Made by a program: the position numbers and the translations under genes. Below are positions 1 through 64,000 of a stretch of 64,000 nucleotides of DNA, one piece after another; the first letter of the stretch is position 1, and each line of letters starts with the position of its first letter. Location of the stretch: NCBI GenBank assembly GCA_016177765.1, contig JACOUP010000008.1:1151165-1215164 (forward strand). Reading direction: 5' to 3'. The notes below the pieces were generated by a model. That model saw only the letters and a list, made by a program, of their open reading frames with translations. It was not told where the DNA came from and made no database searches. The DNA is from Deltaproteobacteria bacterium. Lineage in GTDB: Bacteria; UBA10199; JACPAL01; JACOUP01.

Positions 1-400
1 CGATCAGCTTTTTATTAGGCGCGTAGAAGATTTTTGCTTTTCCCCACTTTTGGCCAACGAGGGCGGCCGCTGTGTCCGAGAGACAGACCTGCACAAACCC
101 GCAGGCGGTGGCCGGGTAATCGAAAAAAAGGATGGAGAGGATAATACCCAGGGAGAGAAGCGGAGCCGCCCAACCAATCTTCCCCATTTCATAGGGACGT
201 TTGCACGACTCCGCAAAATCAGAAAAAAAGGGGAGCTTTCTTCCACGGATCCGGAGAATTTCGAGAAGAAGATAAAAAACAGCGGCGCCAGCCATGACCC
301 AAATTACGATCAGAGGGTATCTTGGCAAGAGTGGTAACAGGAGCAACCCTGAGAGGTGCACCAGTTTTCGCCTCTGTTCTTGGGTGATCGGGGTCATCAT
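1..400 (-). CDS. Partial diacylglycerol/dolichol kinase-like membrane protein (N-terminal 133 residues)
   Basis: The reading frame starts at the paired ATG codons near 400 and runs off the left edge with no stop. The N-terminus has the basic RRKLVH-type motif. Two or three hydrophobic spans follow, and then a segment reading SDTAAALVG-QKWGK before the edge. This pattern fits the SEC59/DGK1/phytol-kinase group of CTP-dependent lipid kinases and CDP-diacylglycerol synthase-like enzymes, which act in membranes on isoprenoid or diacylglycerol substrates. The start shares one base with the stop of the PAP2 gene (TGATG), so the two are probably translationally coupled. A kinase beside a lipid phosphatase suggests lipid-carrier turnover, which is inference. 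The substrate cannot be told from this fragment. Confidence 0.7.
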   Translation of the reverse strand, partial: MMTPITQEQRRKLVHLSGLLLLPLLPRYPLIVIWVMAGAAVFYLLLEILRIRGRKLPFFSDFAESCKRPYEMGKIGWAAPLLSLGIILSILFFDYPATACGFVQVCLSDTAAALVGQKWGKAKIFYAPNKKLI

Positions 401-1197
401 CAGAAGGTCTTCACCAAACTGATTCCCATGCTGTCAAGATTCATTTGAGGAACAACAAATAAAGAATGATTTTCCTTTTTATGGAAACGGGCCGTTCCCA
501 GAGCAAAGGCGGTTCCGATCGTGGCCCCGAAAAGGACGTCGGAGACAAAATGCTTGTTGTCATCCAGACGGGAAAGGGCAATCAGGGAGGCGAGGGCGTA
601 GGAGGGGATCCCGGCCCATGGCCCGTAGACGGCAGTTACACTGGTGGCCATAGCAAAGCTGGCGGAGGCATGACCGGATGGAAAGGAGTAGTTGTCGGAA
701 CCGTCGGGGCGCGCGCGGCCAACACCGTATTTAAACCCCAGGGTCATCGCTTCGGTCAAGAAGAGGGATTCCACAAAAATTTCGCCGAGGAGTTTTAGTT
801 TTTCATTTTTAAGGAAAAAACCGGCAAGGACCGTTGCAAACGAAATCCCCCCCAGGGTATAAATTTCACCGAAGACATTGAAGAAACCGTTGCCCCTCCC
901 CAAAAGGTTATGGGAGGCCATCGATTCTTGAATGGCCGAATCTTGGGTCCCCACGATCCCGGAGAGAAGGATTCCATTGGTCCAGACCAGGGCCACGGGA
1001 CTCAAAAATGTTTCTAGAATATCTTCTCCTAGATGACGGGGCAGTTTTTCGAAAAACCAGTGCGAGGCCGACTCTGACCGCTCCAGGTATTCCTGCTCAT
1101 TAGTTTTGGGTTGTGTTTCCGGTTCCTGGGCCCTGACCGCAGAACTGCTCATGAGAAGGAGCAGGACAAGCGCCGTCTTTTTCTTAAGGGGCATCAT
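400..1197 (-). CDS. PAP2-family (acid phosphatase/phosphatidic acid phosphatase) membrane protein
   Basis: All three PAP2 signatures are visible: a lysine followed by GRARP, then SFPSGHAS, then SRLDDNKHFVSD, which carries the catalytic histidine and aspartate. The N-terminus has a cleavable-looking signal ending near VRAQ, and several hydrophobic segments follow. Proteins of this family dephosphorylate lipid phosphates such as phosphatidate or undecaprenyl diphosphate at the membrane surface. I chose the ATG at 1197, which overlaps the end of gltX by 14 bp. The open frame extends further upstream, but that extension lies wholly inside gltX. The downstream lipid-kinase-like gene overlaps by one base. 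The specific substrate is unknown. Confidence 0.85.
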   Translation of the reverse strand: MMPLKKKTALVLLLLMSSSAVRAQEPETQPKTNEQEYLERSESASHWFFEKLPRHLGEDILETFLSPVALVWTNGILLSGIVGTQDSAIQESMASHNLLGRGNGFFNVFGEIYTLGGISFATVLAGFFLKNEKLKLLGEIFVESLFLTEAMTLGFKYGVGRARPDGSDNYSFPSGHASASFAMATSVTAVYGPWAGIPSYALASLIALSRLDDNKHFVSDVLFGATIGTAFALGTARFHKKENHSLFVVPQMNLDSMGISLVKTF

Positions 1198-2575
1198 GGA
1201 TTGCTTTTTCAAGGCGGGCCAGGGTCTTCTGTTTGCCGAGGATACCCATGAGTTCAAAAATACCGGGGCTGACCGTTCCTCCGGTCAGCGCCACCCGGAC
1301 CGGCTGAGCCAAATCCCCCAGCTTCTTTCCCGTCTCTGCCAGGATTCCCTCAAAGACAGGTTTGATCGACTCTTCCGTGAAATCTTTCAAGGAGGTCAAT
1401 GGTTGGAGAAGCCTTTGGAGGAGTTTTCGATTGTCCTCCGTCAAAAATTTCTCTCCGGCTTTTTGCTCGATAACAATCTCATCCCGGAAGAAAAAACCGA
1501 CAGCCGCGGGGATTTCGGAAAGTAGCTTTACTTTTTCTTTCACGCTTCCAACAGCATGGCAGGATTGATCCGTTTCTTTCACCGTGAATCCCGCCTTTTC
1601 CAGAAAAGGGCGGGAGAGTGTGAGAAGCTCCCCGTTCGTTTTTATCTTGATGTAATGGCTGTTCAACCAGAGAAGTTTCTCAGAATTGAAAACCCCGCCC
1701 GATTTGCCGACCGCTTCAATGCTAAAGTTTTCGACCATTTCTTCCCGTGTGAAAATCTCCTGATCCCCGTGGGCCCAGCCGAGACGCACCAGAAAATTGA
1801 TCAACGCCTCCGGGAGGTACCCTTGTTCCTTGTATTCCAAGACCGAGGTAGCCCCATGCCGCTTGGAAAGACGGGACTTGTCCGGCCCCAGGATCATCGG
1901 CAGGTGACCGAATTGGGGAGGGGTGTAACCAAAGACCTTGTAGAGCTGAATCTGCCTCGGGGTATTATTAAGGTGGTCATCGCCCCGGATGAGATGACTG
2001 ATCTTCATCGTGACATCATCGACCACCACGCACAGATTATAAGTCGGTGTCCCATCGGTTCTCTGGATGACCAAGTCGTCCAGTTCCTCATTCTGGAAGG
2101 TGACCGTTCCTTTGATCAGGTCATTGACGACCGTTTCCCCCGATCTTTCCGTGACGAAACGGATGCAGTAAGGCTTCTTCTGGTTTTGGTCAGCGTTCTG
2201 GCACCGGCCATCGTACTTTGGCTTGAGTCCTTTGGCCAGAAGCGCCTTGCGTCTCTCTTCCAGTTCCGCGGCGGTACAGTAACAACGGTAGGCCCTCGAT
2301 TGTTTGAAAAGTCGCTCGATATGTTCCTTATAGATCTCCATCCGTTCCATCTGGTGGTACGGCCCTTCATCCCAGTCGAGGCCGAGCCAGCGGAGTCCCT
2401 CCACAATCGAATGAATGTACTCCTCGGTGGAACGTTCCCGATCGGTGTCCTCGATCCTTAAAAGGAAGGTCCCCTTGTTTTTTCGCGCCAACAGCCAGTT
2501 GAAAAGAGCGGTCCTGGCGCCGCCGATATGGAGGTGGCCGGTGGGGGATGGGGCAAAACGACAACGAAAAGACAT
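1184..2575 (-). CDS. gltX: Glutamyl-tRNA synthetase
   Basis: This is a class I aminoacyl-tRNA synthetase that charges tRNA-Glu. Its 463 residues match the usual bacterial length. The HIGH-like motif appears as HLHIGGART near residue 15. The KMSKS-like motif appears as SRLSKRHG near residue 240, after the HLPMILGPDKS segment. The C-terminal helical region holds the anticodon-binding part. It sits in a minus-strand housekeeping run between the MEMO protein and the PAP2 phosphatase. No glutaminyl-tRNA synthetase is in the window, so whether it also charges tRNA-Gln cannot be judged here. Confidence 0.97.
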   Translation of the reverse strand: MSFRCRFAPSPTGHLHIGGARTALFNWLLARKNKGTFLLRIEDTDRERSTEEYIHSIVEGLRWLGLDWDEGPYHQMERMEIYKEHIERLFKQSRAYRCYCTAAELEERRKALLAKGLKPKYDGRCQNADQNQKKPYCIRFVTERSGETVVNDLIKGTVTFQNEELDDLVIQRTDGTPTYNLCVVVDDVTMKISHLIRGDDHLNNTPRQIQLYKVFGYTPPQFGHLPMILGPDKSRLSKRHGATSVLEYKEQGYLPEALINFLVRLGWAHGDQEIFTREEMVENFSIEAVGKSGGVFNSEKLLWLNSHYIKIKTNGELLTLSRPFLEKAGFTVKETDQSCHAVGSVKEKVKLLSEIPAAVGFFFRDEIVIEQKAGEKFLTEDNRKLLQRLLQPLTSLKDFTEESIKPVFEGILAETGKKLGDLAQPVRVALTGGTVSPGIFELMGILGKQKTLARLEKAIHDAP

Positions 2576-2607
2576 GGAGCAGAGTTATATTGGGAATACC
2601 AGGGAGG

Positions 2608-3411
2608 TCAAGATATTATCAAGCCCGCATACCCAACGACAGATTTATAATCGTGAGTAACATCACCACTCGTCGCATGCTGAACCAGTTCCGCCTTCCG
2701 GGCCCCCAATTCTTTGGCGGCGACAAGCATTACGGTTGTCGGGATAATTCCGCACATCGAAATCGATTTCTTGTGGACTGTTTCGTAGAGTCCCTGGGGA
2801 TCGAGGGCCAGGATCTTTTCGATCGCCTCAAGATCTTTCTTGTGAGTGATCTCCTGGTTTTCATAATGATTCATGTCGGAGCTGGCGATGATCAGGACGG
2901 GCTTACCGGTTCCCTGGATTGTTTGGGCCAAGGCCCTGCCGATCTCGTGGCAGTCGGAGTAACGGAGATGACTCAGGGTGACAGGGACAAAAGTGAACTG
3001 ACGTTTCAGGGACTGGAGGAACGGGATCTGTACTTCCAGAGAATGTTCGGCAATATGAGCGGCGGTATCTTTTTGAAGGAGTGGGCAATTTTTCATCCAC
3101 TGGAGGCTCAAAGAGACATCGACAGGTGCTTTTCCCAAAGGTGTTTCCCATTCCCCTTCTGGCCAGATGGAGGCAGGGAGACCATAACCGGTGTGGTTGG
3201 GGGAAAGGATGATCATTTTTTGTGGGAGTTCTATTTGAGAATAAACCTGGCCTGCCACAGTCCCGCTATAGTGGTAGCCGGCATGGGGAGAGACAATCCC
3301 AATCGCTTGTTTTTTTTGGGGTGACGGTGCCAGGCACCGTTTCAGTTCAATCTCTAATTTTTGACGTTCTGCCGGGTAAAAGGAACCGGCGACCGCCGGT
3401 TGGCGCAACAT
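2608..3411 (-). CDS. amrB: MEMO-family protein (AmmeMemoRadiSam system protein B)
   Basis: The sequence opens with RQPAVAGSFYP, the family hallmark, and continues with SPHAGYHYSG, then LSPNHTGYG, and a SSDMNHYE segment. These conserved histidines and aspartates match the MEMO fold, which is related to extradiol dioxygenases and LigB. At 267 residues the length is normal. In many bacteria and archaea it is encoded with AMMECR1 and a radical SAM protein. Neither partner is visible next to it here. The biochemical role of the family is not settled. A 17-bp REP-like palindrome lies inside the coding region near residue 28 and encodes part of the segment KRCLAPS. Confidence 0.88.
   Translation of the reverse strand: MLRQPAVAGSFYPAERQKLEIELKRCLAPSPQKKQAIGIVSPHAGYHYSGTVAGQVYSQIELPQKMIILSPNHTGYGLPASIWPEGEWETPLGKAPVDVSLSLQWMKNCPLLQKDTAAHIAEHSLEVQIPFLQSLKRQFTFVPVTLSHLRYSDCHEIGRALAQTIQGTGKPVLIIASSDMNHYENQEITHKKDLEAIEKILALDPQGLYETVHKKSISMCGIIPTTVMLVAAKELGARKAELVQHATSGDVTHDYKSVVGYAGLIIS
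3324..3340. repeat. REP-like palindrome inside amrB
   Basis: ACGGTGCCAGGCACCGT is a perfect palindrome with the same GTGCC-GGCAC core as the paired intergenic elements near 20148 and 52256. Here it is in frame within the MEMO gene. Confidence 0.7.
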
Positions 3412-3417
3412 AACTTT

Positions 3418-4437
3418 TTACTGCTGTTCCTTCTTTTGAACGGAACCCTGGAGCCACGGCATCATACCGCGGAGCTGTTCTCCCACCTTTTCCACGAGAC
3501 TTTTTGCAGTGTTCTCGCGAAATTTCTTCATGGCGGGGTTCCCCTTTTCACACTCCTCGATGTATTCCCTGGCAAAGGAACCGCTTTGGATTTCTTTCAA
3601 GATTTTTTCCATCTCCTTGCGGGTTGTTTCATTAATAAGGCGGGGGCCGCGCGTGTAGTCGCCGTATTCGGCGGTATTGGAAATCGAATAACGCATATTG
3701 GCGAGACCGCCGTTGTAGACGAGGTCGACGATTAATTTGAGTTCATGGAGGCATTCAAAATAGGCAACCTCCGGTTGGTAACCGGCCTTGACCAGCGTTT
3801 CGAAGCCGGCCTGCATCAGACCGGTCACGCCACCACAGAGGACGGACTGTTCACCAAAGAGATCTGTTTCTGTTTCTTCCTTAAAGGTGGTTTGGATCAG
3901 ACCGGCCCGGGTCCCGCCAATCCCCTTGGCATAGGCGAGCCCGATCTCTTTCGCATGACCCGAGGCATCCTGTTCGATGGCGATCAGACAAGGGACGCCG
4001 ACCCCATCCTGGTATTGGGATCTCACCAGATGCCCCGGTCCTTTTGGGGCGATCAGGAGACAGTCCAGATCCTTGCGTGGGACGATCCGCTTGAAATGGA
4101 TATTAAACCCGTGGGCAAAGAAGAGGGCCGCGCTTTTTTTTAGGTTTTTTTCAAGATGTTCATCCCAGAGCTTTTTTTGGTCCTCGTCCGGGATCACGAT
4201 CATCGCTACGTCCGCCATCGAGGCTACGGCATCGGCATCGGTCTCTACAGAAAGCCCGGCCTGTTTGGCACGGGCAATCCCTTTGCTTCCTGAGCGGAGA
4301 CAGACGGTGACATCCAGGCCACTCTCTTTAAGGTTCAAGGCATGCGCATGCCCCTGCGAGCCGTAACCAAAGATAACAATTTTTTTCCCCTTCAAGGGGG
4401 CGAGGCTTGAGTCTTTGTCGTAGTAAATGGTGGCCAT
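3418..4437 (-). CDS. ilvC: Ketol-acid reductoisomerase
   Basis: This enzyme converts acetolactate or acetohydroxybutyrate to dihydroxy acids in branched-chain amino acid synthesis, using NADPH and magnesium. The Rossmann motif [13 protein letters not shown] is near residue 26. The class I C-terminal domain carries [12 protein letters not shown] and the NTAEYGDY segment. At 339 residues it is the short class I form. The ATG at 4437 is preceded by an AGGAAAGG ribosome-binding site, so the upstream in-frame extension is not needed. It leads the minus-strand run into amrB with a 6-bp gap. A plausible sigma-70 promoter lies just upstream. Confidence 0.97.
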
Positions 4438-4464
4438 AATGATCCCTTTCCTCAGGAGGGATAG

Positions 4465-4493
4465 CCGATAGCGCAATCAGCAGGTTAAGTCAA
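4465..4493 (-). promoter_or_regulatory. Sigma-70-type promoter for ilvC
   Basis: On the minus strand TTGACT is followed by 17 bases and TATCGG. The -10 end lies about 28 bases before the ilvC start. The -35 box is good and the -10 box is weak. Confidence 0.45.
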
Positions 4494-4503
4494 TCCTTTG
4501 GCT

Positions 4504-4761
4504 TCAAGCGGCTATCTTCCTCTTCAGGGAGCGGGCCAGGAGAAGTTTAATCAGGGCCTGGTAGGGGATATCATAGGCACTGGCATAAGCACGGAGGCGA
4601 TTCAGAAGTGAGGTCGGAAGACGGATAGAAACAACCTGTGTGGGCGGCTGAGGGGGCAGTTTAAACCCGAGGTTTTTCAAAGAAAGGGGTTTCTTTTCAT
4701 TAATCCAGTCAACGGTATCGGTTGAATCGTAATCTTTTATCTCATGAACCCTTTGCTTCAT
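4504..4761 (-). CDS. brnA: BrnA/CopG-type ribbon-helix-helix antitoxin
   Basis: This is an 85-residue protein whose C-terminal half reads QVVSIRLPTSLLNRLRAYA, the form of a ribbon-helix-helix DNA-binding domain. The N-terminal half is acidic and polar and probably binds the toxin. The start overlaps the toxin gene by 20 bp and has a strong GGAGG site at the right distance. Antitoxins of this kind neutralise the BrnT RNase and repress their own promoter. An inverted repeat at the toxin promoter is a candidate operator. The pair sits alone between ilvC and marC. Confidence 0.82.
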   Translation of the reverse strand: MKQRVHEIKDYDSTDTVDWINEKKPLSLKNLGFKLPPQPPTQVVSIRLPTSLLNRLRAYASAYDIPYQALIKLLLARSLKRKIAA

Positions 4762-5032
4762 AAATCCTCCTTTCCCGCCGTGAAGAGGGTCTGGCAGTAA
4801 TAATCCGAATCTTTCCCTTCCGTACGGTAAATCCGATCATGAGAACACGACCTTCCAAACTCTTGCCATAGAGAAGATAACGTTTTTCACTGAAGGCGGA
4901 GTGTTTCAAATCCTGATAAATTCGGACCTTATCATCGTAAAAACAACTCTCCGCTTCCAAGGCCGAAACTCCATGCTTTTCCTCATTCTTCTGGATATTC
5001 CACTGATCCCAATCAAAGGTTATCTCCTTCAC
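4742..5032 (-). CDS. brnT: BrnT-family ribonuclease toxin
   Basis: The 96 residues carry the BrnT pattern: FDWD near the N-terminus, then KNEEKHGVS, then GRVLMIGFTVR and RIITARPSSRRERRIYE. Known BrnT proteins are RelE-like ribonucleases that stop translation until bound by BrnA. The frame opens with GTG at 5032, only 9 bases after the -10 box, so the transcript may be nearly leaderless. No usable ATG exists nearby. An AAGGAG stretch lies inside the first codons rather than in front of them. The toxin gene precedes the antitoxin, as usual for this family. Confidence 0.85.
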   Translation of the reverse strand: MKEITFDWDQWNIQKNEEKHGVSALEAESCFYDDKVRIYQDLKHSAFSEKRYLLYGKSLEGRVLMIGFTVRKGKIRIITARPSSRRERRIYEAKGS

Positions 5033-5041
5033 TCAAGAGTA

Positions 5042-5078
5042 AGGATAACGGATGAAGCGTGTAGTGTCAAGCGCTACA
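5042..5078 (-). promoter_or_regulatory. brnTA promoter with overlapping inverted repeat
   Basis: On the minus strand TTGACA, a 17-base spacer and TATCCT form a near-consensus sigma-70 promoter at 5070-5042. The inverted repeat TGTAG-N9-CTACA (5060-5078) overlaps the -35 box, a good position for repression by the BrnA antitoxin. Confidence 0.6.
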
Positions 5079-5138
5079 TGCCTCTCCTCGTAAGGAAGCA
5101 AGGGAGGAACGGTGCGGTGTGAGTCAACCATAGACTGT

Positions 5139-5783
5139 TCAGCGAAGGTTTTTAACAAGTTCCGGCAGGACATCTCTCACCCCATTGATCACGAACTGAA
5201 CCGCGACCACTGCCAGCATCAGTCCCATGATCCGGTTGACGACCCGTGTTCCGGTCACCTTGAGCAGACCCAGAAGCCGCATCGAGTGGACCAATACAAA
5301 ATAGGTAATCGTGACCGCTATCGCCGAACAAAGGATGATCACCAAGGTTTGTGTCAGGTGTTTGGTCCCGCCGCTCAAGACCATAATGGTGGTGATCGCC
5401 CCTGGGCCGCTCAAGAGGGGGATCGCCAGGGGGACGACCGCGATATCCTCTTTCAGAAGTCCTTCATCGACCTCTTCCTGGGTTTCTTTCATTCGTGTTG
5501 GTTTGGCGTGCAACATCTGCCAGGCGACACCAAACAGCAAAAAGCCGCCGGCGATCCGGAAGGCGCCCAAGGTGATCCCAAAAATTTCAAAGAGGAGATG
5601 TCCCAACAGTGAAAAGAAGACAAGCACCCCGAGGGCGATCCGGCAGGCCCTTCGGGCAATCAGTCTTCTTTGCCGGTAGGATTTTCCGTCAGTCAGGGCT
5701 GAGAACGTCGAGGCGGCCCCGATCGGGTTGAGGATGACCAGGATGCTAGGGAAAGCGAAAAAGAGGTATTCCTTCCAATCCAT
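5139..5783 (-). CDS. marC: MarC-family integral membrane protein
   Basis: This is a six-span membrane protein with the MarC/UPF0056 signatures: LVILNPIGAASTF near the N-terminus, FRIAGGFLLFG in the middle and PLAIPLLSGPGAITT in the second half. The family was once linked to multiple antibiotic resistance, but its transport role is unproven. I chose the ATG at 5783. A GTG four codons upstream is also possible. It is a single gene, divergent from the TSP3 protein at 5859. Confidence 0.9.
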   Translation of the reverse strand: MDWKEYLFFAFPSILVILNPIGAASTFSALTDGKSYRQRRLIARRACRIALGVLVFFSLLGHLLFEIFGITLGAFRIAGGFLLFGVAWQMLHAKPTRMKETQEEVDEGLLKEDIAVVPLAIPLLSGPGAITTIMVLSGGTKHLTQTLVIILCSAIAVTITYFVLVHSMRLLGLLKVTGTRVVNRIMGLMLAVVAVQFVINGVRDVLPELVKNLR

Positions 5784-5822
5784 AACAAGGATCACCCTAC
5801 AACATCTCTTTTAGAAAATCAG

Positions 5823-5848
5823 CAACTTTTACCTGGGGGGACCGATCT
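5823..5848 (+). promoter_or_regulatory. Surface-regulon promoter element (CAAC-N12-CCGAT type), site 1
   Basis: CAACTTT, 12 bases, CCGATCT. The spacing equals that of six other sites in the window. The gene start at 5859 lies 10 bases after the -10-like box. Confidence 0.6.
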
Positions 5849-5858
5849 TACCGGCACT

Positions 5859-6476
5859 ATGGGCTTTTGTGTCGATCGTCAAGGAAGTGTTACCTGCTCC
5901 TTTTTTCCTCCCCTTAGACTAAGGGGAGGCCAGGAGGGGTTAGGAAGAGGGGGAACATTTTTAGCGGTTGCCGCCGATCCGGACCCGGGGCGGACGGCTC
6001 CGGGCTCCGATGAAGATTGGTTTCAAAAAGAAAAAAGGGGAGCCGGCTTGAAATTTTTGGATTGGACCCTTGGCCTCGGAAATCTGGGGTGTACCGCTTT
6101 TGCGACTTACCGGGCGGCTCGAGGTAGGGGGACCGTCTGGATCCCGGTTCTTTCGGGCGTCTTCAGCGTGGAAAAAGGGGTTAAGATTGTGGCCGGTTGG
6201 GACTATGGAACGGCGGGCGAGGTGGCCGAAAACTTGGGAGCCACCGCCGCGCTGGCGGTCTGCACGGTCGACCAGGTTCGTTCTCTGAGACGGCCGACTC
6301 CTTCTTCCAACGGCAATGGCCCTGCCCCGGTAGCAGACCGGGATGGTGACGGGATTCCAGATGCCCAGGATCGCTGTCCGGAGGAAAGCGGAGTGGCCGA
6401 AAACCAGGGATGCCCCCGTGTGATTACCCCGCCTCCGCCGACACCAACAGAAGTCGGTGGCGGGCAGTCGGACTAG
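5859..6476 (+). CDS. Hypothetical protein with one thrombospondin type 3 repeat
   Basis: This 205-residue protein has no recognised enzymatic domain. Near residues 158-185 it carries DRDGDGIPDAQDRCPEE and a cysteine-containing continuation, a calcium-binding TSP3 unit typical of cell-surface proteins. A proline-rich tail follows. The middle includes a hydrophobic segment around residues 70-110. The first 40 residues look unnatural because a CTCCCCTT palindromic repeat is inserted there. A GTG frame starting near 5869 would read like a signal peptide but hits a stop inside the repeat, and LAVAADPDPG after the repeat looks like a signal-cleavage region. The gene may therefore have been damaged or rebuilt by the insertion. 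Confidence 0.6.
   Translation: MGFCVDRQGSVTCSFFPPLRLRGGQEGLGRGGTFLAVAADPDPGRTAPGSDEDWFQKEKRGAGLKFLDWTLGLGNLGCTAFATYRAARGRGTVWIPVLSGVFSVEKGVKIVAGWDYGTAGEVAENLGATAALAVCTVDQVRSLRRPTPSSNGNGPAPVADRDGDGIPDAQDRCPEESGVAENQGCPRVITPPPPTPTEVGGGQSD
5907..5929. repeat. Palindromic REP-like element in the 5' end of the TSP3 gene
   Basis: The arms CCTCCCCTT and AAGGGGAGG enclose a 5-base loop. A G-rich GGGGTTAGG-like tail follows, as in the class of CTCCCCT hairpins also present in secA near 31447. Confidence 0.75.
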
Positions 6477-6847
6477 AGTAGCCCACTCCTTCGGGTGATT
6501 TTAACGACTCTATTTTTTTGATTCACAAAGATAATCCTCGGCTGGTGCTTTTTTAATTTTTTCTCGTCCATCGCGGCAAAACTGGCAATAATCACCAGGT
6601 TCCCTTTCTTTGCCATATGGGCGGCCGCCCCGTTGATCTGAACTTGGCCGGAACCGGCCGGGGCCGGGATCACGTAGGTTTCAAAACGGTTGCCGTTGGT
6701 GATATTCCAGATATGGACCATCTCATGGTCGTGAAGGTCCGCCGCGTACATCAGGTTTTTATCGACCGAGATGCTCCCCTCATAATGCAAATCGGCCTTG
6801 GTCACGCAGGCCCTGTGGATTTTGGATTTCAGGACAGTTCGGAACAT
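6473..6847 (-). CDS. panD: Aspartate 1-decarboxylase proenzyme
   Basis: This enzyme makes beta-alanine for pantothenate and coenzyme A synthesis. It is a pyruvoyl enzyme that cleaves itself before a serine, visible here as HYEGSISV at residues 22-29. Other family motifs are the NITNGNRFETYVI region and NGAAAHMAKKGNLVIIASF. At 124 residues the length is normal. It converges with the TSP3 gene, overlapping its end by 4 bp, and is divergent from yceD. No other pantothenate gene is nearby. Confidence 0.96.
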   Translation of the reverse strand: MFRTVLKSKIHRACVTKADLHYEGSISVDKNLMYAADLHDHEMVHIWNITNGNRFETYVIPAPAGSGQVQINGAAAHMAKKGNLVIIASFAAMDEKKLKKHQPRIIFVNQKNRVVKITRRSGLL

Positions 6848-6925
6848 TCGCAGAAACCCTAGGCCCTTTTTTTCTTGAAGTCAAGATTCCGTAAAGCTAG
6901 GATCGCCGGAATTTCAGGAGTAAAA

Positions 6926-7492
6926 ATGAAAATAAGGATTCTGGATATCCCGGAGGAGGGGCTTGATCTTGTGGAAGAATCTCCCTCTAAGGGTGTGTCA
7001 CCCAAGGGGCAAGACCACTGGTTTGACGAGACCGTTCGGGAGGCCCTCCGCGAGAAATTCCCGAAGACAAACAGGGCCTCTTTTAACGCGCATCTGGACA
7101 AGACCTGCCGGAATGTCTCGGTTGTCGGGCAAATTGAGATTGATACCGACCCGACCTGCGATCGTTGTCTGGAACCATTTCATCATCACCTTTCCATCCC
7201 CTTGAAAATGGATATGGCTCCTTATGAGAAGCCGGAAGAGGCGGCCGGGGATGACATTAAACTCAGCAAGGATGATCTTAATTTTAGTTTCTATCAGGGG
7301 GATGAGATCGATATTGCTCAAATCGTCCACGAACAGATTGTTTTAGAGACTCCGATCCGCAACCTTTGTCAGGAGGATTGCAAAGGACTTTGCCCGCAGT
7401 GTGGTCAGAATCTGAATAAGGGAAAGTGCTCCTGCCCCCCTCAAAAAAAGCATTCTCCCTTTGTGGCCTTGAAAAGGATATTTAAGTCTTAG
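6926..7492 (+). CDS. yceD: YceD/DUF177 protein (23S rRNA accumulation protein)
   Basis: The C-terminal half shows the DUF177 pattern: CDRCLEPF near residue 75, a D-E-I-D-rich stretch, and LCQEDCKGLCPQCGQNLN with CxxC pairs that probably bind a metal. The family supports accumulation of large-subunit rRNA and is usually encoded directly before rpmF. Here rpmF is 4.4 kb away, on the far side of two inverted exporter genes. The ATG at 6926 has an AGGAG site. A palindromic repeat encodes the segment SPSKGVSPKG in the N-terminal part. The 3' end overlaps the convergent RND gene by 11 bp. Confidence 0.88.
   Translation: MKIRILDIPEEGLDLVEESPSKGVSPKGQDHWFDETVREALREKFPKTNRASFNAHLDKTCRNVSVVGQIEIDTDPTCDRCLEPFHHHLSIPLKMDMAPYEKPEEAAGDDIKLSKDDLNFSFYQGDEIDIAQIVHEQIVLETPIRNLCQEDCKGLCPQCGQNLNKGKCSCPPQKKHSPFVALKRIFKS
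6991..7003. repeat. Intragenic palindrome (GGGTGNNTCACCC family) in yceD
   Basis: GGGTGTGTCACCC, flanked by AAGGG-type bases, encodes part of SKGVSPKG in frame. Confidence 0.7.
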
Positions 7493-10400
7493 TCCTCTCA
7501 AACCGGGCAAGCAGGCTGTAAGTTGCAGGGACGACAAATAAGGTGAGCCCTGTGGAGACGAGAACACCCCCGATGACGGCGATTGCCATCGGGATCCGTG
7601 TCTCGGAGCCGGGCCCGAGTGCCAGGGCCGGTGGGATGGCGGCGGCGATCGTGGAAACCGAAGTCATCAAAATCGGCCGGAGACGAACAGGACAGGCGGT
7701 CATCAGGGCTTCCTGAAGCGGTTTTCCTTGCCGCCTCATCTGATTCGTAAAATCGACGAGCAGGATCGAATTCTTTTTTGCAATCCCCATCAAAAGAATC
7801 AGACCGATCATGCTGTAGATGTTCAGGGACTGCCACCCCACTAGCAGGGCAATGAAGGCCCCGGAAACGCTGAAGGGGAGGGCGAGCAGGACGGTGAAGG
7901 GATGCAGGAAACTGTTGAACTGCGAGGCGAGGATCATATAGGCGACAAGGATCCCGAGCCAGAGGGCGAAGGTCAAACTGGTGAACGATTCCTTGAAGGT
8001 TTGTGCCGAGCCGCTAAAGACAACGCGATACCCTTCCGGCAGGATTTCGGAGGCGATCCTGGAGGCGGCCTTCAGGGCCTCGGCCTGCGAAGCGCCCTTG
8101 GGTGAACCACCCTTGGCGACATTGGCCATCAGCCCGACCGATCGTTCCCGGTTGGTTCGTGTGATTTTGAGGAGTGTCGGTTTTTCCGAAAGGGTCGTGA
8201 CCTCCGAGAGCGGGATCAGTTCCCCGTGGTTGTTCCGGACGAAGAGGCTTTGAATATCCCCGGACCGGACCCTGTCTTCTTCCTTGAGACGGACCCGCAC
8301 ATCGTTCCGACGCCCGTTTTCAATGAACTTTCCAGCCTGTACCCCGCCGAAGGCGACATTGATGGTCCGCGCGATATTCCTGACACTGACCCCGCGCGCG
8401 GCCGCCTTTTCACGGTCGGGGATGATCCGGACCTCCGGCATATCGGTCTGATAATCCGTATCCACATCAACAAAGAGGGTGTTGGCCTTCATCTTTTCTT
8501 CAATCTTTTGGGAGAGGTCGACCAGTTTCTCCCAATCCGGCCCCTGAATGTTGAATTCAACAGGGAAGCCGCGTTTGGCGGTCATCCCGCGCATGGAAAG
8601 GTCCTGGATGAAGGCCTTGGTGTCCGGAATGTTGTTCAACTCCTTCCGGACCAGGTCCATAAATTTTTGTTGAGAGAGCTTTCGCTCCCCCTTGGGCTTG
8701 AGGGTGATAAAGATCACGCCCGAATTGACCTCACTGCCGCCGAATCCGCCGACGGCGGCATAGTAGCGTTTTACCTCCGGACGCGAGGTCAAAAAGGCCT
8801 CCGCCTGCCGGAACCGGCTGTCGGTAAAGGAGAGGGAGGAGCCGACGGGGGTTTGAAGGCTGACGAGAAACATCGATTGATCCTGAGCCGGCACAAATTC
8901 TTTTTTCAGGAATTTCAACGAACCGAGCGAAAGAACGAAGAAAAGAGCCGAGGCGATCACCACCTTCCCCCGGTGTTGCAGTGTTTTCCCCAGGAGCCGA
9001 CGATAGAGGGGGGCCAGTTTTTCGATGAAACGGTCCACCTCTTTTCCCAGCCGGGTTGTTCGTCTGCCGGTCGAGACAAACTGAGAACAGCGCATCGGTG
9101 TGAGTGTCAGGGCCTCCAGTAGCGAAAGGGAAACGGCTACGGAGAGGGTGACCCCAAACTGGAAAAAGAATTTGCCGATAACTCCCTTCATGAAGGCGAC
9201 CGGGAGAAAGATAGCGATGATGGCCAGTGTGGCCGCAATGGCGGCAAAGGTGATCTGCCGGGAGCCGGTGATGGCCGCGGCAATCTTGTTTTCCTTGGAG
9301 GGGATGCCCTTGGGTGAACCACCCTTCCGTTCTTCCTGATGGCGGTAGATGTTTTCGAGGACCATGATGGCATCGTCCACGACGATGCCGATTGCCAGGA
9401 CAAGGCCCAACAGTGTGAAATTGTTCAGCGTGAAACCGGCAAAGTAGAGCACAAGAAAGGTGCCGATAACGGAGGTTGGGATTGCCAGGAGGATATTGAA
9501 GGTGGAACTGAACGACCCCAAAAACAGCCAGCAGACCAGGGCGGTCAGGAGGGCCGAGAGAAGGAGGGTGAATTTGAGTTCGCCGATCGATTCCTTGATA
9601 AAGCGGGTGCTGTTGAAGTTGATGTCCAGGTGCAACCCCTGGGGAAGCTGCGATTGGATCTCTTTCACTTTCTTTGTCACATTTTCGGCCACCTCGACGG
9701 CGTTGGCCCCCCGTTGCTTACGGACCCCCAAACCGATGGCGGTCTGCCCGTTCACACGGGAGACCCTGCGGACGTCGTTCAGCCCCTCTTCGACGGCTGC
9801 TACCTCTTTCAGCAAAATGGTCTTGTAAACCGGCTGGCCGCCTCTTTGGGAGATCACAAGGCGGCTGAATTCTTCGGCGGTGGGGGCCTCTCCCAGGGTC
9901 CTGATGTTGTATTCCTTGTCAGTTGTTTCAATTCGCCCCGCCGGCATCTCGACATGTTCCCGCTCAATGGCGGCCAGCACATCATCAACGGTCAGCTCTT
10001 TTTCGGCCAGCTTCCCGGCGTCCAACCAGACCCTGAGGTTCGGTTCCAAAAAGCCGCCCAGGAAGACCTCCCCCACGCCGGAAACGGTTTGAAACTGGTC
10101 CTTGAGGGAATTGCGCGTGTACTCCATCAGCTCTCGGATCGGCCTCTCCCCGGAGAGGGCAAGCCAGATAATCGGGTTGTCTTCCGGATTGGTCTTGGTC
10201 ACCGTGGGGGGGTCGATCTCGTTGGGGAGCCGCCTCTGGACCTGGGCGATCTTGGTCTGAACCTCCTGGAGGGCGGCATCGATGTTTCTGCCCAGCTCAA
10301 ACTCGACGCTCACGGTGGCGATCCCTTGCCGGCAAGAAGAGGTAATTTCGCGGATCCCCTGGATGGAGGTGACGGCATCTTCCACAATATCGACAACGTC

Positions 10401-10583
10401 GGTTTCCATCACCTCCGGGGCGGCCCCTTCGAGTGAAAGATGGATGGTGATCACCGGAAAGTCGACATCCGGCATCTCGGAGACCCCCATCCGGGAAAAA
10501 CCGATTCCCCCAAAAAGAATCAAGGCGGCCATCAGCATCCAGGCAAAGACGGGATTACGAATGGAGATTTCTGAAAGCGTCAT
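7482..10583 (-). CDS. RND-family efflux transporter permease (AcrB/MdtB type)
   Basis: This 1033-residue inner-membrane pump has the usual layout: a first membrane span at residues 10-30, a large periplasmic domain, a membrane bundle, a second periplasmic domain and a final bundle. The proton-relay aspartates are visible in GIVVDDAIMVLEN and the partner lysine in GIAKKNSILLVDF. It exports hydrophobic or amphiphilic compounds by proton antiport. It overlaps the downstream TolC-like gene by 4 bp (ATGA), so the two are coupled. No periplasmic adaptor gene is present in the cluster, which is unusual for a tripartite system. Two GGGTGAACCACCC palindromes encode GGSPKG segments, one in the central loop and one in the second periplasmic domain. 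Confidence 0.95.
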   Translation of the reverse strand: MTLSEISIRNPVFAWMLMAALILFGGIGFSRMGVSEMPDVDFPVITIHLSLEGAAPEVMETDVVDIVEDAVTSIQGIREITSSCRQGIATVSVEFELGRNIDAALQEVQTKIAQVQRRLPNEIDPPTVTKTNPEDNPIIWLALSGERPIRELMEYTRNSLKDQFQTVSGVGEVFLGGFLEPNLRVWLDAGKLAEKELTVDDVLAAIEREHVEMPAGRIETTDKEYNIRTLGEAPTAEEFSRLVISQRGGQPVYKTILLKEVAAVEEGLNDVRRVSRVNGQTAIGLGVRKQRGANAVEVAENVTKKVKEIQSQLPQGLHLDINFNSTRFIKESIGELKFTLLLSALLTALVCWLFLGSFSSTFNILLAIPTSVIGTFLVLYFAGFTLNNFTLLGLVLAIGIVVDDAIMVLENIYRHQEERKGGSPKGIPSKENKIAAAITGSRQITFAAIAATLAIIAIFLPVAFMKGVIGKFFFQFGVTLSVAVSLSLLEALTLTPMRCSQFVSTGRRTTRLGKEVDRFIEKLAPLYRRLLGKTLQHRGKVVIASALFFVLSLGSLKFLKKEFVPAQDQSMFLVSLQTPVGSSLSFTDSRFRQAEAFLTSRPEVKRYYAAVGGFGGSEVNSGVIFITLKPKGERKLSQQKFMDLVRKELNNIPDTKAFIQDLSMRGMTAKRGFPVEFNIQGPDWEKLVDLSQKIEEKMKANTLFVDVDTDYQTDMPEVRIIPDREKAAARGVSVRNIARTINVAFGGVQAGKFIENGRRNDVRVRLKEEDRVRSGDIQSLFVRNNHGELIPLSEVTTLSEKPTLLKITRTNRERSVGLMANVAKGGSPKGASQAEALKAASRIASEILPEGYRVVFSGSAQTFKESFTSLTFALWLGILVAYMILASQFNSFLHPFTVLLALPFSVSGAFIALLVGWQSLNIYSMIGLILLMGIAKKNSILLVDFTNQMRRQGKPLQEALMTACPVRLRPILMTSVSTIAAAIPPALALGPGSETRIPMAIAVIGGVLVSTGLTLFVVPATYSLLARFERTKT
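8100..8112. repeat. Intragenic palindrome in RND gene, copy 1
   Basis: GGGTGAACCACCC flanked by CTT and TTGG. It encodes KGGSPKG on the minus strand. Confidence 0.7.
9312..9324. repeat. Intragenic palindrome in RND gene, copy 2
   Basis: GGGTGAACCACCC with the same flanks as the copy at 8100. It encodes KGGSPKG in the central cytoplasmic loop. Confidence 0.7.
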
Positions 10584-11854
10584 TGCTGGGCCTCCAAACT
10601 GCCTGTAGTGATTTTAAACTGGAGATAGTCCAGTTTTGCCTGATACCGGGCCTGGGCCTCCTCCCGTTGACGCTCCAGCCACTCTTTCATCGACTGCAAC
10701 ACCTCAAGATTGTTGACGAGGCCGAGTTGGTAATCCTGGGCCTGGGCCTTGTAATTCGCCTCCGCTTTGGCGGCGGCCTTTTTCAGGGCCGATTCGTGAG
10801 AGCGAGAGGTTTGCCAATTGTTGAGTGAGTTGCGGACCTCCATTTCGGCACGGCGGAATTTATCTTGTTTGTCCAGTTCGGCCTGTTTGAAACCGGCCTT
10901 GGCCTCTTTGACCCTTCCCCACGTTGTCCCGTCGAAGATTGGGAAGTTGAGGGTAAAAAGAAGATCCCAGTTAATATCGCTGTAAAGGCCGACACGGTAA
11001 GGGTAGTAATTGGCCTGGGCATCGAGGGTCGGCAGAAAGGCCCCTCTTTCGACGGAGAGTTTTCCTCTGGCCAGTTTGAGCCCTTCTTCTGTAGCGGCGA
11101 GGTCCGGTCGGGAATGGAGTGACAGGAGGGCCTCCTCTTCCGATGGCAGGGAGACGGGGGGCGTAGGGCTGTCGCTTAGGCGTTGTCCTTCTGGCATCAA
11201 CCGTTCTCCGGTGAGAAAGCTGAGCATTTCATAGGCGGTTTTGATCTGCCCCCGGTTTTTCTCCAGTTCGGATTCCAACACCAGGCTTTGAGATTCCGAG
11301 GCCAATTTTTCACTCTCTCTCGATTTTCCAAGACGAATCCTTCTGTCAATTTCTTGATTTCTGGATTGGAGTGTCGAAAGCATATTTTGGAGAATCTTCC
11401 CATCCTCTTCAAGATTTAAAAGGGTGGTGTAGGCGACGGCAACATCCAGAAAAAGGAGTTGGCGGGCCCGCTCAACGGTCAGTCGATTCATCTTCTTTTC
11501 CGATCCGGAGACGGCGAGGGCCTTAAATTCCCTCAACCCCTGAAACAGAGGTTGCCTAAGGGTAATTGCCACCTCGGGACGTGTCCGCCGGGTAAAGGTA
11601 TTGAGGGCCCCGCTGTCCGATCCGGCGGCCTGGACAAATTCGGTTCCCTTCGCATTGATTTTTGGCAAGGCCGTTCCCAAGGCCTGAAGGTAATGGGCCT
11701 CGGCTATCCGGATGGTTTCTTCCTGAATGGCGAGCGTGGCACTCTGTTTCAAGGCCTTGTTGTAACAGTCTTGAAGGGTCACTGTTTTCAGTTCCCCGGC
11801 GGAGGCGTTCAAACCGGTTAATAAAAAGGTGACGAGAAACAGTCTTCGATTCAT
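10580..11854 (-). CDS. TolC-family outer membrane efflux protein
   Basis: The 424 residues begin with a signal peptide ending near NASAG. Two outer-membrane efflux repeats follow, rich in coiled-coil helix with sparse beta segments (LRQPLFQGL and LNFPIFDGTTWGR are the typical strand-turn parts). Proteins of this type form trimeric exit ducts in the outer membrane. The gene comes first in the pair and ends in a 4-bp overlap with the RND pump, so it is most likely the dedicated duct. The adaptor that should join the two is not encoded here. Confidence 0.9.
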   Translation of the reverse strand: MNRRLFLVTFLLTGLNASAGELKTVTLQDCYNKALKQSATLAIQEETIRIAEAHYLQALGTALPKINAKGTEFVQAAGSDSGALNTFTRRTRPEVAITLRQPLFQGLREFKALAVSGSEKKMNRLTVERARQLLFLDVAVAYTTLLNLEEDGKILQNMLSTLQSRNQEIDRRIRLGKSRESEKLASESQSLVLESELEKNRGQIKTAYEMLSFLTGERLMPEGQRLSDSPTPPVSLPSEEEALLSLHSRPDLAATEEGLKLARGKLSVERGAFLPTLDAQANYYPYRVGLYSDINWDLLFTLNFPIFDGTTWGRVKEAKAGFKQAELDKQDKFRRAEMEVRNSLNNWQTSRSHESALKKAAAKAEANYKAQAQDYQLGLVNNLEVLQSMKEWLERQREEAQARYQAKLDYLQFKITTGSLEAQQ

Positions 11855-11912
11855 CGCTGGATTCCGTATAAAAATAGTGGAGTGTTGTTAAGTATTGCGG
11901 CATTGACGCTTC

Positions 11913-11941
11913 TTGACAACTCTTTTCTTTCCCACTAGGTT
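11913..11941 (+). promoter_or_regulatory. Sigma-70-type promoter for rpmF-rpiB-uppP
   Basis: TTGACA, 17 bases, TAGGTT. The -10 box ends only 9 bases before the rpmF ATG, so the transcript would be nearly leaderless. Confidence 0.5.
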
Positions 11942-11950
11942 CTCTGGCCC

Positions 11951-12133
11951 ATGCCAGTCCCGAAGCGAAAAAAGTCCAGGGCGCGCCGGAATAACCGGCG
12001 GGCCGCTATTCATCTGAAGGTCCCCTCCTTGAACCCGTGCCCCCGTTGCAAGGAGCCCCGATGGCCGCACCGGGTCTGTCTTTCCTGCGGTTATTATGGG
12101 GATACGGAAGTCGTTCCGATGGACAAAAAGTAG
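11951..12133 (+). CDS. rpmF: 50S ribosomal protein L32
   Basis: This is a 60-residue basic protein starting MPVPKRKKSRARRNNRR. It carries CPRCKEPRWPHRVCLSCGYY, the four-cysteine zinc-ribbon form of L32. The usual upstream partner yceD is separated from it by an inverted exporter pair. No Shine-Dalgarno sequence is seen. The promoter sits immediately upstream, consistent with leaderless translation. rpiB follows after one base. Confidence 0.96.
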   Translation: MPVPKRKKSRARRNNRRAAIHLKVPSLNPCPRCKEPRWPHRVCLSCGYYGDTEVVPMDKK

Positions 12134-12134
12134 C

Positions 12135-12584
12135 ATGAAAATCGCTCTGGCCACCGATCATGGTGGTTTTCCTCTCAAAGAGACCATCAAAAAACTTCTG
12201 TTGGAACTCCATGTAGACACGACCGATTATGGCAGTGAGGGGGCGGAGTCTGTGGACTACCCTGATTACGCCATTGCCGTGGCGGAGCAGGTTTCGGAAG
12301 GAAAGGTCGATGCGGGGGTTTTGGTCTGCGGCACCGGGATCGGGATGGCGATTGTGGCGAACAAGTTCAAGGGGATCCGGGCCGCTGTTGTGAATGACCC
12401 TTATACCGCCCGGATGGCCAAGGAGCATAATAACGCCAACATCGTCTGTTTGGGGGGACGGGTCAATGACCCGGAGAAGGCACGAGAGCTGGTCAAAATC
12501 TGGCTGACGACCCGATATGAAGGGGGGCGGCATGACCGGCGCCTCCAGAAAATTTCTGAGATAGACAAAAAGAATCTCAAATAA
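12135..12584 (+). CDS. rpiB: Ribose-5-phosphate isomerase B
   Basis: This enzyme interconverts ribose 5-phosphate and ribulose 5-phosphate in the pentose phosphate pathway. The N-terminus KIALATDHGGFPLK, the catalytic cysteine in LVCGTGIGM and the segment EHNNANIVCLGGR are characteristic of the RpiB/LacAB family. I set the start at the ATG at 12135, one base after the rpmF stop, giving 149 residues. uppP follows 12 bp downstream, so the three genes appear to form one transcript. Confidence 0.96.
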   Translation: MKIALATDHGGFPLKETIKKLLLELHVDTTDYGSEGAESVDYPDYAIAVAEQVSEGKVDAGVLVCGTGIGMAIVANKFKGIRAAVVNDPYTARMAKEHNNANIVCLGGRVNDPEKARELVKIWLTTRYEGGRHDRRLQKISEIDKKNLK

Positions 12585-12596
12585 AAAGGATCTTTC

Positions 12597-13394
12597 ATGA
12601 GTCTCTTTCAGGCCGCCATTCTCGGCATCGTTCAAGGTTTTACCGAATTCTTGCCGATCTCCAGTTCCGGTCATCTCGTCCTCTTTCAGAAGTTTTTTGG
12701 TTTTACCAACCCGAAAGAGGTTTTGGCCTTTGATGTGGCGCTTCATCTGGGGACACTCCTTTCTGTTGTGGCGATCTATTGGAAGGATCTGGGGCGGATG
12801 GTTTTGGGAGTTTTTGGCAAAGACCGTACCGGGAGAAGGCTTGTTTTACTCCTGGTGGTGGCTACCTTGCCGGCCGTTGCGGTAGGACTTCTTTTCAAAG
12901 GGACGATTGAACGGCTCTTCGCCGCTTCCTCCACCCTTCCCTTTGAATTTCTTTTTACCGGTTTTGTCCTTTGGGGAACCCGTTATCTAGCCCGTTACGA
13001 AAAGGGCACTCCACCCAAAGGGGAAGGGGAGGTCTCCTCCAGGGATGCCTTTTGGGTCGGTTGGGCCCAGGCCTTGGCGATCATTCCGGCCGTTTCCCGT
13101 TCCGGGATGACGGTTGCCGCCGCCCTTTTCCTCCGTTTCGATCAACGGTTTGCCGCCCGGTTTTCCTTTCTCATGGCGATCCCGGCGATTTTGGGAGCCG
13201 GTCTTCTCGAGGCCCGGGAGATGGCCCATTTTGATTCATCTCTTATTCTCCCTGTGGTTGTCGGGAGTTTGGTTTCGGCGGTGAGCGGTTTTCTGGCGAT
13301 CCGATGGTTGATCGGGGTGATCAGCCGCGGCCGACTCCATTTTTTTGCCTATTACTGTTGGGCCGTTGGTATTTTTTCCTTCTTTTTCCTTTAG
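12597..13394 (+). CDS. uppP: Undecaprenyl-diphosphatase (BacA type)
   Basis: This integral membrane enzyme removes a phosphate from undecaprenyl diphosphate to recycle the cell-wall lipid carrier. Signatures are GIVQGFTEFLPISSSGHL at residues 10-27 and AIIPAVSRSGMTVA near residue 160. At 265 residues with about eight hydrophobic spans it is of normal size. The loop before the second motif contains KGTPPKGEGE, encoded over a degenerate copy of the window's palindromic repeat. The gene converges with an acyl-CoA dehydrogenase and overlaps its end by 4 bp. Confidence 0.95.
   Translation: MSLFQAAILGIVQGFTEFLPISSSGHLVLFQKFFGFTNPKEVLAFDVALHLGTLLSVVAIYWKDLGRMVLGVFGKDRTGRRLVLLLVVATLPAVAVGLLFKGTIERLFAASSTLPFEFLFTGFVLWGTRYLARYEKGTPPKGEGEVSSRDAFWVGWAQALAIIPAVSRSGMTVAAALFLRFDQRFAARFSFLMAIPAILGAGLLEAREMAHFDSSLILPVVVGSLVSAVSGFLAIRWLIGVISRGRLHFFAYYCWAVGIFSFFFL
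13004..13016. repeat. Degenerate intragenic palindrome in uppP
   Basis: GGGCACTCCACCC followed by AAAGGGG. It encodes GTPPKG in a loop. Confidence 0.45.
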
Positions 13395-14878
13395 GTCGCG
13401 TTGCTTCCGGAGACCTCTTCCAGGAGTTCCCCCAACCGGTTAACCAGGTGAAGGGCGTTCCGACTGACCCATTCCGGATCAGCCAGACGATCCAGATCGT
13501 GAAGAAGCGGTTTCATTCCTTCACCCAAGGGTGATTCACCCAGCTGTTCTTGAAGGCAGTCTTTGAACGGGAAGCGGAGGCTGTCCCGACAAATCTGGAG
13601 GGCGAGCACGTTGTGCGTCCCTTCCCATGTTTCAATGACAAGACTGTCACGGTAGAGACGGGGGAGGATGGAAAAGGTTTCAATCGTTCCGTTCCCTCCC
13701 AAAAGGAGGATCGCCTCATGGACGCATTCCGTGGCCCCAATGGCGGTTCGGTATTTGCAGAGGTTGATCAGAAAACGGAGCCAGTAGGCGCGGTCGCTCC
13801 CTTCTTCAAGAGGCTCACGGTCCAGTTCAGCGATCAGGTGAAAATAGAGTGACCTCTTCTTTTGCAGGGTTGTTGCCATCTTCTTTAAACTTTCCTGGAC
13901 CATCGGGTAGTCGCCGATCCTCCGGCCAAAGGCGGTCCGTTGTGACGTGTAGTTCTTGGCCTCAAGGAGCGCCCTCGCCATCAAGCCGCAGGCGCTGGCG
14001 GCGTTCATGATCCGGGAGGTGTTGATGACATGGTTCATCAGGTTTTTGAACCCGGATTCGACCGGACCGATAGCATAACCGATGGCTCCCTCCAGATCGA
14101 TCTCTGCGGTTGGCAGTTCTTTGGTGCCGATCTTGTTTTTAAGACGTTTGATATGAAGGTTGTTGAGTTTCCCGTCGAGGGTTCGCGGCACAAAAAAGAT
14201 GGCAACCCCTTCCGTTCCCTTGGGGGCCGCTTGAGGCCGTGCCGCAACTAGGAAATATTCATCGATGGCGGAACAGAACCATTTTTCACCATGAAGAGAC
14301 CACTGACCGTTCTCAAGTGGTTTGGCTTCTGTTGTCAGGGCACCAACATCTGAACCCATATCCTGTTCGGTGATGAACTGGGCCCCGGCGAGCGGTGTTT
14401 CTTTAGAGCGGAGTTTGGGAAGGTAATTCTTTTTTAAAAAGTCGGAACCAACCGCTTCGATAACGCGGATCAGTCCCTCGGTGCAGGCGAGCGGGCAGAC
14501 GACCGAAGACTCTCCGAGATGGGAGAGGAGGTAAACCTTTCCCATCATCTCCAGCTGGGAACTGTTTTCGAAGATGCCGGCCTCGACCACCTCACGGCGG
14601 AGTTGCCGAACCGGGGGCGGGAGCCAGATCCGGTCGATCGGATTTCCCGGCGCATCGAACGATTCTATCCTCGGTCCGGAGTAATTGTTGGCCGCCTCTT
14701 CCGCAAGAATATCCCAGTTTTGAGAAACCTTTTTGGAGAAGGTTTTAAGTTTTTCATGAAGGGAAGACCCCTGATTGGGAGAGACTGTTTTTAACAGTGA
14801 TTGGAACGAGGGGTCCGCTCCATAGAAATCAGTACCGTGCAGAGGCTTGAAGTTTAGAAGTTGTTTGTCAGTCATCAT
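13391..14878 (-). CDS. Acyl-CoA dehydrogenase, AidB-like
   Basis: This is a flavoprotein of about 495 residues with the long N-terminal region typical of the AidB branch. Flavin and substrate segments are visible as AGAQFITEQDMGSDVG, RTAFGRRIGDYPMVQ and GGNGTIETFSILPRLYR, ending in IETWEGTHNVLALQ. AidB homologues bind DNA and FAD, and their natural substrate is unclear; others in this branch oxidise long-chain or branched acyl-CoAs. The ATG pair at 14878/14875 is preferred over an upstream TTG. A GGGTGATTCACCC palindrome encodes LGESPLGEG near the C-terminus. No fatty-acid operon surrounds it. Confidence 0.88.
   Translation of the reverse strand: MMTDKQLLNFKPLHGTDFYGADPSFQSLLKTVSPNQGSSLHEKLKTFSKKVSQNWDILAEEAANNYSGPRIESFDAPGNPIDRIWLPPPVRQLRREVVEAGIFENSSQLEMMGKVYLLSHLGESSVVCPLACTEGLIRVIEAVGSDFLKKNYLPKLRSKETPLAGAQFITEQDMGSDVGALTTEAKPLENGQWSLHGEKWFCSAIDEYFLVAARPQAAPKGTEGVAIFFVPRTLDGKLNNLHIKRLKNKIGTKELPTAEIDLEGAIGYAIGPVESGFKNLMNHVINTSRIMNAASACGLMARALLEAKNYTSQRTAFGRRIGDYPMVQESLKKMATTLQKKRSLYFHLIAELDREPLEEGSDRAYWLRFLINLCKYRTAIGATECVHEAILLLGGNGTIETFSILPRLYRDSLVIETWEGTHNVLALQICRDSLRFPFKDCLQEQLGESPLGEGMKPLLHDLDRLADPEWVSRNALHLVNRLGELLEEVSGSNAT
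13529..13541. repeat. Intragenic palindrome in the AidB-like gene
   Basis: A perfect GGGTGATTCACCC core preceded by TCACCCAA. It encodes LGESPLGE on the minus strand. Confidence 0.75.
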
Positions 14879-14921
14879 CGGTTGCTGGAGTGTCAATTTT
14901 TTGTCTCATATTGGTAGGTTT

Positions 14922-14936
14922 TTATCAATTTGATAA
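14922..14936. promoter_or_regulatory. AT-rich divergent intergenic region with 15-bp palindrome
   Basis: TTATCAATTTGATAA is a perfect palindrome about one base. It lies in the markedly AT-rich gap (14897-15049) between the AidB-like gene and the lipoprotein operon. It could be an operator for either side. No clear promoter boxes were assigned in this gap. Confidence 0.4.
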
Positions 14937-15049
14937 TCAACGACGAAGCCCCTAAATTATAAACCAATGAAATAATTAAATAATTCAGTTTTAGAATTCG
15001 CCGACGGTTGGCCTACGGATTGCATCATTACCACTCAAAGGGAGGTTTT

Positions 15050-15691
15050 ATGGGCAAACTTTCTGTCTTGGTTTTTCTAGTCGGTATTCCGTTTGTTATC
15101 GGTTGCAGTGACGGCGATGGCGTCAAGGATTCAAAAGAGACAGGAAAGTTCACCTGTGAGAGTGCCTGCAAAAAAATTGCCGGTTGTTTCAATCCCGATA
15201 CGGAGATCCCTCAGGAATTTCTGGATAATTGTATCAAGAACTGTGACGAGGGATCTATGGGTCCGAACGCAGCGAAGCTTGGTGACGAGACGAAACAGGA
15301 ACTGCTCTCCTGTTACAAGGGGATGGATTGCGCCGAGATCAAGGGGGAGAAGCCGGCCGATTGTCTTGTGGAGCTTGGCAAGAAGATCGCCGGGGTAAAT
15401 ACACCCCCTCCGTCGGAACAGACACCTCCTGCTGAGGAGCAAAAAACGATCGTTAATGAAACAGAGACAGAGACAAAAGAGGAAGGGGATACAAACGCAC
15501 CCCCTGCGACACCACCAACCCCACGCTTTTCCTTGCCGGCCGGTGTCGGGACACTGGCTCCAGGGGCGGTCCCCGTGCCTCCTTCAGGAGCCCAGGTATT
15601 ACCTGCCGGTGTACCGATCCCTCCAGCAGGGACTATCCCCCAACCCGGAGGGGTACAGCGTCTTCCCGTGAGATTGCCGGGGGTGCCATAG
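15050..15691 (+). CDS. Lipoprotein with eight-cysteine domain and Pro-rich tail
   Basis: The 213-residue product starts at ATG 15050, after a GGGAGG site, with a lipoprotein signal ending VIGC. Residues 35-104 hold eight cysteines spaced C-x3-C-x5-C-x14-C-x3-C-x22-C-x5-C-x10-C. The next gene has the same pattern with one loop shortened, so this is a shared module, probably stabilised by disulphides in the periplasm or on the surface. The tail is rich in proline, threonine and glycine, like a wall-spanning or flexible stalk. I do not recognise the family. It is first in a four-lipoprotein operon. Confidence 0.8.
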   Translation: MGKLSVLVFLVGIPFVIGCSDGDGVKDSKETGKFTCESACKKIAGCFNPDTEIPQEFLDNCIKNCDEGSMGPNAAKLGDETKQELLSCYKGMDCAEIKGEKPADCLVELGKKIAGVNTPPPSEQTPPAEEQKTIVNETETETKEEGDTNAPPATPPTPRFSLPAGVGTLAPGAVPVPPSGAQVLPAGVPIPPAGTIPQPGGVQRLPVRLPGVP

Positions 15692-15712
15692 AGCTTAATG
15701 TTGGGAGGTCCT

Positions 15713-17674
15713 ATGACTCGAAAAATATTTTGCCTGGCCTCCGTTTTGATTTCCCTCTCCGCCTGTAGCGGCAGTGGAGACAAGACCAAAGATATCAAGG
15801 AACAGGCCCTGTTTGGTTGTCCTGAGTTGTGCACCAAGGTGAATGACTGTCTGACCGAAAAGATGCCGGAGACGGACTGCCTCTCCGATTGCGACAACGG
15901 CATTTTTGGTCAAGGCCTTCCGAAGGCGGATGAAACGATTAAACAGGAGATGCTGGCCTGTATCAAGTCTCTCGATTGCCCCCAGATCCGGGGGGAGAGT
16001 GAGGCGGCTTGTCTTGGCGATATTACCAAAAAGCTGCAAGGAGGAGTGACTGCTTCCGGACCGGTACCACCCGAAACGCCTGTGACCCCGCCGCCGGTGG
16101 ATCAAGGACCGGTCGTGGCTACGACACCGGCTGATCAACCGCCGGCACCGGAGGTCGATCAGATCGCCCCGACCCTTTTGGCAACAATTCCTGCGAATGA
16201 GGCCCTGAATGTCTCCCCCGTTGAACAGGTCTGGATCTCCTTTAGTGAGCCTCTGGATGAAGAGAGCCTCCGGCCGGAGAACATCCGGTGGAACCGTTTG
16301 GGGGATGCTATTCAGGCTGTTCAATGGCAACCGGGTTACGATCCTGCAAGCCACTCGCTGGCTTTAGTTCCGTCGGCCCCTTTGCGGATCGCCAGTCTCT
16401 ATCAGGTGGTGATCTCCGGCGTGACCGATCTTGCCGGCAACCCGATGGCAGAGACCAGTTTTACCTTCCGGACCCGCGGGATGGTGGCGGCCGGCCACTA
16501 CCATACGGTGGCCCTCAAATCGGACGGGACCGTTTGGGCCTGGGGGAACAATAGTAGTTGTACCCTGGGCGTTTTTTCGAATTGCACTCCCCTTTATTCT
16601 TCTATCCCCCGTCAGGTCATTACCCTTTATCAACCTTTGAGTCATTTGTCAGGTGTGACCGGTCTCTCTGCCGGAGTGATGCATACGGTAGCCCTCAAGG
16701 AAGACGGCACCGTTTTGGCCTGGGGGGCCAATGGGAATGGTCAAATTGGTCTCGGGACAACATCACAATCGGTAACCGTAGCAACCGCTATTCCCAGTCT
16801 CAATGGTGTTAAAAAGGTGGTGGCCGGGGGATGGCATACAGTGGCCCTCAAGGAAGACGGAACTGTTTGGACCTGGGGTCAAAATCAAACCGGACAACTG
16901 GGTCGAACCGCGACTGCCGCAGAACCAGGTTCCCGACCGGCCCTTGTTGCCGGGCTGAACAACGTTGTGGATATTGCGGCAGGCACCAGTTTTACCCTGG
17001 CGCTGAGGGGTGACGGGACAGTCTGGAGTTGGGGTTTCAATAACAGGGGGCAGTTGGGACGACAAACAGGAGGAGTGGATCGTTCCCAGGCTCCCGGGCC
17101 CGTTTTAACGATAAATCCGGATGGAAGCCTCGCCCACTTGCCCAGGATGAGCGCCATTGCGGCCGGTTCGAATCATGCCTTGGCCCTCGTCGAGGGAGGG
17201 GGTGGTGTTTATGCCTGGGGGGCCGATGATGTCGGCCAATTGGGGGATGGGATCATCAAAGACCCTGATTTCCGGGTCTCTCCTGTCCTGGTTGTTGAAT
17301 TGAGCGGCGTTGTTTCTATCGAAGCGGGAGGCAGTCATCTTGGGACCACTGGAGGGCATTCCATGGCGCTCAAGGGAGACGGAACTATTCAGAGTTGGGG
17401 TTTCAACACCTCCGGTCAATTGGGACATGGGGAGGCCCAGTCCAAAACACAAAACCTGCCGGTCCAGAAAGAACCGGCCGATAGCGGCAATCTCACCGGT
17501 CTGGTTGTCATCGATGCTGGTGGGGCGCATTCCGTAGCCCTTAAAGAGGATGGGACCGTTTGGGTCTGGGGGGGCAACACGAAAGGGACGGCGATTTCGG
17601 GGCAACTCGGTCTGGGGGATGTGCCGCTCGAAGGTAACCGGCTCCTGCGAGCCAGACAGGTCCCGGAGTTTTAG
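15713..17674 (+). CDS. Lipoprotein: eight-cysteine domain, Ig-like domain and seven-bladed RCC1 propeller
   Basis: The product (about 653 residues) starts at ATG 15713 behind GGGAGG and has a lipobox LSAC. Residues 35-99 repeat the eight-cysteine module of the preceding gene. A Pro-rich linker is followed, near residues 155-260, by a bacterial Ig-like (Big_5/SbsA-type) domain with the segment FSEPLDEESL and a LAGNPM motif. The rest contains seven RCC1 repeats of the form AGxxHTVALKxDGTVWxWG, enough for one closed beta-propeller. Such propellers bind proteins in other systems, but the ligand here is unknown. It is surely exported and probably surface-exposed. Confidence 0.85.
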   Translation: MTRKIFCLASVLISLSACSGSGDKTKDIKEQALFGCPELCTKVNDCLTEKMPETDCLSDCDNGIFGQGLPKADETIKQEMLACIKSLDCPQIRGESEAACLGDITKKLQGGVTASGPVPPETPVTPPPVDQGPVVATTPADQPPAPEVDQIAPTLLATIPANEALNVSPVEQVWISFSEPLDEESLRPENIRWNRLGDAIQAVQWQPGYDPASHSLALVPSAPLRIASLYQVVISGVTDLAGNPMAETSFTFRTRGMVAAGHYHTVALKSDGTVWAWGNNSSCTLGVFSNCTPLYSSIPRQVITLYQPLSHLSGVTGLSAGVMHTVALKEDGTVLAWGANGNGQIGLGTTSQSVTVATAIPSLNGVKKVVAGGWHTVALKEDGTVWTWGQNQTGQLGRTATAAEPGSRPALVAGLNNVVDIAAGTSFTLALRGDGTVWSWGFNNRGQLGRQTGGVDRSQAPGPVLTINPDGSLAHLPRMSAIAAGSNHALALVEGGGGVYAWGADDVGQLGDGIIKDPDFRVSPVLVVELSGVVSIEAGGSHLGTTGGHSMALKGDGTIQSWGFNTSGQLGHGEAQSKTQNLPVQKEPADSGNLTGLVVIDAGGAHSVALKEDGTVWVWGGNTKGTAISGQLGLGDVPLEGNRLLRARQVPEF

Positions 17675-17685
17675 GAGGTCTCATT

Positions 17686-18822
17686 ATGAAAAGGACAAAG
17701 ATTCTTCTCCTGTTTTTGCCGTTCCTGTTTGTCATCGGCTTCGTTGCTTGTTCCGGCGGGGGAAAGGAGGAGGAGAAAAAGGGGTCCGAAGAGACCGGTC
17801 CAGCGAAGGAGGAAAAGGATCCTGCGACGGGTGAAGATTCATTCAAGTACCTCGGTCTTCTTTCGTTCACGGAGACCGATCAAGTCCCTGAAAACCGGTC
17901 GGACATCCTGGTAGGGGTCTTCTTTTCTGATGCTACGGCGGCAAAGGAAAACCGTGCCGCCTTTCTTGCCTCCAAAGGGATGGTGGATGTCACCATCCAA
18001 AGCTATGAGGATCATTTCAAGTTTCTCGAGGAGAACGGGGCCAAGGTAGAGATGGTCCCCGGCATGCCCAGTGAATGCCGGAAAGTGGACATGACCGAGT
18101 TGATCAAAAAAACCTCTTCGCCCCCTTCCACAAAGACATCACTGCCCGAACAGCTTGATGCTGGTCTCCTGATGGTGAATGGTTTCAAAACGGGTATCCT
18201 GGATTTTCAATTTGGCGTCCCCCCTGGCTATCAATCTCTTCCCCCTCCCCTCAATTCGCAGAAACTCTATTATACGGAAAAGCTTCATATGGAAAAGACT
18301 GTCCCTGCCGGAGTGAGTGGGATTACGAAAAATCATTACTATAATATGAAGGAAGGGATGGATCTTTTTGCCGGGGGTGAAGAGATCCATATTCAGGGGA
18401 CCGGTCTCCCGGAAGGGATCCCTGCTTTTGAGGCCACAATGACGGCCCCCCCTGAACTGCGTATCCTCTCTCCAAAACCGGCCCCCGGTGGCTATTCTTC
18501 GGGTCCCAGAAGCAACCCGGTTACTCTTCAATGGTCAAACCCGATGCCGGGAAAGAAGGTTTTCCTTAAAGTAGTCCTCAGTAGCGCCCTTTCCATTGAC
18601 TGCTTTGAAATGGCCGATTCCGGTCTCCTGATCATCCCGGCCAGTGTTATTCAGTTGGTACTAACCGATGATCCCACACTGCCTTTTCCCGGTGATCCGG
18701 CGCGGGGGAGCATCATGAGGATCGACCTGTCCAGATTTGAGATGAAGATTGTAGAGACCCCTCCGCTTCGACTCATCGTTTCTGTTACTGGGGGTGGTCG
18801 CGCAGAATATTATGTAAAATAG
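17686..18822 (+). CDS. Lipoprotein of unknown function
   Basis: This 378-residue protein starts 12 bp after the RCC1 gene with a GGAGG site and a signal peptide ending FVAC. A lysine- and glutamate-rich linker follows the lipidated cysteine. The remainder mixes beta-type segments with ELRILSPKPAPGG and VTLQWSNPMPGKKVF near residues 260-300, which resemble an Ig-like or fibronectin-like fold. No family was recognised. It is the third gene of the lipoprotein operon. Confidence 0.75.
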   Translation: MKRTKILLLFLPFLFVIGFVACSGGGKEEEKKGSEETGPAKEEKDPATGEDSFKYLGLLSFTETDQVPENRSDILVGVFFSDATAAKENRAAFLASKGMVDVTIQSYEDHFKFLEENGAKVEMVPGMPSECRKVDMTELIKKTSSPPSTKTSLPEQLDAGLLMVNGFKTGILDFQFGVPPGYQSLPPPLNSQKLYYTEKLHMEKTVPAGVSGITKNHYYNMKEGMDLFAGGEEIHIQGTGLPEGIPAFEATMTAPPELRILSPKPAPGGYSSGPRSNPVTLQWSNPMPGKKVFLKVVLSSALSIDCFEMADSGLLIIPASVIQLVLTDDPTLPFPGDPARGSIMRIDLSRFEMKIVETPPLRLIVSVTGGGRAEYYVK

Positions 18823-18831
18823 GAGGAAGTT

Positions 18832-20133
18832 ATGAGAAAAACCCAATTTCTTTTATCTCTTTTCTTTTTACTCATGACCTCCTGTTCGATGAAGGTGACC
18901 GGTCAGGTCTATCTGGATGAAAACGAGGACCAATATAAGGGAGAGAAGGAGGCGGGGCTTACCGGTTTGGCCTTTACGGTCTCAATGAATGGAGAACCCC
19001 AGGGGGAAGGGGTGACGGGGGCTGATGGCAAATACGAATTCAAGGATTTTAAAAACAGCACGGAAGGGAAAATCTGCGTCAAGATCTCCCAGGCCTCCCT
19101 CACGGCGAAGTCTTCTTCGGAATCCCAGCCCTCCCAGGGGACCGGTTCGGTGAAGAAGGAAGAACAGGCGATGGTCTTGCAGGCAGTGACGGAGGAACCA
19201 GCGTCGCAACCGACATCGGACGATAACCAGGGGGGCGCCGAATCACAGCCGAATACCGCCGGTGCCGGTCCCGAATCCAGCAAGACGGGGGCGACCCAGC
19301 AACCGGGTTCTCTGGAGTCGTGTATTGACAAGGCCTTTGGAGAGATCGAAATCAGTATAGCGATCCCGCCGCTCTACTCGGATTCGCTGGCCCTCATTGC
19401 CAAGGAAGAGACAAGGAGTTTAAAGGTGGGGGAGGTTGTCCCGATCCCGGTCCGCCTCCTGAGCCGGTGTGAGGCGCAACCGCTGGTTCTTCCCCAGGGG
19501 GTGGAAGTGGTGAGCGAAATCATGAAACCGAACCCGACAACGCGGCAACTGGTTATTGCGAAACCAAAAGATCAAAAACCGACATCCACAGGAGTCCCCG
19601 GCGGGGAGGTTACGACAACGGCGCTCCCTATTCGTTTGACCAAAGAAGCCCCGGCAGAAGTCTCGCTAACACCGACGATGATCTGCAAGAATGACAAGCT
19701 GATCTCCTTGCCGACCATTACGCTTAAAAAAATTGCCGAACCGGACTTCCTGGTTGAACAATCGATGTCCGGACAGATCGCGTTAAACCAGCAGATCACG
19801 GTCCTTGTTACTGCGAAGAACAACGGGGCGGCCGATTTAAGTAGCGGCACCTTGACGGTAGACCTGCCCAAATTTGTGACGGGAGTGACGGTGGAGACCG
19901 GTTGCAATAATCTGGGGCAAAAAGTTCAGTGTGGCAATCTCACCATCCCCAAGGGGCAGGCGTTGGTCAAGACGGTCTCGTTTGTCCTCCCCGAAAGGTT
20001 GACCCAAGACACCGATTTTGAGGTAAACTCTTCCTTGACAGCCGCCACCCTCCCCCAGGAGGTGAAGGCGGAGAAGATCACCTTTAGTCTTGTGGGTCCC
20101 CCCCAAGAAGAAGAGGGGGAGGCCGAAAACTAG
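18832..20133 (+). CDS. Lipoprotein with SdrD-B-like and DUF11-like beta domains
   Basis: The 433-residue product has a lipobox MTSC after a short signal peptide. Directly after it GQVYLDENEDQYKGEKEAGLTG and GADGKYEFKDF resemble a SdrD B-type/carboxypeptidase-regulatory-like domain, usually found on surface proteins. A Ser/Gln/Pro-rich linker follows. The C-terminal part, with VTAKNNGAADLSSGTLTVDL, looks like a DUF11-type (CARDB-like) domain. It ends the four-gene lipoprotein operon, and a REP pair lies just beyond the stop. Confidence 0.78.
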   Translation: MRKTQFLLSLFFLLMTSCSMKVTGQVYLDENEDQYKGEKEAGLTGLAFTVSMNGEPQGEGVTGADGKYEFKDFKNSTEGKICVKISQASLTAKSSSESQPSQGTGSVKKEEQAMVLQAVTEEPASQPTSDDNQGGAESQPNTAGAGPESSKTGATQQPGSLESCIDKAFGEIEISIAIPPLYSDSLALIAKEETRSLKVGEVVPIPVRLLSRCEAQPLVLPQGVEVVSEIMKPNPTTRQLVIAKPKDQKPTSTGVPGGEVTTTALPIRLTKEAPAEVSLTPTMICKNDKLISLPTITLKKIAEPDFLVEQSMSGQIALNQQITVLVTAKNNGAADLSSGTLTVDLPKFVTGVTVETGCNNLGQKVQCGNLTIPKGQALVKTVSFVLPERLTQDTDFEVNSSLTAATLPQEVKAEKITFSLVGPPQEEEGEAEN

Positions 20134-20147
20134 CGGGTTGGTTAATT

Positions 20148-20188
20148 GGTGCCTGGCACCCCGAGGGTCATTTGTGCCAGGCACGCGT
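20148..20188. repeat. Paired REP-like palindromes after the lipoprotein operon
   Basis: GGTGCCTGGCACC and GTGCCAGGCACGCGT face each other across a short loop, so the region can fold as one hairpin. It may also act as a transcription end. It is closely similar to 52256-52300. Confidence 0.75.
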
Positions 20189-20224
20189 GTAACGTATTGT
20201 TTTCGAGACAGGCATGAGTACAAA

Positions 20225-22168
20225 CTATTGTTGATTTCCCCCCAATTTTTCGGTGCAGATGCGCAATCCTTCTAAGAGGGCTGGTTGATTCGGAGCGTAT
20301 TGTAGAGCGCGCCGGTAGTATTTAGCTGCTTTTTTATAATTCCTGGCATCTTCCGCCTGTAACCCTAGTGTTCCGAGAACACCAGCAAGGCCAGCTTGGA
20401 CATCCGTGTTGTTAGGGTGATACGCTAAAAACGCTTCTAGATCGGGAATGGCTTCTTCGAACCTTTCCATCTTTACGTACAGTTGTGCGCGGCTCAGAAA
20501 AAACTCGGGCTGTGGATTGATTGAGATAGCCAAGGCAAACAATTGCAAGGCCTCCGAAAATTTGTCTCTGGTTTTTGCGTAACAAAGAGCCAGCCCAAAG
20601 GGCAGGACTGCACTCCGGGTCTCTTGTGGTTTGAACTTGTGGATGACACTTTCCCACAATTCTATTTGGTCTGGAGAGCAGGATTCCATCAATCGATCGG
20701 GTGGAATCGGCACTTTTTCACAAGGATCTTTTTCAAGGCCCACCAGCTCCACTTTTTCCGTTTCATCTCCCAGCCAAAGGTAGGCCTTAACCTTCGATTG
20801 TTCAAATTGTCCCAGTGTCACGGTGATCATATAGCCGTGTCTTTCCCTGTCGATCCTCTTGTACTGAACATCGGTTGACGGATTAGCAGTATCGGCAGCG
20901 GCAAGGAGCGTTTCACGAACCTTATCCTGCAGGACCCGTTTGACCGTGGCATCGTCCCACGACGCGAGTCCCAAGATCTCCAGCATCGCTTTTCCCCAGC
21001 TGGCCCGCTGTCTGAAAAGAAATTCGACCGACAACCCCCTGGCTTCAATAGAGAGGGCCGATTTTTTGAGAAGCCCTCTCTCCTCGAGATAGCGGAGGAC
21101 AAATTCTCCATTCCCACTTTCCACGGAACGTACCGCTTTCCAAAATGCCTTCTCATCAAAGCGGAGGGATACTCGACCCATTTTCAGTTCGAAATAGCTT
21201 CCCAGTGTCGTGGTCCCTTTTGCCAAAATGGTTTTATCGCTAACTCGGAGCACAAGTCTTTCAGACGGGGACAGCGCTTTGGCGGCCGGGATAAAGGTAA
21301 TAGCGATGTCGCCCGCCGCGATGGCTTTTTGGACGCAGTTAGCTTCAGCGTTTAGCAGGATGGCGGCATCCTGAAGGAGGCTTTCACCAAAAAACTTGTA
21401 GAGAATGAACAGTTCGACACCGGGCTTGATGACTTGGTCTATTTTGTCCACTTCTCCTTTCAGAAACACAACATTGTAAGCTGTCTCTAGTAACTTCCGT
21501 CTGGCGTTTTCAGTGTCGCCGGCGTTGGTGTATTTTTGGTATTCATCGAGTGAGGTGAGAACTTTTTTCAAGGCTCCTTCCAGATCCAGGGAGACGGTTC
21601 CCGCCAACGCCTGGGCAAAGGTCAGAGCCTCTTTACCGGTTTGACCGGCCTGGTCCCACATCTCTTGCAGTGCTTGAATTGTGGTTCGCAGAGGATTAAA
21701 GACGCCGCCTGTCGCCATATAGGCTACAGGATCGTGCTGGAATCTTTCGAACTCTGCGGCAAACCAACTGTTAAAAAGATTGGAAGCGGCACTGAGAACT
21801 GTCAATCCGCACTTTACTTGTTCGAGGGGATTTGGGAATCCCGGAAGTTTGGAAAAAACCTGATAGGGGATGGCAAAGGGATCCAGGGCACTGCTTTGTC
21901 CCTCGGGAATTAGGTGGCAGGATGGATTCGCAACGGAAGAATTCGTAGCTGGCTCGGAAAAAGCCTGTTGGGCATCGGCAAGGAAAAGGGTTGGTCTTGG
22001 CATGGGGGATCTGTCAAGGGTTGCTTCACCGAAAGCGGATCGAGCCCTATAAACGTCACGACATTCCGGTCCAGAGGCCTCTTCACAGGTTCCATTGGAA
22101 TGATTATAAACCCCCAAATGCCCATTAGAGAAAACAGGGATGGATCCCCAATTTACGGGCGGTGCCAT
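20225..22168 (-). CDS. Large protein of unknown function with C-terminal TPR repeats
   Basis: The product has about 647 residues. The last 130 hold three or four TPR units (AKTRDKFSEALQLFALAISINPQ, then MERFEEAIPDLEAFLAYHPNN, and so on). The first 60 residues are polar with cysteines at CEEASGPEC and no signal peptide. The middle is mostly helical and unrecognised. I place the start at the ATG of MAPPVNWG (22168). The longer frame's ATG at 22195 lies inside the -10-like box of the promoter at 22192-22217, so it cannot be used from that promoter. A GGGAGAG site precedes 22168. The protein is a single-gene unit of the putative surface regulon. Confidence 0.75.
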   Translation of the reverse strand: MAPPVNWGSIPVFSNGHLGVYNHSNGTCEEASGPECRDVYRARSAFGEATLDRSPMPRPTLFLADAQQAFSEPATNSSVANPSCHLIPEGQSSALDPFAIPYQVFSKLPGFPNPLEQVKCGLTVLSAASNLFNSWFAAEFERFQHDPVAYMATGGVFNPLRTTIQALQEMWDQAGQTGKEALTFAQALAGTVSLDLEGALKKVLTSLDEYQKYTNAGDTENARRKLLETAYNVVFLKGEVDKIDQVIKPGVELFILYKFFGESLLQDAAILLNAEANCVQKAIAAGDIAITFIPAAKALSPSERLVLRVSDKTILAKGTTTLGSYFELKMGRVSLRFDEKAFWKAVRSVESGNGEFVLRYLEERGLLKKSALSIEARGLSVEFLFRQRASWGKAMLEILGLASWDDATVKRVLQDKVRETLLAAADTANPSTDVQYKRIDRERHGYMITVTLGQFEQSKVKAYLWLGDETEKVELVGLEKDPCEKVPIPPDRLMESCSPDQIELWESVIHKFKPQETRSAVLPFGLALCYAKTRDKFSEALQLFALAISINPQPEFFLSRAQLYVKMERFEEAIPDLEAFLAYHPNNTDVQAGLAGVLGTLGLQAEDARNYKKAAKYYRRALQYAPNQPALLEGLRICTEKLGGNQQ

Positions 22169-22191
22169 AAAATACTCTCCCAGGTACCCAC

Positions 22192-22217
22192 TCATCGGTT
22201 ACCGGCAGGAGAGGTTG
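22192..22217 (-). promoter_or_regulatory. Surface-regulon promoter element, site 2 (TPR protein)
   Basis: On the minus strand: CAACCTC, 12 bases, CCGATGA. It fixes the downstream gene start at 22168. Confidence 0.65.
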
Positions 22218-22237
22218 CTACCTAAAACTAGCGGGTC

Positions 22238-22284
22238 GGTTTGTAATACTTCCTCCCGCGGAGTTTTTCCGGGAGGTATTCCTC
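22238..22284. repeat. Detached copy of the rarA 3' segment (47 bp)
   Basis: This stretch is identical over 47 bp to 22714-22760, which lies inside rarA and encodes the conserved C-terminal segment EEYLPEKLRGRKYYKPT. The copy here lies outside any gene. It is the outer boundary of the segment carrying the DUF2442 gene. Confidence 0.85.
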
Positions 22285-22330
22285 TATAAATGATCAATGA
22301 AGGGAAAATTGATAATAAGAAACGGGTATT

Positions 22331-22612
22331 TTAGGCCGCTTGTTGGTCCCGCGCTCGCTCTTCTTTAAACCATTTCCAAAGGGCATCGGGGCAAAGTTCA
22401 AAACCGTTGGGCCATGCCAGCGCCCCTGCCTCGACAAAACAATGATTGAATATCCCTCCCTTTAAAATTTCAGCCGCAAGTCCTTTTGGTTTCTCAAAAA
22501 TAGGCCCGAGGTCAATGGAACCAACAGATCCATTGCTAAACTTTACTTTAACTTGAAAAGAAATCGGATCAGTCTTGACGACCCTTTCAAGCCGATGTCC
22601 CCACATCTTCAT
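22331..22612 (-). CDS. DUF2442-family small protein
   Basis: The 93-residue product has the DUF2442 pattern: a beta-rich start (VVKTDPISFQVKVKFSNGSVGSIDL), a middle FNHCFVEAGALAWPNG and the end ELCPDALWKW. Members often sit in toxin-antitoxin-like pairs with a DUF4160 partner, which I do not see here. The ATG at 22612 has a GGGAGAAAG site. The gene lies between two 47-bp copies of the rarA 3' end, 38 bp from the rarA stop, so it may be a passenger of a small insertion. Confidence 0.8.
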   Translation of the reverse strand: MKMWGHRLERVVKTDPISFQVKVKFSNGSVGSIDLGPIFEKPKGLAAEILKGGIFNHCFVEAGALAWPNGFELCPDALWKWFKEERARDQQAA

Positions 22613-22649
22613 TTTCTTTCTCCCAGTCAAGAAGTAGGTTTTCAAAAAA

Positions 22650-23909
22650 CTATTCCCCTTTTTTCAGACTTTCAAGGTACCGCCGGATCTCTTTTTCATG
22701 CCCGTTCTCGGTTGGTTTGTAATACTTCCTCCCGCGGAGTTTTTCCGGGAGGTATTCCTCCTTTATAGAGTGCTCGCCGTACCCTTCCGCCTTCATCAGG
22801 GCGGTAGGGGCGTTACGGAGATGTTTGGGGACCGGTTGATGACCGGTTTCTGCAATATCGGCCTTCGCCTTTTTGTACGCCAGGTAGCTGGCATTCGATT
22901 TCGGGGCACTGGCAAGATAGGTCGCACACTGGGCAAGCGGGATCCAGCCCTCGGGCATCCCGACAAAATCGAACGCCTGCATCGTGCTGACCGCCACCTG
23001 GATCGCCTGCGGGTCGGCGTTGCCGATATCCTCCGAGGCGAAGATCACCATCCTTCGGCAAAGGAACAACGGCTCTTCTCCCGCCTCTAACATTCGGGCG
23101 AGGTAGTAGATGGCGGCGTCCGGGTCGGAGCCGCGCATCGATTTGATAAAGGCGGAAATCAGGTTGTAATGCTCTTCCCCCGCCTTGTCGTAGAGGAGCG
23201 ACTTTTTTTGGACCGCCTGTTCGACTATGGAAAGAGTGATCAAAGGGGGTGGGGGCGAGGTGATCAGGCCAATCGCTATCTCTAGTGTATTCAGCGCCCG
23301 CCGGGCATCGCCGTCGGAACTGCTGATGATAAAGTCCAACGCCTTCGGTTCCATCGTGGCTTCCGCGGGGAGTGCCCTTTTGATGATCTTTTTGAGTTCT
23401 TCCTCCGTGAGCGGTCGCAGTGTGTAGACTTTGGTTCGCGAGAGGAGCGGCCCGATCACTTCAAAAGAGGGATTTTCCGTCGTGGCGCCGATCAGGATGA
23501 TTGTGCCGTTTTCGATGTGCGGAAGCAGGGCATCTTGCTGGGCCTTGTTCCAACGGTGGATTTCATCAATAAAGAGGAGGGTCTTGCGCCCGTGGAGTTT
23601 GAGGTCCGTCTGGGCCCTTTCGACAATCTCCTTCAACTCCTTGACCCCCGAAAGGACGGCCGACAGACCGTGGAACGAGGCCTTTGTCTGTTTGGCGATG
23701 AGGCGGGCAAGGGTTGTTTTCCCGCTTCCGGGGGGACCCCAGAAAATGAGTGAAGGGATTTGGTCCTTCAGGATCTGCTGGCAGAGAGGCCGACCCGGTC
23801 CCACCAGGTGTTCTTGACCGATAAAGTCTTCCAATTTCTCAGGCCTCATCTTTTCCGCAAGAGGAGGGGAAACCTTTCGTTCTGTCTCAAAAAGAGGGGT
23901 TTTTTCCAT
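22650..23909 (-). CDS. rarA: Replication-associated recombination protein A (MgsA/RarA ATPase)
   Basis: This AAA+ ATPase is related to the clamp-loader subunits and acts at stalled replication forks. Walker A is FWGPPGSGKTTLARL near residue 55 and Walker B is LLFIDEIHRWNKAQQ near residue 110; sensor and arginine-finger segments follow (GATTENPSF, LLSRTKV). The C-terminal tetramerisation region ends with the expected EYLPEKLRGRKYY. At 419 residues it appears intact, although part of its 3' end is duplicated 476 bp downstream. It is divergent from recN, another DNA-repair gene. Confidence 0.96.
   Translation of the reverse strand: MEKTPLFETERKVSPPLAEKMRPEKLEDFIGQEHLVGPGRPLCQQILKDQIPSLIFWGPPGSGKTTLARLIAKQTKASFHGLSAVLSGVKELKEIVERAQTDLKLHGRKTLLFIDEIHRWNKAQQDALLPHIENGTIILIGATTENPSFEVIGPLLSRTKVYTLRPLTEEELKKIIKRALPAEATMEPKALDFIISSSDGDARRALNTLEIAIGLITSPPPPLITLSIVEQAVQKKSLLYDKAGEEHYNLISAFIKSMRGSDPDAAIYYLARMLEAGEEPLFLCRRMVIFASEDIGNADPQAIQVAVSTMQAFDFVGMPEGWIPLAQCATYLASAPKSNASYLAYKKAKADIAETGHQPVPKHLRNAPTALMKAEGYGEHSIKEEYLPEKLRGRKYYKPTENGHEKEIRRYLESLKKGE
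22714..22760. repeat. Native copy of the 47-bp rarA 3' repeat
   Basis: Identical to 22238-22284, at a distance of 476 bp. It contains the inverted repeat CCTCCCG/CGGGAGG, which could form a hairpin. Confidence 0.85.
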
Positions 23910-23960
23910 TAGACTTTCCTTTACACGCCATGATAGGTCGACGCAAGAGAACTCTCTTTC

Positions 23961-25604
23961 ATGCTACAAGCACTCCGAATCCGTAATTTTGCCATCATTA
24001 ATGACCTGACCCTGGAGTTTGGGCCCGGTTTCAACGTCCTCTCCGGCGAGACGGGGGCCGGCAAGTCGGTGATCATCCAGGCCCTGGCGCTCCTTCTGGG
24101 CTCCCGCGGTTTTTCCGATCTGATCCGCAAGGGGGAAAAAGAGGCGGTTGTCGAAGGAGGGTTTTTAAAGGACAAGAAACAGGTCATCCTTTCGCGTCTT
24201 CTGAATGAGGAAGGAAGGCATAAAATTTTGATCAACGCTCATCCGGCAACGCTCGCTTCCCTGCAGACCCAGAGTCAGCCGCTCATTGATTTGGCCACCC
24301 AGCATGAAAATCAATCCCTTCTCCAGCCGGCAAGACACAGGGAAATTCTTGATCTCTTCGGAGGCCTGGAGACAGAGAAAAAAAATTATCAGGAGAGGTT
24401 CAGACGGTGCCAGGAATGGGGTGATCAAAAAAAGAAATTCCTTCAAAAGGTGGAGGAGACCCGGAAGGAAGAGGATTTTCTCCAGTTTCAGCTTCAGGAG
24501 ATTTGCGCGGCCAGGCTTGAAGAGGGGGAGGAGGAAAAACTCCTGCAGGAGCGGGAGGTGGCCAAGCATGCTGTTCGTTTGGGGGAGTCGGTGACCCGGA
24601 TTGAATCGATCCTCTATTCCGGCGAGGATAATCTGACTGATCGCCTCTCCGGCCTCTCTCGGGAGATGGCTCACCTTGTCAAAATTGATCCGAAACTGGG
24701 GGCCTTCTCCAAAAATTTTGAAACAGCCTTGGCCTTTCTTCAGGAGACCGGTTCCGGCCTGAAAGGGTACGGCGAGGCGCTCCAGTTTGACCCTGACCAC
24801 CTCCAGTTTGTTGAGGAGAGACTCGATCTTCTCAAGAGGTTGAAGAAAAAATATGGCAGTCTGGTGAAAGAGATCCTGAAAAAGGAAAAAGAACTCAAGG
24901 AAGATTTAAACCGGTTGGAGGATTTTGACCAGATTTTAAAAGATATCGAAGGGCGTTTGACAGAGTCAGAGGGGGAATTGAAAACGGCCGCCCTGTCACT
25001 GAGGAAGAAGCGCAAAGAGGCCGCGGCCCAACTGGCCTCTCTTGTGGAGAAAGAGCTTCTTTCCTTGGGGATGGGCAAGATCCAGTTTGTAGCGGCGGTG
25101 GAACCGCTGACCGAAGGGGTTGTCCGGATCGGGGAGGATTTTTTCGATCCGGAAGGGGGGGAGGGGGTAGAGTTTCTGATGGCCCCCAACGCCGGAGAAG
25201 GGATCCGGCCGATGGCCCGGATCGCCTCAGGGGGGGAGTTGGCGCGGATCCTTCTCGCCCTGAAGACCATCTTGGGAGAGACAAGAGAGGTGGCGACCTA
25301 CGTCTTTGACGAGGTGGATGTCGGGGTCGGCGGGGCGGCGGCCGAGGCGGTCGGCCGGTCTCTTCAACGTCTGTCCAAAAAGGCCCAGGTGATTGTGATT
25401 ACGCATCTCCCCCAGATTGCCTGTTTGGCCGATCACCATTTTGCGATCCGAAAAGAGGTCAAAAAGGGGAGGACGTTGACCGCGGTGACGCCTCTTTTGA
25501 ATAAGGCGCGGGAAGAAGAGATCGCCCGGATGCTGGCCGGTTTCCAAATCACCGATAATGTTCGTGCCCATGCGCGGGAGCTTTTAAAAGGAACGGAGCC
25601 ATGA
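23961..25604 (+). CDS. recN: DNA repair protein RecN
   Basis: This is an SMC-like ATPase for double-strand break repair. The N-terminus ALRIRNFAIINDL and Walker A GETGAGKSVIIQAL (residues 29-42) are followed by a long coiled-coil middle. The C-terminal signature ASGGELARILLALK and the Walker B-like VFDEVDVGVGGAAAEAVG are present. The 547 residues match the family. The stop overlaps the pmbA start by 4 bp. It leads a plus-strand group that continues through pmbA and the PP2C gene. Confidence 0.97.
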   Translation: MLQALRIRNFAIINDLTLEFGPGFNVLSGETGAGKSVIIQALALLLGSRGFSDLIRKGEKEAVVEGGFLKDKKQVILSRLLNEEGRHKILINAHPATLASLQTQSQPLIDLATQHENQSLLQPARHREILDLFGGLETEKKNYQERFRRCQEWGDQKKKFLQKVEETRKEEDFLQFQLQEICAARLEEGEEEKLLQEREVAKHAVRLGESVTRIESILYSGEDNLTDRLSGLSREMAHLVKIDPKLGAFSKNFETALAFLQETGSGLKGYGEALQFDPDHLQFVEERLDLLKRLKKKYGSLVKEILKKEKELKEDLNRLEDFDQILKDIEGRLTESEGELKTAALSLRKKRKEAAAQLASLVEKELLSLGMGKIQFVAAVEPLTEGVVRIGEDFFDPEGGEGVEFLMAPNAGEGIRPMARIASGGELARILLALKTILGETREVATYVFDEVDVGVGGAAAEAVGRSLQRLSKKAQVIVITHLPQIACLADHHFAIRKEVKKGRTLTAVTPLLNKAREEEIARMLAGFQITDNVRAHARELLKGTEP

Positions 25605-26953
25605 CACCGGAAAAAGTTCTTGAGTGCGTGAAAGATCGGCTGGCGGGAAAAGGGAAGGGGTTTGAACTATACCTTCAGTCTTCACGGCAGACCGGAATCG
25701 AGGCCAAGGGGGGGGAGGTGACCTCCTTCCAGAAGGCGGAGCCGAAGGGGGCCGCCTTGCGCATTTTTTCCAACAGAAAGGTTGGCTTTGCCATGGCCAG
25801 TTCCTGGGACCGGTCCGCACTCGAAAAAATGGTCCGGTATGCCTGCGAGGGGTTGCCTTTTTTGAGTGAAGAACCTTGGGTGATTCACCCTTTATTGGCA
25901 ACCCCCACTTGTTCCGAAGAACTGCCCGTTTTTGAAGGCTGTGACTCTTCGCTAGCCACGTTGCCGGAAAAAAAGAGAATGGCGTTGGCCGTGGAATTGG
26001 AGAAGAGGGTCCTGGCGAAAGACCCGCGAATTAGACGAATTCGAAAGGCGGAATACCAGGAAGAAGTGGCCGAGATCACCCTCTTTTCTTCGGCGAAGAA
26101 AAGAGGCCTTCATTACCAGAAAAGTTTGTGTGAGATCTCCCTGCAGGTGGTTGCGGAGGCGCAGGAAGACCAGCAGGCGGCCTGGAGTACCGATTTTTCG
26201 ACCCATTTTGATAAGCTCGATCCCGATCGGCTCGCTTCTGATACGGCCGAAAGGGCGTTGTCCCTCCTGGGGGCCAGGCCGGTCGCCACGCAAAAGACCC
26301 AGGCCCTGCTCGACCCGCTGGTGGTGACATCGCTTCTCTCCATGCTCGTTCAGTCCTTTCTTGCCGAAAATGTCCAGAAGAAGAAATCACCCTGGGTGGG
26401 AAAGAAGGGACAAGAGATTTATTCCAAGGTGGTGACTTTGATCGATGACGGAGGACTCCAAGGGGGGTACCGTTCTTCTCCGTTTGATGGTGAGGGGGTC
26501 GCGAGGAGACGGACAGTCGTTGTCGAAAAAGGGGTCCTGAATCATTTTCTTTATGATTCGGCAAGCGCCTGTCGCGATGGTTTGAATTCGACCGGCAATG
26601 CCTTTCGCGGAAGTTTCAAGGATCTTCCGGTCCTTTCGCACTCCAATTTTTTTGTCTCCCCGGGCCGACGCCCGTTAGAGGCAATGATCCGCTCTTTGTA
26701 TAAAGGTTTTTGGGTCCGGGATATTATTGGGGCCCATACGATCGATCCCTTCTCCGGCGATTTTTCGGTGGGGGCCACCGGGTTCTGGATTGAGAAGGGG
26801 GAGAAGGCCTTTCCGGTCCGGGGGGTGGCGATTGCCGGAAATCTGCACGAGATTTTTAAAAAGAGTGTTGAAGTTGGCGCCGATCTGCGCTTTTATGAGT
26901 CGATCGGCTCACCGACCCTTTGGGTCGAAGAGTTGCAGGTGGCTGGAAATTAA
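25601..26953 (+). CDS. pmbA: TldE/PmbA-family metallopeptidase subunit
   Basis: The protein has 450 residues with N-terminal GFELYLQSSRQTGIEAKGGEV and C-terminal FSVGATGFWIEKGEKAFPV and IAGNLHEIF segments. Together they mark the PmbA/TldE side of the TldD-TldE protease. It lacks the HExxxH zinc motif of TldD, as expected for PmbA. The complex processes peptides such as microcins and unfolded proteins in other bacteria. No tldD gene is in the window. The insert reading PWVIHPL near residue 93 is encoded by a GGGTGATTCACCC palindrome, here in a different frame from most copies. Confidence 0.88.
   Translation: MTPEKVLECVKDRLAGKGKGFELYLQSSRQTGIEAKGGEVTSFQKAEPKGAALRIFSNRKVGFAMASSWDRSALEKMVRYACEGLPFLSEEPWVIHPLLATPTCSEELPVFEGCDSSLATLPEKKRMALAVELEKRVLAKDPRIRRIRKAEYQEEVAEITLFSSAKKRGLHYQKSLCEISLQVVAEAQEDQQAAWSTDFSTHFDKLDPDRLASDTAERALSLLGARPVATQKTQALLDPLVVTSLLSMLVQSFLAENVQKKKSPWVGKKGQEIYSKVVTLIDDGGLQGGYRSSPFDGEGVARRRTVVVEKGVLNHFLYDSASACRDGLNSTGNAFRGSFKDLPVLSHSNFFVSPGRRPLEAMIRSLYKGFWVRDIIGAHTIDPFSGDFSVGATGFWIEKGEKAFPVRGVAIAGNLHEIFKKSVEVGADLRFYESIGSPTLWVEELQVAGN
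25878..25890. repeat. Intragenic palindrome in pmbA
   Basis: A perfect GGGTGATTCACCC core flanked by CCTT and TTTA. It is read as PWVIHPL rather than the usual GDSP. Confidence 0.7.
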
Positions 26954-26968
26954 GGTGAGGCTCATGCT

Positions 26969-27775
26969 ATGAAGGTGAATGCCTACGGGTTGTCCGATGT
27001 CGGAAAGAAGCGGGAAAAGAATGAAGACAGCTTCCTGCTGAATGAGGAGATCGGTCTTTATCTTGTTGCCGACGGGATGGGAGGGCATCTCGGGGGAGAA
27101 TATGCCAGCCGTCTGGCAGTGACCACCATTGAGGAGGTTCTCAAAAAATTGAGAGAGGATCCCGAATCGACCCTCACGACGGAGGACTCTGTCGATACGG
27201 CGGATATAGGGGAGCGTTTCAAATATGCCATTTCGGTTGCTTCGGCCCGGATCTTTGAGCAGGCGGCCCGCGACCCCAATCTGAGGGGGATGGGGACCAC
27301 CACCGTCGGCCTGCTGATTCAGGACGGCAAGGCCTATATTGCCCACGTGGGAGACAGCCGGGCCTACCTCTGTCATCGGTCCGAAATCAGACAGCTCACG
27401 ATGGATCATTCATTGGTCAACGAACAACTCCAGGCCGGTTTTATCTCGGTCAAGGATGCGCGGAACCACAAATTCAAAAACATCATCACCCGTTCCGTTG
27501 GTTTTCAGGAATCGGTGGATACCGATCTTCAAGTTCGTGATCTGGAACCGGAGGATCGGTACCTCCTCTGCACGGACGGTCTGACCAACCTTGTGGATGA
27601 TGAGGAGATCAAGAAGATCCTTAGCCGGAGGGTGATTCACCTCGGCAAATCATCCAAGGGTGATCCACCCAAGGGTGATTCACCCAGGGGGATCTGTGAG
27701 AAGTTGATTGACGCGGCCAATAAAAAAGGGGGGGACGACAATATTACGGCTATTGTTATCACCGTTGAAGAGTAG
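26969..27775 (+). CDS. PP2C-type serine/threonine protein phosphatase
   Basis: This is a soluble phosphatase of 268 residues with the full PP2C motif set: KREKNEDSFLL, VADGMGGHLGG, GMGTTTVGL, HVGDSRAYL, LLCTDGLTNLV and GDDNITAIV. It removes phosphate from Ser/Thr residues using two metal ions. The FHA-domain proteins encoded at 54553 and 59311 are possible readers of the same signal, but no kinase gene is visible in the window. Near residue 225 three palindrome units encode VIHLGKSSKGDPPKGDSPRG, placed between the last two motifs. Confidence 0.93.
   Translation: MKVNAYGLSDVGKKREKNEDSFLLNEEIGLYLVADGMGGHLGGEYASRLAVTTIEEVLKKLREDPESTLTTEDSVDTADIGERFKYAISVASARIFEQAARDPNLRGMGTTTVGLLIQDGKAYIAHVGDSRAYLCHRSEIRQLTMDHSLVNEQLQAGFISVKDARNHKFKNIITRSVGFQESVDTDLQVRDLEPEDRYLLCTDGLTNLVDDEEIKKILSRRVIHLGKSSKGDPPKGDSPRGICEKLIDAANKKGGDDNITAIVITVEE
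27630..27690. repeat. Cluster of three palindromes in the PP2C gene
   Basis: Units GGGTGATTCACC, GGGTGATCCACCC and GGGTGATTCACCC. The last two are 15 bp apart. All are in frame. Confidence 0.75.
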
Positions 27776-27789
27776 GAATTCTTTTCCAC

Positions 27790-27812
27790 GGTGAATCACC
27801 GGTGAATTCACC
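27790..27812. repeat. Intergenic palindromes of the same type
   Basis: CGGTGAATCACCG and an overlapping CCGGTGAATTCACCG lie between the PP2C gene and the M23 peptidase gene. Confidence 0.55.
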
Positions 27813-27814
27813 GC

Positions 27815-27843
27815 TTGACTTGCCCCCTCCGCTTTGTTATTTC
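27815..27843 (+). promoter_or_regulatory. Possible sigma-70 promoter before the M23 peptidase
   Basis: TTGACT, 17 bases, TATTTC. The -35 box is good and the -10 box poor. It lies 50 bp upstream of the start. Confidence 0.35.
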
Positions 27844-27892
27844 TTGGCGTATCTAAACGACAATTGGGCTGTTTTTTTCAGGAGAGTTTCCA

Positions 27893-28777
27893 ATGCCGGG
27901 CAACGAGTGCCATCTTATTTTCATCCCTTCCGACAACCGGAGAATCCGCCGGTTTCAGTTGACCGACAGGCAGTTTCGACTGTTCGCTTTTGGCATCCTC
28001 TTCGGGACCGCCTTTTCCTTCCTTTCTCTGACCGGGTTCCTGTATTACCGCTCTTCTTACCGTGAACTGATTGCCGAAAGGATTGCGAATCGGGATTTTC
28101 ACGAGGGGAAATCCGAACTGATCTCCAAAATTCAGCAGTTGGAGAAGAATATCGACCGGACGGAGCGGTTTGCCGCAAAGCTGGAGACCATGGTCGGCCT
28201 CTCTTCACAAGGGATCAAGAAAGGGATCGGACCGGTTGAGCCGCTCCCCAGCAGTTCATCCAAGGTGGCGGCTGAGGGAAAATCTCTCGATTTCAAACTT
28301 TCACTCCTCCAGGGAAAGATGTCTGACCTGGAGACTCGCATCAATGAGGCGTATGAGCGGCAACAGGACCGGCTGATCTTTCTGGCCTCGACCCCTTCGG
28401 TCTGGCCGGTCAAGGGATGGGTCACCTCTGAATTCGGGATGAGACACTCGCCCCTTCATTCCGGGATGGATCGTCATGAAGGGCTGGACATCGCCGCCCA
28501 GTGGGGCACCCTGGTGGCCGCACCGGCCGATGGGATTGTCAGTTTCGCCGGCTATAAAGGAGGCCTGGGCAAGACGATTGTCATCCAGCACGGTTTTGGG
28601 ATTTCCTCTGTCTACGGTCATACCTCGGCCCTTTATGTCAAGCCGGGGGAAAAGATCAAAAGAGGGATGAGAATTGCCGCCGTGGGGAGCACCGGGGCCT
28701 CCACCGGCCCGCACCTCCACTATGAGATCCATGTCGACGGCGTTCCGGTGGACCCGATGCAGTATATCCTTGAATAG
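27893..28777 (+). CDS. Membrane-anchored M23-family (LytM) peptidase
   Basis: The 294-residue product has a membrane span near residues 28-52, a coiled-coil stretch to about residue 165 and a C-terminal M23 domain. Zinc ligands are visible in RHEGLDIA (H and D) and HLHYEI, with the intervening segment HGFGISSVYGHTS. Such enzymes cut peptidoglycan cross-links or activate amidases in the periplasm. An AGGAG site precedes the ATG. The gene sits between the PP2C phosphatase and secA. Confidence 0.93.
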   Translation: MPGNECHLIFIPSDNRRIRRFQLTDRQFRLFAFGILFGTAFSFLSLTGFLYYRSSYRELIAERIANRDFHEGKSELISKIQQLEKNIDRTERFAAKLETMVGLSSQGIKKGIGPVEPLPSSSSKVAAEGKSLDFKLSLLQGKMSDLETRINEAYERQQDRLIFLASTPSVWPVKGWVTSEFGMRHSPLHSGMDRHEGLDIAAQWGTLVAAPADGIVSFAGYKGGLGKTIVIQHGFGISSVYGHTSALYVKPGEKIKRGMRIAAVGSTGASTGPHLHYEIHVDGVPVDPMQYILE

Positions 28778-28818
28778 TTCTTGCCTAAAAGCCTGATTTT
28801 TCTTTATAAGCCTTCGTT

Positions 28819-31581
28819 GTGATTATCCCTTTCCTCAAGAAGATCTTTGGGACCAAGAATGAACGGTACCTCAAAACAATCAACCCACTGGTAGGGCTGA
28901 CCGCCGGCTTTGAACCGGCCCTTCAAAAACTCTCCGACACCGACCTGAAAAAGAAAACGGTCGAGTTCCGCGAAAGACTCGCCCAGGGAGAAACGTTAGA
29001 TCAGATCCTTCCGGAGGCGTTTGCCGTCGTTCGGGAGACCAGCAGGCGGGTTCTCAACATGCGCCACTTTGATGTCCAGATCATCGGCGGCGTCATCCTC
29101 CATCAGGGAAAGATTGCGGAGATGAAGACCGGCGAGGGAAAAACCCTCGTGGCGACCCTTCCTGTCTACCTGAACGCCCTGACGGGAAAAGGGGTTCATG
29201 TGGTGACGGTGAACGACTACCTGGCCCGCCGCGATGCCGAATGGATGGGACAGATTTACAAGTTCCTGGGGCTCTCCGTCGGGGTGATCGTCCATGGCCT
29301 TAACGATACGGAGAGGAAGTGGGCCTACAACGCCGATGTGACCTACGGGACCAACAACGAGTTCGGTTTTGACTACCTTCGGGATAACATGAAGTACAGC
29401 CTGGAGGGGTATGTCCAAAGAGAAATGAATTACGCAATTGTCGATGAGGTCGATTCGATCCTGATCGATGAGGCGCGCACCCCGCTCATTATCTCCGGCC
29501 CCTCCGAGGAGGCGACGGACAAGTATTACCAGATCGACCGGGTCATTCCGGGTCTTGTGCGTGGCGAACCGGCCGATTCGAAAACCGGCAAACAGGCGAC
29601 CGGTGATTACACGCTGGATGAAAAGTCAAAGAGTGCCATGCTGACGGAGCAAGGGGTCCTCAAGGTGGAAAAGATGTTGGGGATCGGCAATCTCTACGAT
29701 CCTGAAAATATCGAGACCCTCCACCATGTGAATCAGTCATTGAAGGCCCATACCCTTTTCAAGCGGGATGTCGATTATGTCGTGAAGGATGATCAGGTCA
29801 TCATTGTCGACGAATTCACGGGGCGCTTGATGCCTGGCCGGCGCTGGTCTGATGGTCTCCATCAGGCGGTGGAGGCGAAAGAAAAGGTCAAGATCGAAAG
29901 CGAAAACCAGACACTCGCGACGATTACCTTCCAGAACTATTTCCGGATGTACAAGAAACTCTCCGGCATGACTGGCACGGCGGATACCGAGTCGGCGGAA
30001 TTCGCCAAAATCTATAATCTTGATGTGGTGGTGGCCCCGACCCACCGGCCGATGATCCGGACCGATCATCCGGATGTCATTTATAAATCGGAGAATGAAA
30101 AATTCCATGAGGTGGTTGAGGAGATCATTGACCTGAACAAAAAAGGGCGTCCGGTTCTGGTCGGTACCATTTCAATCGAAAAATCGGAACATATTGCTTC
30201 GCTCCTCAAACACCGCGGTGTAGCCCATCATGTCCTGAACGCCAAGCATCACGAGCGGGAGGCGGAGATTGTGGCCCAAGCGGGCCGTTACGGGGCGGTG
30301 ACGATCTCGACCAATATGGCGGGGCGTGGCACCGATATCCTCCTGGGTGGGAATCCCGAATCCCTCGCCCGCGCCAAGGTCGGGCTGAAGGCGGGGGAGG
30401 AGAATCTTTCCGAAGAATACCACAAGGCGTTGGAGGAGGCCCGCAAGGCCTGCGAAGAGGAAAAGAAGAAGGTCATCGTGGCCGGCGGGCTCCACATTTT
30501 GGGGACGGAACGGCATGAGGCGCGCCGGATCGATAACCAGCTCCGCGGCCGTTCAGGACGCCAGGGGGATCCCGGTTCGAGTCGTTTCTATCTTTCTCTG
30601 GAAGATGACCTGATGCGGATCTTTGGTTCCGACCGGATCAAGGGGATGATGGAAAAACTGGGGATGGAGGAAAATGAACCGATCGAGCACCCCTGGATTA
30701 CCAAAGCGATTGCCAACGCCCAGAAGCGGGTTGAGGCCCACAATTTTGAGATCAGAAAGAACCTCATTGAATATGACGATGTGATGAACCAGCAGAGGAC
30801 GATCGTCTACCGTCTGCGCCGGGAGATCCTGGAGGGAACGAAGGTCAGGGACAAAATCCTTGATATGTTTGATCGACTCGCGGTGCAGATCTCTTCCGGA
30901 TTTGTGCCGGCAAAGGCGAAGAGGGAAGAGATTGAGATGAGGGGGCTCGAAGACGCGGTCTTTAAACAGTTTGATTTTCGCCTGAATCTGGCCGAACTCC
31001 CGATCGCCGAATTTACGACCGATGCCGTTGGGGAGGCGCTCTTTCACAAGGCCTCGGCCGCCTACGAAGAAAAGGAAAAGAGAGTTACCCCGGAGATCAT
31101 GCGACAGGCGGAAAAGGTAATCCTCCTTTCAACGCTCGATACCCTCTGGAAGGATCACCTTTTGAACATGGATCACCTGCGGGAGGGGATCGGTCTGCGC
31201 GGTTATGGACAGAAGGACCCCCTCCTTGAATACAAGAGAGAGGGGTATGAGATGTTTCAGGGGATGATCCAGGCGTTTACTACCGATGTTGTTGAAAAAA
31301 TCTTCCGGGTCCAGATCACCGAGGAAAAGAAGCTGGAAATGCCCCAGCGTCGTCCGATGCCGATGATGATGGGGCGCGGCCCGATGCCGGGTGATGCCAT
31401 GGCCCCTGTCATGGGGCAAGGAGCACCGCTCAAGAGTCAAGATTCTCCCCTCCCTGGAGGGGAGGGGGTGAGGGGGAGGGTGATCACGGAACCTTCTCCC
31501 AGGGAGGGTCCAAAGATCGGCCGGAACGACCCCTGCCCTTGCGGAAGCGGCAAAAAGTATAAAAAGTGCTGTGGCCGTTAA
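28819..31581 (+). CDS. secA: Protein translocase ATPase SecA
   Basis: This is the motor of the Sec export pathway, working at SecYEG. It has 920 residues from a GTG start at 28819. Walker A is [13 protein letters not shown], and the DEAD-like region is [18 protein letters not shown]. The second nucleotide domain has [13 protein letters not shown] and [15 protein letters not shown]. The C-terminus keeps the SEC-C zinc tail [15 protein letters not shown], which binds SecB and lipids. The linker before it contains [12 protein letters not shown], encoded by a CTCCCCT-type repeat. This linker is variable in SecA, so the insertion is probably tolerated. Confidence 0.97.
31447..31480. repeat. REP-like CCCCTCC/GGAGGGG element in secA
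   Basis: Arms CCCCTCC and GGAGGGG around a 2-base loop, then a G-rich tail. It is in frame in the C-terminal linker and encodes [12 protein letters not shown]. Confidence 0.75.
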
Positions 31582-31597
31582 TGTCCATTTTAACGCA

Positions 31598-31623
31598 CAA
31601 CTTCTCTCTAAGACTGTCGAGAA
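31598..31623 (+). promoter_or_regulatory. Surface-regulon promoter element, site 3 (weak)
   Basis: CAACTTC, 12 bases, TCGAGAA. The spacing is conserved; the -10-like box matches five of seven positions. Confidence 0.4.
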
Positions 31624-31654
31624 TTATGGCAATAGTCAAAAAGAGGGTTGATCC

Positions 31655-33778
31655 ATGAGATATTTAGCCAATAATAAAATCTGGGTGTTTTTGTTAGCCG
31701 TCGGTTTTTTTCTTATCCCCCCGGTGACGAAGGCCCATGAGCTGGTCTCCGTTTCTACATCAGGAGAGCAAGGGGACGATATCAGTGGGGGCTATTGGTT
31801 TGTTGGTGCTGACCGTGCTGGGGGTTATGCCATCAATGCGGATGGTCGTTATATAGCCTTTACTTCTTGGGCCTCCAACCTTGTTCTAGGGGATCCCGGT
31901 CGGGAGACGGATATCTTTCTTCGGGATACCCAACGCGGGACGACAATACGTCTGACGACGGTCCCAGGTGGCGAGTGGGATCGATACGATTTTTCCTCTC
32001 TCGATATCAGTGACGATGGTCGCACCGTTGTTTATATCACGGATCGGGCCCTTGATTTTGAAAGTGGTCCGTCCTTTTTTGTGTTCGCTCATGATACAGT
32101 CGTTATCCATGACCGTGATCCCGATGGAGACGGCCTCTTTGATGAGGCATTCCCAGAAACCCTGACCCACGAACTCTTCCAGGCCCGCATTGGTGGGGTG
32201 ATGCAAGATGTCTGGGCAACGCGGGCCTATCTCAGTGGGAATGGACGATATGTCGTTACTAGTGGGTTCTGGCGAGGCGAAGACTCCTCCCCACGCTATG
32301 GTATCTTCCTTCACGACCGCGATACCGATGGCGATGGGCTCTTTGATGAAGTGGGTCAGGTCGATACGTTCCTTGTCGAGGGCATTCCCAACGGACAAAC
32401 GCACTACTATTATACCCAACCTAATCTGACTGGAATCAGTCAAGACGGGACCTACATCCTCTATGATATCGGAACATATGATGGAGCAGATCCTTTTGAA
32501 TACAGAGGTGACGTCTTTGTTTATAATCGGTTGCAACAAACAAACAGGCTCATCTCGAAAACAGTGTCTGGTCAGCCGACCCGGAAAAGCCAGAACGGTT
32601 CCATAAGCCCTGATGGTCGATTCGTTGCCTTTGAATCGAGTTCACCTGAATTGGTGGCGGAAGACATCTATAATAAAAATCAAATTTTTAAGGTCGACAG
32701 GGACCCGGACGAAAATGGTATTCTGGATGACACACCGGCTGGGACCGTTACCGCCACATTAGTTTCCTACGACGCATCAGGCTTGGCGAGCTTTGCTCAC
32801 GTTTATAATCCGCGAATCAATGACAGGGGCAACATTGTTGTTTTTGACACAGCAGGTGATCTTGACTGGGAAGAAGACAACAACAATGGCACGGATATCT
32901 ACATCAATTATAACGGAAATCATACCAGTAGCCTTGTGACTCGCGGTCTCAATGGGGGGGCGAATGGGGAATCCCGCCACCCTCAAATCGATGATCGTGC
33001 TTCGAGGATTGTTTTTTCCTCCAACGCCTCCAATCTGGTCATCAATGACGTCAATCAAAAGAGAGACGTCTTTATCACCACACCGGGTGAGGGGCACTCT
33101 GTCTGTAATCTGACCACTCAACAATGCCGGATGGTCTCCGGGGCCGGGGTGAATGAGTGTATTACCGATTCTGAATGTCTCCAGTCGTACCAAACCTGTA
33201 CCTTAAATGGTCAATGTGTCACTGTTGCCGGTATCCCTTTGCCTGGGACGCCGACCTGTTCCAGTGATATTGATTGTGCGGAAATTATCGATCCCCCTTG
33301 CCGGGAGGAAGAGGGCTGTTTCCGTCGCGGCTGTGTGGATTCCGACGGCGGGATAGAGTATGGGACAGCCGGACATACCGATTATTTTGTTGATAACGAA
33401 CTGACTCAAACAGCGACCGATGAGTGTTGTAGCCAGGGTTCTTTCTTGAAGGAATACTACTGTGACCAGGGGGCGATCAAGCATCGCTGGTTCTTTTGCA
33501 AGCTTTGTGACCATGGGGTCTGCTTGGAGACTACCGACATCAGTTCCGGAACCGCGAGTCCGGGGTATTCGGTACAGGCGATTGCCAATGGGGATAATCT
33601 CAATTCTTGTGGTGAAATTAGAGATTTTTTCTTTCCAGGGGAAGAGGGGGGGATCTCCAATGCCCCACCGGCGGGAAGAAAAAAACTGTGGCAAAAACTT
33701 CATTCTTTTCGATCAGCTCAATCCAAATGGGTGAAACGGCTCTGGAAGTGGGTCAAAAAGGAGCGGTTTTGGCGCTAA
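31655..33778 (+). CDS. Secreted beta-propeller-like protein with Cys-rich C-terminal part
   Basis: The 707-residue product starts with a signal peptide (WVFLLAVGFFLIPPVTKAH). Residues 30-470 contain TolB/PD40-like repeats of the form INADGRYIAFTSWASNLV, SDDGRTVVYIT, SPDGRFVAFES and RASRIVFSSNASNLV, suggesting a six- or seven-bladed propeller. DRDPDGDGLFDE and DRDTDGDGLFDE segments within it look like calcium-binding loops. The last 230 residues hold over 25 cysteines in pairs, for example CNLTTQQCRMV. The function is unknown and the protein is probably extracellular. A GAGGG site precedes the ATG. Confidence 0.82.
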   Translation: MRYLANNKIWVFLLAVGFFLIPPVTKAHELVSVSTSGEQGDDISGGYWFVGADRAGGYAINADGRYIAFTSWASNLVLGDPGRETDIFLRDTQRGTTIRLTTVPGGEWDRYDFSSLDISDDGRTVVYITDRALDFESGPSFFVFAHDTVVIHDRDPDGDGLFDEAFPETLTHELFQARIGGVMQDVWATRAYLSGNGRYVVTSGFWRGEDSSPRYGIFLHDRDTDGDGLFDEVGQVDTFLVEGIPNGQTHYYYTQPNLTGISQDGTYILYDIGTYDGADPFEYRGDVFVYNRLQQTNRLISKTVSGQPTRKSQNGSISPDGRFVAFESSSPELVAEDIYNKNQIFKVDRDPDENGILDDTPAGTVTATLVSYDASGLASFAHVYNPRINDRGNIVVFDTAGDLDWEEDNNNGTDIYINYNGNHTSSLVTRGLNGGANGESRHPQIDDRASRIVFSSNASNLVINDVNQKRDVFITTPGEGHSVCNLTTQQCRMVSGAGVNECITDSECLQSYQTCTLNGQCVTVAGIPLPGTPTCSSDIDCAEIIDPPCREEEGCFRRGCVDSDGGIEYGTAGHTDYFVDNELTQTATDECCSQGSFLKEYYCDQGAIKHRWFFCKLCDHGVCLETTDISSGTASPGYSVQAIANGDNLNSCGEIRDFFFPGEEGGISNAPPAGRKKLWQKLHSFRSAQSKWVKRLWKWVKKERFWR

Positions 33779-33817
33779 ACACTCGGTTTTAGTTTCAGTT
33801 TTCCCATTAAATCTTGG

Positions 33818-33843
33818 CAACTTTCCCTCCCTTCAACCGATAA
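33818..33843 (+). promoter_or_regulatory. Surface-regulon promoter element, site 4
   Basis: GGCAACTTT, 12 bases, CCGATAA. This is one of the two best copies of the element. It lies 22 bp before the start at 33866. Confidence 0.7.
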
Positions 33844-33865
33844 TGGCGCCGTAGAGGTTTAAACT

Positions 33866-35158
33866 ATGGCACCTCCTCCGGTTACCGCCAAGGCAACGCT
33901 CGCTTTTACCGGCCTGACTTGTGCCAATTCGAATTGCGACGTCACCCGTTTTGAGCCGGCCCTGACCCTTACCGCTCCGGTCTCCAACGACTGGGTCCTG
34001 AACAACCTTGTCCTCTGGGGACGGATTGTCCACCATCGGGCGATCACTCCCCGTACGGTCTACGCAACACCGGATCTCTGGGGTGTTTCCGGGCGCCTCC
34101 GGGAGAACCGGAAGGAGTATCCCAATGGACGGGTTGTGGCGTACGACTGGGAGGCCGCCGTCAGTTCTGATCTGATCAAGGTCCCTGATTTTTTGAAGGT
34201 GACAGGAAAGCTAGGGCGGTTCTCGCTCGATCTGATGCCTCCCACCTGGTACATCTTTCCTGTCAACTTTGTCTCCGGTAACAGCATGATGGACCAAGGG
34301 ACCGCGTTGAGCCCTTTTGGGGAGACGGCAGAAGGGACGGTAGTTTTCACGCCGGGGGCTGTTGCCGGCAAGTATGTCACGGTCGGTGGGATTGTCGGAG
34401 TCCAGGCGAACGAAAAGTTTGGGACGGTCAAACAGGCCGGCGGTTCGGTTAACTTAAAGCCGCTGGGGACCGATGAACTGACCCTCTCCGGGGCTGTCGG
34501 ATGGATGGGGAAGGATAACCCGGATGACCTTCTGGCCGACAGGGTCTACGGGGCCAAGGGAGATGCCTCCAGCTGGCCTGTTTATGGGGCACAGCTGGCT
34601 TATAAAACGGGGCCACTCGCCCTGACCGTCGGTGCTGTCTTTGGTCAAAAACAGGCCTCTCGTGATTATTATCTGGATGAACTGAGTGGGGAGCATTTTG
34701 ACAACCAGGGGCGGCGGCTTCCACCGCCTCCTTTAAGCATCCGGGAGAGGATCGGTGAGGCGGTGACCCTCAATAGGCAACAGGCCTACGGTCTCACCTT
34801 CCGCTATGCCTTCTTCAGGGTTTCTGTCTCTCATGCCGAGATGCCTATGGAGCAGGAGATTACCACCCGTGATTTTGAAACAGGGGAGCCGGCGGCGGTC
34901 ACCTCGGAAAGGGGGGGGACGGTGCAGGATGCGGCCGAGGTCGGCCTGACTCTCTTCCCGATGACCGCAACAACACCAGTTCCCGATTTTCTCAAAGGCT
35001 CGACGGTTGAGTTGGTAGGGGGGGTGACCACCCAGAGGGCGAGCCGCGAACAACCGATCGGTTTTCCGGATTCAATCCCCCCTTCAAGGATTGAACGGGA
35101 AAACATTGTCTATGGCGGGCTCAAGGTCGCCTTTAATGCAACAGGAGGGTTGAAGTGA
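33866..35158 (+). CDS. Putative beta-barrel outer-membrane-type protein without Sec signal
   Basis: The 430-residue product starts MAPPPVTAKATLAF with no hydrophobic signal. The promoter element ending at 33843 leaves no room for one. Most of the sequence alternates polar and hydrophobic residues in 8-12-residue stretches separated by turns (for example YVTVGGIVGVQANEKFGTV, GPLALTVGAVFGQ and YGLTFRYAFFRVSVSH), as in barrel porins. The sequence does not end in phenylalanine. No family was recognised. It overlaps the following lipoprotein gene by one base. How it would reach the outer membrane is unclear. Confidence 0.72.
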   Translation: MAPPPVTAKATLAFTGLTCANSNCDVTRFEPALTLTAPVSNDWVLNNLVLWGRIVHHRAITPRTVYATPDLWGVSGRLRENRKEYPNGRVVAYDWEAAVSSDLIKVPDFLKVTGKLGRFSLDLMPPTWYIFPVNFVSGNSMMDQGTALSPFGETAEGTVVFTPGAVAGKYVTVGGIVGVQANEKFGTVKQAGGSVNLKPLGTDELTLSGAVGWMGKDNPDDLLADRVYGAKGDASSWPVYGAQLAYKTGPLALTVGAVFGQKQASRDYYLDELSGEHFDNQGRRLPPPPLSIRERIGEAVTLNRQQAYGLTFRYAFFRVSVSHAEMPMEQEITTRDFETGEPAAVTSERGGTVQDAAEVGLTLFPMTATTPVPDFLKGSTVELVGGVTTQRASREQPIGFPDSIPPSRIERENIVYGGLKVAFNATGGLK

Positions 35159-36666
35159 TGGGAAAAATGGTATTCCTCTTGGGATTTATTTTTCTCGTCT
35201 CCTGCGGGATTGATGATGGCCCGGCCCTTGAGGAGATCCCGGCGGAGCTCCGGATCGCCTCTTTTGATGCCGATCAAACCCAGGTGGTGGAGGGGGATTC
35301 CGTTCAGGTTTCCTGGAAGGTCCAGGGGTATGACAAGGCGACCCTCGTTCAGGAACCGGAAGGGGAGACCAAAAAAGAAATTCCTGTGACTGACCCTTTT
35401 GGCAACCTGAATTTTGCCCTCTCCAGGAGCACCGTTTTCCGGCTGGTGGCGACGCAGGGGCCCAAAAAGATCGAGGCCCAGGCGACGGTGACTGTGGTCT
35501 CTCCCCAACTGTCAGAGGGGGGGGATCCTTCCATTATTGTTGATTTTGGTGCCTCCAAGAGCTGTCTCCGCGCCGGTGAGGCGACCAAATTAACGTGGAA
35601 TGTCCAGAATGCCGACAAGATCAACATCGAACCGGCAACGCTCCAGATCCCGATTACCTGGCTGAAAGGGGAAAGGGTGGTTCCGTTGTTGCAGACGACC
35701 AACTTCAAACTGGTGGCGGAGCGGCTTTCTTCCGGGGCCTCGGCCTTTAAATCGGTGTTGGTCAAGGTGGACCCGGTTCGTTATACGACGACTTTTACCG
35801 AGAAAATTGTTCAGGATCACAACGATCTGGCGATTGATCCGAACGACCCGAATCATTTTTACCTGGCCACGGCGACCAATGTTTTTGAGTGGATCAATGG
35901 GACCCTCACCAACCTGCGGGTCGTCCCTCAGGATAGCTTTTCCGCTGTTGCGGTCAATCAGACGGACCCCAGTATTGTTTATGCGGCCCACCGTGAAATG
36001 GTTCGTCGTTCCAGAACCGGTGGCAGGACCTGGTCTGCGGTCATCCCTGTCTTGAGTCTGGATCAACCTCAGGCTATTTTTTCCCTTTCCGCGAGGGGGG
36101 ACGACCTGATCATTGCGGCGACCCACGGGATCTTTCATTACGATACCACTTATTCCTCAAGACCGACGATCGATCTCGTCCATCAGGTCTCCGGTATCAA
36201 CAAGGTTTATGCCTCCAGCCGCGGTTTTTTTGCGGCGACGGCAACCGACGTTTACGCGAGTCTGGACGGGAACTCCTGGTACCGCGTTAGTCTCCCCCCG
36301 CCTGCCCGTCCGGTGTTTTTTCACGAGAGTGACCGGCGTATCTTCGCCATCACCAGCAACGGCGGTGCCTATGAGTGGCTGTCATTTGGTGGCGGCTGGT
36401 CCTCCCTGATGACCCCTCTTGGCGGGGTGGTGAAGGCGGTGGAAGCGGTTCCCGGGCTCGGATTGATCGCGGTGGTCGGGGGCAAGGTTTATTTACAATC
36501 GGAAAGGGGGGGGGATTGGGTAGAAACAACAATCTCAGGGACTCTGCCGACGGTCATCAAAGGTCAGCTTCGGAGCCAGGGGAAGATCTATCTGTGGGAC
36601 GGGAAGAAGGTCTACGAGTGGTCAACGGCCCTGACCCCTCTTTCCTGCACCCCCCCGGCTAAATAA
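35158..36666 (+). CDS. Lipoprotein with Ig-like and BNR/propeller-like repeats
   Basis: The start ATG at 35158 shares a base with the previous stop and has an AGGAGG site. A short signal ends in the lipobox LVSC. Two tandem Ig-like domains follow, covering roughly residues 30-205 (VEGDSVQVSWKVQGYDKATLV and RAGEATKLTWNVQNADKINI). The C-terminal 290 residues have propeller-like repeats such as VAVNQTDPSIVYAA and FAATATDVYASLDGNSWYRV, similar to sortilin/BNR repeats. It is probably surface-exposed and a partner of the barrel protein upstream, since both are in one unit behind the same promoter. The ligand is unknown. Confidence 0.8.
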   Translation: MGKMVFLLGFIFLVSCGIDDGPALEEIPAELRIASFDADQTQVVEGDSVQVSWKVQGYDKATLVQEPEGETKKEIPVTDPFGNLNFALSRSTVFRLVATQGPKKIEAQATVTVVSPQLSEGGDPSIIVDFGASKSCLRAGEATKLTWNVQNADKINIEPATLQIPITWLKGERVVPLLQTTNFKLVAERLSSGASAFKSVLVKVDPVRYTTTFTEKIVQDHNDLAIDPNDPNHFYLATATNVFEWINGTLTNLRVVPQDSFSAVAVNQTDPSIVYAAHREMVRRSRTGGRTWSAVIPVLSLDQPQAIFSLSARGDDLIIAATHGIFHYDTTYSSRPTIDLVHQVSGINKVYASSRGFFAATATDVYASLDGNSWYRVSLPPPARPVFFHESDRRIFAITSNGGAYEWLSFGGGWSSLMTPLGGVVKAVEAVPGLGLIAVVGGKVYLQSERGGDWVETTISGTLPTVIKGQLRSQGKIYLWDGKKVYEWSTALTPLSCTPPAK

Positions 36667-36689
36667 CGGGTTTTTTGAAAAAAATGAGG

Positions 36690-36715
36690 CAACCTTTTTA
36701 AAAACAGGCCGATAA
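36690..36715 (+). promoter_or_regulatory. Surface-regulon promoter element, site 5
   Basis: GGCAACCTT, 12 bases, CCGATAA. It lies 35 bp before the start at 36751, which has an AAAGGAG site. Confidence 0.7.
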
Positions 36716-36750
36716 GGCAACTAGGAACAGAGAGATAAAGGAGTCTACTC

Positions 36751-37569
36751 ATGGCAGGAATCGGAGCGGTAGCAATAGTAATTTCGCAGATGGCGACTGC
36801 GCAGGCCGCACCACCTTCGCCGTCGCCACCTTCGCCGCCACCACCTTCGCCCAACTATATCGGCGCGCGGTTTCGAGTTGGTTATGTGACCGGTGGTAAC
36901 GGGACTTTTGAATTTAATGCGGATCCCTCCATATACCCGGGGGCGGGTGATTCAACGCCAGTGGCCTATACCCCTTCGGGTTTTGACTTACGAGCGGATC
37001 TCTTATCAGGAAGAGGTCTGATTGGTTTAGGCAAGGGGTTTGATTTGCAGTTTGGGGCTGGTTACTGGAGACGAAGCCTTTCCTATGAACCGGCCACACC
37101 GATCCCCAACCTTGCCTCAAGAATGGATGTAGTGACCACTGGCGGGGCTGCTCTCATCCGTCTGAATGTGAAGAAAGTTGTTTCCATTGAAGGGGGATCC
37201 CTCATTGGCAGATCTATGCATACCGCCGATTCCAATCCCGACCAGAAGACAGGCATCCTCTCCGATTTTGTCCCGGCAGGGGGACCGTCCGCCGACCAAA
37301 ACTCAAGGAGGTCCGTCGTTTTTAGTCTGGGATCGGAGGATGATAATCAGTTTTGGACCGTTCGTCCTTATGGGGCGTTGTCTGTGAACTTCGATATTGC
37401 GGACCCGTTGCAAGTCTATCTCTATACCCAAGTGGATTGGTCCGTTTATGAGAGCGCCCGTCTGGCCGTGGCTGGTGCCCGTGACGTAAATGGAGAGGAA
37501 CGCAAGATCCCCCTTGTCAAGACGCCGGAGGGGTTGAACGGCAGTGTTGGCTTAGGGATCGGTTTCTAG
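36751..37569 (+). CDS. Small beta-barrel outer-membrane-type protein with Pro-rich N-terminus
   Basis: The 272-residue product begins MAGIGAVAIVISQMATAQAA, a weak signal-like segment without basic residues, then a run of PPSPSPP repeats. From residue 36 the sequence is amphipathic beta (YIGARFRVGYVTGG, GFDLQFGAGYWRRSLSYE, VRPYGALSVNFDIADPLQVYLYTQVDW). It ends GSVGLGIGF with a terminal phenylalanine, the typical sorting end of outer-membrane barrels. The family was not recognised. It heads a unit with the TSP3 protein downstream and lies behind the regulon promoter. Confidence 0.75.
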   Translation: MAGIGAVAIVISQMATAQAAPPSPSPPSPPPPSPNYIGARFRVGYVTGGNGTFEFNADPSIYPGAGDSTPVAYTPSGFDLRADLLSGRGLIGLGKGFDLQFGAGYWRRSLSYEPATPIPNLASRMDVVTTGGAALIRLNVKKVVSIEGGSLIGRSMHTADSNPDQKTGILSDFVPAGGPSADQNSRRSVVFSLGSEDDNQFWTVRPYGALSVNFDIADPLQVYLYTQVDWSVYESARLAVAGARDVNGEERKIPLVKTPEGLNGSVGLGIGF

Positions 37570-37587
37570 GAGAAAGAGGCTTAAACC

Positions 37588-39348
37588 ATGAAGAAACATC
37601 TCTTACTCGTTGTCCCCATTGCTTTCTGTCTGATCCCCTGCCTGTCTCAGGCCCGTTTTGACTATCCAGCCTGTGACCCTCAGCGTGGCTATACGAGCCG
37701 TACGCAAGACACCGATAACGACGGCCTCAAGGATTGGGAAGAGGATACCAATGAGGATTGTAATCCGGACATCGGCGAGACCGATCCCAAGAATGCCGAT
37801 ACCGATGGGGATGGTTTGACCGACGGCATCGAAAGCGACCAGCGCAATAATGATGTGGATGGGGATGGGGCGATCAATGCCCTGGACACCGACTCCGATG
37901 GGGACGGGATCCCGGACAAGGACGAGGACAAGAATCGGAATGGGCGCGTTGATGGCCGGGGAGAATCAGACCCTTACAAGGCGGATACCGATGGGGACGG
38001 GAGGGGGGACTTGCAGGAATATGCCGATTGCCGGAACAACCCCAACCCCCAGTGCCGTTATAGTTGCACCGCCGGCCAGCTTTTGCAAAACGATCCGTCC
38101 CTCTCTGTTGTGGATTCCGACGGCGACGGCCTCTTTGACTGGCAGGAAGACCGGAACAGCAGTTGTACGGTGGATACCATTGCCGGGGTGAAGGAGACCG
38201 ATCCGTTCAATGCCGACTCCGATGGCGACGGTTTTGAAGATAGCGCGGATCAATGCCCGACGGTCGCTGACCCGACCAACAGTTGCAAAGGGCAATGCCG
38301 CCCCAAACAGAATCTCCGCCTGACCGATCCGAACCGGGATTCGGACCACGACGGTCTGAAAGACTGGGAAGAGGATATTGATGACGACTGCCTGATCGAG
38401 CCTGATCAGAATGAAACCGATCCACTCAAGGCCGATACCGACGGCGACGGGATTATTGACCGGTTTGACGGCTGCTACAATCCAGGATCACCGGCGATTT
38501 CGCCCGATGAGTTTGAGCAGGGGATCCCGACCACCGATGAAGAGATGACTTGCGCCAGAAACGCCTGTGTTTCGGGGATTCCGATCCCGGAACTGAAGGA
38601 TGTTGACCGCGACGGCCTGACCGACAAATTTGAAGACAAGAACAACGATTGTCTGGCGGAGATCGAAGGGAGCAATTCAGAGACGGACCGGTTCAACCCG
38701 GATTCCGATGAGGATGATCTCCTGGATGGTAAGGAAGATGCCAACCACAATGGGGTTGTGGACAAGACGGAGACCGATCCCCGAAACAAGGATACCGATG
38801 CCGATGAGATCCCGGACGGCGTAGAGGATAAGAACCACAACGGCCGTGTCGATGCCGATGAATCCAGCCCGCTCCTGCAGGATACCGACGGCGACAAGAT
38901 CCCGGACAAGGTGGAGGACAAGAACCACAACGGGCTTTGCGACAAGAATGAAATCAGTTGTGCCTATCTGCCGGATACCGATTTTGACGGCCTGCCGGAC
39001 GGTTCCGAGGACTGCAACAAGAACGGGGTGACCGATCCCGAAGAGCCGAATCCTCGTGTTGTGGACAGCGACGGCGATACACTGACCGATGGTTCCGAGG
39101 ATATCAATGCCAACTGTATCCTGGATAAGGGGGAGACCAGCCCGACCTCCACGACGACCTATGGTCAGGATGATCTGGACTATGTCAAACGTCAGAAGGG
39201 GATTGAGGTGGGGGGGTGCCCAATCGGGGCCTCGCTTCTCCCTGCCGATGAGAATGACCCAAGGTCTGTGATTGTTGTGATTTCTTTGGGACTATTGACG
39301 CTACTGAGTCTTTTCATGGTTCGACGGGCTCACCATGTCCGTGGGTAG
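37588..39348 (+). CDS. Long secreted protein of tandem thrombospondin type 3/calcium-binding repeats
   Basis: The 586-residue product has a signal peptide ending SQARF. The mature part is built almost entirely of D-x-D-x-D-G loops (DTDGDGLTDGIE, DSDGDGIPDKDEDKNRNG, DTDGDKIPDKVEDKNHNG), at least a dozen units, expected to bind many calcium ions and form a stiff rod. Cysteine pairs punctuate the array. Near the C-terminus a hydrophobic helix (VIVVISLGLLTLLSLFMV) is followed by RRAHHVRG. These last residues come from a REP-like repeat, so the original end may have been different. It follows the barrel gene by 19 bp. Confidence 0.88.
   Translation: MKKHLLLVVPIAFCLIPCLSQARFDYPACDPQRGYTSRTQDTDNDGLKDWEEDTNEDCNPDIGETDPKNADTDGDGLTDGIESDQRNNDVDGDGAINALDTDSDGDGIPDKDEDKNRNGRVDGRGESDPYKADTDGDGRGDLQEYADCRNNPNPQCRYSCTAGQLLQNDPSLSVVDSDGDGLFDWQEDRNSSCTVDTIAGVKETDPFNADSDGDGFEDSADQCPTVADPTNSCKGQCRPKQNLRLTDPNRDSDHDGLKDWEEDIDDDCLIEPDQNETDPLKADTDGDGIIDRFDGCYNPGSPAISPDEFEQGIPTTDEEMTCARNACVSGIPIPELKDVDRDGLTDKFEDKNNDCLAEIEGSNSETDRFNPDSDEDDLLDGKEDANHNGVVDKTETDPRNKDTDADEIPDGVEDKNHNGRVDADESSPLLQDTDGDKIPDKVEDKNHNGLCDKNEISCAYLPDTDFDGLPDGSEDCNKNGVTDPEEPNPRVVDSDGDTLTDGSEDINANCILDKGETSPTSTTTYGQDDLDYVKRQKGIEVGGCPIGASLLPADENDPRSVIVVISLGLLTLLSLFMVRRAHHVRG
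39315..39337. repeat. REP-like element forming the 3' end of the TSP3-repeat gene
   Basis: CATGGT and ACCATG arms flank TCGACGGGCTC. The sequence closely resembles the reverse complement of 45254-45280. It encodes the last residues before the stop. Confidence 0.65.
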
Positions 39349-39374
39349 TAAGGACACCCTTAATCTTGTCGAAT

Positions 39375-39800
39375 TTAACCCTGGTTTTCCAACAAACTCT
39401 GAATAAACGAGGCGTTGGCGGCATCGAGCCGCTTGAAGGCGAGTCCCATCCGTCCGGCCTCATGGTCAAAATGGGCCAGCTGTGCCGGGATCTCGAAGGA
39501 GCCCTCTTTTTTTAGCACAAGGGTGCAATCATGAAAGCTGATGTCGGAGAGATCCACGACAAAGGAAAAAGAAAGACCAATTCCACCGAGTGACAGGTCG
39601 GTCGGGACGACCGGAATCTCTACCGTTGAAAACTGCCCTCTGTCCAGGAGGGAGTTCCCCTCAAGAATTAGCGACGCCTCGACCCCTTGTGTGGATTGGA
39701 TTGAAAAACGATGGCTCGTACGACGTTCCAAGTTTTCCCCCGCTCGAGCGCCCTGACTTTTAAGAGACAGGGCCGAAAACAGAGCCCTGTTTGCCACCAT
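39375..39800 (-). CDS. PilZ-domain protein
   Basis: This protein of about 141 residues carries the PilZ signature: ERRTSHRFS, with the RxxxR c-di-GMP-binding arginines, and later TDLSLGGIGLSF, the (D/N)xSxxG motif. A beta-barrel-like remainder follows. Such domains bind cyclic di-GMP and change motility, secretion or surface traits. The start is uncertain: the frame opens at a TTG near 39839, and I prefer the ATG at 39800. A weak CAACCTT-N12-TCGAAGA element overlaps this start. The gene lies convergent to the TSP3 gene and just downstream of argC on the same strand. Confidence 0.75.
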   Translation of the reverse strand: MVANRALFSALSLKSQGARAGENLERRTSHRFSIQSTQGVEASLILEGNSLLDRGQFSTVEIPVVPTDLSLGGIGLSFSFVVDLSDISFHDCTLVLKKEGSFEIPAQLAHFDHEAGRMGLAFKRLDAANASFIQSLLENQG

Positions 39801-39862
39801 CTTCGAACAACCCAAAAAAAGGTTGCGTCCTTTTTTCAAATAGCCCTTATTTCGGGGGGAGT

Positions 39863-40900
39863 TTACGGCTGAAGGGGAGAATTTTCAAGTGCTGTTTTCT
39901 CGGGGAAGCCGCACATCAGGTTCATGTTCTGTACCGCCTGACCGGAGGCCCCTTTGACGAGGTTGTCAATGACCGACACCACGATGATCTGACCGGTTCG
40001 CGGGTTGATCTGAACGCCGATCGCACAACTGTTGGTCCCACGGACCCACTTGGTGGAGGGGAGGAGCCCTTCGGGACAAACTTGAACAAAAGGTTCCCTG
40101 GCATACCTCTTCTGGAAGAGTTGGGTAAGGGTCTTGTTATCGATTTTTCGGAGGGACCGGGCATAAATCGTTGCCAAGATCCCCCTGTCCATCGGCACGA
40201 GGTGCGGTACGAAGGTCAACTTCACCTCCTGACCGGCAATCTTGCTCAATTCCTGTTCTATCTCTGGCGTGTGCCGATGGGCCGTGACCTTGTAGGCGAT
40301 GACCGACTCGTTGACCTCGGAAAAGAGCGATTCCAGGGCCACGGAACGCCCGGCCCCGGAGATTCCGGACTTGGCATCGCAGATGATCCCTTCCGTTTGA
40401 ACCAGATTCCCCTCAAGGAGCGGGATCAGGCCGAGTAATGTTGCCGTCGGGTAACACCCGGGGTTACCGACCAGGGAGGCCTTTTTGATCTCGTTGCGGT
40501 AGAGCTCAGGGAGGCCGTAAACTTTTTCCTTGAGGAGCGCTGGGGCGGCATGTTTTTCGTACCACTCTTCGTAAACTTTGGGGGAATCAAACCGGAAATC
40601 GGCAGAAAGATCGACCACCTTACACCCTTTTCCCAGGAATTCGGGAATAACCGCCATCGCCTTTTGGTGGGGGAGACAGGAGAGGATAAAATTGACCCTC
40701 TTGGCAATTTTGCTCGTTTGCAGTGGTTCCAGAGGGAGGTCGCAGATTCCCTGAAAGGAGGGGAACGCTTGGGAAAACAGTTTGCCCGCAAATTTTTCAG
40801 AGGTCAGGGCGGCGATTTCAACCTGGGGATGATGCGCAAGAATCCGGACAAGCTCCAAGCCGGTGTAGCCTGTCGCTCCAAGTAGTCCTATCTTGATCAT
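39863..40900 (-). CDS. argC: N-acetyl-gamma-glutamyl-phosphate reductase
   Basis: This enzyme reduces N-acetylglutamyl phosphate to the semialdehyde in arginine synthesis. The Rossmann motif LLGATGYTGLELVR is at the N-terminus and the active-site cysteine is in VGNPGCYPTATLL near residue 150. The second-half segment KVTAHRHTPEIEQEL is typical. I take the ATG at 40900, which gives 345 residues; the longer frame overlaps rpsI. The gene follows rpsI by 4 bp, so it is probably carried on the ribosomal-protein transcript. argJ is 4.4 kb away on the other strand. Confidence 0.96.
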   Translation of the reverse strand: MIKIGLLGATGYTGLELVRILAHHPQVEIAALTSEKFAGKLFSQAFPSFQGICDLPLEPLQTSKIAKRVNFILSCLPHQKAMAVIPEFLGKGCKVVDLSADFRFDSPKVYEEWYEKHAAPALLKEKVYGLPELYRNEIKKASLVGNPGCYPTATLLGLIPLLEGNLVQTEGIICDAKSGISGAGRSVALESLFSEVNESVIAYKVTAHRHTPEIEQELSKIAGQEVKLTFVPHLVPMDRGILATIYARSLRKIDNKTLTQLFQKRYAREPFVQVCPEGLLPSTKWVRGTNSCAIGVQINPRTGQIIVVSVIDNLVKGASGQAVQNMNLMCGFPEKTALENSPLQP

Positions 40901-40904
40901 TGGT

Positions 40905-41303
40905 TTAACGCTTCGTCCACTGATTCCCGCGACGAGCCTTGTGGCGACCGTACTTTTTCCGTTCCACAATCCGGGCATCACGAGTCAGCAGGCCGGCCGT
41001 TTTGAGTGGTTTTCGGTGATCGGCATTCATCGCCAGGAGACCCTTGGAAATAGCGTGCCGGAGGGATGTGGCCTGTCCGGAAGGGCCGCCGCCATAAATG
41101 TTTGCGGTGACATCGAATTTTCCCGTGGTACCGGTCGCCTCGAGCGGCTGACGGATGATCATCTGGAGTGTTTGACGGCCAAAGTACTTTTCCACAGGTT
41201 TTTCATTGACAACGATTCGTCCCTCACCGGGGGCCATCTGGATACGGGCGATCGAGGTCTTTCTCTTGCCGGTGTAGATCTCTTTTTTGACAGTTTTGAC
41301 CAT
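40905..41303 (-). CDS. rpsI: 30S ribosomal protein S9
   Basis: The 132-residue protein has TGKRKTSIARIQMAPGEG at the N-terminus, then ANIYGGGPSGQATSLRHAISKGL and LLTRDARIVERKKYGRHKARR. The C-terminus reads GNQWTKR in place of the usual FQFSKR, but keeps the terminal Lys-Arg that reaches the ribosomal P site. It is separated from rplM by a single base, the standard rplM-rpsI pair. Confidence 0.97.
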   Translation of the reverse strand: MVKTVKKEIYTGKRKTSIARIQMAPGEGRIVVNEKPVEKYFGRQTLQMIIRQPLEATGTTGKFDVTANIYGGGPSGQATSLRHAISKGLLAMNADHRKPLKTAGLLTRDARIVERKKYGRHKARRGNQWTKR

Positions 41304-41304
41304 A

Positions 41305-41736
41305 TTAGACGGTGACCTCTTTGGGCTGTTGAGCCAGATGGGGGTGTTCGACCCCAGCGTAGATCTTGAGTTTTTTCATCAAATGCTGGTTCATCTTGTT
41401 TTTGGGGAGCATCCCGTGGACGGCCCGTCGGATCAGATCGTCCGGCTTTCTTTCCAGGAGTTTGCCGGCGGTGGTTTCCCTCAAACCGCCCCTGTAACCG
41501 CTGTGGTTATAGTACATTTTATCTTCCAGCTTGTTTCCTGTCAGGCGCACCTGGGAGGCATTAATCACCACCACAAAATCGCCGGTATCGACGCCGGGGG
41601 TGTAAATAGCCTTGTTCTTCCCCTGAAGAATCAGGGCGATCCGACTCGCGGCTCTCCCCAGGATTTTATCGGCAACATTCACGATCACCCAGCCGCGGTG
41701 GTTGTCCTCTTTTCTGGCGTAGTAGCTCTTGGGCAT
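41305..41736 (-). CDS. rplM: 50S ribosomal protein L13
   Basis: The protein has 143 residues from the ATG of [11 protein letters not shown] at 41736. The family segments are [34 protein letters not shown] and [23 protein letters not shown] longer in-frame opening upstream crosses the promoter and is not used. It heads the rplM-rpsI-argC unit. Confidence 0.97.
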
Positions 41737-41755
41737 AAAAACTTTCGAGGGGCGG

Positions 41756-41784
41756 ACTCTAGTGAAACAGGCTAACTGTGTCAA
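41756..41784 (-). promoter_or_regulatory. Sigma-70-type promoter for rplM-rpsI-argC
   Basis: On the minus strand TTGACA, 17 bases, TAGAGT, ending 19 bases before the rplM start. Confidence 0.6.
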
Positions 41785-41785
41785 G

Positions 41786-41798
41786 GGGTGTTCCACCC
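41786..41798. repeat. Intergenic palindrome next to the rplM promoter
   Basis: GGGTGTTCCACCC, of the same family as the intragenic elements, directly abuts the -35 box of the rplM promoter. Confidence 0.6.
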
Positions 41799-41873
41799 GA
41801 GGGTTTACAGGGGATCAGGGGTATGGTACTTACTAAACACTCGGGTGTGGAATCTTGGCAGCATTCTACCCAG

Positions 41874-41946
41874 GGGCCCGTAGCTCAGGGGACAGAGCAT
41901 CGCCCTTCTAAGGCGAGGGTCGCGTGTTCAAATCACGCCGGGCCCA
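41874..41946 (+). tRNA. tRNA-Arg (anticodon TCT)
   Basis: Full cloverleaf: acceptor GGGCCCG/CGGGCCC, D-stem GCTC/GAGC, anticodon stem TCGCC/GGCGA with loop CTTCTAA (anticodon TCT, reading AGA), and T-arm GCGTG-TTCAAAT-CACGC. No CCA is encoded after the discriminator A. Confidence 0.95.
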
Positions 41947-41960
41947 CAAATGAGAGGGTC

Positions 41961-41977
41961 GTCCGCCTGAGGCGGAC
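41961..41977. repeat. Short hairpin between tRNA-Arg and the Rieske gene
   Basis: Perfect arms GTCCGCC and GGCGGAC with a 3-base loop, 14 bp after the tRNA. It may end or process the tRNA transcript. There is no T-run, so it is not a standard terminator. Confidence 0.5.
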
Positions 41978-41987
41978 CGGGCACACA

Positions 41988-42383
41988 ATGAAGAAAAAAA
42001 GCCAACCGCTCATGCAAGAGGGACCGGGGCCGTTTGGGACCATTTATACCCCTCCCGAAAAAAGGGCGAAGGTAGCCAAGGGGGAGGTCTACGCCGGCAA
42101 GGTTTCGGAGGTTCTCCCAGGGCATTCCAGGTCGGTCCCACTGGACCAGTTCAACCTGGCCCTGTTCAATGTGGGGGGGAAGTTTTATGCGATCAAGGAG
42201 GCCTGCCCTCATGCCGAATACCCGTTGACCAGGGGGAAGATGGTTGGCGAAACCGTTTCTTGTGCCTCCCACAACTGGAAATTCAATCTGCGGACGGGGG
42301 AATGTCTTCGTGGGGAAGAGGGCTTGACTATCAGGACATTCCCTGTAGAAATCCGCGGCGACGAGGTTTGGATTAAGTTGTAG
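41988..42383 (+). CDS. Rieske [2Fe-2S] ferredoxin-type protein
   Basis: The 131-residue product has the Rieske cluster ligands CPH (CPHAEYPL) and CASH (VSCASHNWKF) about 20 residues apart. The fold ends in FPVEIRGDEVWIKL, as in small ferredoxins of dioxygenases and nitrite reductases. The N-terminal 35 residues are a basic, proline-containing extension with no membrane helix, so it is probably cytoplasmic. It lies between two tRNA genes, with no oxygenase or reductase partner nearby. The start at 41988 follows the hairpin; the frame continues upstream through the tRNA, which is not coding. Confidence 0.85.
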   Translation: MKKKSQPLMQEGPGPFGTIYTPPEKRAKVAKGEVYAGKVSEVLPGHSRSVPLDQFNLALFNVGGKFYAIKEACPHAEYPLTRGKMVGETVSCASHNWKFNLRTGECLRGEEGLTIRTFPVEIRGDEVWIKL

Positions 42384-42413
42384 AGAGTGCGGTATCTCTC
42401 TCTGACTATAAAT

Positions 42414-42489
42414 GGTGGGCGTAGTTCAGCGGTAGAACGCCTGGCTGTGGCCCAGGAGGTCGTGGGTTCGAGACCCACCGCCCACCCCA
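42414..42489 (+). tRNA. tRNA-His (anticodon GTG)
   Basis: The extra G at position -1 pairs with the discriminator C, the identity mark of tRNA-His. Acceptor GTGGGCG/CGCCCAC, anticodon stem CCTGG/CCAGG with loop CTGTGGC, T-arm GTGGG/CCCAC. CCA is encoded at the 3' end. Confidence 0.96.
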
Positions 42490-42517
42490 GATTTAGCAGA
42501 TAGACCGTAGGGAGTCA

Positions 42518-42538
42518 CAACCAAGATCAATTTGGTTG
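42518..42538. promoter_or_regulatory. Inverted repeat before the radical SAM gene
   Basis: CAACCAA, 7 bases, TTGGTTG. It is a candidate operator or attenuator stem 50 bp upstream of the start at 42588. Confidence 0.35.
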
Positions 42539-42587
42539 ACTTTACCCCTTCTTAAGAGTCCACTCGAAGAACCTTAAAGGAGATTTC

Positions 42588-43919
42588 GTGAAGCTTTTGC
42601 TGATCGCCCCCGCAGGCCTCGAGGTCCAGGGGGTCAAGGGAAAGCATGTCCATCATCTCAATCTTGCGGTGATTGCGGCCCTGGCAACCCCCTATTTTGA
42701 TGAGATCAAGATTGTCGAGGAAGAGTTCGAAAGACTCGACCCCAACGAAGACGCGGATTTTGTCGGGATCACGATGATGAGCTGTCAGGCTCCCCGCGGG
42801 TACTGGCTGGCGGACCACTTTAAAAAGAAGGGGGTCCGGACAATCTGCGGTGGGAGTCATGCCTCGTTTATGGTGGAGGAGTGCGGCCGGCACTTTGATT
42901 CGGTGGTGATCAACGAGGTCGAGATGGTCTGGGAGGAGATTATGCAGGATTTCCGGGCCGACCGCTTAAAGCCGGTTTATCACACAGACCGGTTGATTGA
43001 CCTCAAAGACCTGCCGATGCCCCGGAAGGATCTCTTCTTCAACACCGGGACCACCTTGAACGCCCAGGTCCTTCAGACCGGGCGGGGCTGTCCTCTGGGA
43101 TGCAATTTTTGCACGGTGACTCTCATGTACGGCAAGACCTTCCGGACACGGCCTGTCGAGCATGTCGTGGAGGAGATCAAAAGGTTCCCCTCAAAAATCT
43201 TCTTTTTTGTGGACGATAATATTTTTCTCTCCAAGACCTATGCCTACGAACTTTGCGAGGCCCTGATTCCGTTGAAAATCAAGTGGGGCAGTCAAGGCTC
43301 GATGGAGCTTATTTCTCGCGATGAAAAACTCCTGAAACTGGCCTCGCGTTCGGGGTGTCTCAGCCTTTTTGTAGGGATCGAATCGATCGACCAGGAGACG
43401 CTGAACTCCGCCCATAAGTCATTCAACAAGGTGAAGAACTATGAGGAAAATATCCGCAAGATGCACCGCGCCGGGATCAATGTGGTGGGGGCCTTCATTT
43501 TTGGATTTGAGCGGGATACCCCGGAGGCCTTTGACCGGGTTTATGACTTCGCCATGCGAAACCGGTTGGCGATGGTCAACAGCGGCATCATGACCCCTTT
43601 CCCCGGGACCGAGGTCTTTGAAAAGGTGAAGCGGGAGGGGAAGATTTTTGATCATGATTGGGAGCATTACACGGGGGCCAACCTCGTCTGGCGGCACCCC
43701 ACCATGAGTAAGGAGGAGATTGAGGAGCTTTATACCAAACTCCGTCGGCGGTTTTACCGGTGGTCTTCCATTTTCAAGCGCTTTTGGGCCAATCGGGCCC
43801 ATCCCCTCTACTATTTTGGGATGAATTTCACCCATTGGTGGCGGACCTACCGGAATCCTCGTCCCCCTCTCCCCTCGGTGGCTCCGGCCTTGCCAGAGGT
43901 CCCCTTGTTGAGTTCTTAA
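42588..43919 (+). CDS. B12-binding-type radical SAM protein
   Basis: The 443-residue product has an N-terminal cobalamin-binding-like domain (residues 1-130) and a radical SAM domain whose iron-sulphur cysteines are in GRGCPLGCNFCTVT. Later segments FVDDNIFLS, FVGIESIDQETL and PFPGTEVFEK are typical of the Elp3/MiaB-like B12 group that methylates or rearranges lipids and cofactors. The start is GTG at 42588 with an AAAGGAG site. The C-terminal tail is aromatic and basic (SIFKRFWANRAHPLYYFGMNF). The substrate is unknown. It stands alone between tRNA-His and a porin. Confidence 0.9.
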   Translation: MKLLLIAPAGLEVQGVKGKHVHHLNLAVIAALATPYFDEIKIVEEEFERLDPNEDADFVGITMMSCQAPRGYWLADHFKKKGVRTICGGSHASFMVEECGRHFDSVVINEVEMVWEEIMQDFRADRLKPVYHTDRLIDLKDLPMPRKDLFFNTGTTLNAQVLQTGRGCPLGCNFCTVTLMYGKTFRTRPVEHVVEEIKRFPSKIFFFVDDNIFLSKTYAYELCEALIPLKIKWGSQGSMELISRDEKLLKLASRSGCLSLFVGIESIDQETLNSAHKSFNKVKNYEENIRKMHRAGINVVGAFIFGFERDTPEAFDRVYDFAMRNRLAMVNSGIMTPFPGTEVFEKVKREGKIFDHDWEHYTGANLVWRHPTMSKEEIEELYTKLRRRFYRWSSIFKRFWANRAHPLYYFGMNFTHWWRTYRNPRPPLPSVAPALPEVPLLSS

Positions 43920-43952
43920 CCTTTAAATACCTCTAATCCTTTATTTTTTAGG

Positions 43953-43978
43953 CAACTTTGATGGAGGGTTGCCGATAA
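43953..43978 (+). promoter_or_regulatory. Surface-regulon promoter element, site 6
   Basis: GGCAACTTT, 12 bases, CCGATAA, matching site 4 exactly in both boxes. It ends 9 bases before the porin start. Confidence 0.7.
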
Positions 43979-43987
43979 TCCCCCCAG

Positions 43988-45232
43988 ATGCGCTCCAGGT
44001 CGATTTCCAGGTCATTTTTCTTTAGCCTTTTTGCTGTGCTGTGGCTTGCCAATCCGCTTCTGGCAGTGGCTGCAGAGACGGACAAGACTCCTCCAAAGAT
44101 TGATTATGAGCCGCTTCCGGAGCCTGTTGCCCAGCCGGTGGTTTCTCAAACACCCCAGGAGCCGGTGCCGGCCGCACCGGATACGACGGCCAAGATCAAT
44201 TATGAGTTTGGCAAGGGGTTGGCGGTCAAATCGAGCGACGAAAATTATCTCCTGAGGTTCCAGGTCCGGATCAAGCCGCGGTACCAATACATTTGGACCT
44301 CGGGCCCGAACCGGGTCAATGTGAATACCTTCAACCTTTCACTGATGCGGACAATCCTTTCCGGTAACGCGATCAATAAAGACCTGAGGTATTTCATCCA
44401 GACAGAGTTTTACCCCACGGTCAATCTCAAGGATGCCTTCATTGATTACAAGATCATCGATGAATTCCAGGTTCTCTTTGGGCAAACCTTTATCCCTTTT
44501 TGCCGTGACCTGTTGGGCTCGTCGGTCAAGTTGCAACTAGTTTCTAATGCCAATACCCTTACCCATTTTTGTCCGATTCGGGATATCGGTATCGAGATCC
44601 ACGGGGATGTGACGAAGTGGCTGACCTATGAGACCTTTTTTGTGAATGGGGAGGGGAACAACACCCCCAACTTCAACAAAGAGATGGCGATGGGACTCCG
44701 GCTGACCGGTCACCTCCTGGGCTCCAAACTTCCGTATCAGGAGGGGGATCTTGAAAACTCAAAGAGCCCCCGTCTGGCCTTGGGTGGCGGGGTTCTCTAC
44801 GACTTTGGTTATGGCAAGGAGACAACCACCGGGTTTCAGAACCGCCTTCTCAAGGCCACAGCAGACATGGCCTTTGCCTATCGGGGGATCTACCTACTCG
44901 GCGGCACCTTTCTCTTGAACAACCTGACGCTCCGGAAGACCGACCTCGGTTTTCTGGGACAGGCCGGGTATTTTATCTGGCCCAAGAGGTTGGAACTGGC
45001 CAGCCGCTTCAGTGCGATTGTCCCGGCAAAATCCGGTTCCGCACTCCCGATGAGCGGCCTTACCAAGGGATCTTCGATCCCCCAGTATGAAACAGGTTTT
45101 GGCCTCAACTACATGGTCTTTGGAACCCACGAGTTCAAGGTCCAGACCGATTTTACGACCCTCTATAATGCCAATGGCATCCAGAATATGAATGACCATC
45201 GCTTCCAGTTCCAAGTCCAAGTGTTTTTCTAG
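43988..45232 (+). CDS. Porin-like outer membrane protein (phosphate-selective porin O/P type)
   Basis: The 414-residue product starts with a signal peptide (RSFFFSLFAVLWLANPLLAVAAE). A Pro-rich linker follows, then a 16-18-strand barrel pattern. LLRFQVRIKPRYQYIW, FIDYKIIDEFQVLFGQTFIPF and the end FQFQVQVFF, with terminal phenylalanine, fit the OprO/OprP-type family. It probably forms a diffusion channel. The regulon promoter ends 9 bases before the ATG and no ribosome-binding site fits, so translation may be leaderless. Confidence 0.85.
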   Translation: MRSRSISRSFFFSLFAVLWLANPLLAVAAETDKTPPKIDYEPLPEPVAQPVVSQTPQEPVPAAPDTTAKINYEFGKGLAVKSSDENYLLRFQVRIKPRYQYIWTSGPNRVNVNTFNLSLMRTILSGNAINKDLRYFIQTEFYPTVNLKDAFIDYKIIDEFQVLFGQTFIPFCRDLLGSSVKLQLVSNANTLTHFCPIRDIGIEIHGDVTKWLTYETFFVNGEGNNTPNFNKEMAMGLRLTGHLLGSKLPYQEGDLENSKSPRLALGGGVLYDFGYGKETTTGFQNRLLKATADMAFAYRGIYLLGGTFLLNNLTLRKTDLGFLGQAGYFIWPKRLELASRFSAIVPAKSGSALPMSGLTKGSSIPQYETGFGLNYMVFGTHEFKVQTDFTTLYNANGIQNMNDHRFQFQVQVFF

Positions 45233-45253
45233 GAATTCCTTACAGAATAATAA

Positions 45254-45280
45254 GGACATGGTGAGCCAAGTCGAACCACT
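45254..45280. repeat. REP-like element after the porin gene
   Basis: GGACATGGTGAGCC followed by AAGTCGAACCACT. It corresponds on the opposite strand to the repeat at 39315. Confidence 0.65.
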
Positions 45281-45325
45281 GATCCTCATTGCTATTTCTT
45301 CTGAGATTCCATACCTTGCCCCCTC

Positions 45326-46513
45326 ATGAGGTTGCCGAGAGGTTTCTCCTTTGCCGGTCTTTCTGCCGGGATCAAGGAAGACGGGAAAAAAGACCTGGCC
45401 TTGATCGTCTCTGAGGTGCCGGCAACGGCAACGGCGGTCTTTACCCGGAACAGGGTGGTGGCCGCCCCGGTCATCCTTTCACGAAAAATCCTCAAAAAGG
45501 GGCGCTGTCAGGCGGTAGTTATTAACAGTGGGAATGCCAATGCCTGTACCGGTTATCGAGGACTGGAAGCGGCCAAAGAGGTCCAGAAAAGGGTGGCCCG
45601 TCATCTGGCACTGGATCCCAGCCTGGTGGCGGTCGCCTCCACAGGGAAGATTGGTGTTCCCCTTCCTGTGCCCCGGGTCGTTAGGGCCCTCCCACGGTTA
45701 GTTCAATCACTCTCCATCAAAAATTTTCAGAAGGCGGCGGTGGCGATCCTGACCACAGACCGTTTTGCCAAGGTGGCTTTTTACGAAGGAAAGATGGGGG
45801 GCCAGCGGTATTCGATTGTCGGGTTTGCCAAGGGGGCCGGGATGATCCGGCCGGATATGGGGCCCCACGCGACAATGCTCGCCTTCATCCTGACCGATCT
45901 CGCGGTCCAACCGAATTTGTTGAAAAAGGCATTTTTGCCGGTTGTCGACGAAACTTTTAACCGGATCACCGTGGATGGGGATACATCGACGAACGATATG
46001 GCCCTGGTCCTGGCCAACGGCCTTTCCGGGGGGAGCTTGTCGGGCCAGAGGACGATTCGTCACTTCAAAAACGGGCTTTTGGAGGTGATGCAGAAGCTGG
46101 CGATCGCCATGGTGAGGGATGGGGAAGGGGGAACAAAGGTGGTCAAGGTGACCATTTGTGGCGCCCGCAACCGCGAGGAGGCAAGAAAGGCCGCCTACGC
46201 GGTGGCCGAGTCGGAACTCGTGAAGACCTCATTTTATGGGCAGGACCCGAACTGGGGCCGTCTGCTGGCGGCGGCCGGGCGCTCCGGGGCAACTTTCGAC
46301 CCCTCGCGCGCCGATATCTATTATGATGATCTCCTTGTGGCCAGAAAGGGATCGACCACCGGTCCCGCCTTTGAAAAGAGGGCCAGGCAGGTGATGCGTC
46401 AGAACCAGTTTTTGGTCACCTTGGACCTCCATGCCGGTTCTGCTTCCTTTCACGTTTACAGTAGCGACTTAACCGTCGATTATGTTAAGCTGAACGCACA
46501 CTACCGCACGTGA
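45326..46513 (+). CDS. argJ: Bifunctional glutamate N-acetyltransferase/ornithine acetyltransferase
   Basis: This enzyme transfers acetyl groups in the cyclic arginine pathway. It cleaves itself before a threonine, visible here as HATMLAFILTD, downstream of KGAGMIRPD. Other family segments are INSGNANACTG, ASTGKIGVPLP, AILTTDRFAK and GQDPNWGRLLAAAGRSG. It has 395 residues. The stop overlaps the GTG start of sctV by 4 bp, an unexpected coupling of a biosynthetic gene with a secretion gene. Confidence 0.96.
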   Translation: MRLPRGFSFAGLSAGIKEDGKKDLALIVSEVPATATAVFTRNRVVAAPVILSRKILKKGRCQAVVINSGNANACTGYRGLEAAKEVQKRVARHLALDPSLVAVASTGKIGVPLPVPRVVRALPRLVQSLSIKNFQKAAVAILTTDRFAKVAFYEGKMGGQRYSIVGFAKGAGMIRPDMGPHATMLAFILTDLAVQPNLLKKAFLPVVDETFNRITVDGDTSTNDMALVLANGLSGGSLSGQRTIRHFKNGLLEVMQKLAIAMVRDGEGGTKVVKVTICGARNREEARKAAYAVAESELVKTSFYGQDPNWGRLLAAAGRSGATFDPSRADIYYDDLLVARKGSTTGPAFEKRARQVMRQNQFLVTLDLHAGSASFHVYSSDLTVDYVKLNAHYRT

Positions 46514-48633
46514 AACAAGACACCTTTTTCAGTCTCAACAACCTGATCGCCAAGTATAGTGATCTGATTCTGGCGGCGCTGGTGATTTCTGTTTTGGGGA
46601 TGATCATTATCCCCCTGCCGCCGGCGGTCCTGGATGTCCTCCTGATTATCGACCTGGCGATCGGTGTGATCATCCTTCTGGTGGCCCTGTACATTTCCGA
46701 GGCCTTGAAGATCGCCTCATTCCCGACGATCCTCCTTATGACGACACTGTACCGGTTGGCGTTGAACATCGCCGTCACCCGTCTGATCCTTTCGGATGGT
46801 CACGCCGGACAGGTGGTCCAGGCCTTCGGGACAATCGTGGTCGGGGGAAACTATGTGGTGGGCGGTATCCTCTTTTTGATCATCACCCTCATTAATTTTA
46901 TTGTTATCGCCAAAGGGGCCGAGCGTGTTTCGGAGGTCGGGGCCCGTTTCACCCTGGACGCGATGCCCGGCAAACAGATGTCGATTGATGCCGACCTGCG
47001 GGCCGGGATCGTCACCATGGAACAGGCGATGGAACGACGTTCCACCCTCCAGCGGGAATCGCAACTCTACGGGGCGATGGACGGCGCGATGAAGTTTGTC
47101 AAAGGGGATGCGATCGCCGGGATTATCATTACGGTGATCAACATTATCGGCGGCCTCATTATTGGTGTCATGCAACGGGGGATGACAGTGGGGGATGCGG
47201 CCAAGACTTATACCCTTTTGACCATCGGTGACGGGCTGACCGCTCAAATTCCGGCGCTGATCATTTCTGTCGCTGCCGGTGTCGTGGTGACACGGGTCGC
47301 CTCGGAACAGAAAGAGGCCAATCTGGGACGGGATATCCTGACGCAGATCACCGCCTACCCGAAGGCGCTCATCATCGGGGCGGTGCTGATGTTCATCCTG
47401 GCGGCAGTTCCCAACTTTCCCAAGATCCCCTTTATTGTCTTGGGAGTGGTGCTGGGGGGGTCCGGACTGATCCTGACACGCGGCAAGACCAGGGCGCTCC
47501 AGCAGATCATGGAGACCCCCAAGGAAGAGGTGATCAAAAAGGCGGTGGCCAAGCATGGGGACAACCTGCCGTTTGTCATGCCGTCGCCGATTTCACTGGA
47601 GGTTGGTTCGTCCCTCATTCCTTTTGTGGATGATAGTCAGGACGGGGGTCGTTTTATCAATGAACTGATCCCGCTCCTGCGGCATGGCCTCTACTATGAA
47701 CTGGGGGTCAACTTTCCCGGTATCCAGGTTCGCGGCCAGACGATCGATATGGAGGCGGAGGCGTATGTCATCAATATCAATGAGGTCCCGGTGGCGAGGG
47801 GGAAGATCGAAAAGGGCTCTATCCTTGTGGGGGAACCGCTCGAGCAATTGACCCTCTTTAATATTACCGGCAAGGAAACGATCCATCCGATCGATGGTTC
47901 CATCGTGACTTGGATCTCACAGGATTACAAAGATATCGCGACGCAGGCCGGTTTCCGGATGTGGGATATTGCGGAATACCTGATCCTCCACCTTTCTTAT
48001 GTCCTCCGTAAACATGCGAATGAATTTTTGGGATTGCAGGAGGTGCAGACGCTCCTGAACGAACTGGAAAAGAGTCATCCCGCTTTGGTAAAGGAACTGG
48101 TGCCGAAGATTATTACCGTCATGCAGCTCTCGGAGATTTTTCAGAGACTGGTGCAGGAGGATGTCTCGATCCGCGACATCAAGAACGTCTTTGCGACGCT
48201 CGCCCAATGGGGGGAGGTAGAGAGGGATACCGTCGCCCTGACGGAACATGTTCGGGCCGGACTCAAACGGTATATCACCCACAAGTTTGCGGGACAGGCA
48301 GGGACCCTCGCTGTTTATCTCTTGGACCCGGAGATTGAGGAGATGATCAAGGGGGCGATCCGCAAGACCGACAAAGGGAATTACCTCGCCCTTGAGCCGG
48401 AGGTGACGCAGGATATCGTTGAGGCGGTGGGGCGTGAGATTGCGAGCCACCCGTTGCCGCCCGGTGCCAAGCCACCGGTTATTCTGACGATTGCAGAGGT
48501 GCGGCGGTATTTTAGAAAAATTATTGAACTGGAATTTCCTCAGCTCTCCGTCCTTTCTTATCAGGAACTTTCGGAGAACGTCCGAATCCAGCCGATCGCC
48601 CGTGTCTCTCTGCCACAACAGTCCGCGGCTTAG
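46510..48633 (+). CDS. sctV: Type III secretion export apparatus protein SctV (FHIPEP family)
   Basis: The 707-residue protein has seven or eight membrane spans in the first 330 residues and a large cytoplasmic domain that forms the nonameric export gate. The signature ASFPTILLMTTLYRLALNIAVTR and the FHIPEP region GARFTLDAMPGKQMSIDADLRAG are complete. The C-terminal part has FLGLQEVQTLLNELEK and VQEDVSIRDIKNVFATLAQWG. I call it SctV rather than flagellar FlhA because sctJ, a lipoprotein specific to the non-flagellar system, lies in the same window and no flagellar gene is seen. It is 11 kb from the other T3SS genes. The start codon is GTG. Confidence 0.88.
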   Translation: MKQDTFFSLNNLIAKYSDLILAALVISVLGMIIIPLPPAVLDVLLIIDLAIGVIILLVALYISEALKIASFPTILLMTTLYRLALNIAVTRLILSDGHAGQVVQAFGTIVVGGNYVVGGILFLIITLINFIVIAKGAERVSEVGARFTLDAMPGKQMSIDADLRAGIVTMEQAMERRSTLQRESQLYGAMDGAMKFVKGDAIAGIIITVINIIGGLIIGVMQRGMTVGDAAKTYTLLTIGDGLTAQIPALIISVAAGVVVTRVASEQKEANLGRDILTQITAYPKALIIGAVLMFILAAVPNFPKIPFIVLGVVLGGSGLILTRGKTRALQQIMETPKEEVIKKAVAKHGDNLPFVMPSPISLEVGSSLIPFVDDSQDGGRFINELIPLLRHGLYYELGVNFPGIQVRGQTIDMEAEAYVININEVPVARGKIEKGSILVGEPLEQLTLFNITGKETIHPIDGSIVTWISQDYKDIATQAGFRMWDIAEYLILHLSYVLRKHANEFLGLQEVQTLLNELEKSHPALVKELVPKIITVMQLSEIFQRLVQEDVSIRDIKNVFATLAQWGEVERDTVALTEHVRAGLKRYITHKFAGQAGTLAVYLLDPEIEEMIKGAIRKTDKGNYLALEPEVTQDIVEAVGREIASHPLPPGAKPPVILTIAEVRRYFRKIIELEFPQLSVLSYQELSENVRIQPIARVSLPQQSAA

Positions 48634-48638
48634 ATTTC

Positions 48639-49820
48639 GTGATTGTCAAATCGTCGTTCAGAGATTATAGGCCAAACATGCCCTTGGTCTCTCCCTTCAC
48701 CGAGGAACACCGGATTTTCCGCAAGACCGTCCGTGATTTTGCCGAAAAGGAACTCTTCCCCCATCGGGAAGAGTGGGAAAAAGGGCGCGGATTCCCGCGC
48801 GAGGTTTTCAGCAAAGCGGCGGCGCTCGGCCTGCTGGGGGTTTGCTACCCGGAGTCGGTCGGGGGGAGCGGCGGCGACGCCTGGTTCAAGGTGGTTTTTT
48901 GCGAGGAGATCGTTCGTTGCCAGATGCTGGGGTTGGTGATGGATCTCCTGGTGCAGGCCGATATCGCCACGCCCATCCTTAATACCCTGGGGACTGAAGA
49001 ACAGAAAAAGGAATTTTTGATCCCCGCCCTCAAGGGGGAAAAGATTGCGGCGCTGGGGATTACGGAGCCGGGGTGTGGTTCCGATGTGGCGAATATCCGG
49101 ACGAAGGCGGAACGGAAGGGGGAGGATTACCTCATCAGCGGTGCCAAGATGTTTTGCACCAACGGGGGGAGGGCCGACTTTATCACCCTTTCGGTGAGGA
49201 CTGGCGGTCCGGGGCATCAAGGGATCAGTCTGGTCACCTTTCCGACCGATCTGAAGGGATTTTCTGTCGGGAAAAAGTTGGAAAAGATGGGGAATCACAC
49301 CTCCGATACGGCCCTCCTCCATTTTGACAATTGCCGGATCCCGAGGCGGTATCTGATTGGCGAAGAGAACAAGGGATTTACCTACATCATGAAGAATTTT
49401 CAGGGGGAAAGGCTGGTTGCCGCCCTGATGGCGTATGCCGCCTCTGAGAGAATTTTAGAGGAGACGATTCGCTATACTTCGGGACGAGAGGCGTTTGGTA
49501 AAAAAATAGTTGATTTTCAGGTTTGGCAGCACAAATTTGCCGAACTGGCGACAGAAATTGAGGCAGCCCGGCGGCTCACCTATCATGCCGTTTCTCTTTT
49601 CAACGAGGGGGCTGAATGTTCCAAGGAGATCTCGATGGCCAAGCTCTTTGCCGGGGATCTGGCCCAGAAGGTTGCCTATGACTGCCTCCAGGCCCATGGG
49701 GGGTACGGGTATATGGAGGAGTATGCCCTGGCCCGTTTTGCGCGGGATATCCGGTTGATTACCATCGGTGGCGGGACCTCGGAGATTATGAAGGAGATTA
49801 TCGCGAAGCGGATGGGGTGA
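48639..49820 (+). CDS. Acyl-CoA dehydrogenase (short/medium-chain or isovaleryl type)
   Basis: The 393-residue flavoenzyme has TEEHRIFRKTVRDFAEKEL, then ALGITEPGCGSDVANIRT and the substrate segment REAFGKKIVDFQVWQHKFAEL. It ends in QAHGGYGYMEEYALAR and ITIGGGTSEIMKEIIAKRMG. The glutamate in GTSEIMK matches the usual catalytic base position. The start may be the GTG at 48639 or the ATG at 48678. It is followed by a carboxyltransferase and a BKACE gene with gaps of 7 and -4 bp, so it probably opens a catabolic operon for a branched or amino acid-derived acyl-CoA. Confidence 0.93.
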   Translation: MIVKSSFRDYRPNMPLVSPFTEEHRIFRKTVRDFAEKELFPHREEWEKGRGFPREVFSKAAALGLLGVCYPESVGGSGGDAWFKVVFCEEIVRCQMLGLVMDLLVQADIATPILNTLGTEEQKKEFLIPALKGEKIAALGITEPGCGSDVANIRTKAERKGEDYLISGAKMFCTNGGRADFITLSVRTGGPGHQGISLVTFPTDLKGFSVGKKLEKMGNHTSDTALLHFDNCRIPRRYLIGEENKGFTYIMKNFQGERLVAALMAYAASERILEETIRYTSGREAFGKKIVDFQVWQHKFAELATEIEAARRLTYHAVSLFNEGAECSKEISMAKLFAGDLAQKVAYDCLQAHGGYGYMEEYALARFARDIRLITIGGGTSEIMKEIIAKRMG

Positions 49821-49827
49821 TCCTTAA

Positions 49828-51405
49828 ATGTCTACACTCAAAGAATTATCAGAAGGACAGAGAGAGAAAAAAGAGAAAATCCTCAAGATGGGTGGGGCCG
49901 AGGAGGTGGCTCGTCAGCACAAGGCTGGTAAACTGACGGCGCGCGAAAGGGTTGAACTCCTTTTTGACAAAGGGACGTTTGTTGAAACGGGGATCCTGGC
50001 CCATCATCAATCAACCCATCCCGATATGCAGGGACGTTACACGCCGGCGGATGGTTGTATTACCGGTTACGGCAAGATTCAGGACCGCCTGTCCGCCTGT
50101 GCCGCCTATGATTTTACGGTGATGGCCGGTTCCATCGGTTACGTTCAGGAACGAAAGGTGGACCGTTTAAGGGAAATCGCCCTGCGCCAGAGGATCCCGA
50201 TGATCTGGCTCCTCGATTCAGCGGGAGCCAGAATCCAGGAACTGGCCGGTTCGCAGTTTGCGGAGAGCGGCAAACTTTTCTATGATCAGGTCAAGATGAG
50301 TGGCGTTGTTCCACAAATCGCGGCGATGATGGGTCCCTGCGCCGCCGGGACAGCCTACATTCCAGCTCTGGCCGACTTTGTCCCGATGGTCAAGGGGACC
50401 AGTTCAATGGCGCTGGCCGGGCCGCCGCTGGTCAAGGCGGTGATCGGGGAAGAAATTTCAATGGAGGATCTGGGGGGCTCCAAGATCCATTGTGAGCTCA
50501 GCGGTGTCGGTGATCTTGAAGTCGCCAATGATCAAGAATGTATTCAGGTGATCAAGGAGTATTTGGGCTATTTCCCACAAAATTGCGGTGAAAAACCGGC
50601 AAGACCTCTTGGCGGCGGCCCGGGATCAGAATTTGAAGAGACGCCGGATGAGCATGTCAGTGAGTCGATCCTTTCAGTCCTCCCCGACAGTTCCAAAAAA
50701 CCGTACGACATGCACGAGATCGTCAAAAGGATTGTCGATCACGGCCGGTTTTTGGAGATCAAGCCTTCCTTTGCCAGGAATATCATTGTGGGGTTCGGTC
50801 GTTTCTGTGGTCATGGGATGGGGATTGTGGCGAATCAGCCGGCTGTTTTAGGGGGTGCCCTGGATGTCGATGCGGCAGACAAGGCGGCCCGCTTCATCAA
50901 TCTCTGCGATGCCTTCAACATCCCACTCCTCTTTTTGCAGGATGTCCCCGGTTTTATGGTCGGCTCAAAGGTAGAGAGGCAGGGGATCATCCGTCACGGG
51001 GCGAAGATGCTCTACGCCGTCTCCCGGGCCTCGGTTCCCAAACTGACCGTGGTGATTCGCAAGGGGTACGGGGCCGGCTATTATGTGATGTGCGGGAAGG
51101 GGTATGAACCGGACGGGATTGTCGCCTGGCCGACGGCGGAAATTTCTCTGATGGGGGCGGAAGGGGCTGTGAACATTATTTTCAGGAAACAGATTGAAGA
51201 GTCAAAAGATCCCGAAAAGGCCCGTCGTGAACTGGTCGAGCGGTACCAAAACGAGATCAGCCTGGAAAAGGCGGCCGCTGGGGCCTATATTGATGACATT
51301 ATTGACCCTCGCGACACTAAAAAATGGATCGTCAAAACCCTGGAGCTGGCGGAGCATAAAAAGGTTTACTGGCCGGATAGAAAGCATGGCGTCGCCCCCG
51401 TATGA
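49828..51405 (+). CDS. Acyl-CoA carboxylase, carboxyltransferase subunit
   Basis: The 525-residue protein is of the propionyl-/methylcrotonyl-CoA carboxylase beta type. The crotonase-like fold shows GKLTARERVELLFDKGTFVE, then MAGSIGYVQERK and LLDSAGARIQEL. The second half has FLQDVPGFMVGSKVERQGIIRHGAKML, then KGYGAGYYVMCGKGY and WPTAEISLMGAEGAVNI. It transfers carboxyl from biotin to an acyl-CoA. No biotin carboxylase or biotin carrier gene is in the window. The upstream dehydrogenase suggests an enoyl-CoA substrate such as 3-methylcrotonyl-CoA, which is inference. Confidence 0.93.
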   Translation: MSTLKELSEGQREKKEKILKMGGAEEVARQHKAGKLTARERVELLFDKGTFVETGILAHHQSTHPDMQGRYTPADGCITGYGKIQDRLSACAAYDFTVMAGSIGYVQERKVDRLREIALRQRIPMIWLLDSAGARIQELAGSQFAESGKLFYDQVKMSGVVPQIAAMMGPCAAGTAYIPALADFVPMVKGTSSMALAGPPLVKAVIGEEISMEDLGGSKIHCELSGVGDLEVANDQECIQVIKEYLGYFPQNCGEKPARPLGGGPGSEFEETPDEHVSESILSVLPDSSKKPYDMHEIVKRIVDHGRFLEIKPSFARNIIVGFGRFCGHGMGIVANQPAVLGGALDVDAADKAARFINLCDAFNIPLLFLQDVPGFMVGSKVERQGIIRHGAKMLYAVSRASVPKLTVVIRKGYGAGYYVMCGKGYEPDGIVAWPTAEISLMGAEGAVNIIFRKQIEESKDPEKARRELVERYQNEISLEKAAAGAYIDDIIDPRDTKKWIVKTLELAEHKKVYWPDRKHGVAPV

Positions 51406-52250
51406 ACGACAAGGTGATCATCACCTGTGCGTTGACCGGTGTCCTGGCCAAAAAAGAACAATGCCCCGCAATTCCCTACTCCCCTGTTGAGATTGCCGAG
51501 GAGGCAAAGCGGGCTTATGAGGCGGGGGCGACGGTGGTGCATATTCATGCCCGGACCCCTGAAGGCGCCGCCTGTTGGGACCCCGATGTTTTTGGCGAAA
51601 TTAAGCGCGAGATTCGTGCCCGTTGCCCACTCCTCTTGAATTTTTCCAGCGGTGGGATCGGGTTGCCTATTGAAGAGAGGACCCGGCATATTGGGACCCA
51701 CCGTCCGGAGATAGCGGCCCTCAACATGGGTTCGATGAACTATGCCATTTACAGCCGGAAGACCAAAGAGTTTTACCACGATCATGTCTTTGCCAATCCG
51801 TTCAAGGACATCCGGTACTGTCTGGAGGAGATCAACAAGGCGGGGGCCTTGCCGGAACTGGAGTGTTTTGACTGTGGCCACGTGGGAAATGCCGAACCGT
51901 TCATCGATCTGGGCCTCTTGAAGAAGCCGGTCCATTTTTCACTCATCCTCGGGGTGTTGGGAGGGATCTCGACCCGTTCCGGGAATCTCGCCTGCATGGC
52001 AGCGAACCTGCCCGTTGGTTCTCACTGGGAGGTGATCGGGATCGGCCGGGACCAGTGGCGGCTGGTCCGTGAGGCGCTGGAATTGGGAGGAGAGGTTCGG
52101 GTCGGGCTGGAGGACAACCTCTATCTTCCGAATGGGGAAATGGCCGGCTCCAACGGGGAACTGGTGGCGGCTGCCGCATCTTTGGTTCGTGAGGCCGGGA
52201 AAGAGGTCGCTACCTTGACCGAGGCGAAGGAAATCCTTCATAATCAATAA
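51402..52250 (+). CDS. BKACE-family beta-keto acid cleavage enzyme (DUF849)
   Basis: The 282-residue protein has the BKACE features: ITCALTGVLAKKEQCPAIPYSP, the zinc-binding HIHARTPEG, LLLNFSSGGIG and VGLEDNLYLPNGEMAGSN. These enzymes react a beta-keto acid with acetyl-CoA to form acetoacetate and a new acyl-CoA, as in lysine fermentation (3-keto-5-aminohexanoate). The start overlaps the carboxyltransferase stop by 4 bp. The order dehydrogenase-carboxyltransferase-BKACE suggests one pathway, but the keto acid is not known. Confidence 0.92.
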   Translation: MNDKVIITCALTGVLAKKEQCPAIPYSPVEIAEEAKRAYEAGATVVHIHARTPEGAACWDPDVFGEIKREIRARCPLLLNFSSGGIGLPIEERTRHIGTHRPEIAALNMGSMNYAIYSRKTKEFYHDHVFANPFKDIRYCLEEINKAGALPELECFDCGHVGNAEPFIDLGLLKKPVHFSLILGVLGGISTRSGNLACMAANLPVGSHWEVIGIGRDQWRLVREALELGGEVRVGLEDNLYLPNGEMAGSNGELVAAAASLVREAGKEVATLTEAKEILHNQ

Positions 52251-52255
52251 ATTAT

Positions 52256-52300
52256 ACGCGTGCCTGGCACCAGACCCCCCCATTGGTGCCAGGCACGCGT
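52256..52300. repeat. Paired REP-like palindromes after the BKACE operon
   Basis: ACGCGTGCCTGGCACC and GGTGCCAGGCACGCGT are perfect 16-bp inverted arms around 13 bases. They can fold into a long hairpin at the operon's end. Confidence 0.85.
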
Positions 52301-52345
52301 GAAACTCATTGAGATCTAAATAGATTTTGAAATCGAATTTTCACG

Positions 52346-52371
52346 CAACCTTTTCCTCCCCCCAGCGATAC
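52346..52371 (+). promoter_or_regulatory. Surface-regulon promoter element, site 7
   Basis: CGCAACCTT, 12 bases, GCGATAC. It lies 34 bp before the start at 52406. Confidence 0.55.
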
Positions 52372-52405
52372 AGGGCGGGAATTCATTCATTGTTTAAGGA
52401 GGGTT

Positions 52406-54550
52406 ATGGGAGCTTTTACTTTCGGTTTCAGGGCCCTGAGCGGAGTCAATTCGGAAGAGACGGCCCGTTCTGTCGACCGGCCTCATACCGAGCGAACCCA
52501 GGCCACGATGGTCCAGGTGGAACCGGGTATCCACTTTTCAGGCGATTCCTTCGGGGTGGTCTGGTTATTTCCGATCCCCCTGGCTGTTCGGGAAACATGG
52601 CAACGGAAGCAATTCAGGTCCTATGGGACCGGTTTTGGAACGGCGCTTGAGGCCTTTTATCGGCCGAATCCGGAAGGGGCCGGGGTTGTCCTCGGTGCCG
52701 GAGGGACGGTCTATCCTTATTACTTTACCCGTGGCGATGAGGTTGTTGAAGGCAGGGAGCAGGAGGGGGTTACCCGGACCATCGAACGGTGGCGCGGGCA
52801 GGGGTACGGCTTTGTGGGTTTCCATATTGGGGAGGCCGACCTTTTGGCCACCGGTGGGTATGCGGTTGAGAATACTTATAGTCATCTCCCGGCCCCGGAT
52901 CATGTTATTGTCGGTTTTGCCGTCAGGGTTCTTCCTGGTGGTAAGGCGCCGGAACCGGCACCACCATCACCAGCATCCCCACCACCAGTAGCAGCGGCCC
53001 CTAAACCGGTAGCGACCCTTGGGCTCTCCGCGACAGAGCTCGATTTTGGGGAGGTTGTTGTCAAAGAAAGATCGAGTCAAACATTGACTATTACGAATAA
53101 CGGCACCGCCCCTCTTGAGATCAAAGAGATGAAGATTCAGGGGGATTATTTGGCATTCGGCTTTTCCCCCGCACCGGAGAGGGTGCCCGCCGGTGGTTCC
53201 GCAACGATTGAAATTACCGCAAACCCCACACTGGAAGGGGAGACCACAGGGCAACTGGTTTTTGAAACGAATGATGATTCCCATAAAACAGTTTCGGTGG
53301 ACCTAAAGGTGACAGGGGTGGCCCCACCAGCGCTGCCAGTTCTGGTACTGGGGACTGCTGAAATCGATTTTGGCGTGATCTCTCTTGGCAAAAAATCGAG
53401 GCCCCGGGAATTCGTCATCAACAATAATGGGAAAGCCCCTTTGCTTCTGACAGAGATTAAAACGGACAATCCTGTTTTTCAGGTCACGGTTAACAACTTG
53501 ACCATTGCGGCCGGGAGCTCCGGCGAGATCGAGGTGACCGCCTCCCCCACCGGAGAGGGGGAGATTAACGGTCAACTCCTCTTTGAGAGCAATGATCCCA
53601 ACAACAAATCTGTCGCCAAAGGGCTCAAGGTGCAAGGGAACGCCTCGGTTGCCTCAATGGAATTGTCTCATGAGGTACTGGATTTCGGTGGGGTGACAAT
53701 CGGAAAACAGGGGAGGCTGGTGCTGACCATCCACAACTATGGAACAAAGGCCTTGGGGGTCAGCGGTATCAAGGTTACCGGAGACCCCTCCTTTACGGTG
53801 GCCACAACCGAACTGACGATCGCCCCAGAGACTTCGGGGACGGTAGAGGTAGTTGTCTCACCGAAGATGGCAGGTGCTATTCAAGCCCAACTAGAACTTC
53901 AGAGCACCGATCCGAACAAGCCGAGTTTGTCAATTCCCCTGAAGGTGGAGGGGAAGGTTCGGGCGGTGGCCATTGCCGATTTCTTCGACCTTGTGGAGGG
54001 CCTGAAGGATCCGAATATCCGCGTTGATCGGGCCGGGGGAAAGGTCCTGATCGTCTCCGACGTGAAGTTTGCGACCGGCAAGGCGACCGCCCCCGATGCA
54101 CGGCGCGAGGCGACAAACTCCCGGCTCTTTAGCCAGGCGATGGACTACATTATTCGCTCCATCAAGGGGATTGAAAAGGTCCTGCCCTCGGGGCACAAGC
54201 TTCGTGTTCGTGTCGTGGGGCATACAGACAGCGTTGGCAGTGAAGCCAGCAACCAGACCCTCTCGGGAGGGAGGGCGACGATGGTAGCCGGCAAGCTCCA
54301 TGAAGAGATCGCCAAGGATGGCTCTGCGATCGGTTCCTTTGAGACCTGTTCCACGGCCGATCCCTTCTTCTGTGCCGAAGGGAAAGGGGAGTCCCAACCG
54401 GTTGCCAACAACAACTCGGAGGGAGGGCGGGCGAAAAACCGTCGGACCGAGGTCTTCCTTGAAGTGATCCTCCCAACCTCTGCGGCTCCCGCTCCTTCAG
54501 AACCGGCGCCGGCACCGGTCCCTAATCCATCAGGGACTCCTGATTTGTAG
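52406..54550 (+). CDS. Barrel-like N-terminus, three ASH domains and C-terminal OmpA domain
   Basis: The 714-residue product starts behind AAGGAGG with no Sec signal. Residues 1-180 are amphipathic beta, ending AFAVRVLPGG-like before a Pro/Ala linker. Three ASH/choice-of-anchor D-type Ig domains follow, roughly at residues 203-305, 310-412 and 413-518 (each opening with a LDFGEVVV- or IDFGVISLG-like motif and TITNNGTAPL). The end, at residues 538-688, is an OmpA peptidoglycan-binding domain with VRVVGHTDSVGSEASNQTLSG and KNRRTEV. The layout suggests an envelope scaffold from outer membrane to cell wall. The absence of a visible signal peptide is odd. Confidence 0.8.
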   Translation: MGAFTFGFRALSGVNSEETARSVDRPHTERTQATMVQVEPGIHFSGDSFGVVWLFPIPLAVRETWQRKQFRSYGTGFGTALEAFYRPNPEGAGVVLGAGGTVYPYYFTRGDEVVEGREQEGVTRTIERWRGQGYGFVGFHIGEADLLATGGYAVENTYSHLPAPDHVIVGFAVRVLPGGKAPEPAPPSPASPPPVAAAPKPVATLGLSATELDFGEVVVKERSSQTLTITNNGTAPLEIKEMKIQGDYLAFGFSPAPERVPAGGSATIEITANPTLEGETTGQLVFETNDDSHKTVSVDLKVTGVAPPALPVLVLGTAEIDFGVISLGKKSRPREFVINNNGKAPLLLTEIKTDNPVFQVTVNNLTIAAGSSGEIEVTASPTGEGEINGQLLFESNDPNNKSVAKGLKVQGNASVASMELSHEVLDFGGVTIGKQGRLVLTIHNYGTKALGVSGIKVTGDPSFTVATTELTIAPETSGTVEVVVSPKMAGAIQAQLELQSTDPNKPSLSIPLKVEGKVRAVAIADFFDLVEGLKDPNIRVDRAGGKVLIVSDVKFATGKATAPDARREATNSRLFSQAMDYIIRSIKGIEKVLPSGHKLRVRVVGHTDSVGSEASNQTLSGGRATMVAGKLHEEIAKDGSAIGSFETCSTADPFFCAEGKGESQPVANNNSEGGRAKNRRTEVFLEVILPTSAAPAPSEPAPAPVPNPSGTPDL

Positions 54551-54552
54551 GG

Positions 54553-55557
54553 TTATTTTAAAAGGGCGATAACGGCGGCAACACAGAGGACGAGGGCGAC
54601 CCCCCCGATCACAATCCAGAAAATTTCTGCCGGCCCGAGGAGACCAGCCGGTTTTTCAACCGGTAATTCCGAAAATTGCCCCTCTTCCGGCTCCTGAACC
54701 GCCGGTTGAGCAGGTTTGAGTCTTGGTTCGGGAGGAGCTGGTTTTGGTTTAGGGGCCGATTTGACTTCTTCCTCGGTAATAATCGGCGCCAGGACTTGGG
54801 CATTGATATCTTGCGGGTTGTGATAACGGACCGGGATCGTTCCCAGGAGGAGGGAATCGCCGTCCCGGAGGGCGATTCGCCCAAGCTGTTTGGTCTTGAC
54901 CTTGGTATTATTGACGAAGGTCCCGTTTTTACTGTCCAGATCCTCAAGGGTGACGGTGTCCCATTTTTTGGTGACCTTGGCATGACGCCGGGAGATCACC
55001 TCTTCATCCAGCATCCACTCGCAGGCGGGATCACGGCCGATCACCACCGTCTGTGTTTTCCCTTCGAGAACCAGTTTTTTTCCGGCATACTTCCCCTTGA
55101 GGACTTCCAGCGAAGGGGCCGTTTCTTTATCAATCGCCTTGAGGATCTTCTTGATCATCTTCACCTCAAGGACATCGGACTCGGTGACCTCATAGGGTGA
55201 TCCACCCAAGGGTGATTCACCCGAGGGATCGGCGATCTTTTGTTTGTCGCCGGTGACAAACTGCATTTCAAATTCCTCAATCCTGATCTTGTCCCCCGGC
55301 CGGAGGATGGTTTTCTCCCCGTGGTTCATCTGCCGGTTGTTAAGAAAGGTCCCGTTGGCACTCTTGAGGTCAAGGAGGAAGAGGTCTTCTTTTTCAACGA
55401 GGATCTTGGCGTGACAGCGGGAGGCGGCACGGCTCTCCAGCACCACAAAGTTGGCCGCATCGCGGCCGATCCCGATCTCTTTCTGGTCCAGTTCGTAGAC
55501 GAGCGGGGTCGGGTTTTTCTTGCTGGTGAGAATCAGGAGAGGCCTAGAGCCCACCAC
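54553..55557 (-). CDS. Tail-anchored protein with two FHA domains
   Basis: The 334-residue product has FHA domain one (IGIGRDAANFVVLESRAASRCHAKI to LDLKSANGTFLNN, residues 25-95) and FHA domain two (VVIGRDPACEWMLDEEVISRRHAKV to LEDLDSKNGTFVNN, residues 170-245). A Pro-rich linker and a C-terminal membrane helix (FWIVIGGVALVLCVAAVIALL) follow. FHA domains bind phosphothreonine; the GR, SRxHA and N-G residues are intact in both. The GTG start is inside the upstream TPR gene (14-bp overlap). A palindrome pair encodes GESPLGGSP between the domains. It may serve the T3SS or a separate envelope process. Confidence 0.87.
   Translation of the reverse strand: MVGSRPLLILTSKKNPTPLVYELDQKEIGIGRDAANFVVLESRAASRCHAKILVEKEDLFLLDLKSANGTFLNNRQMNHGEKTILRPGDKIRIEEFEMQFVTGDKQKIADPSGESPLGGSPYEVTESDVLEVKMIKKILKAIDKETAPSLEVLKGKYAGKKLVLEGKTQTVVIGRDPACEWMLDEEVISRRHAKVTKKWDTVTLEDLDSKNGTFVNNTKVKTKQLGRIALRDGDSLLLGTIPVRYHNPQDINAQVLAPIITEEEVKSAPKPKPAPPEPRLKPAQPAVQEPEEGQFSELPVEKPAGLLGPAEIFWIVIGGVALVLCVAAVIALLK
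55195..55222. repeat. Two intragenic palindromes in the FHA gene
   Basis: GGGTGATCCACCC and GGGTGATTCACCC with centres 15 bp apart, the same arrangement as in the PP2C gene. Confidence 0.75.
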
Positions 55558-56806
55558 ACCCTCCGTTCGCCTTGATTACCTTTTTCGCAATCTCCAGCTC
55601 CTTGGGGAATTCCTCCGGCCGGTCTTTGGTAAAGAGGCAAAGGTAGCGGTTGGCCTCCCGTCCGTCCCCCGCCTCATGGAAGAGTATCCCGAGGTTGTAA
55701 AGGCTCCGGGCATGATGCGCGTCCACCGCCAGGGCCGCCCGGAAATTGGCGGCGGCAGACTGTTTGTCCCCCAGGGCCAGATCGGTCATGGCCAGGTTGA
55801 AATGGGCCTCGATAAAGTCGGGATTGATCTCGCGTGCCCGGAGGTAAGCCTGCCTCGCCTCCGGATAATTCTGCCTGAGGGTGTAGGTGTACCCCAGGTC
55901 AAACCATCCCTTCTCGTTTCTTGGATTCTCTCCGGTGATCTTCAGGAAAATTTGGAGTGCCTGGTCTAAAGACCCCTCCTGCAGGAGGGCCTCTCCATAC
56001 TTGAGCCTGTTTTCTTCACTGCTGGCGGCAGTAGTGACTCCGACATTTTTTGCTTGTCCTCCGAGGGCCGTGGCCTTGGCGAAGGCGGCCTGAGCCCGCT
56101 CCGCATCCCCTTTTTCCATGTAGAGGGAGCCGAGTTTGTTCCACGGTTCCGGGTCATCCGGTTTGGTCTCAATCGCCAGCCGGTACCGGATGATCGCCTT
56201 CTCCCATTCGCCCTGTTCCCGATAGACATCCCCCAGATCGCTATGGGCATGGTACAGACGTGGTTCGATATCGGTCGCCTTTTTGAAGGAGGCGATCGCC
56301 TTTTTGCGAAAGCCGTCCGGATTCCTCCCCTGATGGACATACTCCCGGTAACAAAGCCCCAGATTGTAATGGGCGTCGGCATATTTTTTGTCTTTTTGGA
56401 TCGCCTTGGAGATGGAGGAGATCGCCTCCGGGATATTTCCCATCGCCAAATAAACGGCCCCCAAGTGATTGTGGGGACTGGCCCACTTTGAGTCAGCCTT
56501 GGCCGCCTTCCTCAGGCTCTCCAAGGCGTTCGGGTAATCCCCTTTGTATTTATAGACCAACCCCAGATTGTTCCAGGCCTCGGCAAATTTTGGGTCCATC
56601 TCGGAGGCTGTCTTGAATTCCCATTCGGCCTTGTCCAGGTCATTGACGGCCAAGTATTTGACCCCCTGGTTATTGTGGGACATCGCCAGGTCCGAGGGGA
56701 TATGCTTCTTTTTTCTGGCGGCAAAACTTGTCGAAGAGAAAAGGAGAACCAGGACAATGAGGGGAATCAGGAAACAGGAGGTCTGTCGCATCGTTTTTTG
56801 TCTCAT
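55544..56806 (-). CDS. Exported TPR-repeat protein
   Basis: The 420-residue product has a signal peptide (FLIPLIVLVLLFSSTSFA) and then about nine TPR units of the form AEAWNNLGLVYKYKGDYPNAL, spanning nearly the whole mature chain. It should be a periplasmic scaffold. It overlaps both neighbours (4 and 14 bp), so the FlgO-like, TPR and FHA genes form one translationally coupled unit. The sequence resembles pilus or secretion assembly TPR proteins, but no specific family is claimed. Confidence 0.85.
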   Translation of the reverse strand: MRQKTMRQTSCFLIPLIVLVLLFSSTSFAARKKKHIPSDLAMSHNNQGVKYLAVNDLDKAEWEFKTASEMDPKFAEAWNNLGLVYKYKGDYPNALESLRKAAKADSKWASPHNHLGAVYLAMGNIPEAISSISKAIQKDKKYADAHYNLGLCYREYVHQGRNPDGFRKKAIASFKKATDIEPRLYHAHSDLGDVYREQGEWEKAIIRYRLAIETKPDDPEPWNKLGSLYMEKGDAERAQAAFAKATALGGQAKNVGVTTAASSEENRLKYGEALLQEGSLDQALQIFLKITGENPRNEKGWFDLGYTYTLRQNYPEARQAYLRAREINPDFIEAHFNLAMTDLALGDKQSAAANFRAALAVDAHHARSLYNLGILFHEAGDGREANRYLCLFTKDRPEEFPKELEIAKKVIKANGGCGGL

Positions 56807-57834
56807 GAGGCGCAGGGGTCCAGTTCATGAAGTTCGCTTGAAGAAGGAAGCCGCTGTAACGAGAAAAGATCTCCTGGGAGGAGGGAGAGTGCCTTTTTAA
56901 ATTCTGAGGCGGCCCCTTTCTTGCTTTGGTTGAGAAGGGTGGCCCCCGCCGTTTGATGGATATCCGCCTCCAGGTAGTTTTTGGCGATAACCCCCATCCG
57001 TTCGGTGATGTAGGGGTGGAGGAGGGCCGCCTTGGTCATGTCCCGGGCCGCCTCTTCCACGAAGGGGCGGGCAAAATCGTTCCCGATCACCTTTCTTAAG
57101 GTGGCCTTCATCAGAAGAGATTCGGCATGCCCGAGGTAGGCCTGGACGTAGTTGTAATCCCGGCTGATGGCGTCTCCAAAGAGTTTGATGGCAGGGTCGA
57201 TTTCATCAGCCCGGCCTGATTCCATCGAAAGACGGCCGAGGATGTAGCTTTTAAACGCCTCCAGGGAACGGGTCTGGTGTTTGTACGGGAGCCTCCTTTT
57301 TCTATCTGCCTTCAACCCCTTTATATCGGCGGAGGCCCGGTCGGCGATCTCCAAAAAGAGTTCGAAGATCTTTTCCGATTGGGGAAATTCGACCGTCCAG
57401 TTGGCGCGTCCCAGTTCTTTCTCCTCCTGGACATCCACGAAACGGGCGTAAACCTTCAGGGTTGATTCTTCACGGGTGAAAAAACCGTAGACGACAGAGG
57501 CGGCACCGACCATTTTGCCGATATCGGCCGCTTCTTTCGTTTCCGTGGCCTGGTACCGTTTCTTGAGGGAGCTCTTGACGACCGTCAGATTTTTGTTCAG
57601 GGAGAAATAGTCAGAAAGGAGGAGACGGAAGGCTTCAGAGAGCCATTCTTCCGATTTTTGCCGGCTCTGATTCCCGAACGAAAGAACCATTATTTTTTTG
57701 TCTTTGGTTTCCATCCCCTCGCCACGATTTCTCTGAAAAACCAATTCCCAGTTCGGGCAGGAACCAGCTCGAAGGGGGAAGAGCGGCCAGAGTGAGAGGA
57801 GAGCCGTTAGCAGGAATAGTTTGAAAGGGGTCAT
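56803..57834 (-). CDS. Exported FlgO/TolB-N-like protein with helical repeats
   Basis: The 343-residue product has a signal peptide ending near PLRAGSC. Residues 45-155 (KIMVLSFGNQSRQKSEEWLSEA to VYGFFTREESTLKVYARFVD) resemble the FlgO/CsgG/TolB-N fold that appears in envelope and secretion proteins. The C-terminal 180 residues are helical and TPR-like. It heads a minus-strand unit with the TPR and FHA genes. A TATAAT-like -10 box is visible upstream without a clear -35. Its exact role is unknown. Confidence 0.72.
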   Translation of the reverse strand: MTPFKLFLLTALLSLWPLFPLRAGSCPNWELVFQRNRGEGMETKDKKIMVLSFGNQSRQKSEEWLSEAFRLLLSDYFSLNKNLTVVKSSLKKRYQATETKEAADIGKMVGAASVVYGFFTREESTLKVYARFVDVQEEKELGRANWTVEFPQSEKIFELFLEIADRASADIKGLKADRKRRLPYKHQTRSLEAFKSYILGRLSMESGRADEIDPAIKLFGDAISRDYNYVQAYLGHAESLLMKATLRKVIGNDFARPFVEEAARDMTKAALLHPYITERMGVIAKNYLEADIHQTAGATLLNQSKKGAASEFKKALSLLPGDLFSLQRLPSSSELHELDPCAS

Positions 57835-57874
57835 CCCCTTCCTATAACTGATTATAAAAACGGATTCTAGTGGT

Positions 57875-58651
57875 TTATTCTAACTCCCTTATGTTCGGGA
57901 AGAACAGGTATTGGGAATCTTTATGAAACCCGTCAGGGGCCAGGGGGAAATAGTCAATGCGGACAAGGACCTTCTTTCCGTTCGAAAAAATACCGGCCAC
58001 CACGGGGCAATAGATAAAGGGGCCTTCAAATGGTTCAGGAACCTTATCTTCAACAATGATTGGCATGGGACGAAGCTCCTTCAGGGAGGCCTTTTTTGGA
58101 TTTTTGAGGACGAGCTTCTCTTTCTCGAGGTCAACAAAAAGCATCGAACCTCCCGGGAGTGGGCAATGGCCTGCCGATTCACAATAGGCTCCCCATTCAG
58201 GAGAGGAAATCCGGTATTTCTTCAGCAGGCCTTTGACCTCTTCCAGGGGAAGGGGCGATCCTCCCTGATTTCCCTCCCGGCAGGCCTTGTCGGCGTCAAA
58301 AATTTTTATTTTTTCCCTGTCTTTCGACCCTCCCTCTTTTCGGATCACAAAGGTCAGGCTGGAGGCGCATTCACCGACCGGTGATTCCAGGATCAGGGCG
58401 TAATATTTGCCGTCCGGGGACCAGCCGAGGAAACCGCCGGACGGCTTGGATGACAGACCCTTGGGCGAATCGCCCTCGGGTGGCACACCCTTGGGTGGCA
58501 CACCCTTCCAAAGACGCGGCGTTCCTAAAAAGGTTTCTTTTATATGGGAACAGGGGTTGGTGGGGATGGCTGGCGATTTCGCCGCGAGGGGCGGCCTGGG
58601 AAGAAGGAGACTGACGATGATTATTGGGGGAATGAGGAAAGAACGGCCCAG
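57875..58651 (-). CDS. Exported protein of unknown function, start uncertain
   Basis: The protein has a hydrophobic stretch IIIVSLLLPRPPLAAKS resembling a signal peptide, but no ATG, GTG or TTG lies in the right place, so a CTG (about 58651) or ATT/ATC start is possible. The nearest in-frame ATG (58759) would lie deep in lysE and gives an unlikely basic, His/Pro-rich start. The mature part has WSPDGKYYALILE (one propeller-like strand pair) and cysteines at CASS, CREG, CESAGHC and CPVV. Three palindrome units encode KGVPPKGVPPEGDSPKG just after the signal region. No family was recognised. The reading frame is otherwise intact. Confidence 0.6.
   Translation of the reverse strand: MGRSFLIPPIIIVSLLLPRPPLAAKSPAIPTNPCSHIKETFLGTPRLWKGVPPKGVPPEGDSPKGLSSKPSGGFLGWSPDGKYYALILESPVGECASSLTFVIRKEGGSKDREKIKIFDADKACREGNQGGSPLPLEEVKGLLKKYRISSPEWGAYCESAGHCPLPGGSMLFVDLEKEKLVLKNPKKASLKELRPMPIIVEDKVPEPFEGPFIYCPVVAGIFSNGKKVLVRIDYFPLAPDGFHKDSQYLFFPNIRELE
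58457..58508. repeat. Three tandem palindrome units in the gene at 57875
   Basis: GGGCGAATCGCCC, GGGTGGCACACCC and GGGTGGCACACCC at 15-bp period. They are compensated variants, because both arms changed while pairing was kept. Confidence 0.75.
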
Positions 58652-59244
58652 CTGCCCAGGGCGATCAGAACGAGGGCGAGTCCTTGCATGACGTGACGGA
58701 TCCGCAAAGGGGAGATGTTCTTTTTGATCGGATGGGAGAGGGTGACCAGGATGAGCCACCAGGAAAGACTACCACAAAAGATGCCGGATGTGATCTCAAA
58801 AAAGAAGATTTTGCGGGGATCGACCGGGATCAGGTTGGAACCGGTGAAGAGGGCGGCAAAGGCAAACATCGTCATCGGGTTTGTCAGGGTGAGGAGAAAC
58901 GTGGAAAAGGCATCCCATGTATAATGGTGGAGGTATCGGGGGGTCAGAACCTCATCCGCCTTCAGGAGAGGGGGTTTGTTGAAGAAAAACTTGAGGCCGA
59001 GGACCACGACAATCAGTCCCCCAACCGGCTGGATCCAGACGTAATATTTTTCCAGCCAGGAGATCAGGGCGACGAGTCCCATGGAGGCGAAGAGGGCGAA
59101 GAGGGCATCCGCGGCGGCGGCCCCAATACCGCTCGCAAAACCGGCAAGATAACCAAGGCCAAGACTCCTCTGGAGGATCAGCAGGGCAATCGGCCCGATC
59201 GGGATGGCGACGATAAAGCCCAGGAGAAGCGATTTGAAAAACAT
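58621..59244 (-). CDS. LysE-family transporter
   Basis: This is a six-span inner-membrane protein with the LysE/RhtB pattern: LLGFIVAIPIGPIALLILQRSL at the N-terminus, GFASGIGAAAADALFALFASMG, then TLTNPMTMFAFAALF in the second half. Such proteins export amino acids or small metabolites. I chose the ATG at 59244, with an AAGGA site, over a TTG six codons upstream. It overlaps the next minus-strand gene's signal region. It is divergent from the sctD candidate. Confidence 0.9.
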   Translation of the reverse strand: MFFKSLLLGFIVAIPIGPIALLILQRSLGLGYLAGFASGIGAAAADALFALFASMGLVALISWLEKYYVWIQPVGGLIVVVLGLKFFFNKPPLLKADEVLTPRYLHHYTWDAFSTFLLTLTNPMTMFAFAALFTGSNLIPVDPRKIFFFEITSGIFCGSLSWWLILVTLSHPIKKNISPLRIRHVMQGLALVLIALGSWAVLSSFPQ

Positions 59245-59310
59245 GAGGATCCTTTTTGCCAACTTTGTTTTATTTTTGCAAGGTCATTGATTTTATGTTA
59301 GAAAACGGAG

Positions 59311-61344
59311 GTGGCTGACGAGCGGGATGAAAAAACAGATGTCCACTTCAAGGCCGAGTCGGCCCCTTCCCCTTCTTCGGAAGCGGCTTACCCTTGTTTG
59401 GAGATCATTAGTGGGCCTCGTTCGGGGACCCGGTTTTCCCTGAAACAAGGGATGACCTCCCTGGGGAGGTCGAGCGAAAATGATGTCGTCATGGATGACT
59501 CCAGTGTCTCCAGGCGTCATGCCGAAATAGAGATTGCCGGTCCCAGAATGACGATTCGGGATGCCGGGAGTCGTAACGGCATCAAGGTTGGGGGGCAGAA
59601 GATTGAACAGCCAGTGGAATTGGGGCATGAGGGCCGGGTCAAGATCGGTATTTTTGAATTACGTCTCTTGACAGGTCCCGCCGGTCCCGCAACTCCGTCG
59701 CCTCCCCAACAAACGCCGGACGCTGGGGCCGCTGAATTCCCTGAACCGGGGGGAGGGGTCGAAAATTTCAACGAACCGTTGAGTGAATCACCTCTGGGCG
59801 AATCGCCATTCAGTGAATCCCCCTTGCCCAGGGAATCGCTTTCCCCCAAAAAGAAGAAATGGATAATTTATCTCCTTCTGCTTCTTTTAATCGGCGGGGG
59901 CAGTTTTGCCATTTACCAGTATCTCTTGCCAAAAATTATCCCGCCGCTTCCTGAACTGGTCCAGAAAGGGGAAGGCGGCCCGGTGGAGGAGGGGAAGATG
60001 GGGCAGGCACCGGCAACGGGCGCTAGAACGGAGGCGACGGTCCCGATTTTTCTGGATTTTACCTCAACCCCGCTTCCGGCCGAGGTCTTCTTTGGGGATC
60101 AGTCGGTCGGGATGACACCGCTTCGTCTTCAACAGACTCTTCAGACCAGCCGGATTTATGAAGTCCGGGCGGTCTACAGACTTGCCGAGATGGGGGAGAC
60201 GCTTGAGGCCAAGTTGCAGTTTTCACCACCGCCTGGCGTTCAGGTCCTGACCATTCCTTTTGTAGGCCGGGTTGGGCTTTTTAAAATTGCCTCTCTGCCG
60301 CGGGATGTCGCACTCTATCTGGAGGGGTATTATGAAGGAGATCCCTTCAAGGCCAGGCCGGTGAAGTTCAGCGATATTGTCTTCGGCAAACCGATCTACA
60401 TCCCTTACGGAAAGTATGTGATGGATGTGAGGCGGAATCGCCAGCTGGGGGTTTCCCAGACCTTTCTGGATGAGGTGGTTTACCGGAGGGAATTTGTCAT
60501 CTCCCCGGAGGCCAGCAACTATACGGTATCGATTGCAGACGCCGACCTGACACTCTTCCCGGTAGAGATTGCCTCCGTGCCCTCCGGCGCCGAGGTCTAC
60601 TTTGACGATAAAAAAGTCGGTGAGACGCCGTATCAGGGGAGTTTTCCTGTTGGTGAACATGCGATGGTTCTCAAAAAAGAGGGGTATTTTGACTACGCCC
60701 AGATGGTCAAGATGCCGGTTAATACCCCTTACGCGGCGGAGGTCAAACTTCAGACCTCGGCGGCCGGGGAGATGATCAACCTGGCGGGCGACAAGATCAG
60801 GGAGGGGCGGTATCAGGAGGCGCAAGACGCCCTTGTTGAGGGGTTGAAGAGGGCGCCGGCCCCGCGGGAGATTGCCCAGATCAACTATCTCCTGGGGCTG
60901 ACCTTTTTCCGGACGAACCAATACCCCGAGGCGGTCGGTTACTTCAATCAGGCGATCGGCCATGATGATTTCAAGTACCGGGCCCGGTTAGGGATAGCGA
61001 ACGTGGCGTTGGCCCAGGGGGAGAGGATCCAGGCGTTACAGCTCTTCATTGATGTCTTTATGGCCTCCGAGGACCCTGCCGTTCGTTCGGAGGCGGCCCG
61101 CCTGTTCCAACAGATCAGCCCCTTGAAGTCGGTTCTTTTTATCGCCTCCGACCCGCCGGGGGCCAAGGTTTTGGCCAATACCACGGAGGTGGCCCAACCG
61201 GCGCCGGTGATCCTCCACGACTTGGGGGTCGGGACCTACCGGATCACGATTAGAAAAGAAGGGTATCTTCCTGAGGAGATCAAGATAAACCTGGGGGTCA
61301 GTGAATTCAAGCCGGTGATCGCCAAATTAAAACCGGTGAAATAG
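59311..61344 (+). CDS. sctD: SctD-like T3SS inner-membrane ring protein: FHA, membrane span, PEGA-like and TPR regions
   Basis: The 677-residue product has an N-terminal FHA domain (residues 27-120; LGRSSENDVVMDDSSVSRRHAEI, then GSRNGIKV), a Pro-rich linker and one membrane helix (residues 184-206). The rest is a large periplasmic part. SctD/YscD proteins have just this cytoplasmic FHA-like domain and single span. Here the periplasmic part has PEGA-like units near 246-300, 421-470 and 609-660, with a TPR stretch at 487-600, instead of an obvious BON/ring domain. sctJ lies 1.6 kb downstream in the usual order. The start is GTG with a GGAGG that overlaps it. The identity as SctD rests on position and layout. 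Confidence 0.65.
   Translation: MADERDEKTDVHFKAESAPSPSSEAAYPCLEIISGPRSGTRFSLKQGMTSLGRSSENDVVMDDSSVSRRHAEIEIAGPRMTIRDAGSRNGIKVGGQKIEQPVELGHEGRVKIGIFELRLLTGPAGPATPSPPQQTPDAGAAEFPEPGGGVENFNEPLSESPLGESPFSESPLPRESLSPKKKKWIIYLLLLLLIGGGSFAIYQYLLPKIIPPLPELVQKGEGGPVEEGKMGQAPATGARTEATVPIFLDFTSTPLPAEVFFGDQSVGMTPLRLQQTLQTSRIYEVRAVYRLAEMGETLEAKLQFSPPPGVQVLTIPFVGRVGLFKIASLPRDVALYLEGYYEGDPFKARPVKFSDIVFGKPIYIPYGKYVMDVRRNRQLGVSQTFLDEVVYRREFVISPEASNYTVSIADADLTLFPVEIASVPSGAEVYFDDKKVGETPYQGSFPVGEHAMVLKKEGYFDYAQMVKMPVNTPYAAEVKLQTSAAGEMINLAGDKIREGRYQEAQDALVEGLKRAPAPREIAQINYLLGLTFFRTNQYPEAVGYFNQAIGHDDFKYRARLGIANVALAQGERIQALQLFIDVFMASEDPAVRSEAARLFQQISPLKSVLFIASDPPGAKVLANTTEVAQPAPVILHDLGVGTYRITIRKEGYLPEEIKINLGVSEFKPVIAKLKPVK
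59781..59840. repeat. Repeated ESPLGESP-coding palindromes in the sctD candidate
   Basis: Degenerate GTGAATCAC, GGGCGAATCGCC, AGTGAATCC and GGGAATCGC units form the linker LSESPLGESPFSESPLPRES between the FHA domain and the membrane span. Confidence 0.6.
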
Positions 61345-61378
61345 AAAGCGGATGGGGCGACGTGAACCTACTATTAAT

Positions 61379-61407
61379 TTGACGGCTGGACCAAAGTTTG
61401 CTAAAGT
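61379..61407 (+). promoter_or_regulatory. Sigma-70-type promoter within the T3SS gene cluster
   Basis: TTGACG, 17 bases, TAAAGT, ending 23 bases before the start at 61431. Confidence 0.45.
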
Positions 61408-61430
61408 TTCTAAGGTGTTAGACCCAATTT

Positions 61431-61748
61431 ATGGCGAATAACCCGCTGGCCGGTTTTAATGTCAGTTACCCCGCAATAGAGAAGCTTATCGATACGGAGG
61501 AGTTTGCCACGGTCAATAAAAACTTTGGTGCCGCCTACTCCGAGCTTGAGAAAATCACCAAGCAAAAAGGGGGGTTAGGCAAGGTCAAACAGGCCCGGAA
61601 AGGGATGAAGGCCCTTGAAAAGGTGATGGACCTGTTGGCCGAACTCCTCAAGCTCAAATACCGGTTGATGGCCTCCCAGGAGGGGGTTTCCAGCAAGGAG
61701 AAAGGGACTGGGGTGTCTTCTCCCCCCAAGGGTGGGAATAAAAAGTAA
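61431..61748 (+). CDS. Small helical T3SS-cluster protein (SctE-position)
   Basis: The 105-residue protein is lysine- and alanine-rich and almost wholly helical, with the heptad-like stretch KQARKGMKALEKVMDLLAELLKLKYRLM. It has no signal peptide. It ends in a flexible SSKEKGTGVSSPPKGGNKK-like tail. Directly after sctD, this is the place where Yersinia yscE, a needle chaperone, sits. That match is positional, since the sequence itself was not recognised. Confidence 0.6.
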   Translation: MANNPLAGFNVSYPAIEKLIDTEEFATVNKNFGAAYSELEKITKQKGGLGKVKQARKGMKALEKVMDLLAELLKLKYRLMASQEGVSSKEKGTGVSSPPKGGNKK

Positions 61749-61756
61749 GGGGGGAC

Positions 61757-61785
61757 GAAACTCCACAGGGGGACCGGTCCGATAA
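61757..61785 (+). promoter_or_regulatory. Possible T3SS promoter element (GAAACT-N16-CCGATAA)
   Basis: The same two boxes at the same spacing occur at 63889-63917, before the next T3SS-cluster gene start. The -10-like box matches the surface regulon, but the -35 differs and the spacing is longer. Confidence 0.35.
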
Positions 61786-61819
61786 TCAGGGTAGAGGGAT
61801 TAAATAAAAGGAGTCACCT

Positions 61820-62350
61820 ATGATTACTTCCATTGACCCGTCACAGATTAGGCAAGAGGCGCGGGCTGTCGATATGCCGAGCACCGGGATGAGTACCTTC
61901 TCGACGGTGATGGCCTCCTCAGCCCCGACGGCAGGCGCCTCGCTCAGTGTGGCCGGGCAGAACAAGAGTGCCGCGGTGACCTCCGCCGCGATCAGCGGTG
62001 TCTCCGGGGCGACGGCAACCAATGGGTATATGACCCCTTTTGGTAGTCCGGCAGCGATGCCTGTCAGCTCTCCATTCCAGGGTGGTTTACCGACGGGGGG
62101 TGGCAGTGGTGCGGCGGGCGGCGTGCTTCCTCCAGGGGCGAATACCTCTTTAATGCAGGGCGGTGCCGGAGACGTTTCCTACCTCCAGAACCTGGATATC
62201 ATCGGCCGGATGAGAGACACCAACATGCAGATGCTGGTCTTGCAATCCGATGTGCAAAATGTGAACCGTGAATTCTCGACCCTTTCGAACGTCTTGAAGA
62301 GTAAGCATGATACGGAGATGAACTCGGTTCGAAACATCCGGGTAGCGTAA
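61820..62350 (+). CDS. Needle/inner-rod-like T3SS protein (SctF or SctI candidate)
   Basis: The 176-residue protein has an Ala/Ser/Gly-rich, probably disordered first 115 residues. Its C-terminal amphipathic helix reads IGRMRDTNMQMLVLQSDVQNVN followed by REFSTLSNVLKSKHDTEMNSV. Rod and needle subunits have this kind of C-terminal helical end with an LQ and an S-N-x-x-K pattern. The position in the order D-E-F-G-J supports it. A GGAG site precedes the ATG. Without structure or homologue search, needle versus rod cannot be decided, and it could be an export-control protein. Confidence 0.5.
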   Translation: MITSIDPSQIRQEARAVDMPSTGMSTFSTVMASSAPTAGASLSVAGQNKSAAVTSAAISGVSGATATNGYMTPFGSPAAMPVSSPFQGGLPTGGGSGAAGGVLPPGANTSLMQGGAGDVSYLQNLDIIGRMRDTNMQMLVLQSDVQNVNREFSTLSNVLKSKHDTEMNSVRNIRVA

Positions 62351-62359
62351 AATGTCGGC

Positions 62360-62462
62360 AAAGGGCCATCTACTTTGTTGGTTGCTTCGACAGCTCCTCG
62401 ACGTACCTTTCAGTACGCCTGCGTCGCGTCTTCAGCAACCTGCCTCGTATCTGGCGCCTTTT
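62360..62462. repeat. Long imperfect hairpin between the rod/needle candidate and the TPR gene
   Basis: Nested arms: AAAGGGCCA with TGGCGCCTTT, GGTTGCT (62380) with AGCAACC (62434), and an inner CGTAC-6-GTACG (62402-62417). It fills nearly the whole 130-bp gap and could end or stabilise the upstream transcript. Confidence 0.7.
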
Positions 62463-62480
62463 CCAACATTTTAGAAATTT

Positions 62481-62933
62481 ATGGTCAATATCGAACGCGA
62501 CGATTTAATTGTGATGATGGAATCGGGGTATATCTATCTCGGGATGGGGCGGTTTGTTGAAGCCCGCGAGGTCTTCGAAGGAGTTTCTGTCCTTGCCCCG
62601 GAGAGTGAGGTCCCCCACGTGGCTATCGGGAGTGCCTATTTTGCGGAAGGGAAATTCGACAAGGCGATCCAGTGCTACAAGAAAGCCCTCGGTCTGAAGC
62701 CGGATAGTTCCTTTGCCCACTCTTATATGGGGGAGGCCCTTTTCTTTAAGGGGAGAAAAGAGGAGGCGATGGATGAGCTTAAAAAGGCGGCCTCTTTGGA
62801 TCCGGAAGGGAAATCAGGCGGTTTTGCCCAGGCCCTGCTGGATGCGGTCCAAAAGGGGTTTCAACCTTCCTTCAAGGGTGATTCACCCAGGGGTGAGTCA
62901 CCCAAGCCGGAGACGAACGTTTCCCGGAGTTAG
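62481..62933 (+). CDS. TPR-repeat T3SS-cluster protein (SctG/chaperone position)
   Basis: The 150-residue protein has three TPR units covering residues 8-115 (MESGYIYLGMGRFVEAREVFE, IGSAYFAEGKFDKAIQCY, MGEALFFKGRKEEAMDEL) and a tail containing KGDSPRGESPK from palindromes. It is cytoplasmic, with no signal peptide. Needle-subunit chaperones (YscG) and translocator chaperones (LcrH) have three TPRs and similar length. It lies directly before sctJ, so a T3SS chaperone role is likely but inferred. Confidence 0.65.
   Translation: MVNIERDDLIVMMESGYIYLGMGRFVEAREVFEGVSVLAPESEVPHVAIGSAYFAEGKFDKAIQCYKKALGLKPDSSFAHSYMGEALFFKGRKEEAMDELKKAASLDPEGKSGGFAQALLDAVQKGFQPSFKGDSPRGESPKPETNVSRS
62876..62907. repeat. 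Two intragenic palindromes in the TPR gene
   Basis: GGGTGATTCACCC and GGGTGAGTCACCC with centres 15 bp apart. They encode KGDSPRGESPK near the C-terminus. Confidence 0.75.
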
Positions 62934-62941
62934 CGGATGAT

Positions 62942-63901
62942 ATGCAAAGGCTCCTTTTAGGATTTCTTGTTGTTTTCTTTCTGGCCGCTTGTGCCGATGC
63001 CGACCTGCACCATAATTTGATGGAAGTGGATGCCGACGAGATCCTGGTCATCCTTCAGCGGAATGGGATCCAGGCCAAGAAGGAAAAGGAGATCTCCGGG
63101 CAGGATGTCAGCTGGAAAATTGTGGTTCCCGCCAATACGATTGCCGAGGCGAGGAAACTTCTGGTTCAGAATAACCTCCCCAGACGCCGTGAGTTGGGCC
63201 TCTCCGGGGTTTACAAGGAAAAGGGGCTTGTTCCGACACCGGATGAGCAAAGGGCCCGGTTTTTGCTGGCCCTCAAGGGAGAAATCATCAATTCCCTCCG
63301 CAAGATTCCGGGCGTGGTCGATTCTGATGTCGTCTTGAATATCCCAACGGAAAATGAATTTTCACTGATGGAAGGGGAGAAGAAACGGCCGACCGCCTCG
63401 GTGATCGTCCGGACCTACCCCGGGGAGCAGGCCGGTATCCTGACGGAGGGAAAGGTCCAGCGTTTTGTTGCCAATTCAATCCCCAACATGGATCCCAACG
63501 ATGTTGCCGTTATTGTGACCCAGGCCCCGATGGGGGCCGGGGAGTCGGCTGTTGCCGGTAGTCCGGTCCCTTCAGTCCCTGGGGCGGCCCCTGTCCGGAA
63601 TGAAAAGGAGGGGGTGAATTACTCTTGGGCCCATATCGCCGGCCTTCGGATGGATGAAGCTTCAGCCGCCCGGTTCAAGATTTATGCCTTGATCAGCTTG
63701 TTTGCCCTGATGATTCTTTCGCTATCTCTGATTATCAATGTCGTCCGGGTCAACCGGCTGAAACAGAAGGCCCAGACGGCTACGGTGACCGCTGTTCCCT
63801 TGGAGGCCCCGAGGGGTGGGGCCCAGGGGTTCCTCCCTGGCGGCGGAGGGGGGGCGGCAAGGTCGGCGTCAACAAACCAACAGACGGCGAAACTGGGGTA
63901 G
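62942..63901 (+). CDS. sctJ: Type III secretion inner-membrane ring lipoprotein SctJ
   Basis: The 319-residue protein has a lipobox (VVFFLAAC) and two ring-building domains: residues 25-85 (VDADEILVILQRNGIQAKKE) and residues 100-200 (LKGEIINSLRKIPGVVDSDVVLN to ANSIPNMDPNDVAVIVTQ). A single membrane helix follows near residues 243-268. This is the YscJ/PrgK arrangement; flagellar FliF lacks the lipid anchor. The tail after the helix is long, rich in glycine and alanine, and of unknown role. The start is 8 bp after the TPR stop. Confidence 0.92.
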   Translation: MQRLLLGFLVVFFLAACADADLHHNLMEVDADEILVILQRNGIQAKKEKEISGQDVSWKIVVPANTIAEARKLLVQNNLPRRRELGLSGVYKEKGLVPTPDEQRARFLLALKGEIINSLRKIPGVVDSDVVLNIPTENEFSLMEGEKKRPTASVIVRTYPGEQAGILTEGKVQRFVANSIPNMDPNDVAVIVTQAPMGAGESAVAGSPVPSVPGAAPVRNEKEGVNYSWAHIAGLRMDEASAARFKIYALISLFALMILSLSLIINVVRVNRLKQKAQTATVTAVPLEAPRGGAQGFLPGGGGGAARSASTNQQTAKLG

Positions 63902-63917
63902 GGGTGTTGACCGATAA
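63889..63917 (+). promoter_or_regulatory. Possible T3SS promoter element at the end of sctJ
   Basis: GAAACT, 16 bases, CCGATAA, matching 61757-61785 in both boxes and spacing. It overlaps the last codons of sctJ. Confidence 0.35.
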
Positions 63918-63944
63918 TAGCATTGAAAGGATCTCGTTAATTTT

Positions 63945-64000
63945 ATGAACCTCTCAGGGATTGATCCAAACCGGTTAAAATTTGAGTCCAAGGTCCATGA
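63945..64000 (+). CDS. Start of a further T3SS-cluster gene, partial
   Basis: ATG at 63945 opens a frame reading MNLSGIDPNRLKFESKVH to the right edge. Only 18 residues are visible. It lacks a signal peptide. By position after sctJ it may be a sctK or sctL homologue, but the fragment is too short to identify. Confidence 0.4.
   Translation, partial: MNLSGIDPNRLKFESKVH

Follow-up and report, generated by a model that had tools for sequence, protein, structure and literature searches.

Introduction

Among described systems, the closest to the locus analysed here are the non-flagellar T3SSs of myxobacteria, whose long locus is T3SS* of Myxococcus xanthus (MXAN_2434-2464; Abby & Rocha 2012, PMC3459982; PMC10433427; PMC12075869). 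A secretin has been reported to be absent from these systems, and they have been stated to lack FliG and SctF (Abby & Rocha, PMC3459982; for T3SS* also PMC10433427), while both systems of M. xanthus have been reported to include FliO (PMC12248157). T3SS* acts together with the Tad-like Kil pilus (PMC12075869, PMC10433427). In comparison tables SctK is listed as 'FliG (?)' (PMC4045390), and the chlamydial protein Ct560 binds CdsQ (PMC2734247).

In this study, we analysed a 64,000-nucleotide stretch of DNA (the window) from a member of an uncultured class, in which a preliminary description had seen a divergent T3SS of non-flagellar type, its genes in the Yersinia-like order D-E-F-G...J, possibly akin to myxobacterial systems and equipped with an altered SctD. 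The T3SS and its gene order are supported, and so is the kinship, by both tree and gene content; the SctD proposal is not. We give a probability of roughly 70% to the reading that the locus encodes a vertically conserved, myxobacterial-type non-flagellar T3SS with a static FliG adaptor and an SctF-like needle.

Results

The non-flagellar T3SS locus is real, and the five reading frames on which the preliminary description was built are all present where it placed them. The window holds the operon start, and about 10 kb more follow beyond its end, up to L002:17415, which is window coordinate 74250 (L002 position + 56835 = window coordinate). The gene order is g105–needle-like–TPR–sctJ–g159–g107–sigma–sctI–fliG–fliH–fliI–fliJ/yscO–fliK–fliM–fliN–fliO–sctR–sctS–sctT, and it is collinear across the class relatives examined. 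The operon proper opens with g105 (61431..61748, + strand), a 105-aa helical protein that is SctE-like by position and a candidate needle co-chaperone, found in 20/21 class loci and with weak homologs in G309 (9e-13) and G073 (6e-4). It is followed by g176 (61820..62350, +), by a TPR protein (62481..62933, +; LcrH_SycD 2e-11, SctY 4e-7, CdsG 5e-5; 21/21 class loci) that is a candidate SctG/SctY-like needle chaperone, and by sctJ (62942..63901, +), encoding the 319-aa lipoprotein of the inner-membrane ring (PF01514 3.7e-25; TIGR02544; NCBIfam SctJ 1.1e-38), whose lipobox Cys17 is invariant in 20 relatives. The small helical, needle-like and TPR proteins, which had been noticed from the reading frames, are thus real genes kept in 20-21 of 21 class loci. 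A conserved T3SS-operon protein, g159, starts at 63945 (63945..64000, +) and continues past the window end. The flanking genome, in which a look for the remaining components had been suggested, supplied fliI, fliM/fliN, sctR, sctS and sctT within the operon and sctU on a different contig, but no T3SS sctC. The gene for the export-gate ring, sctV (46510..48633, +; 707 aa; PF00771 1.6e-234; TIGR01399), lies away from the operon, about 11 kb upstream. Since sctJ is carried by 39/46 genomes of this uncultured class, the T3SS is argued to be functional rather than a relic.

The predicted products include an export gate of injectisome type (SctR, T, U, V), an ATPase complex (FliH, FliI, YscO), SctJ as a single-TM lipoprotein ring and SctI as the inner rod. 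With them come a cytoplasmic ring of flagellar type, made of separate FliM and FliN, as well as FliO and a sigma factor of FliA/WhiG type. SctR, SctU and SctV exceed the non-flagellar cut-offs and fall under the flagellar ones; for SctV the scores are 796 bits with TIGR01399 (cut-off 692) and 680 with FlhA (cut-off 772). SctJ scores 133 bits with TIGR02544, below the model cut-off of 162, against 40 for FliF, and SctT scores 141 against 129 for FliR, both under cut-off. The sctI gene lies outside the window between the sigma factor and fliG genes (L002:8938-9450), and its product reaches 27.7 bits with TIGR02497 (cut-off 23.45).

The presence of FliG, FliM, FliN, FliO, FliK and a FliA-type sigma factor, together with a fliG-to-fliR gene order like that of the flagellar export apparatus and switch, could be read as a decayed flagellum that retained its export apparatus. 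This is highly improbable, because the cluster has SctJ in place of FliF, SctI and injectisome-type SctR/U/V, has no rod, hook or MotB genes, and is kept intact in many families. A flagellum was found in only 4/45 class genomes tested, and rod proteins (PF00460) were detected in none of the other 41; neither PF00460 nor PF13677 (MotB plug) was found in the genome of the window, whereas both were found in the four flagellated members. Furthermore, three class genomes carry a complete flagellum and the T3SS as separate branches, and in the tree the T3SS genes fall outside the flagellar genes of the class instead of nesting among them.

In a tree of FliI+P+Q+R, the class T3SS forms one clade (97/100), which groups with both G073 loci and with G282, G220 and G122 at a support of 87/90 that is not decisive; G122 and G201 are long branches, and flagella stand apart (100/100). 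The myxobacterial comparison was made via G073, taken as a myxobacterium from its gene content and GC, as G299 and G162 were taken as chlamydiae. The G073 locus has the same genes, in the order sigma-SctI-SctJ-FliG-FliH-FliI...R-S-T. With the Myxococcus long locus the class system shares SctI, SctJ, SctN, L, Q, R, S, T, U and V, LcrH-like chaperones, FliO and the lack of a secretin; it differs in its separate FliM and FliN, in the position of sctI after the sigma factor gene and apart from sctJ, and in a genome without a Tad-type secretin operon. Tree and gene content together thus put the class system beside the myxobacterial ('needleless', T3SS*) lineage, close to where flagella and injectisomes part.

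The place of SctK, adjoining the genes for SctJ and FliH, is taken by a gene whose product is a genuine homolog of FliG (PDB profile E=1.6e-14); its middle and C-terminal armadillo domains were both aligned. All of the top 13 Foldseek matches of its structure in PDB were FliG, and SctK was not among the matches. Read from an alignment made with HMMER to FliG of T. maritima, the torque charges R281, D288 and D289 are lost, with Arg at site D289 in 16/19 and an acidic residue at D288 in 3/19 sequences; a global MAFFT alignment with flagellar FliG of the class was set aside because its torque region was misaligned. Such a torque-less FliG in the place of SctK looks new. In the chlamydia-like G299 and G162, the gene between those for SctJ and SctL also matched the FliG profile weakly (1e-7 and 4e-6, in small databases), a likeness to the CdsJ-CT560-CdsL-R-S-T arrangement. 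Since the FliG profile reached no solved SctK, the equivalence of FliG and SctK remains one of position and of these weak chlamydia-like matches. The class T3SS differs from that of Chlamydia in branching elsewhere in the FliI+P+Q+R tree, and chlamydial systems possess a secretin and CdsD. Relative to the Ysc injectisome, the class system resembles it in the D-E-F-G...J and N-O-P-Q-R-S-T orders and in a chaperone-needle trio E/F/G by position, but has FliG for SctK, split FliM/FliN, and no secretin or verified SctD.

The protein encoded at 61820, g176, has a Gly/Ala-rich N-terminus and a C-terminal helix with the motif LxLQxxxQ...SNxxKxxxDxxxxxIrNiR. This helix matches needle proteins in PDB profile searches (E=2e-4 and 7.8e-5, both with bridging sequences, on which the link to needles depends), and the Pfam needle model independently recovers g176 homologs, which also occur in myxobacterial-type systems (the G073 locus). 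The preliminary description had left room for this gene as the '(I)' of the operon; a separate sctI lies downstream, so 61820 is not that gene, and its product is nearer to needle proteins. We consider it probably SctF-like, an assignment that looks new. It is unlikely, yet worth weighing, that g176 is a second inner rod or another early substrate with a merely needle-like C-terminal helix: its long Gly-rich N-terminus is unlike needle proteins of about 80 aa, without bridging sequences, when the profile is restricted to members that g176 alone recovers, the best match is a needle at only E=0.034, and the C-termini of rods and needles are alike in general. However, the SctI profile matches MxiI only, the g176 profile matches needles where the reversed profile used as a control gave zero needle matches, the Pfam recovery is independent, and the gene order fits E-F-G.

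Directly upstream lies the gene for the protein that had been proposed as an altered SctD (59311..61344, +). As described from the sequence, it has an FHA domain (residues 49-113), a single TM helix (184-205) and then PEGA and TPR units, in an FHA-TM-PEGA-beta-PEGA-TPR-PEGA arrangement. Structure prediction, which had been suggested as a check, gave an AlphaFold model (pLDDT 80.8) in which the TM helix is followed by all-beta PEGA-like domains and a TPR solenoid, and which has none of the alpha/beta ring-building (RBM/BON) folds of SctD. Profile searches for SctD produced matches to the FHA domain only (TIGR02500, 20.6 bits, cut-off 86). The protein belongs to a module with divergent partners on the minus strand: FHA2 (54553..55557), an FHA-FHA-TM protein that is not T3SS core, a co-conserved TPR protein (55544..56806), and the 343-aa protein X (56803..57834), with homologs in L040, L158, L165, L163, L162, L159 and L164.

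That this protein is the SctD of the system, with PEGA and TPR units standing in for the RBM/BON ring, is suggested by its FHA-TM-periplasm topology, by its position directly upstream of the operon in 15/21 fetched class loci and by its presence in 34/38 T3SS-bearing genomes. Nothing usable was found in its genome for the canonical SctD periplasmic domain (PF16693), a weak negative because the model likewise misses a CdsD candidate of a chlamydia-like genome, and an FHA2/TPR pair adjoins the G073 T3SS too (FHA2 homolog downstream, 2.9e-31). We nevertheless consider this quite unlikely. The module (full-length protein and divergent FHA/TPR partners; 38/45 class genomes) occurs in four genomes that lack sctJ, of which three are 95-99% complete (G005 95%, G021 99%, G036 95%; G038 73%), and in six T3SS-bearing relatives it sits away from the T3SS, with FHA2 homologs beside every relocated gene, and the operon then starts at g105; the protein is therefore not tied to the T3SS. 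A search of further T3SS-bearing genomes gave no full-length homolog, and its FHA domain retains the invariant phosphothreonine-binding residues R53, S67, H70 and N89, the mark of a signalling FHA. The 'PEGA SctD' was a tempting false lead: the protein is no more than a candidate SctD and probably belongs to an adjacent module with a role in the envelope or in signalling, which may cooperate with the T3SS.

The genome contains exactly two secretins, in a T2SS-like and a PilM-N-O-P-Q-like operon, and none belonging to the T3SS, in agreement with the preliminary description. The outer-membrane solution of its own that had been guessed at is indicated by none of the features tested. A hat-like inner-membrane structure (PMC9380563) was considered and dropped, being tied to flagellar T3SS mutants with no link seen. 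A Tad partner as in Myxococcus was likewise rejected, neither secretin being in a Tad-type context. Having no secretin of its own, the system would either keep its needle in the periplasm or borrow an exit. Passage of needle and substrates through a borrowed channel, here the T2SS or PilQ-type secretin, has a precedent in the Kil/Tad partnership proposed for T3SS* and suits a genome with just these two secretins, but no genetic link between the secretin operons and the T3SS was seen, and we regard it as a rather doubtful possibility.

Discussion

The FliG homolog and the SctF-like gene contrast with the description of T3SS* as lacking both, and homologs of both were found in the G073 locus too. 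If the SctF-like identity is right, 'no needle' in the definition of myxobacterial-type systems is an error in the definition, and the view of contact-dependent prey lysis by Myxococcus would change. The class-wide system, found mostly in genomes without a flagellum, is an old relation of the machine with which myxobacteria inject their prey. A bolder proposal, which we hold tentatively and at somewhat less than even odds, is that it survives as an intermediate form between flagella and injectisomes, without SctD, in which a de-motorised FliG hangs the FliM/FliN ring directly under the SctJ ring, that SctK descends from FliG, and that 'needleless' myxobacterial-type machines make an SctF-like needle. 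With a torque-less FliG in the place of SctK, and in a lineage that branches near the parting of flagella and injectisomes, the question whether FliG gave rise to SctK can be put to a direct test.

For the preferred reading of a myxobacterial-type T3SS, we infer the following mechanism from sequence. The FliG-like protein would do no motor work and would serve as a static adaptor, the job of SctK in injectisomes, by which the FliM/FliN ring and the FliH-FliI ATPase hang under the SctJ ring. SctI and the SctF-like 176-aa protein would be exported first, the needle subunit probably being kept soluble by g105 and the TPR protein, like the SctE/SctG pair. The needle would be periplasmic throughout or would use another, borrowed exit, a T2SS or PilQ-type secretin here and Tad/Kil in Myxococcus. 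SycD/LcrH-like TPR chaperones may then deliver the large secreted-protein candidates; genes for such chaperones and a conserved block of large candidate cargo genes are present downstream.

The T3SS operon and its distribution

The assembly that contains the window (G000:C8:1151165-1215164) is 1.92 Mb and 96.5% complete. All five open reading frames that the preliminary description had read as a divergent non-flagellar T3SS locus are present at the coordinates claimed, and the locus is real, but they make up only the start of an operon whose remainder lies beyond the window end. On the forward strand, this operon contains g105 (window positions 61431-61748), g176 (61820-62350), the TPR protein TPR150 (62481-62933), sctJ (62942-63901), g159, g107, a sigma factor of the FliA/WhiG family (4.5e-43) and sctI, followed by a FliG homolog, FliH, FliI, YscO/FliJ, FliK, FliM, FliN and FliO, and at its end SctR, SctS and SctT, the last gene ending at position 17415 of the stretch L002 (window coordinate minus 56835). 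Of the T3SS genes looked for in the flanking genome, SctR/SctS/SctT, FliI and FliM/FliN are in the operon, whereas sctU is on another contig and secretins are in other operons. The genome encodes two secretins, one in a T2SS-like and one in a PilM-N-O-P-Q-like operon, as named from gene order and sequence. sctV (46510-48633) lies inside the window, apart from the operon, and sctJ is the sole YscJ/FliF-type gene of the genome. The lone sctU is flanked by an FHA protein and a PEGA-bearing Ser/Thr-kinase-like protein (L110:5547-9412), with no other T3SS genes adjoining.

Lipoprotein-type SctJ was found in 39 of the 46 genomes of the class, which presumably corresponds to GTDB class UBA10199; these relatives are MAGs of uncultured bacteria, and almost all were submitted under the name "Deltaproteobacteria bacterium". 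Across 21 loci (our own and 20 others) the order of profile-detected genes is identical, and the gaps are mostly contig or locus ends, or concern the 59311 gene or the locus L057, which has four genes only. In L057, from the flagellated genome G044, the g105-to-sctJ start is present and the sigma-to-sctT part is missing in this stretch. Among 45 genomes, only four were found to encode flagellar rod proteins; these are also the ones with a full-length FliF, and three of these four flagellated genomes contain both machines. MotB plug domains occur in the same four genomes and one other, and none was found in our own genome.

Relationship to the myxobacterial T3SS

With NCBIfam models, SctR, SctU and SctV score over the injectisome cut-offs and under the flagellar ones, and SctI is above its cut-off. 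SctT is closer to the injectisome model (141 vs 129 bits), albeit under both cut-offs, and SctJ reaches 133 bits with the SctJ model (own cut-off 162, not reached) versus 40 with FliF. By score, FliM is of the flagellar type (71 bits vs 21 for SctQ), as are FliO, FliJ and the sigma factor, and FliI is over one flagellar and one SctN cut-off.

In a tree of FliI+FliP+FliQ+FliR (1044 columns), the T3SS of the class form a single clade (97/100), which is joined by G282, G220, G122 and both T3SS loci of the myxobacterium-like genome G073 (87/90). Ten flagella form a separate clade (100/100), and rhizobial, Mycetohabitans and chlamydia-like systems are placed elsewhere. G073 (9 Mb, 69% GC) has one long and one short T3SS locus, a pattern described for Cystobacterineae, and its long locus contains in one row g105, g176, TPR, sigma, SctI, SctJ, FliG, FliH, FliI, FliJ, FliK, FliM/N, FliO, P, Q and R. 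Based on the tree grouping and this gene row, the system of the class is a variant of the known myxobacterial non-flagellar T3SS, which has been described as lacking both secretin and needle (PMC3459982, PMC10433427), and from which FliO is already known in Myxococcus (PMC12248157). Of its components, the FliG homolog and g176, the needle-like gene, are of greater interest than the claimed SctD.

A FliG homolog at the SctK position

The FliG homolog adjoins SctJ and SctL/FliH, which is the place of SctK in injectisomes. Its family profile matches Thermotoga FliG over the middle and C-terminal domains (1.6e-14), and the first 13 PDB matches of its AlphaFold model (pLDDT 82) are all FliG (E 0.004-0.2), with the low TM scores expected of a flexible multi-domain protein. 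When the 19 family members are aligned with HMMER, 16 of them have Arg where E. coli FliG has D289, three have an acidic residue at D288, R281 is not conserved, and most carry ESPR in place of the FliM-binding motif EHPQ. Considering that neither MotB nor rod genes are present, a motor role seems unlikely, and a structural adaptor would be the simplest role.

Whereas Abby and Rocha report no FliG in myxobacterial systems, the G073 locus gives a match of 1e-18 here. In two chlamydia-like genomes, the gene in the same place between SctJ and SctL (CT560 position; L090:8880-9713 and L091:1035-1970) is weakly matched by the FliG-like profile (E values of 1e-7 and 4e-6, from searches of small databases). 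Its counterpart in Chlamydia, Ct560, binds CdsQ (PMC2734247). For SctK, the table of one review gives "FliG (?)" (PMC4045390).

The needle-like protein g176

Members of the g176 family have an N-terminus rich in Gly and Ala and a conserved C-terminal helix. The best of 177,635 PDB sequences for the all-member profile is the needle chain 7y6c (E=2e-4), which is EsaG with its co-chaperones (PMC9426511); needle proteins account for 9 of the 14 matches with E<10, and the reversed profile, used as a control against PDB, gave no needle matches. Because some members had been collected via the Pfam needle model, a profile lacking them was also tested, and its best match was still EsaG (E=0.034). A single rhizobial needle aligns with the family (P=0.0012), and for the SctI profile the sole match is MxiI, a rod protein (E=0.15). 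Furthermore, the g105-g176-TPR150 order is that of the chaperone-needle-chaperone trio SctE-F-G. The case for g176 as a needle-like (SctF-like) protein is good but not final. Since g176 homologs are present in both G073 loci, the "needleless" label of myxobacterial systems may be wrong.

Needle-like genes were also seen elsewhere. Genome G173 (C76; L118, L125) has three near-identical tandem copies with Gly-rich N-termini, distant from its T3SS locus, and tandem pairs immediately precede sctV in G340 (L095:9928-10548) and G201 (L093:10263-10881), where they belong to other divergent T3SS.

The 59311 protein and its module

The protein at 59311-61344 (+) has the make-up originally described, with FHA, a TM helix and PEGA and TPR units (in the order FHA-TM-PEGA-TPR-PEGA), and its AlphaFold model shows no ring-building fold. 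Its reading as an altered SctD is not supported, as it also occurs without sctJ and away from the operon. Full-length, or as a large contig-end fragment, it is found in 38 of 45 genomes: 34 contain both it and sctJ, 4 sctJ only, 4 the protein only and 3 neither. The four with the protein only are G005 (95% complete), G021 (99%), G036 (95%) and G038 (73%). In the first three, the gene is accompanied by the divergent trio (a 343-aa protein X, a TPR protein and the FHA-FHA-TM protein FHA2), with no T3SS gene adjoining. In six T3SS-bearing genomes (G011, G016, G026, G040, G041, G044) the module lies apart from the T3SS operon, whose upstream flank, as read in G016, G026, G040 and G044, consists of unrelated genes. 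Taken together, these observations indicate that the module is separable from the T3SS.

Nevertheless, a TPR-FHA2 pair lies close to the G073 T3SS, which suggests an old functional link, and it is possible that the module cooperates with the T3SS. The FHA domain of the 59311 protein retains its phosphothreonine-binding residues, and PEGA-bearing Ser/Thr kinases adjoin sctU and lie downstream of the T3SS operon. In sctJ-less G005, the 59311-type gene adjoins an open reading frame of 3360 aa or more (L158:9820-19901). The neighbour of the FHA/TPR module in the window is a 714-aa protein (52406-54550) that combines HYDIN/ASH Ig-like repeats with an OmpA domain at its C-terminus.

Candidate substrates downstream of the operon

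Downstream, L003:675-7226 encodes two large proteins with a C-terminal region in common, a protein of 296 aa, and two TPR chaperones that resemble SycD/LcrH (scores of 78 and 72 bits, under the cut-off of 105). The whole block was found again in G003 (L114), and only the chaperone pair flanking the 296-aa protein recurs in G010 (L113). We infer from sequence that these proteins are candidate substrates or translocators. Directly downstream of the block are an FHA-sigma54 activator and a PEGA Ser/Thr kinase (L003:7223-10964), a pair that is also present in G003 (L114:15-3941).
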